Origin: Xestospongia bergquistia
Lineage: Eukaryota; Porifera; Demospongiae; Haplosclerida; Petrosiidae
Direction of reading: 5' to 3'
DNA: 64,000 bases
Assembly (NCBI GenBank): GCA_963965975.1
Contig: OZ014416.1
Coordinates: 1,178,001 to 1,242,000 of the forward strand
The notes under the pieces are model-generated. The model was not told where the DNA came from and ran no database searches. It saw nothing but the letters and a program-made list of their open reading frames with translations. A program made the translations under genes and the position numbers. Positions 1 to 64,000 of the stretch are shown here, piece after piece. Each line of letters begins with the position of its first letter. Position 1 is the first letter of the stretch.

Positions 1-186
1 AAACACAGAGTGTCTCATCCAAAACACATCAGAATATCTCAATACTTGTCAGTCTTCCTTCCTAAGACATTGTCCATGTTATGACTGGTTTATAAGCTAA
101 AGCAATGTTTGGCTATATCAACCAGTCAGTTTTTACAGTGTAAATATATTGGACTCTTTTGAACTATCCATGTTGAATATTGTTAT
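1..186. repeat. Direct repeat, left copy (cut by window edge)
   Basis: This stretch recurs nearly base for base at 4205-4391, with only a few substitutions. Homology stops after the shared AATATTGTTAT. Both copies lie on the 3' side of minus-strand vWA gene copies, so they probably belong to the tandem duplication unit rather than to a separate element. The left boundary is outside the window. Confidence 0.85.
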
Positions 187-471
187 GTTGTGATGGTCAA
201 ACTATGTTTGAGTGTTTTTTTATAAAGTGAAGTTAAAGAGGCCATGTTCACTTGTGTAAACATGACATAAGAGTAATTAAGAATATTTATTTTTGAAATA
301 AAATATGCAATAACAAAAATTGCTATAACTAACACAGATGTGCCAAAAACTTACTATAGTTAATAACACAATATAATAATGTACTAACAAAGCTAACTAA
401 GTAATAACTATATAGTTTAACAACTATTTGGTAACTTTTAGCAGCACAATCTTTAGTATACTGAGCTAGTT

Positions 472-1868
472 TTATTGCATTAATGTAGCTAACAAGGTAA
501 AGAGAACAGCAAAGAGTGGAATGTGATAAATCGTCTTCATTCCTAAAGCTATAAAATGAATAGAAGTTTTAATTTGATTAGAATAATAAAATTAGGAAAA
601 CTACATTGTTATATATTTATGTGCTTTACCTGCACTAGTTGTATCTCCAAATGTTGTATTTAGAGAGAATGTGTTGTTATTAAGTAGGCCCACAATAGAC
701 AAGTAGACATTAGCTGTAGTGTTGGACATTGAGCCAGTTTGACGACGTTGACGATTTGTTTGCATACCACCAGTAGATGACTGATATAAGTCAGGACTAA
801 TAAAGTAATCTATACCAGCACTTGTACTTTGAATGGAGAAATCAGCTGTTAAAGAAGTAGAGTTTCATATTGTGAATGATCCTTGGACCTCTACTTGTCC
901 TATAGTAATATCAATTTTTAATGTAATGCCTTCATCAGGAAAGGGATACTGGAGCAAATGAGACTCATTCATGCCAAGACTTGTCTCCAATGGGTCACTT
1001 ATAGAACCAATGGCCAGAGCTATTTGAGAAAGTTCATTCTATTAATAAAATGTAATATGCTTACTTGTACAAGCTGATGTTTGTAGTGGGAGCAGTTTGG
1101 CAGCAAATTGAGCGGGAGAAAAGCTTGAAATGAGAAAAACATTTCTTGAACTAGAAGCTATAGTATTGAGCTCAGATGTGTCAATACCACTTCCAATACC
1201 AAATGAATAGACTACTATACCAGCTGCATGAACTAACTGTGCAGCTTGAGCAGTTGAATTTAGTGATGTGGATTGACCATCAGTAAAAACTATAGTTACT
1301 CGAGGGACTCCTTGACTTGTACGAGCATTACTGAATGCTGTATGTAGAAGATTTAAAGCTAAATTGGTATATGTTAATCCATCAGTATAATTAATATTAG
1401 TAATAGAAGTGTTTAGCTGTCCAGCATTGTTAATTGAACCAAGTGGAATAACAATAGAAGCTGAACTTGCAAATATATGAAATGCATAGATGATCAGAAA
1501 AGTTTACAGTTGTACTGTGTATACATACTAACCTCCAAGAAGCTCTTTCAGAGTTTGAAGGAGTTGGTGTGCAACAAGTTGTACAGCATTTGATATCCAA
1601 CCATCCAAGAAACTATCAGCTGCTTGCTTGGTACATGTAGTTGCTGTGTCATAAACCTGTAGGGAATGCAATAATATAAAAAGTATCTTTGATTGCATTT
1701 TAATTTAGTGTACTTGTTGAATTGCTTGTTTGTTGAAGAAATCACTCCATTGATAGACTTCAACAGCTAGACAGTACAAGTTGGTAGCACTCAGAAGAAT
1801 GTCAGTACAGAATCTATTGTCAGTATAGCAAGATGGATGACTGTCAAAAGCCAATGTTTGTAATTCAC
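472..1868 (-). pseudogene. vWA surface-protein gene, copy 1 (broken)
   Basis: Minus-strand exons match copy 2 closely. They comprise a C-terminal hydrophobic exon (472-548), a beta-sandwich exon from about 631 with an NRQRRQ furin-like site, the 3' part of the vWA exon (including the FTDG and YSFGIG regions), exon 3, and part of exon 2. Two lesions are visible. The 5' part of the vWA exon, which in the other copies carries DASGS (the first MIDAS motif), is missing by a deletion near 1470. The gene also stops within exon 2 at about 1868, where unrelated sequence begins, so signal peptide and first Cys-rich exon are absent. As read, the exon 4/5 junction does not keep frame. It can hardly make a working adhesion domain. 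Confidence 0.8.
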
Positions 1869-2021
1869 TTTAGACTATCAGATGATAGTATCAATTTTAG
1901 GTGAACTAAATGGTATAATAAGTGAAAGTATGAGATGGACAAGCAACAAAAACCCTCCCCAGAATCGATAGTCATCATTAAACTCTCCACAAGTGGTGTC
2001 AAAATAAGGCTTTAATTTTAA

Positions 2022-3101
2022 AATCCATTTCAACCGATACGGTGTCTTCCTTATTATCTTCATCGTTACATGAGACTGGAGAATTGCATCTTCTTCAATA
2101 ACAGTGGAGAAGTTGGCTCTGCACTTTATTTATGGCAATTTACAGCATTAAAGCCAGAAACCCATTTTGATATTTTGTTGAAGAATGTTAGCATAAAAAA
2201 TAACTATTTCGTAAATCTAACATCAACTAGTGATGACACATCAAGTTCAGTTCTTATTTTGTTTGTTACTAACATCAAATTCAATAATGTAACAATTAGT
2301 GATCACAATATTACAGGGCTGCATATCTACAATACTTTAATAACAATTGCGGATAGTAACACAACAATTAACAAGAACAAAGGAGTGAAAGGAGGTGGAA
2401 TCTATATGAGAGGCAACTCTGAATTCATTTTCAAGCCCCCAGCAAATCTTATGTTGTCCAATAACAATGCAGATTTTGGCGGAGGGTTGTTCGTTCAACA
2501 GGAAACTCTAGAAGATGATCGACCACTGTGTTTCTTTCAGATAGAGGATGAATCATCTATTAGTACTGGTATATCACCTAACACTCACATTTATTCTATT
2601 AACAACATTGCTAATATAGCAGGAGATTTTCTCTATGGTTCAACAGGTGCTTTACTTGATTGTAAACTGACAACACTGTTCTCGTATTACACTAACACCA
2701 CTAAAGCATTTGAGGAATTGGTCATTTATGACAATTATGACAGCCTTTCAACCATTTCCTCTAGTCCAGTTAAAGTGTGCTTCTGTAATAATGATGGTCA
2801 CCCAAACTGTACCGAATTAACCAGAAAAATTAACGTTTTGCCCGGTGCCTACTTTGATATTAACATAACTGCTGTAGGACTCAAAGAAGGCATCACATAT
2901 GGTATTGTAAATGATCGTTATGTTACTAACAACAATAGAGAAGTGAATGGTGTCACCAGATTACAAAGAGGATGTATGCTGACCAGATACAAATTGAATA
3001 AGTTAGGAGGGATCACTATCATATATCTAAATGTTGTTGATTCCACAGTACCAACTGATAACATTCCCCTAGCTGTAAATTTAACAATGCTTCCACTATA
3101 G
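2022..3101 (+). CDS. Beta-helix surface-protein fragment, intronless
   Basis: A 343-residue open frame runs from an ATG at 2070, and the frame stays open back to 2022. The protein is rich in Asn, Thr and Ser with many N-glycosylation sequons. Periodic turns such as GSALYL, GGGIYM and GGGLFV are typical of right-handed parallel beta-helix repeats. The C-terminal third has a Cys-rich stretch (VCFCNN ... PNC) followed by a beta-rich segment. There is no signal peptide and no membrane segment, so it looks like an internal piece of a larger extracellular protein. It sits exactly where vWA copy 1 is broken and has no introns. It may be a truncated duplicate or a retrocopy; function unknown. Confidence 0.6.
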   Translation, partial: NPFQPIRCLPYYLHRYMRLENCIFFNNSGEVGSALYLWQFTALKPETHFDILLKNVSIKNNYFVNLTSTSDDTSSSVLILFVTNIKFNNVTISDHNITGLHIYNTLITIADSNTTINKNKGVKGGGIYMRGNSEFIFKPPANLMLSNNNADFGGGLFVQQETLEDDRPLCFFQIEDESSISTGISPNTHIYSINNIANIAGDFLYGSTGALLDCKLTTLFSYYTNTTKAFEELVIYDNYDSLSTISSSPVKVCFCNNDGHPNCTELTRKINVLPGAYFDINITAVGLKEGITYGIVNDRYVTNNNREVNGVTRLQRGCMLTRYKLNKLGGITIIYLNVVDSTVPTDNIPLAVNLTMLPL

Positions 3102-3439
3102 TTTGGTGGCTACCAGTGCCGTGTTTGCCAAAAAGTATAAGGTTTTCCATCATTTTCACAAATGTAGCACAATTTGAAACAAAATACCAGCTTTTCTATC
3201 TTACATTTTGAATTGCAGTCATAAGTATTATTTCTTCATCACAATATGTATGAATGTTTTTTTATGAGCTGGTTGAGCATGGAAGCTCACTACCTTACAA
3301 CATATTGCACCTTTTTCTATATTGCCTATTGAATTAAGCAACCAATAAATAAAAACACTTTCTAAAAATGAAGTAAATGTAGGTAATATCAATTACATAC
3401 AAAGAATGTAAACAAGAGAGTAGGAATGACAATTGCATC

Positions 3440-3780
3440 ATCTTTAACTCCAACATGTGTTTTGTCATTCCCAATTTCAAAGTTGGAAATGATATATACT
3501 GTTAACAAAATTCTTCATTGTTTCAAAATTTGTATTGCCAATAAGATTTTCAACACAAAGATATCAATACCAGATCTACAACCTATATTGTAAATAGTTA
3601 TATTGATCCAATTAAACAATAAACATACAATTATACCTCCAAGAAGATTTTTCAAAGTTTAAAGGAATTGACGTGTAACAAGTTGTGTAGCATTTGATAT
3701 CCAATTATCCAACAGAAGACAAGAAACTATCAACTGCTTGTCTAGTGCATGTAGTTGCTGTTTTAAAAACCTGCACTTAA
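3440..3780 (-). pseudogene. vWA gene fragment (exon 4 start and exon 3)
   Basis: On the minus strand the sequence resembles the beginning of the vWA exon and all of exon 3 of the neighbouring copies, with small indels. The DASGS coding region is no longer readable. Spacing between the two exons is like that in copies 2 and 3. Flanking exons 1, 2, 5 and 6 are not recognisable. This is a decayed copy, or the other half of copy 1 split by rearrangement. Confidence 0.65.
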
Positions 3781-3832
3781 AAACGTTTGTCATTTTAACC
3801 TATGTCTTTGTTACCATAGTTTCATCAATACA

Positions 3833-4113
3833 ATGGAAGACCAATTCTAAAATACCACGAAGCCAAACCTAGTCTAACTCAATATATATAAACCCAACTA
3901 TAAATAAAGCCATAAGTAATCTTCGTAGTTTATTGTTGAAATATTCACACTATGAGGGAGAGATGGATACTATTTCAAGTGAACTAGTTCAGTTGAAATA
4001 GTATCCATCTCCTCCTCATATGGCTTCAATTATTGTACAAAGAAGTATGTTTTGGCTTTATATATTGAGTTAGACTAGGTTTGGGTTTTGTTATTTTAGA
4101 ATTAGGCTTCCAT
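3833..4113. mobile_element. Fold-back MITE with nested palindrome
   Basis: The ends are inverted repeats of about 60 bases. The left arm starts ATGGAAGACCAATTCTAAAA and the right arm, reverse-complemented, starts ATGGAAGCCTAATTCTAAAA. Both run on through CCTAGTCTAACTCAATATAT. A second inverted repeat sits in the middle (GATGGATACTATTTCAA ... TTGAAATAGTATCCATC). There is no open frame. Likely a non-autonomous DNA transposon of unknown superfamily; I could not define a target duplication. Confidence 0.8.
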
Positions 4114-4204
4114 CATATTTGTGAAGCTAGCTATCAGGCACACAATAGCAGTGTCTATGTAGGGATGACCTGGATTATCCATTGAAATATATTGTCATGA
4201 TCAG

Positions 4205-4391
4205 AAAACACAGAGTGTCTCACCCAAAACACATCAGAATATCTCAATACTTGTCAGTCTTCCTTCCTAAGACAATATCCATGTTATGACTGGTTTATAA
4301 GCTAAAGCAATGTTTGGCTATATCAACCAGTCAGTTTTTACAGTGTAAATATATTGGACTCTTTTGAACTATCCATGTTGAATATTGTTAT
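4205..4391. repeat. Direct repeat, right copy
   Basis: Nearly identical to 1-186, about 4.2 kb away in the same orientation. Probably part of the tandem unit that carries the vWA genes. Confidence 0.85.
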
Positions 4392-5868
4392 TCCTCAAGT
4401 GATGTAATCTCACGTGATGCGCAAACTGATTATTGATAAAAAAAGCATTCCTCTTCAATCAAAAGAGGGAAAAAAGCTTTGTCGTTTAGTGCATCTACTG
4501 GATACTTTGCACTCTAATTGATATAAAAACTGATTCTTCAAATCTTGTATGTAACACTAGCAACATTTAAAGAGAAGAAAACATTTGTATTTGATTTAAA
4601 TAGAGTTGAAACTTCATATATTAAGTAACATCACATAGGTAATTGAATGTAGAGATAAATCAGTAATACAAATTCTTGTGTTTTTATACACTCAAGTTCA
4701 GCACTAGAATGTTTTTAAAATAATCCAGATATAAAAGTGTATCATTCAAAATAATAAACACTACACTAGCTCTTTGAATTATAACATATGAAGTTAGTAC
4801 ATGTGTGAAAATAACATCAAATGTACTACATTTACAACCTATGTACCAGCTATCATTATAGTATCTGTTATCACCATACACATATACTAGACTCAAGCTT
4901 AGAATCTATATCATGTTTGCTAGTAAGTCAAATAAACAACCTATTAGAATCATTAGTCTAATAAAAAGCTATATAATGAAACTAATTAATATAATTATGA
5001 GGAAATCATAATGTGTATATTGGGCAGTTTATATGCACATTGTAAGATGTCTGATTATATATCAATCCTATATATCACAAAAGGAAGTGACATGAAAGTC
5101 AAATAACAAATTGTTGTATTGAAATGATCTACCATTATATTAGCAATGATAAGTGGTTGGTTTATAAGAACTATGTTGATATAGAGCTCACATATGATAG
5201 CCCTTTATTTTTTAAAATGTATAGTGTACCAGACAAGGTATAAGATTACTTTTGATGCCAATTGAAATATAACCATTGTTTTTAGCAGCAGTAATAAACT
5301 AATAATACATGCCCAGTTAGTTACAAAGTTTGTATTTTGATTTTAAAATGTTTATTAAGTAGCTAGCATAAGACAATTAAATTATATTCATTATAATTGT
5401 TTCACTTTCTCATTGTATGTACAATGTATAATAACTATATGTATGTATATAACTGTACATGTGTTCACTTGTGTGGTCAATATTTGTACATAGACTACTC
5501 ACATGATATACCAACATGTACCTCCTATTAATAATGACTGTGCTAGCTTGCATATACCTCTTGACTATGAATATAGATTAAGATTTTATTAAAAAGAATT
5601 TTTTTTAACAAACTCCTCTCAAATGATTATAACAAAAATTAACATAATTTGGTATACATATGCAACAACCAGAAAAAAATATGCTAGTCATCCTACAAAA
5701 ATAGAAGTTAATTTTTTAGTATTATATTATACTAACCAATGCTCATTGTTAAAATAATGACATAAAGACTTCTACTAGATGTCTAACATAACTATATAGT
5801 AACAAACAATGCAACTACTAGTTTATAATTACAACAATATTGGAGAGGAGGCCTTAAATATTCTGTCT
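4392..5868. other. AT-rich spacer downstream of vWA copy 2
   Basis: No coding sequence with codon structure, splice signals or protein similarity was seen. The part near 5840-5868 is the 3' flank of vWA copy 2. Confidence 0.6.
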
Positions 5869-7887
5869 TCATTGCAGCACAGCAAAGAGCACAACCACCA
5901 GGGTCAATAGTGGTATGTAGGCTGTTTTCAGTCCTAGTGCTGTAAATATAGATAGAGCAATGTTGTAATTGTTATGTGAGCAATGATAATGTACTAGTGA
6001 TATATCTTATAGTATGTTTTTATTTTGGGGTTTACCTGCACTAGGAGTAGATGTTGGTGTTGACGTAACTGTTGATATTGGTGTAGTTGATGTCATGGTT
6101 GATAATATTGATGTAGTTGATGTTATAATTGGTGGAGCTGTATCTCCAAATGTTGTATTAAGAGAGAATGTATTATTTGTGTCTAGACCCTCAATGGATA
6201 GAAAAACATTAGCTGTTGTGTTTGATGGTGAACCAGTTTGACGACGTCGACGATTTGCTTGCATACCACCAGTAGATGACTGGTATAAGTCAGGACTAAT
6301 AAAGTAATCTATACCAGCACTTGTACTTTGAATGGAGAAATCAGCTGTTAAAGAAGTAGGGTTTTGTATTGTGAATGATCCTTGGACCTGTATTTGTCCT
6401 ATAGTAATATCAATTTTTAATGTAATGCCTTCATCAGGAAAGGGATACTGGAGCAAACGAGATTGATTCATGCCAAGACTTGTGTCCAATGGGTCACTTA
6501 TAGAAGCAATGGCTGGAGCTATTTGAGATAGTGACATACAAAATTCATTCTATTAATAAAATGTAACATACTTACTAGTACAAGCTGATGTTTGTAGTGG
6601 GAGCAGTTTGGCAGCAAATTGAGCAGGAGAAAAGCTTGAAATGAGGAAAACATTTCTTGAACTAGAAGCTATAGCATTGAGCTCAGATGTATCAATACCA
6701 CTTCCAATACCAAATGAATAGACTACTATACCAGTATCATGAATAGCCTGTGCAGCTGGAGCAGTTGAACTTGGGGAATTGGATCTACCATCAGTAAAAA
6801 CTATAGCTATTCGAGGGACGCCTTGACTTGTACGAGCATTACTAAATGCTCTATGTAGAAGATTTAAAGCTAAATTGGTATATGTTAATCCACCAGTATA
6901 ATAAATATTAGTAATAGAAGTATTTAACTGTGAAGCATTGTTAATTGAACCAAGTGGAATCACAATAGAAGCTGAACTTGCAAATCTTATAACTCCAACA
7001 CGTGTTTTGTTAGCCCCAATTTCAAAGTTAGAAATAATTGTGTTAACAAAATTCTTCATTGTTACAAAGTTGGAACTACCAATACTTCCAGAAGCATCCA
7101 ACACAAAGATAATATCAAGACCAGATTTGCAAACTATATGAAATGCATATAATATTGTAAAATTTAACATTTGTATTGTGCATACATGCTAACCTCCAAG
7201 AAGCTCCTTCAGAGTTTGAAGGAATTGACGTGCAAGTTGTACAGCATTTGATATCCAACCATCCACAAAAGACAAGAAACTATCAGCTGCTTGCTTGGTA
7301 CATGTAGTTGCTGTGTCATAAACCTATAGGGAAAGCAATAATATAAAAAGTATCTTTGATTGCATTTTAATTTAGTGTACTTGTTGAATTGCTTGTTTGT
7401 TGAAGAAATCACTCCATTGATAGACTTCAACAGCTAGACAGTACAAGTTGGTGGCACTCAGAAGGATGTCAGTACAGAATCCATTATCAGTATAGCAAGA
7501 TGGATGGCTGTCAAAAGCCAATGTCTGTAATTCACTGCATGTTCCATTTGAGTTGTAGATACTGCTGTTCAGGATAACTCTCATAAGACAAATTTTTACA
7601 TTGTCAATCCAAGTTTGACCCTGTACAATGTAGATAATTAAAATAGATAATTTCTAGAAGAATGCTTAATAACTTACTGCAGACGTAAAGCAGCTTCTCT
7701 TATTTCCAAATTGACGACAGTATCTGTTACCATAGGCAAGAGGATATCCATTAGTACCACATTGAAATTTTGCCTCTACACACTGAGTGTAGAAGTCACA
7801 GTTTCCAGCATTAGCTAGAGCTGTACAGTCCTGAGCTTTGACAGTAACTGCCAAGTAGAACACCACTGCAAACGGGAGTAGCTTCAT
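5869..7887 (-). CDS. Secreted Cys-rich/vWA surface protein, copy 2
   Basis: The exons read on the minus strand are 7678-7887, 7381-7620, 7194-7323, 6576-7133, about 6037-6555 and 5869-5940. The chosen ATG (7887) begins a signal peptide, MKLLPFAVVFYLAVTVKA. Next come a Cys-rich module (CDFYTQC, CGTNGYP, YC, CLM, SCY, GFC), a short helical exon and a vWA domain with complete MIDAS residues (DASGS, the Thr region GGLTYTN, FTDG). A beta-sandwich region follows, with a furin-like RRRR, a Thr/Ser tail and a hydrophobic C-terminus (YIPLLTLVVVLFAVLQ) fitting a GPI signal or membrane end. vWA domains with MIDAS bind ligands through a metal ion. One problem: the exon 4 to exon 5 join as read is out of frame, so this copy may be damaged or use another splice site. 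Confidence 0.75.
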
Positions 7888-8082
7888 GCTTAAAAGCTTG
7901 TAAGTTGTAGATTTATTAATAATTGCATGCAGTCCTCTTTTATAGACTTGTCTAATTCTAAAATTGAACAGTAGTGTGTTCAAAATTTTGACACACACTT
8001 TAAATTTTGTTTGTTATGGAAGAAACCTTTCACTGACTTTATATTCCTACCAACTCCAAATATTAATAAATATGCATTTACT

Positions 8083-8518
8083 TATGGGGTGCTGTTTGTG
8101 TCAAAATTGGAAAATTTTCATGATATAATAAAAAGTCATTATTTATTAAAATATACGGAAGCCTCAGGCGGACATTCCAATTTCAATATAATGGGGTTAT
8201 ACAGAGTTTTAATGTCTGTCCTCGACTTCCCTAAATAATAGACCTACAATATACAACCAAAGTCAAGGACCCAACCTAACTGGAAACATCTCGCTGACGC
8301 TTGATTCTAAGAGACGGCTCATGGTACTCGCGCTCCACATTTTATTAAGTAACAATAAAAAGTAAATCATAACATGTTAAATGTACCATTGAATGTATTT
8401 AATTTTGACACAAACGGTGCTCCATAAATAAGAAGTAAATCGACAATAATTTGATAACTAATGACTTATTTATTATATCATGATAATTTTTCAATTTTGA
8501 CACAAACAGCGCCCCATA
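8083..8518. mobile_element. Nested MITE with TATGGGG/CCCCATA ends
   Basis: Ends are inverted: TATGGGGTGCTGTTTGTGTC at the left and, reverse-complemented, TATGGGGCGCTGTTTGTGTC at the right, each continuing with AAAATTG. Inside, 8345-8426 matches the right half of the MITE at 48002-48163 (shared AAAAAGTAAATCATAACATG and the AAACGGTGC end). The block is therefore two related elements nested or fused. No open frame of its own. Confidence 0.7.
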
Positions 8519-10687
8519 TTTATTAATTGTGATTCTGTTGTCATGATGTGGGGTTGATAATGACACCAGTTCAGCCCCGGTCAATTTAATAATGTTGACA
8601 AAAGGAAGAATTAAGGAAATTAGGAAAAGTTCAATTTAGTTAACAATTAAATATGATACATGTTCCTTAACTTCTGTTTATAGTGGTTGATACCTGTATA
8701 GGAAAATGAAAACATAATCTTTGAATTCCATAATACTAATATGATTATAGTGTTCTGGTAATGCTACTTGACTTATAATGTTTTTGTTGCTAGTGCTGGT
8801 GATAAGATCATTAAATGTGTGTGTGATTTAGAAAACTCTAAAAACTGTTTATTTCTAGTATTGAGGTGCCAGTTTACATGTTCAATAGTACAATACACTC
8901 AATAATGTATGTACAGTGGATGAAATAAAACTTTTCTATATGTATGATCTTATCACATAACTAATACATATAAAATTATGGATTATGTTTTTTATTGTAG
9001 CATCAGTATAACTAGTCCATGCAGTGTAGACCATAAATAGGCTATGGGATCTAGCTCTTACTACAATAGCATGCATGATTCTGTTATTGACCAAGTACAC
9101 ATAGACCAGAGGTCAACAAGGTTAACAAAAAAAGAAGAATTGAGGAAGTTGAAGGTATTCTAAACTCAGGAGGAGTTCACTTGAGTTCACAAATTAGATA
9201 TGCTATATGATAGTACTATGTAGTATATCATGAGTTCAACATTTAATGGAAAATTAACATACTAGGAATACAAATAACCAACTTAGGACAAATGAGAAAT
9301 AACAGGTGCTTGCATGAGGATGTTGTATTGTAGCCTCGTACCCAGGAGTTCGCGAAAGCCTGGGTATGAGGCTAGTTGTATTGGTGCTCCATATTATTGT
9401 TATTGTAGGCATTACAAACAGTAACAAATAAATACACCAGAAACATGCACTAAGAATTGATATAATTAAGCTACTACAGGTGCTCCTGGTACACTGAACA
9501 CCTATGTCTCTCTTGTCCCAATCAAATGAGGAAAAGGGCCACCTCAAATCCAAAGATTAATCTGTATAATTATTTATATCACTTTTACACACATTAATTC
9601 ATCATATAATCTTAGGTTATGACATTGTATACTTAAGATGATGACTGTTTTAAACTGTATCTTAGCTGTCTGGCAACTGGTAGCCTGGAATATCATGTAG
9701 GAAGCAAAATACACATTCATAATATATACAATTGTTAATTCTAATAAATGCAAGGATTGAGATGCTTCTTAATTAACTAACTCCTTCTGTATTTGTGGTC
9801 AATGGCTGTAGACAAAAAATTGAAAACAGAATCTTCCATAATGCTAATTTGATTGCATCCATTTGTTCTTTGTATGTGAATTACTCAATTTCTGTATATT
9901 GTGAGTCATACATTTATCAATCTCTGTAGATATCTAACAATGACCTATTGTGAACAAAACAACCTATTGTAGTGTCAAATCAGTTAATCATTCCATTGTA
10001 TTGAACAATTACACTTAACAATAAAAGAGGTAATTAAATTTTGTTCAGTGATAGCACCACAGTAATAAAATTAACTTTATAGTAGATGAATTCTTAAACA
10101 TCATACAACTTCTATATCAGTAAACCTACTGTGCTGCATTCCTTACACTGCATATTATAATTGGTATTATGCTGACTAGTTATATCTATGTATTCTTATG
10201 AATCTCATTATCATATTTGACATTTCCTATCCCCTGAGTGCTCTGTGCAACCTATAAATTGTATATGTTGTTCTGTTGTCTTTTTGTTTGCATCTTAATA
10301 AAGTTATTAACTATAAAGGTCAATACACCACACCTACCCTTTATAGATTATAGTCAAGCAAATCAATGGGAAGTTCCAACTATGGTATTAGTTTATATAA
10401 TCACAACAGACAATAGTTTGTTAACCAGTTGATCTTGTAAATGCATTCGAGCAAATCAAAAAAACACTATAACAAGTTCATATAAGTGATTAATTATGAT
10501 GACTATATAAATTTTTCAATTAAAACCAAATTTCACCAATCATGCAGAGTGATCTGGCTTTCCATTATAAAGCTGGTCCAAACTACTGCAGTATATAATA
10601 ACTTATATAACTTTATATATCAGTAAATTTATAATATTACTATATATTGCTTGTTTATGACTCCTATCCACCTTTACTAATTTGTGA
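8519..10687. other. Spacer between vWA copies 2 and 3
   Basis: AT-rich sequence without recognisable genes. Its only clear structure is the hairpin at 9331-9374. Short open frames here lack protein-like composition. Confidence 0.55.
9331..9374. repeat. 16-bp-stem palindrome (CCTCGTACCCAGG type)
   Basis: TAGCCTCGTACCCAGG, a 12-base loop and CCTGGGTATGAGGCTA pair over 16 positions with one mismatch, which would be a G-U pair in RNA. The loop contains the 8-base palindrome TTCGCGAA. It is GC-rich in an AT-rich setting, which points to an inserted repeat. Confidence 0.8.
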
Positions 10688-10867
10688 CCAAATGTTTATA
10701 TTGATGGTTGACTTTATAATGAAAGCAAAAGTATTGTTTTGTTTGTTTGCATTCATAAAAGTAAACAAGTCATATATGACTACTCACATGTGACTTGTTT
10801 ACTTGTTCTATAAATGCAAAGAAACAAAACAATACTTTTGTTTTCGACAATCAATATAAGCATCTGG
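10688..10867. mobile_element. 180-base fold-back element
   Basis: The two halves are imperfect reverse complements over most of their length. The ends are CCAAATGTTTATATTGAT and, on the other strand, CCAGATGCTTATATTGAT. The inner arms share AAAAGTATTGTTTTGTTT and GTAAACAAGTCA. It has no coding capacity and is likely a MITE. It lies between vWA copies 2 and 3. Confidence 0.8.
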
Positions 10868-11172
10868 CATTTTGCAGTATATAATTGTAAAATAAGAAAC
10901 AGTCACTTTGTTGTTGTACATTTTCATTTATTGAATAAGTTTCTCTATACTAGATAACACATGTACACAATATTAAAAGTGAAATTTGCACAAAATGTAT
11001 ACAAACAACAAATATGTATTCCGCAGATACTTTGCAAAATATATAATTAAAATAACAGTTATGGATACAATGCATTTACTAATTGTCACTATAGCTACAT
11101 TATTGTAAAAACTAATCAAGCACACAACCTGTATTGTTAACATGTTATTGTAAAAGGGAAGCACTTCTGTCT

Positions 11173-13055
11173 TCATTGTAACGTAGCAAAGAGCACAACC
11201 ACCAGGACCAATAATGGTATGTAAGCCGTTTTCACTCCTAATGCTGTAAATATAGGGCAAATAAATGCTATATTTGATGATTAATGTACTAGTATATTAA
11301 CATGTATTAAGTTTCATACATGCATTAATGCTTTACCGCCACTTGTTGTATCTCCATATGTTGTATTGAGTAGGAATGTGTTGTTAGCTTGTAAACCCAC
11401 AAATGATAGATAAACACTAGCTGTTGTATTTGATGATGACCCAGTAGATGACTGATGTAATGCAGGACTTACAAAGTAATCTATACCAGTAGTGCCATCA
11501 CTTTGGGCTGAGAAATCTGATGTTAAAGAAGTGGGGTTTCTAACTGAAAATGATCCTTGCATTTTTAGTTGTCCAGATATAATATTAACTTTTACTGTAA
11601 ATCCTTCAGAGGGGAAAGCATATTGCAATAAACGGGACTCATTCTGACCAAGACTTGCTTTAATACTATCATTTATAGAAGTAATGGCTGGAGCTATTTG
11701 AGATAAAGTAGAGTATTCTGATTAGAACTTTTAATGTAATATGCTTACTTGTACAAGCTGATGTTTGTAGTGGAAGCAGTTTGGCATCAAATTGACTTAG
11801 AGAGAAGTCTGAAATAACAAAGACATTGTTAGAACTAGAAGCTATAGTATTCAGTTCATTGATGTTAACACCACTTCCAATACCAAATGAGTAGACTACT
11901 ATACCAGTATCATGAACAGCCTGTGCAGCTTGAGCAGTTAAACTTTGTGAATTGGAGTAACCATCAGTAAAAACTATAGCTACTCGAGGGACTCCTTGAC
12001 TTGTACGAGCATTATTAAAGGCAGTATCTAGAAGGTTTAAAGCTAAATGTGTAGCTGTTCCTCCACCAGTATAATAAATATTAGTAATAGAAGTGTTTAG
12101 CTGTCCAGCATTGTTAATTGAACCAAGTGGAATTACAATAAAAGCTGAACTTGAAAATCTTATAACTCCAACACGTGTTTTGTTAGCCCCAATTTCAAAG
12201 TTAGAAATGATAGTTTTAACAAAATTCTTCATTGTTACAAAGTTGGAACTACCAACACTTCCAGAAGCATCCAACACAAAGATAATATCAAGACCAGATT
12301 TGCAACCTATATATAATACATAGAATATTGTAAAAATTAACAGTTGTACTGTGCATACATGCTAACCTCCAAGAAGCTCTTTCAGAGTTTGAAGGAGTTG
12401 ACGTGTAACAAGTTGTTCAGTACTTGATATCCAACTATCCACAGAAGATAAGAAGCTATTGGCTACTTGTGTGGTACATGTAATTGCTGTGTCAAGAATC
12501 TAGCACATATTTATTTGATCAATAAGAGAATTGACAAAATTATTGTTTTCAAACCTGTTGAATTGCTTGCTTATTCCAAAAATCATTCCTGGAAAAAACT
12601 TCATAGGCAAGGCAATTCAAATTAGTAACACTCAAAAGAATGTCAGTACAGAATCCACTGGTATTATAACAGGATGAATGATTATTGAAAGCTTGTGTCT
12701 GTAATTGACTGCATGTTCCAATTGAACTGTAGACATTACTATTCAGGATGGCCCTCATTAGACAAATGTAGGTATTATTGACCCAAGTTTTACCCTACAT
12801 ATGAAATTAATCAACATATTCTAAAAGAACATGAATTTAACTTACAGCAGATGAAAAACAGGTTCGCTTATTTGTGAATTGACGACAGTATCTGTCACCA
12901 TAAGCCCTAGGATATCCATTAGTACCACATTGAAATTTTCTCTCTACACACTGAGTGTAGAAGTCACAGTTACCAGCATTAGCTAGAGCTGTACAGTCCT
13001 GAGCTTTGACAGTAACTGCCAAGTAGAACACCACTGCAAACAGGAGTAATTTCAT
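11173..13055 (-). CDS. Secreted Cys-rich/vWA surface protein, copy 3
   Basis: Six exons join in frame: 12846-13055, 12555-12794, 12367-12499, 11749-12306, 11337-11717 and 11173-11243. The predicted protein is about 530 residues. Order: signal peptide (MKLLLFAVVFYLAVTVKA), Cys-rich module of about 130 residues, a 44-residue linker exon (LQTLKELLGG), vWA domain with DASGS, a Thr-containing loop (GGGTATHL) and FTDG, a beta-sandwich with several N-glycosylation sequons, and a hydrophobic end (YIPLLVLVVVLFATLQ). Unlike copies 1 and 2 it has no furin-like site and no mucin-like tail. It is probably displayed on the cell surface through a GPI anchor or held by its C-terminal helix. The Cys pattern recalls stanniocalcin-like proteins, but I am not sure of that. 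Confidence 0.85.
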
Positions 13056-13639
13056 GTTGAAGTACAATATTGTTTGTTAGTTGCATGAACTTTTATATAA
13101 GAAGAAATTATACAGGAAGTAAATCTATACCAAATAACTCTATAATTTGTTTAGATACTAATTATAAACAATTTGTCATCATGGTTTATTAATCTTCATA
13201 GCTCCTATTTTTTGAAGCAAGTTTTGACTTTCCTATTACGCCATCTTTTGTACATCTTTCATTGTTTTAAAGTTTTGAAAAAGAGGTTAAACACTTTTTA
13301 TATTAACTACAATATAACTCATTGAAGAACTAATATAAATATATTGCATAAATATGTTTGAAAAGTCCTGTGTATTTAAATTATATGACAGTTGACAATT
13401 TGACAGATTAATTAGCAGTACTGCATAGAGTCGTGTTTTCTTTAGCCACATCATGGAAGAGTGATTTTACTTTAAAATTTCACTAATATTTAATTTTTCA
13501 TTCCATTCATTTTTACTGGGACAAGCTATATGGAAGTAAAAAACAGGTCTGAATGATTACCTGTAACTAACAATAAATGACAAATACAGTGCTAGCTACC
13601 AAATTGTTAATAGATCACATAAATCATACATTCAATTAT

Positions 13640-14760
13640 CAGAATTACGTTCACTAGTTGTATCTCTTAAATGTTGTGTGCTCAGAGAGAATGTGTTGTT
13701 AATCAGAAAGCCCCCAATGGATAGGAAAGGATTATTTAATAGTGAATCAGCTTGCAAACCAATTAGGCTATGACTGATGATGTAACTCAGGACTGATAAT
13801 GTAAATAGTGTTATTTTGGACATACAAATCAGCTATTACTGTTAATGAATTAGAGTGTTTCTTACTGAAATGATCCATAGATTAACAATTGTCCAGATAT
13901 GATATTTATTTTTATTGTGAGAACTTATTAGGAAGGTATATTGTAGCAGGCAAAACTCATATATACCAAGACTTGTCTGTATACTAACATTGCTAGACAT
14001 AATAGCTGCATGGAGCTGTTTGAAACTATGTAATAATAATAGATGCTTGCAGTTAAAGATGGAGTATAGGATTGACCACCAACTCAAGGCACTCCTTGAC
14101 TTGTATGAGCATTATTAAAGGCAGTTTCTAAAGACTTAAAGTGAAATGTGTAGTTGATGACTATGATAAGGAATATTGGTATTGGAAGTATTAACCTATG
14201 TAACATTGGCAATTGAACCAAATGGAACCACAATAGAAGCAAAGTGTCAAAATCATATAGCTCCAACATGTGCAAAATGTGCTTTGTTACCTCCAATTTC
14301 AAAGTTGGTAATGGCATTTTTTACAAAGTTCTCAAACCTTTGAAGTTTGTGCTACCAAGACTTTTAGAAGCTTCCAACACAAACACAATATCAAGACCAC
14401 ATCTACAACATATATGCACAGTGCGTGTCAAAATTTGAGAACAAATACATTGATTTCCTTTGTAAAAACCTCAGCATCTTTAAAAGTACATATATACTGT
14501 AATACAGCCAGATGTTAGAATTCACAAGAATATATAGAAGAACATAAGGAAATGGTAATTGATGATTACATTTCTATACTCATAAGCTTTGTATAAGCAT
14601 CCAAATTCATGTCAAATATAATTTTTGCTGTTGATGGTGTTACAGAATTGTTGTCACACTGATTGCAAGAGAATACAGCAAGAAAGTGTCCATTAGTACT
14701 ACATCTAAATCATGTCTCTATAGAACTGAATTGTTGCATGCAACTTCAAGTACCATATGC
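13640..14760 (-). pseudogene. vWA gene, copy 4 (heavily decayed)
   Basis: Scattered minus-strand matches keep the exon order of the family. About 13640-13990 resembles exon 5. About 14084-14410 resembles the vWA exon; its 5' end still encodes a readable LEASN in place of LDASG, and a fragment of the GANKTRV region survives. About 14640-14760 resembles exon 1. Frameshifts, internal deletions and stops break every exon, and exons 2 and 3 are gone. No function is expected. Confidence 0.75.
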
Positions 14761-14984
14761 GCATATGCTACTTGAAGTGGTATTGAAAGCATTTCCTGCT
14801 GTAACCATTTACTGAGGTTAGAGGCTATGTAGTTACAATTTACATTGTAGCACAGCTCACTGACCAATTTCATACAAGAAGTTTAGTAGTACAATGTAAC
14901 AAACACAATGTGTTCATTAAAGGAATTATTGAAATAGAAGGTGTGGTTTAATTATTGCTAATTGTTCAAAGATAAGGTGTAACT

Positions 14985-15285
14985 GTAACCTACTGTAACT
15001 CACTGTAACCTATTACAATCCATTCTAACCCATTGTAACCTACTATAACACATTATAACCTACTGTAACACATAACCTACTGTAACCACTGTAACCTACT
15101 ATAATTTATTGTAACCCACTGTAACCTACTTTAACCCAATGCGATATGTTGTAAACCACAACCTACCATAACATACTATAACCCTCTGTAACCCATTGTA
15201 ACCTGCTGTAACCTACTGTAACTCATTATAACCTGCTGTAACTTACCATAACCAACTGTAACCCACTGTACCCTACTGTATCATT
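14985..15285. repeat. Degenerate CTGTAACCTA tandem repeat
   Basis: About 300 bases of imperfect head-to-tail units built on TGTAACCTAC/CACTGTAACC, with variable unit length (8-19 bases). It lies just upstream of the decayed vWA copy 4 and downstream of copy 5. No coding frame of note. Confidence 0.8.
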
Positions 15286-15777
15286 GGACACCAATGAGTT
15301 TGCCATGAGTTTTGACAACAATTACCAAATAAATTATCAATACAAATGTACATAAGTAACTATGTTATTGCTCATATATCAACACACAGAGTGCAGCTAG
15401 TATATAAAGTAGTTCTGGAAACATATATAGACAACTTAACAAACAGTTAATGTACATACAAGTTGTTATAATAAAAAAGTAAGCACTATTAAACAAGTTC
15501 TATGCTAATAAATTTATGCTAAACACAATCATTGTGGTGTGTACTTGTAAAATGACAAGTGATCAATTTGTTGTTATACAGTTTCATTTATTAACAAGTT
15601 ATACCAGATAACTCATGTACACAATATCAAAAGTGAAGTTTGCAAAATATATAAAAAAAACAGTTGTGGATACAATGCATTTACTAATTGTCACTATAGC
15701 TACATTACTATAAAAACTAATCAAGCACACAACTTGTATTGTTAACAAGTTATTGTAAAAGGGAAGCACTTCTGTCT

Positions 15778-17653
15778 TCATTGTAGCACAGCAAAGAGCA
15801 TAGCCACCAGGACCAATAATGGTATGTAGGCTGTTTTCATTCCTAATGCTGTAAATATAGGACAAATAAATGCTATATTTGAACATTAATGTACTAGTAT
15901 ATTAACATGTATTAAGTTTCATACATGCATTATGCTTTACCGCCACTTGTATCTCCATATGTTGTATTGAGTATGAATGTATTGTTAGCTTGTAAACCCA
16001 CAAATGATAGATAGACACTAGCTGTTGTATTTGATGATGACCCAGTAGATGATTGACGTAATGCAGGACTTACAAAGTAATTTATACCAGTGGCATTATC
16101 TCTTTGGATTGAGAAATCAGATGTTAAAGAAGTGGGGTTTCTAACTGAAAATGATCCTTGCATTTTTAGTTCTCCAGATATGATATTAACTTTTACTGTA
16201 AATCCTTCAGAGGGGAAAGCATATTGCAACAAACGGGACTCATTCTGACCAAGACTTGCTTTAATACCATCATTTATAGAAGTAATGGCTGGAGCTATTT
16301 GAGATAAAGTAGAGTATTCTGATTATAACTTTTAATGTAATATGCTTACTTGTACAAGCTGATGTTTGTAGTGGAAGCAGTTTGGCAGCAAATTGAGTAG
16401 GAGAAAAGTTTGAGATAACAAAAACATTGTTAGAACTAGAAGCTATAGTATTCAGTTCAGTTTTGTCAATACCAATTCCAATACCAAATGAATAGACTAC
16501 TATGCCAGCTGCATGAACTAACTGTGCAGCTCGAGTAGTTGAACTTCGTGAATTAGATTGACCATCAGTAAAAACTATAGCTACTCGAGGGACTCCTTGA
16601 CTTGAACGAGCATTACTGAATGCTGTATGTAGAAGATTTAAAGCTAAATGTGTAGCTGTTCCTCCACTAGTATAAACAATATTAGTAATAGAAGAACGAA
16701 GCTGTCCAGCATTGTTAATTGAACCAAGTGCAATTACAATAGAAGCTGAACTTGAAAACCTTATAACTCCAACACGTGTTTTGTTAGCCCCAATTTCAAA
16801 GTTAGAAATGATAGTTTTAACAAAATTCTTCATTGTTACAAAGTTGGAACTACCAATACTTCCAGAAGCATCCAACACAAAGATAATATCAAGACCAGAT
16901 TTGCAACCTATATATAGTGCATATAATATTGTAAAATTTAACAGTTGTACTGTGCATACATGCTAACCTCCAAGAAGCTCTTTCAGAGTTTGAAGGAGTT
17001 GGCGTGTAACAAGTTGTTCAGCATTTGATATCCAATTATCCACAGAAGATAAGAAACTATTGGCTACTTGTTTGGTACATGTAATTGCTGTGTCAAGAAT
17101 CTAGCACATATTTGATCAATAATAGAATTGACAAAATTATTGTTTTCAAACCTGTTGAATTGCTTGCTTATTCCAAAAATCATTGCTGGAAAAAACTTCA
17201 TAGGCAAGGCAATTCAAATTAGTAACACTCAAAAGAATGTCAGTACAGAATCTATTGCTATTATAACAGGATGAATGATTATTGAAAGCTTGTGTCTGTA
17301 ATTGACTGCATGTTCCAGTTGAGCAGTAGACATTACTGTACAGGATGGCCCTCATTAGACAAATGTAGGTATTATTAGCCCAAGTTTTACCCTGTATATG
17401 AAATTAATAAACCTATACTAAAAGAACAATGAATATAACTTACTCCAAATGTAAAACAGGTTCGCTTATTTGTGAATTGACGACAGTATCTGTCACCATA
17501 AGCACTAGGATATCCATTAGTACCACATTGAAATTTTGTCTCTACACACTGAGTGTAGAAGTCACAGTTACCAGCATTAGCTAGAGCTGTACAGTCCTGA
17601 GCTTTGACAGTAACTGCCAAGTAGAATACCACTGCAAACAGGAGTAATTTCAT
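15778..17653 (-). CDS. Secreted Cys-rich/vWA surface protein, copy 5
   Basis: Structure and length match copy 3. The ATG at 17653 starts the same signal peptide; the Cys-rich exons lie at about 17447-17653 and 17156-17395. The linker exon follows, then the vWA exon at about 16363-16920 (DASGS, FTDGQSN). The beta-sandwich exon is at about 15943-16331 and the hydrophobic tail exon ends at 15778. The exon 4/5 junction is in frame as in copy 3. Differences from copy 3 cluster in loops, for example the vWA segment after the MIDAS Thr and the region YSFGIGIG. Exon 1 ends with a changed residue pair (FG instead of SA). Spacing of about 4.6 kb between stop codons of copies 3 and 5 fits unequal crossing-over. 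Confidence 0.85.
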
Positions 17654-17759
17654 GTTGAAATACAATGTTCTTTGTCAGTTGCGTCCACTTTTATAGGAAA
17701 TAAACAATATAATTAATTGATATAATTATTTTATAATAAACAATTACAGTCATATTGCA

Positions 17760-17990
17760 ACATGTATATACTTGTAAAATGACAAATAGTCATTTTATTT
17801 TTGTATAGGTTTTTATTTAACAAGTTTCTCTATAACAGATAACGCATGTATGCAATATTAAAAGTGAAATTTGTAGAATATATTCAAATAACAATTGCGG
17901 ATTCAATATTTAGCAAGTGTTACTATTATATGAAAACCACTAAAACACACAACTTATACTGTTAACAATATGTTTAGTTCTTGCAGTTGT
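17760..17990. repeat. Leftover 3' flank of a sixth vWA copy
   Basis: The sequence matches the 3' flanks of copies 3 and 5 (near 10921-11130 and 15575-15740), sharing AAGTTTCTCTATA and CAATATTAAAAGTGAAATTT. No coding exon follows. This marks a former duplication unit whose gene has been lost. Confidence 0.65.
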
Positions 17991-18454
17991 TTGATCAATT
18001 CCAAAACAGAAAGAGGAGATCTTGTTAGTTTGATATTCATAAGTGCTAGCAGATACACACTCTTAAACGTATTATATACCCACTAAATATGTACCTAGCT
18101 TAAATCAAATTAATCACTTTGAAAACTATAACTGACTCCAATCCTATGTCAATCCAGTTCTATCATTGATGCAATAAATGTTTTAAAGAGACAACAAACA
18201 ACCTGTTATAATTAGATGTTATCTGGACTCCCAACAACCCTTGTGTCCTCCATTCATAGTTTAATTATATACCAGGAAATGCATCCAATATAGTTCTTCT
18301 AAGCTCATATTTTTGTTCACAGTGTACTACTTTTAAAATGTCTTTACTATTACTCATAAAATATTGACAAGATAGTATCTCTGAGGAGATCTAGTATACA
18401 TGTAACAATGTACACACTACACCATGTCTTTTTCAGCAGTGCTTTTCAATTAGG

Positions 18455-18459
<5 letters not shown>

Positions 18460-18504
<45 letters not shown>
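18460..18504. repeat. (TA)n microsatellite
   Basis: About 22 uninterrupted TA dinucleotides. Confidence 0.95.
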
Positions 18505-18506
<2 letters not shown>

Positions 18507-19518
18507 CTTACAAATTTTCAGTATAGCTAACTGTTCTTGTTCCCATTCTTGTATTTGTTGTTTACTTTGTTATTAAGTGTTATATCTTTAATATGTAATC
18601 GATCCTCTCATATGGTGCTTGAAATGGGTCAAAAAGTTCCTGTTGTAACCAGTTATACAGTTTACAGTTTAAATTACTGCAGCTACTTACCGACTAGTTT
18701 TCTACAATAATTGTTAGAATTATGCCGATAAGATGTTGGACCAGAGCTGTTACTATAAAAAATTCATATATATACTTCAATGTATTTTGCGAGATGCATG
18801 CCTATATACAATATATTGGTTAAATCAGCCAACCGATTTTTATAGTGATATGTGACTAGATATGCAATCAAAGAGGGACCACTTGAGTCATTTCTATTAT
18901 TTTGACTTATATTCATACCATTTTGAAGTATTCACAACACTGTATTTGTAGTTACATATATGTGTATATATATGTGTGTATATATATATAATTATACATA
19001 AAGCTGTCTTGCAATCACACTATTACACTACCTTATATTATCGTCTTACTGTCTTACAATCACATTATCAATTAATAGGCCTATAATAAATTTTAATAAA
19101 TTATAATTTATACATATAATTATGTTATCTTTAAATTTCTCCCTTTAACACTATAGAAGCAAAACTGATTTAATGTCCATTAAAGAAGAATGTGCTGCAT
19201 TACAGAAAAATGATAGGTAGATTGTAAGAAATACACAGTATATCAAAAGGGTATTCACTATATTCACTATAACTAAATACATTTCCATGTTCCTGTACTA
19301 GATATGGGACTGAGATTATAGGAATGAAGATCACATAATGTATATGTATAGTGTAACATAAACAATCAATCAACAGGGGCAACGAGAATGATTGTTATTA
19401 GAAAGTGAACTTCAACAAGCCTGAGCTAGGGAGCTAGTAATAGTCAATGAATTATCTCCAGCTGTTATTAGAAATAAAATATAAATATAAATAAGATTCA
19501 TGTTGCCAATTACTCTTA

Positions 19519-19600
19519 CAGGATATCAACAAACTAGATGAGATTCATATAGATCAGAGAGATTACCTTATTGTTGTCATCTTCCAATTCAAAAGATGTA
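19519..19600 (+). repeat. Exon-like diverged direct repeat, copy A
   Basis: Preceded by a good acceptor (TTACTCTTACAG). It reads DINKLDEIHIDQRDYLIVV. The same frame at 21759-21840 reads VINKLDTIHTDQRDCTIVV. Many differences between the two are at third positions, which suggests an old coding exon. The protein family is not recognised. Confidence 0.45.
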
Positions 19601-20225
19601 AGTTTGTCAATAAAATTTAATTAGAATTGAAATGGGTACATGAAATGATTGATACATTCAAAATACAGAATGTTTTTCAAAGCTAGCACTAGCAGATCTG
19701 AGTCCACACAGGTAGTGGGCTACACCATAATAGCTGTCTCCTATATATGTATATACTAGTTTCACTAATTCATATTATATATTGAATGAGAGGCACAACA
19801 GAAAATGACTTCAAGACTGCTCAATTGTCTAGTTTGGAAGTTTCTAATAGAAATATTGTATCTTATACCGTATATAGACATTGTCTTACAACTGTATTTA
19901 TTTCCAGTAACAACTTGTAGAATATTTAAAGTACTTTATGTATTTTGAAAATTTCTAATTAATTGTTAATCAAAATCAATTAAAAATCAATTAAAAACCA
20001 ATTAATGCTGGCACGCGCCTTGTGTTTCCCGCTAAAAATTTGTCACAAGTTTGTGGAGACTGGTTGTCAAATTGAAGCGTGCCAAAATCTCTTGATAGTA
20101 TATATGGGACTCCATTTTGCAAGTTTATACTATAAGGTGAGTTTCTCTCCATCCATCATCTCACGTCCATTTTTCAGTTGTTACAATTACTCTCTCTTTC
20201 TCCTTCTATGTTCTCTTCGACTCAC

Positions 20226-20570
20226 TTCATCGTTGGACATCGTTGGATCATCTCGTACTTCGTTGGATCGACTCGCTCCTCTCGTCGTTGGATCATCTTT
20301 TTATTTTAGTTGTCATTCTTATCTGTTTGTTTTCTTTTTTTATTTTCTTTTTTTTTATTTATTTTTTTAGTCTTTAATTTTTGTCAAATCATTTTTCTAA
20401 TAAAAAAAGTTCTCTCTCTCTCTTCGTTTCTACAGGACTCAACTTGGAAGTTTTTACCGTGTTCTTGACTGTTCTTCTATGATGTTTTCTGATGTTCTTG
20501 ACTGTTCTTCTATGATGTTTTCTGACTTTCTTGACTGTTCTCTGACGTTCTCTTGACTGTTCTGATGTTC
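20226..20570. repeat. Short tandem repeats (CGTTGGATC and a 33-mer)
   Basis: The 20226-20300 part repeats CGTTGGAYCATCT-like units about five times. The 20461-20570 part repeats a unit of about 33 bases starting TTGACTGTTCTTCTATGATG, first perfectly and then shortened. Confidence 0.8.
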
Positions 20571-20708
20571 TCTGGATGTAAAAGTTGAGTCGCTGTCCCT
20601 GTCATTGGACTCTTTCCTGTCTTCCTTCCAGCCTTCTTTCCTCTTCTTTTATTTTTTTTTAATTTTATTTTGGGCTTTCTAGCCCATACACCATACACAC
20701 ACTCATGC

Positions 20709-20815
20709 AATCCCTACAAATCATATCTCCCCCCGCCACCTGGCGGCCAAAAAAAAAATTTTTTTATAATCCTAGGCCGCCAGGTGGCGGGGGAGACCTC
20801 TGATCTTGTAGGGTG
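20709..20815. repeat. Long GC-rich hairpin, MITE-like
   Basis: The arms CCCCCGCCACCTGGCGGCC and its reverse complement flank an A/T-rich loop. Pairing extends outwards to CCCTACAA and TTGTAGGG with small bulges. The arms are almost pure GC in AT-rich DNA. Likely a small fold-back element. Confidence 0.8.
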
Positions 20816-21758
20816 CGCGTGTGTGTGTGCTATGTGTGTGTGTGTTGGTGGTCCCTTTTCACTTCCTCTGTCTCTCTTCACTCTCTATCCATTCATTGTC
20901 ACTAGTTCAGTTATTACCACTCTTTTTCTTTCCTACAGGAGCAGTATTGTTGAAAAAGGTGAGCTATCTATCTTCTATCCATCCATCCATCCATTCTTTA
21001 GTAATCCAGTTGTTACAAATAACCTTCTTTCTTTTTCTATGTTCTCTACTTGTGGACTGACTGGACTCTTGAGAACTCTTCAACTGCTGAGACTGTCTTA
21101 TTTTTTAGTTATTTTTTTATTTCTCTTTTTCTAATTATAATTTTTTTAAAGTTTTTTTTTTGTTTGTTATTAAGAATAAGTTAACTTACTATATTTTATT
21201 GAAATTCTTCAAAAAACATTTTTTACTATAATTTGTCAAAAGTCAATTATCTTTAAATTTAATTTCAAATATATTTTAAGGTAACAATTAGTCACCAAGT
21301 TTAACATTTCAAAGATTCTAGATTCGATATAACTCTTAACTTTTTTTCATGAAAACTGAATTAGTTTAGAATGCAATTTCTTAATAGCTAGCTATTATAC
21401 TATGCATCCATCTTTTTTATTATTGGTAGTTTTACAAGATAAATTAATTTCACCAATTCTTTAGTTTGTATCATATTATTATTAATGTTTTCATATTATT
21501 ATTAATTTTTTTAGCAAAAAGCAATAAAAAATATTAAGAATTCATTGTTCTTGTCTGGCGTGTGCTGAAGATATTATTTTCCCGCCATAATGGTGGTCAC
21601 GCGTTTGCTGTTCCTTGCTAGGTGTGTGCTGATGATACTTTCCCGCCTGGCTAATAATGTGTATTCATTCTCTTTTTTGAATGGACTCTAAAGATCTTCA
21701 CCTATTGAGACATTATTATTATTATTTGTTTAAAACGTTTAGGGCTCATTACTCTCTC

Positions 21759-21840
21759 AAGTTATCAACAAACTGGATACGATCCATACAGATCAGAGAG
21801 ACTGCACAATTGTTGTCACCTTCCAACTCAGATTTTGTTC
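21759..21840 (+). repeat. Exon-like diverged direct repeat, copy B
   Basis: Partner of 19519-19600 and same orientation. It shares ATCAACAAACT, GATCAGAGAGA and ATTGTTGTCA. It may be a surviving exon of a lost gene. Confidence 0.45.
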
Positions 21841-21995
21841 AGTGCATTTTTACTTTGGGCTTGTTTGAGATGTTTTACTGCCATCAGTATATTTAATGAT
21901 TTTTTAAAAAAATTTTACTTGTATAAATTAAGTTACTTTTCCACAGAAGAGACACAACATATAAACTCGAGTATTATAAATACACCTGCTATCAG

Positions 21996-24582
21996 TCAAT
22001 CTTGTTCATTACCAGTGTCGAGTTCAACAGATTCCAACTCTGGTATTAGTGCATACAACAACAATTCGAAAAATGAATAAAACAACTGTTTGTTGGCAAG
22101 ACGATCTTGAAATGCTGTGAACATTTTCAAGAAGCCAATTTGACAATTACGTTGACCTAAAACTGTTTGTAAAGTTTGAGGAGCACACTTCAAAAAACGT
22201 TCTTTTGCTGCTTCTTTAGTCAGTTCCTTTTCTTCATCACTGCGGACAGGAGGGGGTTTCCCTGGTTCCCCATTTGGCCACATAGACTCCCGAAAAGTTT
22301 CAACATAATATACTAACATAGGTTCTGATACAACCCATTTCATAAAGTCCTGTAGTTCACCTTCAATGTTTCGACCAAATGTTAGCTGCACAAGTTCATA
22401 AAGCTGTCGACGCAAGACTCGACTTCGATCTTGTAAATCAAAAACCTCACTAATAAGTGATGAAACTGAATCTAGAATAGGTTCCTCTGCTTTGTTTTCT
22501 TTTAATTGTAACTGTTTTGTCACCTTACCTTCTCTGTAGGAGAGATCAGCTGAAGCTGGACTAAGAAAGTTAAAAACTTCCTCACTTTCAACAAGTCTTG
22601 GATCTTGTATAACACGATTAATGTACACTTGTAAAGCTAGCCGGTAATTATCCCAGTACCTCTTCTCACCTTTACGTTGGAAAGGAAATACGAATTTACG
22701 TGGAAGAGGTGGGAAGACGAGATTAGGTCCTACCAGGCTTATTTTCTGATGCAAATCTTGGAATTCACTCAAATGTCGTCCAATAACCCACCCAGCACTT
22801 TTTGGTATGTTGTTTTCAGAGTCACTTGAAAGAGACATTACACCATCTTCATCAGTGCTACCTTCTTCAAGTGAATAGGATTGCTCACTGCTAGCTGGTG
22901 TAAGACTACTTACAATACTTCCACTACTTATTTTAGGACGTAAGGGAGAGTCTACAGAAATAGAGAAGGGGTTGTTATCCTATAACTATCATGAGATAAA
23001 ATTATTAAGTCACCACTAGTAATAATGAATCCTTTATGTTACCTTTGGATGGTTGTTCTTCTAAGCTCATGTCACTGATATTGTGGACCATACCAACTTC
23101 CGGACGATGAACAACAACAATTAAAAGTGGATCTTTATCATATCCTTCCTTTTCAGATATATCAACATTACGAATCTCTACATTCCATTTACCAACAGTA
23201 CCAAACCATTCCTCTGAGAAAGAGCATTGTAACAACTAAAAAAAGCATTGTAACAACTAACCAGTATGTTCAACATAACGTTGTAGCTGCTTAATCTCTT
23301 CCTGCAGTTCAGTTCGACCTTTCTCTAATCTTCTGACACGGGCAGTAGAGTCTGTAGAAGCTGGTGTCTTTAAAGATGCCAATAGATGATCCTAAAGAAG
23401 TGAGTAAATCATAGTGTCATAGCTATTAATAACATTATATTAAAGCTTATATATATAATATACCATTAAAGTCAACAATGTGTTGATCAGTACACACACT
23501 GTAAGAATGTTAAACATGACTATATACCTTCTCTGATAATTGTTTCTTTAATGACTTCAATTTTACTTGATACATATTCTCTTCAGAGAAGAGACTAATA
23601 CTTGGCGATGCAGATCGATGACCACTCTCTTTATATCTGCAAGTAACAAAGACTGATTTAAACTTTGAACCACTAACAAAAAGATTAACTTCATAATTGG
23701 ATGCAATACACAGTCATCACAATAGATTGTTAACTTACTATTAACTTACTAAGGAAACTAGATTATAGCTGGTCAATTTATTTTCAATACCTACAGTTCA
23801 CAAGTATCAGCAGCCATCCCAATAGTTTTAACAACCCAAACAATAAATGTCATTGTAAATATGTTATTAAGTATACTAAAATAATGAAACAGTTCTATCT
23901 GATTCTATTACCTCAATAGTGATGCAACATCTTCGCCCTCTGCTTCTCCTTCCATGAAATCTTTAAAGCTTTCGCTATAGAGAAAACTCTCGTAGTGATG
24001 TTCCTGTAACTCGCAATACACTGAACGCTGAATTATATGTAATACCTCTATACAAGCAGAAACATTACCAGACAGAAATTGTTCAGTGTCAAGACATTTT
24101 TCTAATTCAGTCAGCAATTCAAAGTCAGGGTAAATTGCATATTCAGCATTTTTAGCTAAGTATTGATTATAAATAGATTTAATCTGATGAGAAACATCAT
24201 CAGAATTGTCTTTGTTTATATTTTCAGCTTCTTTCCAAAACAACAACAGATTACCAAAACCGGAATAATCTAAAAACTGCAAGAAATAGTCCATGGCTTT
24301 CTCATTCATCATAATAGTTTCAAACGGGATTGGACGTGGGAAATCAGGTTTGGCACGTTCCCCTTCAATTTTGTCCTGTTGATAGTCTTCACCTCCTAAA
24401 TTTCTAATACAGCGTTCACAAACTCCTTTTGCAGTGGTGAGCTGAGTGATGTAGAGTTTTAAATCTCTCTCCATTAACATTTTTGCTTTGTCAGCGGAGA
24501 CAGATACAGGAAGACTAGCTACCCTGATTCCAGTAGAACTAGCCTCCTTCATACGTTGGACTGCTTTGGCCTGAGAGAGAGA

Positions 24583-24640
<58 letters not shown>

Positions 24641-25691
24641 CCACAAGACAAACTAAAATGTACGTGTAATATATCCAGTTTCAATACATAACTTTTACAT
24701 ACAAGCTTTTCTAGCCCTGGGCATTACATAGAATCCCAGTAATACTGTCACTACATTGTATCATACATCAGTTAATATCATATACCTGCATTATATCAGT
24801 AATAATAGACTGTCTTATAAGAGTCAATTCATTGATATCTTCACATTTCTTGATGTGTTGCATAAAATCTTCATATGTTTCAGAATGGGCGTATCTCTTC
24901 TGAGATGCCTTAGTCACCTCCTCCCGTTTCAACAAATATGCTATCAACTTCTGATTTATGTAATCTGGTTCACAAATCTTATCAATTGTTGGCTGAAATA
25001 TACGACAGACGAGATACTCACGGATCAATATTCTCACCGGAGTACACTCTAAGTATTGGCGTTGAAGACAGACACACAGTAATGCTTCTACTGCTTTACG
25101 TAGGAACTCTAGTTCTGTCTCCGAATTCTCTAGATATGGGAAGTTTTTCAGATCAGGAAATTGTCTCGGAAGGGGTGTGGTTTGAGTGTTGCGTAACCCA
25201 CGAAAACAAAGAAAATGTTTGCGTAATACTTCGATGGTGTCATGTGATATTAATTTTAAAGTATCGATTTGACTGACTCGTTTCAATAAGACATGAAGGA
25301 CACTCCATATCTCTGGCACTAGACTGGCAAAAAAATTCTCATGGTTAGATGCCACTATCGTGTATAAAGGAGTGACATGATGCATTAATATGAGGTCTAT
25401 AACACATAGTATGCAGGCATCAACATTGGCAGAGACAAGTGTAGGTCTGATTGTTCTAGGAGGGTACACTCTCATTCGAAACAAAACTGAGTCTGTCTTG
25501 GGATTAGGCGGGGGTGGTTGGGTTTCAGGACGTCTGAGCTCATACCCACCCCTCAAGATGGCCAGAGCACCTCCTAAAAAGATAAATATGACGAGAAATA
25601 TTGGAAATAGTAACCATGGAGTGTAGAAATAGTAAAGAAGTCCTAAACCTCCCACTAAACACAAATGTATTTTCCAGCTTCCTAACATCAT
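21996..25691 (-). CDS. SNX25: Sorting nexin with PXA, RGS, PX and nexin-C domains
   Basis: The first exon (24786-25691) begins at the ATG at 25691. It encodes an N-terminal hydrophobic pair of segments (LCLVGGLGLLYYFYTPWLLFP region) and a PXA domain. The next exon (24573 down to about 23911) holds an RGS domain (MDYFLQFLDYSGFGNLLLFW). Two small exons give a coiled coil (about 23640-23274), then the PX domain spans two exons. The last exon (down to 21996) contains the PX core (EFQDLHQKI, FPPLPRKF) and a nexin-C domain ending ALIPELESVELD. SNX13, SNX14 and SNX25 share this order and tether endosomal or ER membranes. The PX/FLSP region looks closest to SNX25. It is head-to-head with DDX19. A CT/GA microsatellite forms the tract before the RGS exon. 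Confidence 0.8.
24573..24640 (-). repeat. (CT)n tract at a 3' splice site of SNX25-like
   Basis: On the minus strand a CT run of about 60 bases ends directly at the acceptor AG in front of the exon reading AKAVQRMKE. It therefore serves as an expanded polypyrimidine tract. Confidence 0.85.
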
Positions 25692-25881
25692 TAATTTTTT
25701 CAGTATTACGACCACGCCTCCCTCTGTGCGTATAATTAGCGCATTTATACACGTGGGACTGCCTTTTCTCTGAACTATTTAAAATTTGCTTTCAATTTTG
25801 AATCTAGGTCTGTCCTGTGAACATCAGTAATTCACTCACTGGAATTATTTCGAAGCCAGATCTCTGAGAAGTGTCATAATT
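25692..25881. promoter_or_regulatory. Bidirectional promoter, SNX25-like/DDX19
   Basis: Only 190 bases separate the divergent start codons. The part from 25719 onward is also present before DDX19 copy 2 (31281-31449), so copy 2 kept its own promoter side while the SNX gene was not duplicated. Confidence 0.6.
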
Positions 25882-27969
25882 ATGGCTGATATTGTTGACT
25901 GGGCCAGTGCTGTGGATGAACAAGAGAAGCAACAAGATGCAGTCACAACTGGTGTAGCTAGTATGAAGGTTTCTGAAGGTGTTGGTCCTCCTGGATCAGC
26001 AGATGAACCTGGTGATGTAGAAACTAGTAAAGCTGAAGCGTCACTGTTGACAAAAATATTAAGAACAAAGTTAGTGGACAACACTAATGATGTTCACGTA
26101 CAACAGAATGATCCAACTTCTCCTTTATATTCTGCTAAGTCCTTTGAAGAGTTAAGATTGTGAGTTAAAGTAAATAATTGTTGAGGTATTGTGTTGTCAC
26201 TTACCCTTCCAGAAAACCCAATCTCCTCAAAGGTGTCTACGGAATGAAGTTTAATAAGCCGTCTAAGATTCAAGAAAAGGCCCTCCCTCTACTCCTTGCT
26301 GATCCGTTAGTAATGCTATGATGGATGAATAGATTGGTAGATGGATGGATGAATAAACAGAGCATTTATCAATATTGGTATTTCAGTCCTCAGAATTTGA
26401 TTGCACAAAGTCAAAGTGGTACTGGAAAAACAGGAGCTTTTGTCCTAGCAATGTTGAGTCGCGTAGATCCCACAAAAGATCATCCTCAAGTACAATATTT
26501 TTTAAACTATCTTGTCATTATATCTTGTTTTCTTCTAGGTAATATGTCTTTCTCCAACATTTGATTTAGCTCAACAAACTGGCAATGTACTCATGCAAAT
26601 GAGCAAATATTGTCCAGAAATCAAGATGACTTATGCTGTCAGAGGAGCTCGAAGTTAGTCCAACTTTTTATTGTTCCTTCTTCACTACACCACTTAACAT
26701 TCTCAAAAGATGATTAGTATTACATGAGTAGCTGCTTATTTGTTGTTTGTATTATTCAGCTTTAAGTCGTGGTGATAAAATTACTGAACACATCTTGATT
26801 GGAACTGCTGGGACTGTTCTTGACTGGGCTATGAAAATGAAAGTATTTGATCCTCGACTAGTTAATATGTTTGTGCTTGATGAAGCTGATGTAATGATTG
26901 ATACTCAAGGACAACAAGATCAAACTATTAGGATCCACAAGTAGGCACAGAGAAAGAGGGGGGAGGGAGGGAGAGAGAGAGAGAGAGAGAGAGACTTGTG
27001 TTTATTTTTTTTCTTTTTTGAAGACTTTTAAGAAAAGAATGCCAGCATGTGTTGTTCAGTGCTACCTACAGTGATGCAGTTATGGACTTTGCAAGAAAAA
27101 GTACATTAATGTATATTACCTAGTTACAATACTTTATATCTCTTTAGTTATCAGTAACCCCAACATTTTACAACTCAAACGTTCTGAAGAAAGTTTAGAT
27201 AATATTAAACAATTCTTTGTATGGTGCACAGGAGAAGATGGTAAATTTGTTGCTCTCTCCAATTTATATGGAGTATTAACTATTGGTCAATGTATTGTCT
27301 TCTGTCATGTAAGTCGTCAACCCACATCTCCAGTACTTCTCCAATGTTTTTGTTATCTCTAAACAAACTTGCATGATATCTTATGACCTCTTCTATTGAA
27401 TTAATGTTTTTTTGTTATTTTTATTTATTTCCATTATTTTAGACACGCAAATCTGCTGGTTGGTTAGCTGGGAAAATGCATAAAGAAGGACATGCTGTAG
27501 CGTTGATTACTGGAGAGTCAACTATTGAGCAAAGAATTGCTGTTTTGAACAGGTATGATTATCATTGTTGTTTTCTTCATATAGTTTGTTATTCTATCTG
27601 TTTAGATTTCGTGAAGGAAAGGAGAAACTTTTAATTACTACAAACCTTTGTGCAAGAGGAATAGATGTTGAACAGGTACATTATAAAGCATGTTTAGATA
27701 ATATTGTATCTCTCTCTCTCTCTCTCCCCTAGGTTACACTGGTAGTCAATTATGATATACCACTTGATACCAATCGCAGACCTGACTGTGAGACATACCT
27801 ACATAGAATTGGTCGCACTGGGAGATTTGGTAAATCAGGTCTTGCTATCAACTTTGTTGACGGACGAAAGTCTTTCGACAATCTCATGTTTATACAATCA
27901 CATTTTGGGCGTAAAATTGACAAATTAGATACAGATGATCCTGATGCGATAGAGAAGCTTCAAAGCTAA
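25882..27969 (+). CDS. DDX19: DEAD-box RNA helicase DDX19, copy 1
   Basis: Ten exons can be joined in frame from the ATG at 25882 to TAA at 27969. Motifs run in family order: the Q-motif region (FEELRLKP ... [12 protein letters not shown]), motif I ([11 protein letters not shown]), Ia ([10 protein letters not shown]), the GTAGTVLDW region, motif II (LDEADVM), III (FSAT), IV (FCHTRKSA), V (ARGIDVEQ) and VI (HRIGRTGR). DDX19/Dbp5 acts at the cytoplasmic face of the nuclear pore, where with GLE1 and IP6 it removes export factors from mRNA. Length (about 470 residues) and the N-terminal leader fit. It shares a short promoter with the SNX25-like gene. DR1 exon 1 follows 140 bases downstream. All catalytic motifs are intact. 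Confidence 0.94.
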
Positions 27970-28109
27970 CACTATAAATATATAATTGATTGAATTTGAG
28001 TACATTAGATGTCCCATTTTATGTATTTATCTTTGTAATTACGAAGTACTATTTTCTTAATAGAATCATTTTAACCACACCCACTAATTATTTACATGTG
28101 GTAGTGATT

Positions 28110-28158
28110 ATGGCAGACAGTCTTTTATCTCAAGATGAAGAACTGTATCTTCCACGAA
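28110..28158 (+). pseudogene. Orphan copy of DR1 exon 1
   Basis: The start codon, 16 codons (MADSLLSQDEELYLPR) and the GTGAGT donor are identical in pattern to the working DR1 exon at 33735-33783. The following DR1 exons are absent here because piggyBac-like sequence begins at 28503. It could be transcribed but cannot make DR1. Confidence 0.85.
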
Positions 28159-28502
28159 GTGAGTTGTAATGAAATAACGAGTACCTGTGATCCTAGAACT
28201 ATGTCTGTAAGGTTCGCAAAATATCTAATTCTCTATAACAATATTAACTTTAATATTAAAAAGACTGAACTTAAGGACACACTCTGTATTCAGATTACTT
28301 GCTCTAGAGCCACTAATAATAGTATTATGACAGGTTTATATACTGAGGGGATTTTCCACTATGTCTTATTATCACTGTCCAATGCCCACCATTTATTAAT
28401 GGTAGAATATCTATGGACTATGATTTAACGGAAATCAATAATTATTATAGGGTTCATGTTTTAAGACTTAGGATCTAGGATTTGTGAATTGTTTCCCATT
28501 AA

Positions 28503-31280
28503 CCCTTTACCAACCATTTGCCCATGCACATTATATGCTCTTGACCATAAGATTTTAGTTGAAAAACGCATTGTTTGTGTGTGCTTTTTTCTCTGTTTTT
28601 TTTAGCAAGAGAACATGATTATAAGCTCACCTGAAGTACTCCAGTGGAAAGGTAAGTGATTTTTTGTCTGTGTTATTGCTAGTTTTGTATAATCTGTTTG
28701 TTTTACGATGTTTCACAAGTCAGTCTCCCCACTGAGGAGATTGATTTGTCATTTTTTTATTTGTACTACTCTAAGTGAGTCATTATGATTTATTTAGGTT
28801 TATGAAAGGTGTTTATATCAAAAGTGATATAATATCCTGTGTCGGTAAGTAAGCTATTTTATTATTATTTTTATTGTTTTATTATTACACAGTTTTAGGT
28901 ATAGAAATATGAGTGATAAAATGAATACACATTACATGAGTGATAACATAAAGATAGTAAGTGAAATGATAATGATAGTAAGTACTGTCTAATGCAGCTG
29001 TGGATTTATATGATACTTTTCAAAGCAGCAATCATCTTCATCGTGAGTATAAACGCAAAGAGGAACATCACATGCTTTACATTTTAGTCTGGTTTCACGT
29101 CTCACTTTATTAACGTTCCAGCAGTACCAACATCTAGCTTTGTTACATTTTGTAGGGTAATGGCCATTTCCCTTGTCTATGTTGTCTGATCTTCTTTTTG
29201 TGGGAGTAGTAGACTTTGCTTTGGCTAAGTCATATGTAGGTCTGGGCATACCATATCGTTGACAACTGTTATAGTCTCCAATCAATTCAATCGCTAAGTT
29301 TAATCGGAATTGCTTATAACTGTACCTTGCTTGTGCAGTAGCTGGTATATAGTTCTTGAAAAGAATATACAAGTTGGTGATGATTACATCCAGTAGGAAC
29401 TTGAATATATACCTAAATAAATAATGTGTGATAATGGTATTTTAATCTTTTCTTACATGTAGAATTTCCGTGATTTCATATGCAGTTGGTAATACGAACG
29501 TAATTGATCCGCCTTGTCTACACCTCCTATGTACTTATTATATGAGGTAATATTAAGTGGTTGTTTTATGATTGTATTTGGTTTCCTTTTTACATTGACA
29601 GTGCTGGTGGGATTACAATTCGTGGACATAACATAGACAAGTCTTTTGTCTTTCCATGCTGTGACAACTACATTTCCGGCTTGTCTAAACATAAACTCTC
29701 CTTGATTGAGATCACCTAAATAAAGTATGTACAAAGTATAACTTATCATTGCTTACCTTCTCTTAGTTGTTTGATAACATATGGTATTCCAGCACGATTT
29801 ACACAAAATGTTCCACAGGAATAAAGGTCACGATCAAGTAAATGTTGGAGTAAAGGTAGTGAAGTAAAGTAGTTGTCAAAGTACACATGATGACCACTAG
29901 GTAGTTTTGAAGTGAGTTCTGATACAACCTTCATGCCTAGATTTTTTTCAACTGTATCATCTTCCTTGCCAATGTAAACTTTAAAGTCTATGATATAACC
30001 ATTGACTGAGTCAGCTAAAATCCACACCTTTATTTCCCGTTTTATAGGTTTCAATGGAATGTACTGTGTTATTTTTGACTTTCCTTTAAATTTGATCATT
30101 GCTTCATCTACTGAAACATCTCTGTGCGGACAATACAAAGAATCAAACTTTAGGAGGTCAAGAATAGGTTGAACTCGTGCCAGCCTGTTGAACCCAGGTT
30201 GTCCATGTGGTATAATGGTATCCTTGTCTACAAAATGCAAAAATGATTTGATTTCCATAAACCTTTTACGTGATATTCTTGATGCTATTGGAGCATAGTG
30301 AAGACATGGATCTGTCGACCAGTAATCATATATATATGGAAACTTGTTGATCCCCATTAGTATACAAAAACCAAAGTAAGCGACTCTGTACAGGTTTTCC
30401 AGCTGTCGTTTCCTAAACACTGAGCAGCATATCTGTTGGTTTCTACTACAATTAGGTCGATAATTGCCCTGGTAAAAAACAGTAGGAAAATCTGTAATGG
30501 ACTATGAGAAAGAGTTACTGTTGGTCCTGGTACACTAGCAAATGGTTGAATGGTGACATCTGAAGCTTGGTCACTCCATTGTAAATCAACATCATTGTTG
30601 CTATTATCCGGTTTGCCCTGCCCTCTACAACGAGCTCTATGACATCCTCTACCTCGGCCTCTACCACGACCTCTACCACCTCGACTACTTCTATGACCAC
30701 CACAACCTCTACCACGAGAACGTCCTTTCCCACGACTACCACTTGATTGAAGGTTCATATCACTACTAGTATTGTTTTCTCTATTCACTATCATTTCCAC
30801 CTATTTTACTTGCATAATCACCAACATAACTATCGTCATCATTATCACTACTATAATCAGTATCATTTCCAAGTATAACATTTGCACCAACTAACGTATC
30901 TTCCATTTCTCTAGCATCCAGTTCTTCCAACACTTCAGCATCCAATTCATCATCACTTCCAGAAAAAATATAACTCTTCCATCTCATGATCACTGTCTTC
31001 CATTACTAATTCACATACTTCATCTGTAGTATACTTTCTAGACATTGTTTACTATCAAAATTTTCTACTGCAGCAGCTGGTTACTACATTCCCTAATACC
31101 ATAGATAGTATAGTACGTAACTCCCGTTTTTTGACTCCACCCATAAACATTAGCTTTTATTTTTCATTATTACGATTTTATTTGTTATAAATACAAAATA
31201 CTAAAGAAAAGTAGCAAGAAGGAGCTAATATTATAAAGGTAAACTTTGTTAAAGTTGAAAACGCCATATGGTGTCATTGG
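28503..31280 (-). mobile_element. piggyBac-family transposon
   Basis: The left boundary is TTAA followed by CCCTTTACC, the form expected of piggyBac, which targets TTAA and has ends starting with CCC. The transposase runs toward this end. A matching GGTAAAGGG end was not found at the right. The sequence up to 31280 has TTAAAGT near 31250 and AAAGGTAAACTTTG just before it, which could be a weak or decayed end. The right boundary is therefore approximate. Confidence 0.75.
28989..31045 (-). CDS. piggyBac-type transposase, probably interrupted
   Basis: Order on the minus strand: an acidic N-terminus (from the ATG at 31045, SDDELDAEVLEELDARE), an RG-rich stretch (GRGRGRGRG), then the DDE domain with SVDEAMIKFKGK, VYFDNYFTS and GGVDKADQ, which carry the three expected catalytic Asp. 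A C-terminal Cys-rich zinc-binding tail (CWYCWN, CKACDVPLC) follows. Two gaps are well explained by short introns of about 40-46 bases, near 29708-29750 and 29414-29453. Three frame changes, near 30970, 30790 and 30420, look like indels, although splicing cannot be fully excluded. The enzyme would cut and paste DNA at TTAA. It lies between the two DDX19 units. Confidence 0.8.
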
Positions 31281-32535
31281 TCCCTCTGTGCGTATAATTA
31301 GCGCATTTATGCATGTGAGACTGCCTTTTCTCTGAACTATTTAAAATTTACTTTCAATAAGAATTTTGAATCTAGGTCTGTCCTGTGAACATCAGTAATT
31401 CACTCACTGGAATTATTTCGAAGCCAGATCTCTGAGAAGTGTCATAATTATGGCTGATATTGTTGACTGGGTCAGTGCTGTGGATGAACAAGAGAAGCAA
31501 CAAGATGCAGTCACAACTGGTGTAGCTAGTATGAAGGTTTCTGAAGGTGCTGGTCCTTCTGGATCAGCAGATGAACCTGGTTATGTAGAAACTAGTAAAG
31601 CTGAAGCGTCACTGTTGACAAAAATATTAAGAACAAAGTTAGTGGAAAACACTAATGATGTTCACGTACAACAGAATGATCCAACTTCTCCTTTATATTC
31701 CGCTAAGTCCTTTGAAGAGTTAAGATTGTGAGTTAAAGTAAACAATTGTTGAAGTATTGTGTTGTCACTTACCCTTCCAGAAAACCCAATCTCCTCAAAG
31801 GTGTCTATGGAATGAAGTTTAATAAACCGTCTAAGATTCAAGAAAAGGCCCTCCCTCTACTCCTTGCTGACCCGTTAGTAATGCTATGATGGATGAATAG
31901 ATTGGTAGATGGATGGATGAATAAACAGAGCATTTATCAATATTGGTATTTCAGTCCTCAGAATCTCATTGCACAAAGTCAAAGTGGTACTGGAAAAACA
32001 GGAGCTTTTGTCCTAGCAATGTTGAGTCGTGTAGATCCCACAAAAGATCATCCTCAAGTACAGTATTTTTTTTAACTATCTTGTCATTATATCTTGTTTT
32101 CTTCTAGGTAATATGTCTTTCTCCAACATTTGATTTAGCTCAACAAACTGGCAATGTACTCATGCAAATGAGCAAATATTGTCCAGAAATCAAGATGACT
32201 TATGCTGTCAGAGGAGCTCGAAGTTAGTCCAACTTTTTATTGTTCCTTCTTCACTACATCACTTATCATTCTCAAAAGATGATTAGTATTACATGAGCAG
32301 CTGCTTATTTGTTGTTTGTATTATTCAGCTTTAAGTCGTGGTGATAAAATTACTGAACACATCTTGATTGGAACTGCTGGGACTGTTCTTGACTGGGCTA
32401 TGAAAATGAAAGTATTTGATCCTCGACTAGTTAATATGTTTGTGCTTGATGAAGCTGATGTAATGGTTGGTACTCAAGGACAACAAGATCAAACTACTAG
32501 AATCCACAAGTAGGCACAGAGAGAGAGGGGGGAGG

Positions 32536-32590
<55 letters not shown>

Positions 32591-33319
32591 GTGTTTATCT
32601 TTTTTTCTTTTTTGAAGACTTTTAAGAAAAGAATGTCAGCATGTGTTGTTCAGTGCTACCTACAGTGATGCAGTTATGGACTTTGCAAGAAAAAGTACAT
32701 TAATGTATATTACCTAGTTACAATACTTTATATCTCTTTAGTTATCAGTAACCCCAACATTTTACAACTCAAACATTCTGAAGAAAGTTTAGATAATATT
32801 AAACAATTCTTTGTATGGTGCACAGGAGAAGATGGTAAATTTGTTGCTCTCTCCAATTTATATGACGTATTAACTATTGGTCAATGTATTGTCTTCTGTC
32901 ATGTAAGTTGTCAATCCACATCACTACTCTCTAGCATCTTCTCTAATGTTTTCAACCAAGTTTGTTATCTCTGAACAAACTTGCATGATCTCTTATGACC
33001 TCTTCTTTAAATTAATGTTTTTTTGTCATTTTTATTTATTTCCATTATTTTAGACAAGCAAATCTGCTGGTTGGTTAGCAGGAAAAATGCATAAAAAAGG
33101 GCATGCTGTAGCGTTGATCACTGGAGAGTCAACTATTGAGCAAAGAATTGCTGTTTTGAACAGGTATGATTATCATTGTTGTTTTCTTCATATAGTTTGT
33201 TATTCTATCTGTTTAGATTTCGTGAAGGAAAGGAGAAACTTCTAATTACTACAAACCTTTGTGCAAGAGGAATAGATGTTGAACAGGTACATTATAAAGC
33301 ATGTTTAGATAATATTGTA

Positions 33320-33351
<32 letters not shown>

Positions 33352-34138
33352 CCCTAGGTTACACTGGTAGTCAATTATGATATACCACTTGATACCAATC
33401 GCAGACCTGACTGTGAAACATACCTACATAGAATTGGTCACACTGGGAGATTTGGTAAATCAGGTCTTGCTATCAACTTTGTTGACGGACGAAAGTCTTT
33501 CGACAATCTCATGTTTATACAATCACATTTTGGGCGTAAAATTGACAAATTAGATACAGATGATCCTGACGCGATAGAGAAGCTTCAAAGCTAACACTAT
33601 AAATATATAATTGATTGAATTTGAGTACATTAGATGTCCCATTTTATGTATTTATCTTTGTAATTACAAAGTACTATTTTCTTAATAGAATCATTTTAAC
33701 CACACCCACTAATTATTTGCATGTGGTAGTAATTATGGCAGACAGTCTTTTATCTCAAGATGAAGAACTGTATCTTCCACGAAGTGAGTTGTAATGAAAT
33801 AACGAGTACCTGTGATCCTAGAACTATGTCTGTAAGGTTCGCAAAATATCTAATTCTCTACTAACAATATTAACTTTAATATTAAAAAGACTGAACTTAA
33901 GGACACACTCTGTATTCAGATTACTTGGTCTAGAGCCACTAATAATAGTATTATGACAGGTTTATATACTAAGGGGATTTTCCACTATGTCTTATTATCA
34001 CTGTCCAATGCCCACCATTTATTAATGGTAGAATATCTATGGACTATGATTTAATGGAAATCAATAATTATTATAGGGTTCATGTTTTAAGACTTAGGAT
34101 CTAGGATTTGTGAATTGTTTCCCATTAAAGTAAATCAT
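31281..34138. repeat. Duplicated unit 2: DDX19 plus DR1 exon 1
   Basis: Counterpart of 25719-28502. The final CCCATTAA continues without insertion into the DR1 first intron, so this is the empty form of the TTAA site. Confidence 0.95.
31450..33594 (+). CDS. DEAD-box RNA helicase DDX19, copy 2 (altered motifs)
   Basis: Same ten-exon structure as copy 1, all splice sites kept, no stop codon. Motifs I, Ia, II, III and V are unchanged. Motif VI reads HRIGHTGR, with Arg to His at 33439-33441, and motif IV reads FCHTSKSA, with Arg to Ser at 33057-33059. Other changes are LKRSEES to LKHSEES and HKEGH to HKKGH. In DEAD-box proteins the changed motif VI Arg contacts the ATP phosphates, so ATP hydrolysis may be poor. 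DR1 follows directly on the same strand. It could be a decaying duplicate, a regulatory paralogue, or another allele joined by assembly. Confidence 0.88.
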
Positions 34139-35516
34139 TTAATTGATAGTTCTCTATCTTCAACCTAATTTAATATGTACAAGTAATATGTCCTCCTCTT
34201 CAAAGCCGCACATTTGGATATACTTACATATGTGTGGTAACGTAAGGAGGTAGAATATTATAAAGTAAATTTAGTAGACTACTGTGCTAGTGATATAATA
34301 GACACAGTTAATACTTACTTTGACATTACTCACTACATATGTCTACTGTATTACATATATAGACCTAGTATACTATATATGTAGGCCTAGTATACTCTAT
34401 ACACATGCCTAGTATACTATAGACATATGCCTAGTATACTACATACATATGCCTAGTATACTACATACATATGTCTAGTATATTACATACATATGTCTAG
34501 TATATTACATACATATGTCTAGTATACTACATACATATGTCTAGTATACTACATACGTATGTCTAGTATATTACATACATATGTCTACATGATCTACACG
34601 TTCTTTTGCTGTTACATTTGGTAGATATAGATCTGTGGTTTGATGACTTGTGATGCTAGCTTTTTGATAATTCATTCCTGCTATGAATAAACCATTGTTT
34701 AGTTTGTTTATAACATTAATAATTATTGATTTGTTTACATATAATAATTAATTGTTTTCTTATGTTTAGCTGTGGTCAATAAACTCATCAAAGAAATGGT
34801 TCCAAATATTCGTGTGAGTACTGATGCTAGAGATCTCATATTGAACTGCTGTAGTGGTAAGAACTATTTCTAGTGACAATATTTAATAACATATCTTTAT
34901 TGGTTAAGAATTCATACATCTGTTAGCGTCAGAAGCTAGTGAAGTCTCTGAGAGACAACAGAAAAAAGTCATCTCACCGGAACATGTTATCGAGGCCTTG
35001 GAGACACTTGGTTTTCATGAATATATTCATGAAGTGAAGCAGGTTCACAGAGAATACAAAGAACAAGCTATAGTGAGTCAAAAACTAAACATTAAGTATA
35101 TTATAAGTTTAATGAGTGTAGTTTACTGAGTAAATATACTAACAATATACTAACAATATACTAAGGTTTATAAGCAGTTCTATTTAATTACTTGGTTGTG
35201 GTTTGAATATTTGCCTCAAATGATCACACTTTCTAATTAGAAACATCGTCAACGTGGTAAAAGTAAATTAGAAAAACTAGGAGTCCCAGAGGAAGAACTG
35301 CTCAGACAACAACAACAATTATTCGAACAAGCAAGACTTGAGGTCAGCCAATATAAGGAACGTCTCTATTGTGTGTTAATAATCTGTTTTCTCTTTCAGA
35401 ATGAATTACATGAACAGCAACAGGCCTTACTTCAAGGACTATCAGGACCATCTCCTTCATTATCATCTGATGTCATGACACAATTACCACAAGAATCTCA
35501 TCAAACACAGAATTGA
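33735..35516 (+). CDS. DR1: Negative cofactor 2 beta (DR1)
   Basis: Five exons: 33735-33783, 34770-34856, 34909-35072, 35241-35342 and 35400-35516. The protein starts MADSLLSQDEELYLPR. A histone fold (VVNKLIKEMVPNIRV, DARDLILNCCSEFIH, SPEHVIEALETLGF) follows, then a linker with LGVPEEELLRQQQ and a Gln-rich C-terminus. Human DR1 has the same elements in the same order. With DRAP1 it forms NC2, which binds TBP on promoter DNA and blocks TFIIA/TFIIB entry. Length is about 170 residues, as usual. Intron 1 is long (nearly 1 kb) and holds a 22-base tandem repeat. Exon 1 also exists as an orphan at 28110. Confidence 0.95.
34340..34590. repeat. 22-base tandem repeat in DR1 intron 1
   Basis: About eleven copies of a unit like CATATGTCTAGTATACTACA, with a few substitutions and a shorter divergent left end. 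Confidence 0.85.
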
Positions 35517-36141
35517 AGTTTTAATATTTTAATGAATACATACTCGTGTAATTTAGTCAGTCAACCACACTTATTCATAACACATTTAAATTATGTATGA
35601 CACATTGTGTTAATTGTATTATAAACTCAAATACAAATTGTTTGCAGTTTGAAAGAGACAACAGAAGTACATGTACTAAATATAACAACCAATTAACAAT
35701 AAATATAACAACCAACAATTCATGTACTAATTTGTAGCAAGTTTGTGCTTGTACATTGTTCTTCAATGAATACTAATTAGCTAAGAAAAGCCGGATATAG
35801 TTAAGAGTCAACACTTTGTCTGCAGGCTTTCTAGAAACTCAAGTCAATATATTAAGTACAAATTATTTTTTAGCATTGTTCACTATACACGATCAATTCC
35901 TTGACAAACCAAAATCTCTATTATTGTGTGATTAGCTCTAAACAATATATAATTAGTGATAACAAGATGTCACACAAAGAATTGCGTCATAAGAATCATT
36001 TCTTAAAATATATCTGTTACCTAAATGTTACACAATCCTATCAGAAGTACAACAAACACTAAAATTAACAAATAAGAAATTATTGTGAAAATTAACAGCT
36101 ACAACATTAGTCAAGCAGGTATGTTGCTAAGCAACAGAAAC

Positions 36142-38099
<1,958 letters not shown>

Positions 38100-38470
38100 C
38101 TTGAAAGTGTATAGATTATACAATTTTTGGCTCCTGCCTTTGTCCAAGATACAGACAAGCCTTCAGAAAAAATCTTGCCCTTTTATGGAAATTATCAGTT
38201 TAGTTAAACACGCCCACATTTTTTGTAGGTATCGCGCATGCGCATTTACAAACACCAGTACCTACTACGAAACGAAAAGTAAAATTATGTATCTTTATGA
38301 GCTATCAAATATACATATATAAGCCTTTAGATTTTCGGTGACTTTATTAAAGTATTAAAATCACTTCTAAAGGAGTTACAACACAAATAAATGCATAGAT
38401 ACGTTTTTGGCGTACGTGTACAACGTGTGCGGATAATTCAAAATTTCTTTTCTAATTAAGCGCTAACAAA
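38100..38470. promoter_or_regulatory. Bidirectional promoter, CAPZB/RER1
   Basis: About 370 bases lie between divergent start codons. It contains GCGCATGCGC near 38230, a perfect 10-base palindrome that resembles an NRF1-type site. CpG-containing words are commoner here than in nearby DNA. Confidence 0.5.
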
Positions 38471-39464
38471 ATGAATGAAAGTGAGTGAATAATGCCTCAA
38501 TGACGCATGTATAAGAACACGGAATATCCTCATTTATTTTCCTAATGGCAGGTACAGGTACAACACTCTCTTCAAGTAATAAACTTTCAGTATGGAGCAA
38601 GATGAGTTCTGTAAGTGCTAAAATACAATGATATCTCTAACACTCCCTTTTCTCTCAGAGATATCAGAAATTTTTAGACGATCTTGTACCATATCGAGCA
38701 GGACGTTGGGTATTTGGTATAGTGTTATTGATAGTTTATGCTATTAGAGTTTTCTTCTTACAAGTGAGTTTTCTTTATGATAACTCACTACAATTCACTT
38801 TCCGGCCATCTAGGGATGGTACATAGTAACATATGCACTGGCCATCTATCTTCTTAGTTTGTTTATTGCGTTCCTCTCACCTAAGTTTGATCCAGCTTTA
38901 GAAGACGACTTCGATGAAGGTAGGATAAGATCAATATGTTATCCTATTACATTATTTGTGATATACAAACAGATGGACCTAGTCTACCAACAGCTTCAAA
39001 CGAAGAGTTTAAACCATTTATTAGACGCCTCCCAGAATTCAAGTTTTGGTAAGTAACAAAATCAACATTTGTTAATATGTATTTCTCCCCCACTCTCAGG
39101 CACTCAATGACACGTGCAGTCTTAATAGCTTTTGTATGCACTTTTGTACCTTTCTTTAATATTCCAGTTTTCTGGCCCATCCTATTGATATATTTCATAG
39201 TATTATTCACTATAACAATGAAGAAACAGATCACGGTACATATATCCATCAATTATAATAGAACCATTGTTTATATATCCATTAACACATCAATCTATCC
39301 ATCCATTTACTAGACATGTCAAACTATTAATCCATTGATCCTTTTATTCTCCATTTTGGTTTGTCCCTTAGCACATGATCAAGTACAAGTATCTTCCATT
39401 TACTCATGGCAAGAGACGATACCAGTCAAAGGAAGACAGTGTAGCTAATCCAACTATTCAATAA
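38471..39464 (+). CDS. RER1: RER1, retention in ER protein
   Basis: Exon 1 is 38471-38480 (MNE plus one base). Further exons join to [19 protein letters not shown], a first membrane pair ending [31 protein letters not shown], then [32 protein letters not shown]. The second pair is [33 protein letters not shown], followed by [17 protein letters not shown]. These blocks are diagnostic for RER1, a four-helix membrane protein of the early Golgi that returns escaped ER proteins and unassembled subunits to the ER. The length is about 190-200 residues, as usual. It is tail-to-tail with the caspase gene. Confidence 0.95.
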
Positions 39465-39953
39465 CACACTTTTAGGAGGGGCCTTTGTAATTTATAATAA
39501 TATTTACTGACTTCTTTTTTGTGAAATGTTATCATTTACTACTGCTTGTGTGACTTCTCTCTCATTCTTTCTTTGTTATTATTGTAAGTTATGAAACTGA
39601 CAATCATGTCAAGTTCTAAGTTTGTACCAGTTCTAGCATACATGGTCAAAAAAGACTGGCCATATATTGAAATTAAAAGAAAGATCTTGTCTAACTCCTA
39701 CATTGTTAATAACAATGAAAGATCTTCCTCTGTAGGGTACAAGTTTACATGTGGGTGTGGCATTAATTTTATTACTAATTACGAATTATTATTGAGTAAT
39801 CATGAATAATAATTGCATGAAACAATCAGTACATAAAAATACTTATAGGTATATTTAAAAGTGTTTCCTGGCATTAATATGTACCATACTACTATAACTT
39901 AATAAGCACCACTACTAAATATAATGTTTGTCAATAAGCACCTAGTGTGATCA
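39465..39953. other. Tail-to-tail spacer, RER1/caspase
   Basis: 3' flanking sequence of two convergent genes. The short open frame at 39591-39809 lacks recognisable features. Confidence 0.6.
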
Positions 39954-42863
39954 TCAAGTATAAATACCTGGTCGAAAATAGAGTTTTTTTGTAAGCATAA
40001 TAACTGGTGAAGGTATTTGTTTATTTCTGCCTTTACTCTGAAAATCATTGGCCACGCGACGATTCACTTCAAGAAGTATATCTGTAAAATGTTCAGTTGG
40101 AGCCAATTCAAACATAGTATCGACAAATGCTTTGACAAACCACGAACCATATTCTGAGTTACGCCATGATACATACCCTATGAACAAAAGGACAGACATA
40201 TCATACAGCAGAACGTAATATACACTTCAATAATAACATTCCTCTATGTCAGAGGCTATATAGCATTCTTAACATGACTGTTACAGTACATTAAACACGG
40301 CATTATTAATTTGCTATAATAGTTAGTGTGAGAATATTAAGAGTTTATTAAAGTACCTGGTACAGTAGCATAAGCTAACATAAAGTCAGATTCTACTGGC
40401 AGAGCCTGTAATCCACCCCCACCATCTGTTTCATCAACTGGTGTACTGAAAAAGGATTCATCATCATCTAGTGCCTATGTGTGCAGGGAGGGGAGAGTAG
40501 GGGAATGAGAGAGAGATCATGATACCAACTGAGACATAACAACTATGTTACTCACCTTTTCTGTGATTTTGTCATAGTTCTTCTCAACTAACTCCTTCAG
40601 TCCTTCTACACCAAGATCAGTTGATTCGGACTCTACACCATAATCAAATTTGCCACCTCGACAAGCTTGCAGAATGAAAAGCTACAGAGAGTAGAAACAA
40701 TAATATGTCTTACCAAGACCTTGTACAATACAAGTTATATTTTATAGTTTGTATTGACTGAACTACCCTCAAAATATATCAAAACTAAATCTTGTGTGTT
40801 TGATTATAGTGAGTACCTTTGGTTTTCCAATAAGTGCTGGACAGTTGAGTCCATCGTAATACTTGGTGAGATCTTCCACTGGTATCAAGTCTCCATCAGT
40901 ACTATAGAGTTTGCCATTAATACCATGTGTTAAAATAGCTACCACAAGACAATCAAATTTGCTTTGGTCTAAACTGGCAACCTCTTTTAATTTTTTATGC
41001 ATTTCCCGACCTAAACAACCAAGGAATTATAATGAAAAAATGATGTGTACCTTTATGACCACATTGTGAGCTAAGATATGTAACTTATAGCAACAGCAGA
41101 ACAAGTACTGTTAGCAGTCACTTCAAATAATTATTACAGCTGCATGTTCAAATAGGATGCAGGGTATTGTTACTACCTTTTAAGTCTAAGAGCAGCTGTA
41201 AGATTATACTTACTATGACAATAGATAAACATAATGTCTTGTTATTACATGTACATGCACCTCACTCAACAATGACTCATCATTATATCTTAATTCTCAT
41301 GATGCAATATACTTACCTGTTAGATTATCAAATCTATTAGTATAGAAACCAAGATAGATAAATAATCTTGTTAATGACTCAGCATCTTTGTCAGTTCCTA
41401 ATAAGGAAGGAGAGGAAATGAAAGTTACCCATTACTATAATTGATATTGAAACAAAGATGAGTTTGCAATTTCATATACTTATACATGTATATGTACATG
41501 TACATTATGTACTTATGCATCTATATGTAAAGTACATGTACATGTACATTATGTACATGTATTTATATGTACATGTGCTATGTTGTATGTTACTTGTTTT
41601 GATTATTGTGGATACATTTTTTTAAAGAGACAGTTATTTTAAAAGGTCGATTTTGTAAACGTGATAGTTGCTATTGAAATAAGATGACACTAGACTTACA
41701 TGATGTCACCAATGAGTATGATTTAGCATTTTGTTATCACATGTTCAAGTAAATTACATCATTGTATATTTTTCTTAGAGAAGGGTAATACTTATTACAT
41801 ATATAACTTGGCAGTCAATATCACCACAAGATCAATGCCAATTTGAAATAACAAATATATAATTAGTAATTACTGTTAATATTAATTTTTACTTTAACAA
41901 AATTCATCACAATTGTTTTTATGCACAGACAATAATATCATAGCAGTTATGTTAGGAAGGCCATTCCCAGCATTCCTACTTACTAACCTATTCTCTCTTT
42001 CATTCCACAAGTAAAATGTCTGTTATTAATAACTATGCCCACACCACGAGGACGCGATGTCATCTTGTATGCCAACTTGGGATTGAAATCTGTCGTCTCC
42101 ACAGGAGAACGTAACTCGGTACCAGATGAAAGGGTTGCCATGGGAACCGGCCAGTCACCATTACCGAGAAACTCTCGACTAGCTACTTGATAACTACTAC
42201 TTATAACTAAAAGATAACACATTAGATTTCATTCTAATATATTCCAGTGGCCTACCTTCTCCTGATGGTCGTGGTACAGAAATGCTCTCCTCAAAATCCA
42301 ATCGATTATAAACTGTTAAAGAGAGAAATAATAGCAACACATGTAATATGTACATGTATTGGCTGAGAATATTGGTATTACATTAGTAACATAGCCTGAG
42401 CTTTAACCCCAGGCCTAGGAATATACTAAAGTCAACATGAATTCCAATATGACAAACCAACCATTATTAATACTATAACAAGTTTATATAGTTGTACTCT
42501 TGAGTGTAACCAAGGCAGTGATAAAGAAACCAACTCAGTTGTAAACATCAGTCATAATAGTATGTTCTCACCTTTTTTGATTTCTGATATCAAGAAAGCA
42601 TTAGCTTCTTCTTCATCTTCTAACACCTCCAATAGCACATCCAATATCTCTGGACCTCTTCGATGTAAGATAGATACAAGTTCACTGTTAGCTTCTAGCA
42701 CATTTTTGGCTGTACGTATTAATTCGTATTCTCTAAACGTTAGCTGTCCTTTTCCATACAGTCCCACGTTGACACCAAATCCGTCCATTTTTTCATGAAG
42801 GACTTTATTTAAAGATCTCAATGCCTTAGCAACGGCCTTCTCTTTAGGAGATTTACCAGACAT
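39954..42863 (-). CDS. CARD-containing caspase
   Basis: Exons on the minus strand: 42572-42863 (CARD), 42256-42312, about 41989-42209, about 41316-41399, about 40817-41014, about 40557-40683, about 40359-40476 and 39954 to about 40178. The N-terminal 95 residues are an all-helical CARD (LHRRGPEILDVLLEVLEDEE). The protease domain starts near YKMTSRPRGVGIVINNRHF. It has the catalytic His in ILTHGINGKL and the catalytic Cys in LQACRGGKF, followed by the small-subunit part (SEYGSWFVKAF, ILLEVNRRVA). Length is about 440 residues. CARD caspases are initiator or inflammatory types recruited by CARD adaptors. The acidic linker after QACRG (TEKALDDDESFF) could be the processing site. All key residues are present. 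Confidence 0.92.
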
Positions 42864-43090
42864 CTTGTTTACAAGTCGATGATAAATTCAATACTGTGTA
42901 TATTTTGAAATACGAGCAATTTTATATAATCTCAACTGAAGTTATGCAGACTACCGCAGTAATTACTAGCCACGCCCACTAGCAGGCTAAATGCCCAAAG
43001 CTCCACCCTCGACCTATATAACATGACAAAAGTGCATTGTGAATAGAAGAGTCCACAATAATTATTGTTTAGTACCAGCGCGAAGCAGTG
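42864..43090. promoter_or_regulatory. Bidirectional promoter, caspase/PLOD
   Basis: 227 bases separate divergent start codons. There is a TATA-like CTATATAA near 43013, placed about 75 bases before the PLOD ATG. Confidence 0.5.
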
Positions 43091-44952
43091 ATGAATACTG
43101 GTGTGGCATTTGCCTTTTTGTTAGCGATCTCTATCCATAGTATTCATGGTAAGTTAACATTAATATTTATAATTATATAATTAATAGAATAATATGATTC
43201 TTTATAATTTAGGCTTAGCATTACAAGTCGTTACTGTAGCTACTGAGAAAACTGATGGTTTCAAACGATTTATGAGTTCAGCTCAATATTATGGTATTTC
43301 AGTTGAGGTATGCAGTATGTAAGAGAAATCAAAGGCATCCACTGGTATTCAATCACAAGCGTAGTCTCGTACTTAGACCTGCCTTTTAGATCTGAGTACA
43401 AGACTACACTGATTATTGTATTGTATATAGTTTTGAGATATTCCTTCAATGTTTCTGTTTGCCTAGGTTGTTGGTATGGGACAACAATGGCGTGGAGGTG
43501 ATATACAACGTTATCCTGGAGGAGGGTTCAAACTAAATCTACTCAAACCTGTTTTAGAACAATGGAAAGAGAGAGAGGATTTAGTGGTCATGTTTGTAGA
43601 CAGGTAAGTCTAGTTTGATCATATTTGTTATTCTCTCTCTCTCTCTGCAGTTATGATGTTATTTTTGCAGCAAATCCAGAAGTGATTCTTCAAAAGTTTA
43701 AAGATTTCAATACAAAACTTGTCTTCTCAGCTGAACAGTATTGTTGGCCAGATCAATCACTAGCAGTAAGTGAAGCAATAAACCTCAAACTTTAAATGTA
43801 TATCATTCCTACTTTTATATCCCAGTTCTAAGTTTTTTCTTCCTTTCTTCGTAGTCAACTTATCCAAAAGTTGGTTTAGGTAAACGGTTTCTATGCTCAG
43901 GTGGTTACATAGGATATGCTCGTGATATTTACAATATAATATCTGACAGTGTCATTGGTGATACTGATGACGATCAACTCTATTACACTAAAATCTATCT
44001 AGATAATAGGAAAAGAGTAAGAAAAATTTTATTTCCTTTGAATCATCTTGTTCCTTTCTTCTTTTCTTCCTTCTCTCTCCATCTTCCACAGGAGAAATAT
44101 GGTATTAGATTGGATCATAGGTCACATATCTTTCAAAATCTGAATGGAGCAGAAGATGAAGTTGAATTATATGTGTTGTTTAATGATTCTTATGCTATTA
44201 ATACATTATATGATACAAGATCTGCTGTTTACCATGGCAACGGAGCATCAAAAGTGAATAGATGAATAGGCAGATGAATGGATGGATTGACAGATAGATG
44301 GATGCATGGACAAATAGATGGATGGAAGGATGGAAGGATAGATGGAAGGATAGATGGATGGACAGATAGATGGATGGAAGGATGGATAGATGACTTTATT
44401 TGTTGTTTTTCTCTTATTTAGAACTTTCTCAATTTTTTGGGCAATTACATACCTAACCAATGGAATGAAGAACAACGTTGTGTTCATTGTTATGATCACA
44501 TTGTTCAACTACCAAACCAGACCTCAAAATGGCCGACTGTACAAATTGGACTGTTCATAGAACAACCTACTCCATTTCTGTCAAAAGTGTTACAAAAATT
44601 GTATCAAATGGAATATCCAAAAAATAAGATCAGATTATGGATTTATAACAAAGTATGCTCATATAGATTATTCTTCTCTCTTCCTCCATCCATCCATCCA
44701 TCTATGGCTACATCAATTGACTATTTGTATGTACATCGTATACTATATTACTTGTCTTTTCTGTAGGCTGCTTTTCATGAGTCAACAATCAGTGAATGGA
44801 TTATGAAGATAAAGTCAGACTATAGTGGTGTAGAGTATACTGGTTCAGCTAAAAGTATGCCTGGAGCTGAAGCTAAATTGAAAGCAATGTAAGAGTACCC
44901 TTTAAGATATTGTAATGCATAGTAACAATTTGTGCTTGTGAGTAAACAATCT

Positions 44953-45037
<85 letters not shown>

Positions 45038-46099
45038 TCTCTTTCTCTCTCATAGACAAGATGCTATTGCTCACAACATGGATTATTATTTTATGGTAGA
45101 CTCTACAGCTGTATTTGATGACTCCAATACGCTTAAAAGACTCATTACTTTAAACAGGTATAGTACCTGATATTATAGTACTAGTCAGTAAGGTAATGAA
45201 ATATCATAGAATATAACAACAAGTCAGTATAACTAATACTACTAATATTATGATTTTTTTTTTGTAGAACTGTTTTAGCTCCAATGTTAGGAAGACCCAA
45301 CCAGCTGTGGACTAATTTTTGGGGAGCTGTTGCTTCTGATGGTTTCTATGCTAGATCACGTGACTACATGGCTCTAGCAAGTAGAGAAAGAATGTAAGTA
45401 GAGGGAGAGAGAAGAAGGAGAGTGTGAAATGTTTATAATTTGTTCTCTATTATGTAGCAGTGTGTGGAACGTTCCATTCATTAGTGTTGCAATTCTGTTC
45501 CAAGGAGATTGGCTAAAGAACAACAACTTACCTCAGTATAATAGTCAAGAATATGATTCTGATATGACCTTCTGTATGTGGATGAGGGACCAGGTAGGAG
45601 TGGCGGTGCTATGTTAGACTAAATTTACTAACAGTCCCACACATATACCCATATCAATTGCCCCCACTAGTTGGCAATATAATGCACACATGTTTGCTGT
45701 AGAGTAACAACCTTAAATGTTAAATCTGCAAATGCTAATATTACATTTATCTCTCTCTTTCTCTCCATAGGGCCATTTTATGTATGTCAGCAATCTTCAC
45801 GAATATGGTCATTTAATTAATCCTAATAATTTTGAGACACATCATATGCACAATGATATCTTTAACATTTTTGAAAATAGACTAGTTAGTTAATGTCATA
45901 ATGTTCTAATGTATGCACTCTTTGTTTAGGACTGGGAACAAAAGTATCTCCATATTAATTATTCTCTTTATTTAAATGACAAAGATATACCACAGGTATT
46001 CCAAAATGTATCTTTATAATTTATGGAAAAATTTAACAATAGAGTCAGCTTTCCTCCTATAACATACAAACATATATTGTACTTCTATAAAGACAGTCA

Positions 46100-46181
<82 letters not shown>

Positions 46182-47294
46182 GGTTTCTAATTGTTTTATT
46201 TTATTGTAGCCCTGTACTGATGTGTATTGGTTTCCACTCTTTTCACCTTCTTATGCTAAGGAGATGATTGAGGTGAGATGTTTGTGATTATTATGAAATG
46301 ACTTCTCTCTCCCTAGGAGTTGGAGAACTATGGTAAGTGGAGTTCTGGGAATCACGAAGATGAAAGATTGGACGGTGGTTATGAGAACGTACCAACCAGA
46401 GACATACATATGAACCAGGTAATATAATAGTAATGATTGTAGATAGTATTATGCCAGTAGATCATAACAGGAAAAAATATTTTATTTATCCTCTTGTTTT
46501 TAGATTGGTTTTGAGAAACAATGGTTGAATATTTTAGCAAAATATGTTGTACCTATGCAAATAAAAGTGTTTCCTGGTTACTATTCTAAAGTAAGTTGTT
46601 GTACTATCTCTTCTCTTCCATTTTCTAACAATATCTTTTTTTTAGGGAAATGGAGCTTTAAATTTTGTCGTAAAATATCATCCAGAAGGCCAACCTGATC
46701 TTCGACCTCATCATGACTCATCCACATTTACAATTAATGTTGCACTAACAACACCAGGAATTGACCACGAGGTATTCTAATAACAAAATGATATTAGTAG
46801 TATACAAAAAGATCATGTATACACTGAGACATTGAAACCTATCATTAGTGTAGAGGTGACCTCATACAGTGATTGAAATAAATGAAGGACTAGATCAAAA
46901 TATCCCAAATATAGATTATATAGTTCATTGTACATGTATCTATCTTTACATGTATTTCCTTTTTACAGGGAGGAGGTTGTAAATTTATCCGACAAAATTG
47001 TAGTGTTGTCGATACCAAACTGGGCTGGGCTTTAATGCATCCTGGACGCCTTACTCACTATCATGAAGGATTACCAACAACTAAAGGTGATAACCACCAT
47101 CATGAGAAAGAGAGAGAGAGAGAATGAGAGAACCAAACAGACAAACAGAGAGGCAGAGATAGAGACAGAGACAACCAGATAGAGATAGAAGTGCACACAT
47201 AGAAATACCTGTGAACAAGTTAAAATTAATTCTTTTCTTTTTCTTTTGTCATGTAGGCACTCGTTATATTATGGTCTCCTTCATAGATCCTTAG
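43091..47294 (+). CDS. PLOD: Procollagen-lysine 2-oxoglutarate 5-dioxygenase
   Basis: A multi-exon gene from the ATG at 43091 (signal peptide [20 protein letters not shown]) to TAG at 47294, about 700 residues. The N-terminal glycosyltransferase-like domain has VVMFVDSYDVIF and DDDQLYYT, the Asp groups that hold Mn and UDP-sugar in LH3. A second such domain follows. The C-terminal dioxygenase has the Fe ligands in RPHHDSSTF and [11 protein letters not shown], and the 2-oxoglutarate Arg in [12 protein letters not shown]. It hydroxylates collagen Lys in the ER and may add sugars. The last exon (47257-47294, 38 bases), which holds that Arg, is repeated twice downstream. Several introns have CT-rich acceptors. 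It is head-to-head with the caspase gene. Confidence 0.95.
44955..45050 (+). repeat. (CT)n tract at a PLOD 3' splice site
   Basis: About 90 bases of CT repeat, with a few CTAT units, end at CATAG just before the exon that starts at 45056. Confidence 0.9.
46106..46181. repeat. (ATT)n microsatellite in a PLOD intron
   Basis: About 25 uninterrupted ATT units. Confidence 0.95.
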
Positions 47295-48001
47295 GAAATC
47301 ATTTTTTTCATTGCATTAACAACAAACGAAATGAATTTTTCTTTTATTAATTGAATGTATTGTTTTGAACTATTCTTTTGGTGTTTTTCACCATTCACTA
47401 TCTCTGATTCAAATTATATAATCAAAGATTTTGAATTACGAAACAATTTGCTGGAAAAATCTCCATTCCATCCTATATTTATTAATATTCACGACACGTT
47501 AATCATATTTAATGAGTTCACGAATCATTAATACGTATTACTAATCTTATTCCACAAGCGCTTTGCAAAAATTGTGTAGTAAATATAGAAAGTATATAAT
47601 GATCAGTTATAATGTAGTTATTATATTGTATCTAGTTCCTGAACTATAAAGTGTTATATTAACTAATGTTATTGATAATCTCACTGCAGTACAGTGGACA
47701 TTAATCTATATATTTTAGTGGCTCATGACTCCTCCAGTTTATGGGACAATAAAATGAAGATTGTATTGGTGTATGATAATACTAGTAAATATTACATTCA
47801 GCTGCACCTCTATTGTTCATAGTTCATCGTGTTTTTCATACTTATAGTTTTGTTAGCAGTACCTACAACATCAAGTCAAACTGAACTAATACTAATCATC
47901 TCTATAGTTACTTCATTTTTAGAGATGTTTATAGTTACTTGTATATAGTTATAATAAGTGAACATGTAATTGATTTTCACACTTATGCTATATGAATAGT
48001 A

Positions 48002-48163
48002 TAATAATGTAGGGCACCGTTTGTGTCAAAACTGGAAAATTATCATTCATTATTTAGTAAACCATGCATTATATAATAAATAACAAGCATTAAAAAGTAA
48101 ATCATAACATGTTAATTAACTATACCATTGAATTCATTCGACTTTGACATAAACGGTGCCCTA
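48002..48163. mobile_element. MITE in unit A, absent from unit B
   Basis: The inverted ends are AGGGCACCGTTTGTGTCAAA and its near reverse complement. It is flanked by TA on both sides (48000-48001 and 48164-48165). Unit B has the empty form GAATAGTACAATAAGAG at about 51112, so the element length (162 bases) and the TA target site are read directly. It belongs to the same family as the block at 8083-8518. Confidence 0.88.
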
Positions 48164-48418
48164 TACAATAAGAGCTGTCTATACATTATGGTTTATCATC
48201 ATTATTGTCACTAGTGGGAAATGACATTTGTTTTCTTTATTATACAAAATGTCAACATTTAATATCATATAAACAACTAGTTGACAGGAAAAATGAAACA
48301 TAATTGAATGGGACTGTATGAAAATATGTTATTAATTATTTATTTTTAATGACAGACTAAAATATTATAGATTATAATACAATCTACAATGTTTTATATG
48401 ATATTATATTATTATAGT

Positions 48419-49060
48419 TTATTCTACTGTGGCTGAAGTAATCGAATTATTAACAATAGAGGATGATGATATCTTGAAGTTGATATAAGCTGCATTTACT
48501 TTAACCTCTATATTAGCATCTGTTGGTATATTAGCATCTGTTGGTATAGTAACACTATTAACAGCTATATAATGGAATGACAATAGACAACATACAGCTG
48601 TTTACTTTGAGATTTCAGTAAAAATGATTTTCACTTTACATTTTCATACATATATGTGTGTGTTTCTCAGTTAATAAATTTTATGATCACTTTAGCAGAA
48701 TTGTATGCATGTCAACAATACAAAGGGCAAAATCCTCAGTAATAAGTATCATGCAAAGGACTAGTTGTTGATAGAGAATTGATAACATACTTAAATGTAA
48801 AATTAATACTATATCCTACTTTGGAGTGTAACTATTTGAAATATGTCATTCCACTATTGACTTTCTGTATTTACTTTATCCCATATATACATGGATAATT
48901 ATAAATGTATAGTTACTTACTTACCTAGTGCAGTGTTATGAATACTTTGTACTTTCTTCTTGCAGTAGATGAAAATACCAACAGTCAACACCAGTAATAT
49001 CAGAAGCAATAAATCTATTGCACCAATAATGATACCTCCAACAGTAACATTAATAGCCAT
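48419..49060 (-). CDS. Small single-pass membrane protein, copy A (novel)
   Basis: Two exons, 48925-49060 and 48419-48564, with a CTAG/GTAAG donor and a TATATAG acceptor, give 93 residues. The N-terminus is short with a sequon (MAINVTVGG). A membrane segment of about 25 residues (IIIGAIDLLLLILLVLTVG) follows, then the basic stop-transfer YCKKK. A polar cytoplasmic tail carries TIPTDANIPTDANIE and AAYINFKI, ending TSATVE. An Nout-Cin orientation is predicted. I recognise no family. The tail Tyr (YINF) resembles an SH2-type docking site, but that is only a guess. A second copy 3 kb away differs by in-frame indels only, which argues that it is a real gene. It lies antisense, downstream of PLOD. 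Confidence 0.72.
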
Positions 49061-50360
49061 CATCCAATGGAGAGACAAGTTTTAAGTGACAATATTCAGT
49101 GATGCTTTCAAATTTCCTTTTAGAGCAGAGGAGATATTAATTATGATGTTGATGAGGCCAAAATTGCTTATATTGATACATAAACTGATAGAGCAATTAA
49201 CAGAACATTCCTCTCTGACTGGGACCAGTCAGATGATTACCTGATTGTATAGGCTCCCCCTTGAAAGAGTTTTGTCGAGTTCGAACGGTTTCGTCTACGG
49301 ATACCGTAATTCTAATTAAACAAACATTGCGGATTTACAAATTACAAGACAAGGAACTGACAATCTAAGTAATGACAATGATGATGAAGGAGTTTAAGGT
49401 ATTTGATGATTAAAATAGTGTACTATTTAATGTTAAGGAAAATAAAGATTAAAGAGTTCATAAGTTAATGTGTTGAGACATGGCTGCTACATAGTCTGAT
49501 AAAGAAATTACATTACTTCTAAATCTACCTTGAAATGTATATTGTATTTATATATACATTTGCTTAACTCATTAATTTGTTTTAATTGATCTAAGAAGTC
49601 AATAGATCTTATGAAATTTAGGTAGGTCTTGCAACCTCTTTGTGTATTTTACAATGAGATTTATTCAATTTTTTGGAATAATAATTACAATAAAAAATTC
49701 AAGAATTTCTATTAATTACAATTACAGTATCTGTGGGCAAAAATGTACTATTGTATTAAAATTTGAGTAGACAAACCCGGAGTAGGCGAACCTGGACGAT
49801 ACCCTTTGAAACAACATGTGGTTTCAATCGTTATATAAATACTTCATTCGTTCTGAGTTCATAGATTATAATTATAACTTACACATACATATAATTGAAA
49901 CAACATGTGGTTTCAATTGTTATATAAATACTTTATCCATTCTGAGTTCATAGATTATATAACATACACACATATACAACTACTCCATAAATATATATAC
50001 TTGAGAATGGGACTCAAATAATTATTTATAAGAAATAATATTACATTACATGTTCAGAAACTCATGCATGCATGTGTACAGGGCAGTATATCCAATTTTT
50101 CCATAGTGTGGCACATATCAATTAGTTTTCCTATGATAGTGCAAAACTTCATTGACTATAACAACCATTACTTGATACTGTGTGCACTGCAAGTTTCAGT
50201 TCCCAAAATAATTATTGGGACAAACCATTGTAAAGATAACAAGTTTAAATATCATCATTTTACAGTACATTGGAATTATAGCAATGCAAGTCCATAATGC
50301 ATAAATAGAAATACTTGTGAGCAAGTTAATATTATTTGTTTTCTTTTTTTTGTCATGTAG
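49061..50360. other. Spacer and probable promoter of small gene A
   Basis: No gene seen. A 70-base segment starting AAACAACATGTGGTTTCAAT is repeated in tandem at about 49812 and 49899, and once in unit B at about 52167. Confidence 0.55.
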
Positions 50361-50398
50361 GCACTCGTTATATTATGGTCTCCTTCATAGATCCTTAG
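50361..50398 (+). pseudogene. Extra copy of PLOD last exon (unit B)
   Basis: Acceptor (TGTCATGTAG) and all 38 coding bases ([11 protein letters not shown], stop) are kept. It could be an alternative last exon of PLOD or a dead duplicate. Confidence 0.85.
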
Positions 50399-51372
50399 GA
50401 AATCATTTTTTTCATTGGATTAACAACTAACAAAATGAAATTTTCTTTTATTAATTAAGTTAATTAATTAATTTAATTAAATGTATTGTTTTGGACTATT
50501 GTTTTGGTGTATTTCAACATTCACTATCTCTGATTCAAATTAAAGATTTTGAATTGCGAAACAATTTGCTGGAAAAATCTCCATTCCATACTGTAATTCA
50601 ATATTTTAATAATATTCACGACACGTTAATCATATTTAATAAGTTCACAACTCGTATTACTAATCTTGTTCCACAAGCACTTTGCAAAATTGTATAGTAA
50701 ATATAGAAGGTATATAATGATCAGTTATAATGTAGTTATTATATTGTATCTAGTTCCTGAACTATAAAGTGTTATATTAACTAATGTTATTGATAATCTC
50801 ACTGCAGTACAGTGGACATTAATCTATATATTTTAGTGGCTCATGACTCCTCCAGTTTATGGGACAATAAAATGAAGATTGTATTGGTGTATGATAATAC
50901 TAGTAAATATTACATTCAGCTGCACCTCTATTGTTCATAGTTCATCGTGTTTTTCATACTTATAGTTTTGTTAGCAGTATCTACAACATCAAGTCAAACT
51001 GAACTAATACTAATCATCTCTACAGTTACTTGATTTTAGAGATGTTTATAGTTACTTGTATATAGTTATAATAAGTGAACATGTAATTGATTTTCACACT
51101 TATGCTATATGAATAGTACAATAAGAGCCGTCTTTACATTATGATTCATCATCATTATTGTCACTAGTGGGAAATGACATTTGTTTTCTTTATTATACAA
51201 AATGTCAACATTTAATATCATATAAACAACTAGTTGACAGGAAAAAATGAAACATAATTGAATGGGACTGTATGAAAATATGTTATTAATTATTTATTTT
51301 TAATGACAGACTAAAATATTATAGATTATAATACAAGCTACAATGTTTTATATTATATTATATTATTATAGT

Positions 51373-51974
51373 TCATTCTACTGTGGCTGAAGTAATTGAA
51401 TTATTAACAATAGAGGATGATGGGTCAGTTAATATCTTGAATTTGATATAAGCTTCATTTACTTTAAGTTCTATATTAGCATCTGTTGGTATAGTAGCAC
51501 TATTAACAGCTATATAATGGAATGACAATAGACAATATACAGCTGTTTACTTTGAGATTTCAGTAAAAATGATTTTCACTTTTAAATGAGTCAGTGTGTT
51601 TCTCAGTTAATAAATTTTATGATCACTTTAGCAGAATAGTATGCATGGCAACAAATACAAAGGGCAAAATCCTCAGTAATAAGTATCATGCTAAGTTGTT
51701 GATAGAGAATTGATAGCATACTTAAATGTAAAATTAATACTATACCCTACTTTGGAGTGTAACTATTTGAAATATATCATTTCACTATTGACTTTCTGTA
51801 TTTACTTTATCCTATACATGGATAATTATAAATGTATAGTTACTTACCTAGTGCAGTGTTATGAGCTTTCTTCCTGCAGTAGATGAAAATACCAACAGCC
51901 AACACCAGTAATATCATCAGACATAAATCTATTACACCAATAATGATACCTCCAACAGTAATATTAATAGCCAT
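51373..51974 (-). CDS. Small single-pass membrane protein, copy B (novel)
   Basis: Exons 51848-51974 and 51373-51509 give 87 residues with the same plan as copy A: MAINITVGG, a membrane segment (VIDLCLMILLVLAVG), YCRKK, and a tail with TIPTDANIE, EAYIKFKI and TSATVE. Relative to copy A each exon is 9 bases shorter overall, always in multiples of three. The stop has changed from TAA to TGA. Many differences are synonymous (for example TCG/TCA and GAG/GAA). Reading frame, splice sites and membrane topology are thus kept, although the surrounding DNA has more indels. Function unknown. Confidence 0.72.
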
Positions 51975-52624
51975 CATCCAATGGAGAGACAAGTTTTAAG
52001 TGACAAAAACTTAATATTCAGTAATGCCTTCAAATTTCCTTGTAGAGGAGATATTAATTATGTTGATGAGACCAAAGTTGATACATAAGCTGATAGAGCA
52101 ATTAACAGAACATTTCTCTCTGAATTGGGACCAGTCAGGTGATGACCTGATTGTATAGGCACCACCTCTGAAACAACATGTGGTTTCAATTGTTATATAA
52201 GTACTTCATTCGTTCTGAGTTCATAGATTATACAACATACACACATATACAACTACTCCATAAATATATATACTTGAGAATGGGACTCAAATAATTATTT
52301 ATAAGAAATCACATTACATTACATGTTCAGAAACTCATGCATGCATGTGTACAGGGCAGTATATCCAATTTTTCCATAGTGTGGCACATATCAATTAGTT
52401 TTCCTATGATAGTGCAAAACGTCATTGACTATAACAACCATTACTTGATACTGTGTGCACTGCAAGTTTCAGTTCCCAAAATAATTATTGGGACAAACCA
52501 TTGTAAAGATAACAAGTTTAAATATCATCATTTTACAGTACATTGGAATTATAACAATGCAAGTGCATAATGCATAAATAGAAATACTTGTGATCAAGTT
52601 AAAATTATTTTTTTTGTCATGTAG

Positions 52625-52740
52625 GCACTCGTTATATTATGGTCTCCTTCATAGATCCTTAGGAAATCATTTTTTTCATTGGATTAACAACTAACAAAAT
52701 GAATTTTTCTTTTATTAATTAAGTTAATTAATAGCAATGC
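52625..52740 (+). pseudogene. Third PLOD last-exon copy with truncated flank
   Basis: The exon at 52625-52662 is again complete with an acceptor. Homology to units A and B stops near 52735, so this is the broken end of the array. Confidence 0.8.
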
Positions 52741-53180
52741 AAGTGCATAATGCATGCATCATAAGTGTATTACTAATAAACATATAAAAATAGTACAAAA
52801 AAAATATTTAATATAATTATGCAAGATTATATATACATGCAGTCATCCCTATACTATACATCTCATTTGTTTTAAATATTTTATTAACTTCTATAATCAT
52901 CACACAAAGTACAAGGTACAAGAAAGCATAAACTATAAAAGTAAACATTTTACTTTGTACTTTTTGATAACAAAACAATTATGGAAATAAAATTTACAAA
53001 GTTTATTACAAAATAGAGCAAGTCTGTTAATAATTGTTGCCTGTATTATTAACCCTCACTGTTAAAAGTAATACTTATAATGACACAGAATAATAGTTAT
53101 ATATTTAGCACATGAGAAAAATTATCATAAGAGAAAAGAAAACATTATCAAATTCAAAGGCAAAACTATTCAAAAATTGT
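52741..53180. other. AT-rich spacer before ATP13A 3' end
   Basis: No coding sequence recognised. It probably includes the 3' untranslated region of the ATPase gene. Confidence 0.55.
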
Positions 53181-61759
<8,579 letters not shown>

Positions 61760-62708
61760 ATTAAGATAATATAATTACATAGACTTTAACTTTTATTGTA
61801 GTATTTGGATATCTAGAACTAACTGTCTCGATTAGTGCTAGCTGGGTAGTGCTAGACTGCTGTAATCACCAGAAAAGATCTTTAGAAGCATCTCTGTTCA
61901 GCAACAGACATGGTGCGAAGATTTTAGCCACGCCTTTATATGGGAGGAGCAGTATATAGCCAAGTTAATTTAGGAGTCCTCAAAGTTATAGTGCGAGACT
62001 TAGTGGTCCAACTAAATATAAGGTGTTTGTGTAAATACTTACTAAGCATGATCAATGCTCCTGGTACCACGATATACATATATTCGCTTTGTTTATATTT
62101 TAATATTAATATTAACATTATGGGTAACTTAAGTTGATGAGAGTGTTACAGTAAGTGATAGGTTTGGAAAGAGTATTCCACAGGGCTGGAACGCTGCTAA
62201 TTTAAAAGTTTTATATATGATATGTGTCAGTTATTTCTAATTCACATTTTATATAGAATGTTGAGAAGACTAATTTGTCCAGCAAGAACTCCATACTTTT
62301 TGTATGTAGAAGTATAAACTGAACCAATGTAGATGGGACAATCTGATTGGTCAGTTTGAAGTTTCTAAGTAAGTATTGATCTGTATTTACTTTTTGGGCT
62401 CACTTATGAGCCCGCCCAGGGATTATGAATTTGCCTAAGACCAAACAAAACTAATTCTGTAATTGTAATCAATCTTTGTGGTAATTTTTTTTAACTATTC
62501 AATGTCAATAATTATAGTTTATTGTGACTTGACACGAATTGAAAGACATAGCTTTTGCGACCTATATTGAAACTATTATGTAAAGAGTCTAAAAAATACT
62601 ATACCGTTGCATTTGGAACTGCTGCAGTGCTGCTTGCTTAGCCACACCTCAAGGCAGTGTTACGCCCATCACGTGATGACAGAGTATCCGTGAAGAGGTG
62701 CGAGGAGA
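61760..62708. other. ATP13A 5' flank and spacer
   Basis: No gene seen. It is likely to hold the ATP13A promoter. Scattered short open frames lack family features. Confidence 0.5.
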
Positions 62709-62753
62709 ATGGAAACGCAAAAGGAAATTTCTAGAGAGAAAACGAAGCAGTTG
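62709..62753 (+). CDS. Possible first coding exon of a gene running right
   Basis: The ATG at 62709 reads METQKEISREKTKQL and is followed by a usable donor GGTATG. The upstream sequence is CpG-richer and contains CATCACGTGATG, a palindrome with an E-box core. No second exon was identified in the window. Weak call. Confidence 0.25.
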
Positions 62754-62873
62754 GTATGAAATTAATAAGTAACAGGCAGTATTCTATTAAGTTATACTTT
62801 AGATAGTAAGGTAGAACTAAGGATACAGACTTGTAAGACTATCTAAAACTTATAAAACAACAAGTGGGTGCGT

Positions 62874-63660
62874 CTATACTCTGTCCGAGTTGAGAAAGCC
62901 CCTTATTAAAAAAAAGGTGTTTTATGCATGGAATGTAAGGTGAGGTATTTCCTCGCCTGTTAGCGCTGAAGTACGTGTTAAGTGTATTCATTATTTGTTC
63001 ACGTGGATGTCATGCGAACACACCACGTTTTTCACGTGCTTGTAAACATGCCAACTGGAAAAAGATTGCGATCACAAACAAAGGAGGTTGCTGTGAATGT
63101 CTATGAATATTTCGAGGAACTTGGCAGGCGCAAACGGACTGAAGGATCTCTGAAACGAACCTGTGATGCCACAGGACTTTCACGTTCCAGTATCAATCTG
63201 ACAGTTCTGATGACGAATAATTTTAGACATTTTTAGTTTTCCTTTTTTGTCAAAAGGTTTTTTTACAAAACCATGGTGGCTTTATAGCTGCCCAAAATCG
63301 CAAAAGACGATACCTGGTTATTATTTTAATAGTAATAATTGATACAAAGGCATTTATTCGTATAATTAGAATTGTAATTTTGACTTGCCACGTGATAGTC
63401 GGCTGACTTTTCGAGGTGAAAATCGATTTTTGTTATCTGCTCGAAGGTGTGCAATTTCAAGTATGCGAAAGGTATGCCATTCAAAATGTATGGAGTTTTA
63501 TAGTTTGGTACTTTCTCGTAGCGCTAGAGAGCCAAATTTTATATATAAAATGCGCGTTTGCAAGCTGAATCGATTGGTGCAAGTCCCATGTGGATAGCAC
63601 GTAAAACGGCAAAGTTATTCACACGTCTGGGTGGCTTTTCTCAACTCAGACAGAGTATAG
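62874..63660 (+). mobile_element. 787-base TIR transposon remnant
   Basis: The terminal inverted repeats are CTATACTCTGTCCGAGTTGA at the left and, reverse-complemented, CTATACTCTGTCTGAGTTGA at the right, both continuing with GAAA and GCC. A TA dinucleotide sits at each end, as expected of Tc1/mariner-like insertion. Inside, 63048-63230 encodes GKRLRSQTKEVAVNVYEYFEE-type sequence ending KRTCDATGLSRSSINL, like the helix-turn-helix start of a DDE transposase. The catalytic part is missing, so it is non-autonomous. Confidence 0.8.
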
Positions 63661-64000
63661 TTTAGGTGGCTTTGGACATTATTTTATGTTGCTTGCATTT
63701 CTGGCGAGGAAAATCTGAAGTCTGCGAGATATTGCTTTGAAGTCTGTGTGAGCCAATGGCAACTGTTTGCTCTTTATGAATTGATTTTAGCTGCATGCAA
63801 GTTTGATGCAGAAGAAGTACATTATACAGCTATTAGCCCAGTTACATAAGCTTTCTTGTGTTGTCAGTGTTTTATTGCAGAACATCATGTAGTGAATGAC
63901 TGTTAACACTAGTTGCCTGCCAAAGTTAACCTCACTAATTATTTGCATACTGATTTAAGCTTACTGATTATATGATACCAATGTGAAGATATTTGACTCT
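63661..64000. other. Right-edge sequence, nothing recognised
   Basis: No coding, RNA or repeat feature could be supported. Confidence 0.5.

Follow-up and report, generated by a model that had tools for sequence, protein, structure and literature searches.

Two related two-exon open reading frames (ORFs) of 94 aa (copy A) and 88 aa (copy B) lie on the minus strand of the window, the whole 64,000-nucleotide stretch analyzed here (C6:1178001-1242000), within a recent tandem duplication of about 2-3 kb that also takes in the final exon of a PLOD-like gene. Our preferred, tentative reading is that they are copies of a small, taxon-restricted gene encoding a single-pass membrane protein of type III, which was duplicated, has kept its frames open, and has since changed at a near-neutral rate.

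In copy A, ORF and splice-signal reading places exon 1 at 48925..49063 (minus strand, as are all parts of both copies); it begins with MMAIN, runs through the helix, and ends at a phase-1 donor. A 360-base intron, GTAAG...TATATAG, follows at 48565..48924 (splice signals and unit alignment), and exon 2 at 48419..48564 (ORF reading and codon alignment) encodes a tail with NAAYINF and stops at TAA. The corresponding parts of copy B, read in the same ways with codon alignment also used for exon 1, are exon 1 at 51848..51977, a 338-base intron at 51510..51847, and exon 2 at 51373..51509, whose tail contains NEAYIKF and ends at TGA. Exon lengths are 139 and 146 bases in A versus 130 and 137 in B. 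The initial annotation had described a pair of two-exon copies with the same splice signals, and this description holds: both copies have a phase-1 GT-AG intron with the donor AG/GTAAG and the acceptor TATATAG/ (slashes mark exon-intron boundaries). Two adjacent ATGs open the frame, the first of which gives MMAIN and a protein one residue longer than that of the earlier annotation. AATAAA/ATTAAA signals, of a kind common in AT-rich DNA, are found 68-74 bases past both stops.

Each copy encodes one hydrophobic helix, with a 19-residue Kyte-Doolittle maximum of 2.87 in A and 2.95 in B. Because the N terminus is uncharged (net zero over the first 10 residues) and residues 35-49 carry a charge of +3 in both copies, an N-outside, C-inside orientation is expected, in agreement with the single-pass plan predicted earlier. 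Asp17 lies inside the hydrophobic stretch of A and B, and the single conserved tail tyrosine that had been pointed out is present as YINF in A and YIKF in B. The encoded protein would have its N terminus outside the cell, almost no ectodomain, and one helix with an Asp toward its outer end; the helix would be followed by basic stop-transfer residues and a 54-60-residue tail that carries a single tyrosine motif, N-x-A-Y.

The 5' end of the gene is closed. In both copies, an in-frame TAA begins 21 bases 5' of the ATG with no AG in between, and an upstream exon cannot be joined in frame there because no acceptor intervenes. Exon 1 is thus ruled out as an internal exon of a receptor, and no Ig/FN3 ectodomain is joined upstream of the helix.

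An ORF arising by chance within noncoding DNA would be in keeping with the AT-rich setting (28% G+C in the region) and with the lack of a further homologue among the matches in the genome. We nevertheless consider this origin unlikely. A search for one-intron ORFs that reach 88 aa, have a GTRAG donor, and encode a helix in their first exon found none in 400 dinucleotide shuffles, made from unit A alone, and none in 277 randomly placed, overlapping segments elsewhere in the window; one shuffle in 400 did contain some ORF of this general kind. The control is only indicative because the ORF criteria were set after the ORF had been seen, and the tail motif and the Asp were likewise picked after the fact. 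Since the search script takes the longest of several joinings, its own best ORFs (105 aa in A and 99 aa in B) exceed those described.

The similarity of A and B is explained by the recency of the tandem duplication. Repeat and alignment analysis delimits unit 1 at 47192..50297, with the end of the PLOD-like gene, a receptor-gene relic, a MITE-like insert, copy A, a dispersed-repeat insert, and an upstream region; unit 2, which holds copy B, at 50298..52570; and a third-repeat stub, with part of the PLOD last exon only, at 52571-52732. Each unit opens with sequence from the PLOD-like gene, namely the 3' part of its last intron followed by its last exon (47257..47296, plus strand, in unit 1; identified by translation and as repeat family D6, which recurs where units 2 and 3 begin). 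The 3' end of this gene faces the 3' end of the small gene, and its five joined exon pieces match Pfam 2OG-FeII_Oxy (E 1.2e-11); PLOD is the name that we assume for it. The small gene was copied along with this last exon by a duplication of about 2-3 kb. Within the 146.46 Mb (21 contigs) of genome searched, the DNA of the small-gene region gave four matches, at just two sites apart from two matches of 33 and 36 bases.

Two inserts are confined to unit 1. The first, a MITE-like element at 48012..48161 with the inverted ends GGGCACCGTTT/AAACGGTGCCC, was recognized by unit comparison and by its dispersed genome matches, and the MITE-like element is also found at 8338-8433. The second, upstream of copy A at 49285..49792, is a dispersed repeat revealed by unit comparison and genome search. 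Elsewhere in the window, a transposase frame at 29746-30501 (DDE_Tnp_1_7, E 8e-44), presumably of the PiggyBac type, is flanked by two 2.8-kb direct repeats that are 96% alike (25719-28502 and 31281-34128), and a tandem array with a 36-base unit at 55327-56245 can be read on the minus strand as an open frame for a repeat protein.

The initial annotation had seen protein-level constraint in the likeness of the two copies and had stated that the flanking DNA varies more freely; neither statement is borne out. Substitutions separate the copies at 16/258 exon positions (6.2%; 18/258 by codon alignment including the stop, with different gap placement), compared with 14/337 in the intron (4.2%; P 0.26 for exons versus intron) and 6/255 in the 3' flank (2.4%). 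In the other aligned parts, they number 6/435 in the stretch beyond the 3' flank (1.4%), 13/182 immediately upstream (7.1%), 10/402 farther upstream (2.5%), and 25/357 in the PLOD end (7.0%); the comparison excludes 48004-48163 and 49263-49895, where the two units cannot be aligned. Nor do exons have fewer indels for their length (3 per 258 aligned bases versus 18 per 1968 elsewhere). Between A and B, dN is 0.070 and dS is 0.069; the resulting dN/dS of 1.02 (95% interval, 0.31-4.3) is near 1, the value named at the outset as evidence against constraint, and exons are no more conserved than flanks. By this estimate, protein change after the duplication has been close to neutral.

Divergence is uneven along the units. 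The 3' flank and the next 435 bases (12/690) are more alike than the exons, intron, near upstream region, and PLOD end (68/1134; P 9e-6, with the 10/402 farther upstream left out), perhaps through gene conversion. The segments at 47568-48003 and 50686-51120, which carry the receptor-gene relic, are 1.4% apart between units versus 6% in the adjoining exons, possibly for the same reason.

Thirteen of the 17 coding changes alter the protein (13 nonsynonymous and 4 synonymous over 85 aligned sense codons), and exon divergence is nominally higher than that of all remaining aligned parts taken together (16/258 versus 74/1968, P 0.065), as might be expected of a fast-evolving pair under diversifying selection, e.g., in immune or self recognition. 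We regard such selection as quite improbable: the neutral expectation for the nonsynonymous share is already 71-75%, the dN/dS interval takes in 1, and there is hardly any ectodomain, on which such selection usually acts.

The frames stay open in A and B despite 16-18 substitutions and 3 indels. The coding indels, of 9, 9, and 18 bases, are all multiples of three, and since 5/18 indels outside the exons are, 3/3 has a P of about 0.02-0.04. The in-frame difference of 9 bases net per exon noted earlier is therefore upheld with a refinement, exon 2 having two indels (18 and 9) instead of one. In neutral simulations with 16 substitutions and 3 indels, the exact frame survived in 4% of runs, and 90% or more of the ORF in 7-9%. 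Between-copy evidence for constraint is weak and limited to the frame-preserving indels (P about 0.02-0.09) and to the stop codon, which differs between the copies, TAA in A and TGA in B, and is still a stop in both. Of the earlier claim of a real small gene, what stands is a gene that is real or recently real, as argued by its absence from shuffles, its closed 5' end, and the three in-frame indels; the argument from constraint falls.

A drifting remnant is nearly as likely as a working gene. The pair may well derive from the decaying or functionless helix-plus-tail end of an old receptor gene, which was cut from its ectodomain, duplicated by chance, and left to neutral drift, its frames still open because little time has elapsed. 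Such a history agrees with the dN/dS of 1.02 and with an exon divergence like that of the intron, and the neutral chance of frame survival, 4-9%, is not negligible; it is harder to reconcile with 3/3 coding indels in frame and with a frame that has its own start and no upstream acceptor.

The remnant reading also draws on Ig/FN3 receptor relics in the same units, on the other strand. In unit 1, a degraded receptor gene was identified from genome matches and locus reading at 47597..47880 (plus strand); it comprises a piece of an FN3 exon and the final portion of a tail exon, with a further segment on the right-hand side. A second copy is present in unit 2, and each relic is downstream of the small gene. 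Relatives of the relic form tandem arrays on C2 and C10. The large Ig/FN3 receptor arrays, at C2:278-384 kb, C2:5.93-6.22 Mb, and C10:4.91-4.94 Mb (L024-L026), often have tails with two Tyr motifs. When three receptor domains were submitted to Pfam, one FN3 and one Ig passed the cut-offs and the second Ig failed. Receptor tails gave 97 genome matches at E up to 10, with pieces of one exon counted apart and some containing internal stops. From 20 places among these matches, besides L024-L026, we built 25 rows of helix plus tail, setting aside the tails that lacked a paired helix match (L050, L056, L059, L061, and one of four in L026); removal of one identical row gave 24.

The small gene and the receptors share an N-x-A-Y tail motif, present in both small tails and in 21/24 receptor rows; the motif, chosen post hoc, appears in 88 and 59 out of 5000 shuffled small tails. 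Motifs of the N-x-x-Y type are known for the docking of phosphotyrosine-binding domains. The order of helix exon, phase-1 intron, and tail exon is common to the small gene and one receptor locus read by eye, L016, a point in favor of the remnant, but the small-gene intron is some 8-11 residues farther from the helix than in L016, a point against it. Evidence from scores is similarly divided. Against a small database built from fetched loci, copy B hits receptor tails at E 0.006-0.1 (11/28 residues in one ungapped stretch), and the whole proteins score 13.2 bits (B, E 5e-6) and 10.5 bits (A, E 3e-5) on the receptor helix-plus-tail profile, values that hold for a one-sequence search, come partly from the helix, and have no shuffle control; both results would fit a remnant. 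Against it, the small tails alone score 4.6 and 3.1 bits on this profile, which 76 and 140 of 2000 shuffles equal, and their scores on a receptor tail profile are reached by 87 and 156 of 2000; furthermore, the A and B tails align in different registers. Because shuffles reach the tail scores, the registers differ, and the E of 0.006 comes from a small database, we consider a kinship with the Ig/FN3 receptors to be suggested and go no further.

Apart from its intron position and nonsignificant tail homology, the small protein differs from these receptors in having no ectodomain and an Asp inside the helix. Residues 6-30 contain no Asp or Glu in any of the 24 receptor rows, four flagged rows of which have K or R at or past the helix end. 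In many rows, an Asp directly precedes the helix (LSDVV, LSDGV), so an Asp at the outer helix edge is not unusual in itself.

Searches of the own genome with whole protein B and the tail of A returned nothing beyond A and B at E <0.03. Matches at E 0.036 and 0.061, to helix-and-tail frames near a Calx-beta frame and a DSL frame, respectively, were taken as composition matches. The frame near the DSL domain (L008, C8), which matches copy B at E 0.061 only, resembles the small protein in its helix and in a tail with N-N-V-A-Y but differs in that the DSL frame lies on the same strand some 1.1 kb upstream, probably within a single gene. Pfam gave nothing above the cut-off for A and B, and PDB gave nothing below E 1 for copy B; matches at Pfam E 0.03-0.9 and PDB E 1.4 and 1.9, some of them to viral proteins, were dismissed as helix composition. 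There were no Rfam matches at gathering scores in the entire window. Among prokaryote genomes and viral contigs, sets that are free of animals, none of 145 and 49 pattern matches, respectively, was confirmed, and no title naming this gene was found among the titles and abstract openings covered by the literature search.

Repeated vWA-domain genes occupy positions 300-17700 of the window in minus-strand orientation (the one tested matches Pfam VWA at E 5e-40) and have hydrophobic ends, which we take to resemble a GPI signal. A kinship of their tails (about 0.3-17.7 kb) to the small tails, prompted by the weak match TALGVKTAYIP, was rejected, as those genes end in a hydrophobic stretch and a stop.

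The ITAM adaptors FcR gamma, CD3 zeta, and DAP12 have an Asp-bearing helix, a Tyr tail, and, in some but not all members, a very short ectodomain; in vertebrates, ITAM adaptors pair with a receptor through the acidic helix residue and a basic residue in the partner helix. The small protein likewise has hardly any ectodomain, an acidic residue in its helix (Asp17), and a Tyr tail. Unlike these adaptors, in which two Y-x-x-L/I motifs 6-8 residues apart are expected, it has a single tail Tyr, and no similarity to a known ITAM adaptor was found in Pfam (A and B) or PDB (B). It is not filed as a member of this class because an ITAM is absent.

If our preferred reading of a duplicated small gene is correct, and if the protein is expressed and oriented as predicted, its putative docking tail would bring a Tyr motif to the membrane without an ectodomain. 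An adaptor-like role, as the initial annotation had proposed along with a receptor-like one, may be inferred by analogy only; the proposal gains mild support from the Asp in the helix and from the N-x-A-Y motif common to receptor tails. By the same analogy, we would guess that the protein partners with a receptor in the membrane through the Asp and that its Tyr motif is phosphorylated or bound. A bolder scenario, in which an early-branching animal evolved, independently of vertebrates, a tiny acidic-helix adaptor that lends its Tyr motif to clustered Ig/FN3 receptors, the pair being newly duplicated and diverging, we hold to be very doubtful.

At present, the value of these observations is mainly a caution: when tandem copies are a few per cent apart, their likeness is no evidence of constraint. 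If the gene is real, it would encode a small orphan membrane protein whose tail motif is of the receptor type, and gene finders easily miss genes of this sort. If the protein is an adaptor, split receptor-adaptor signaling through a charged helix would seem to have arisen outside vertebrates.
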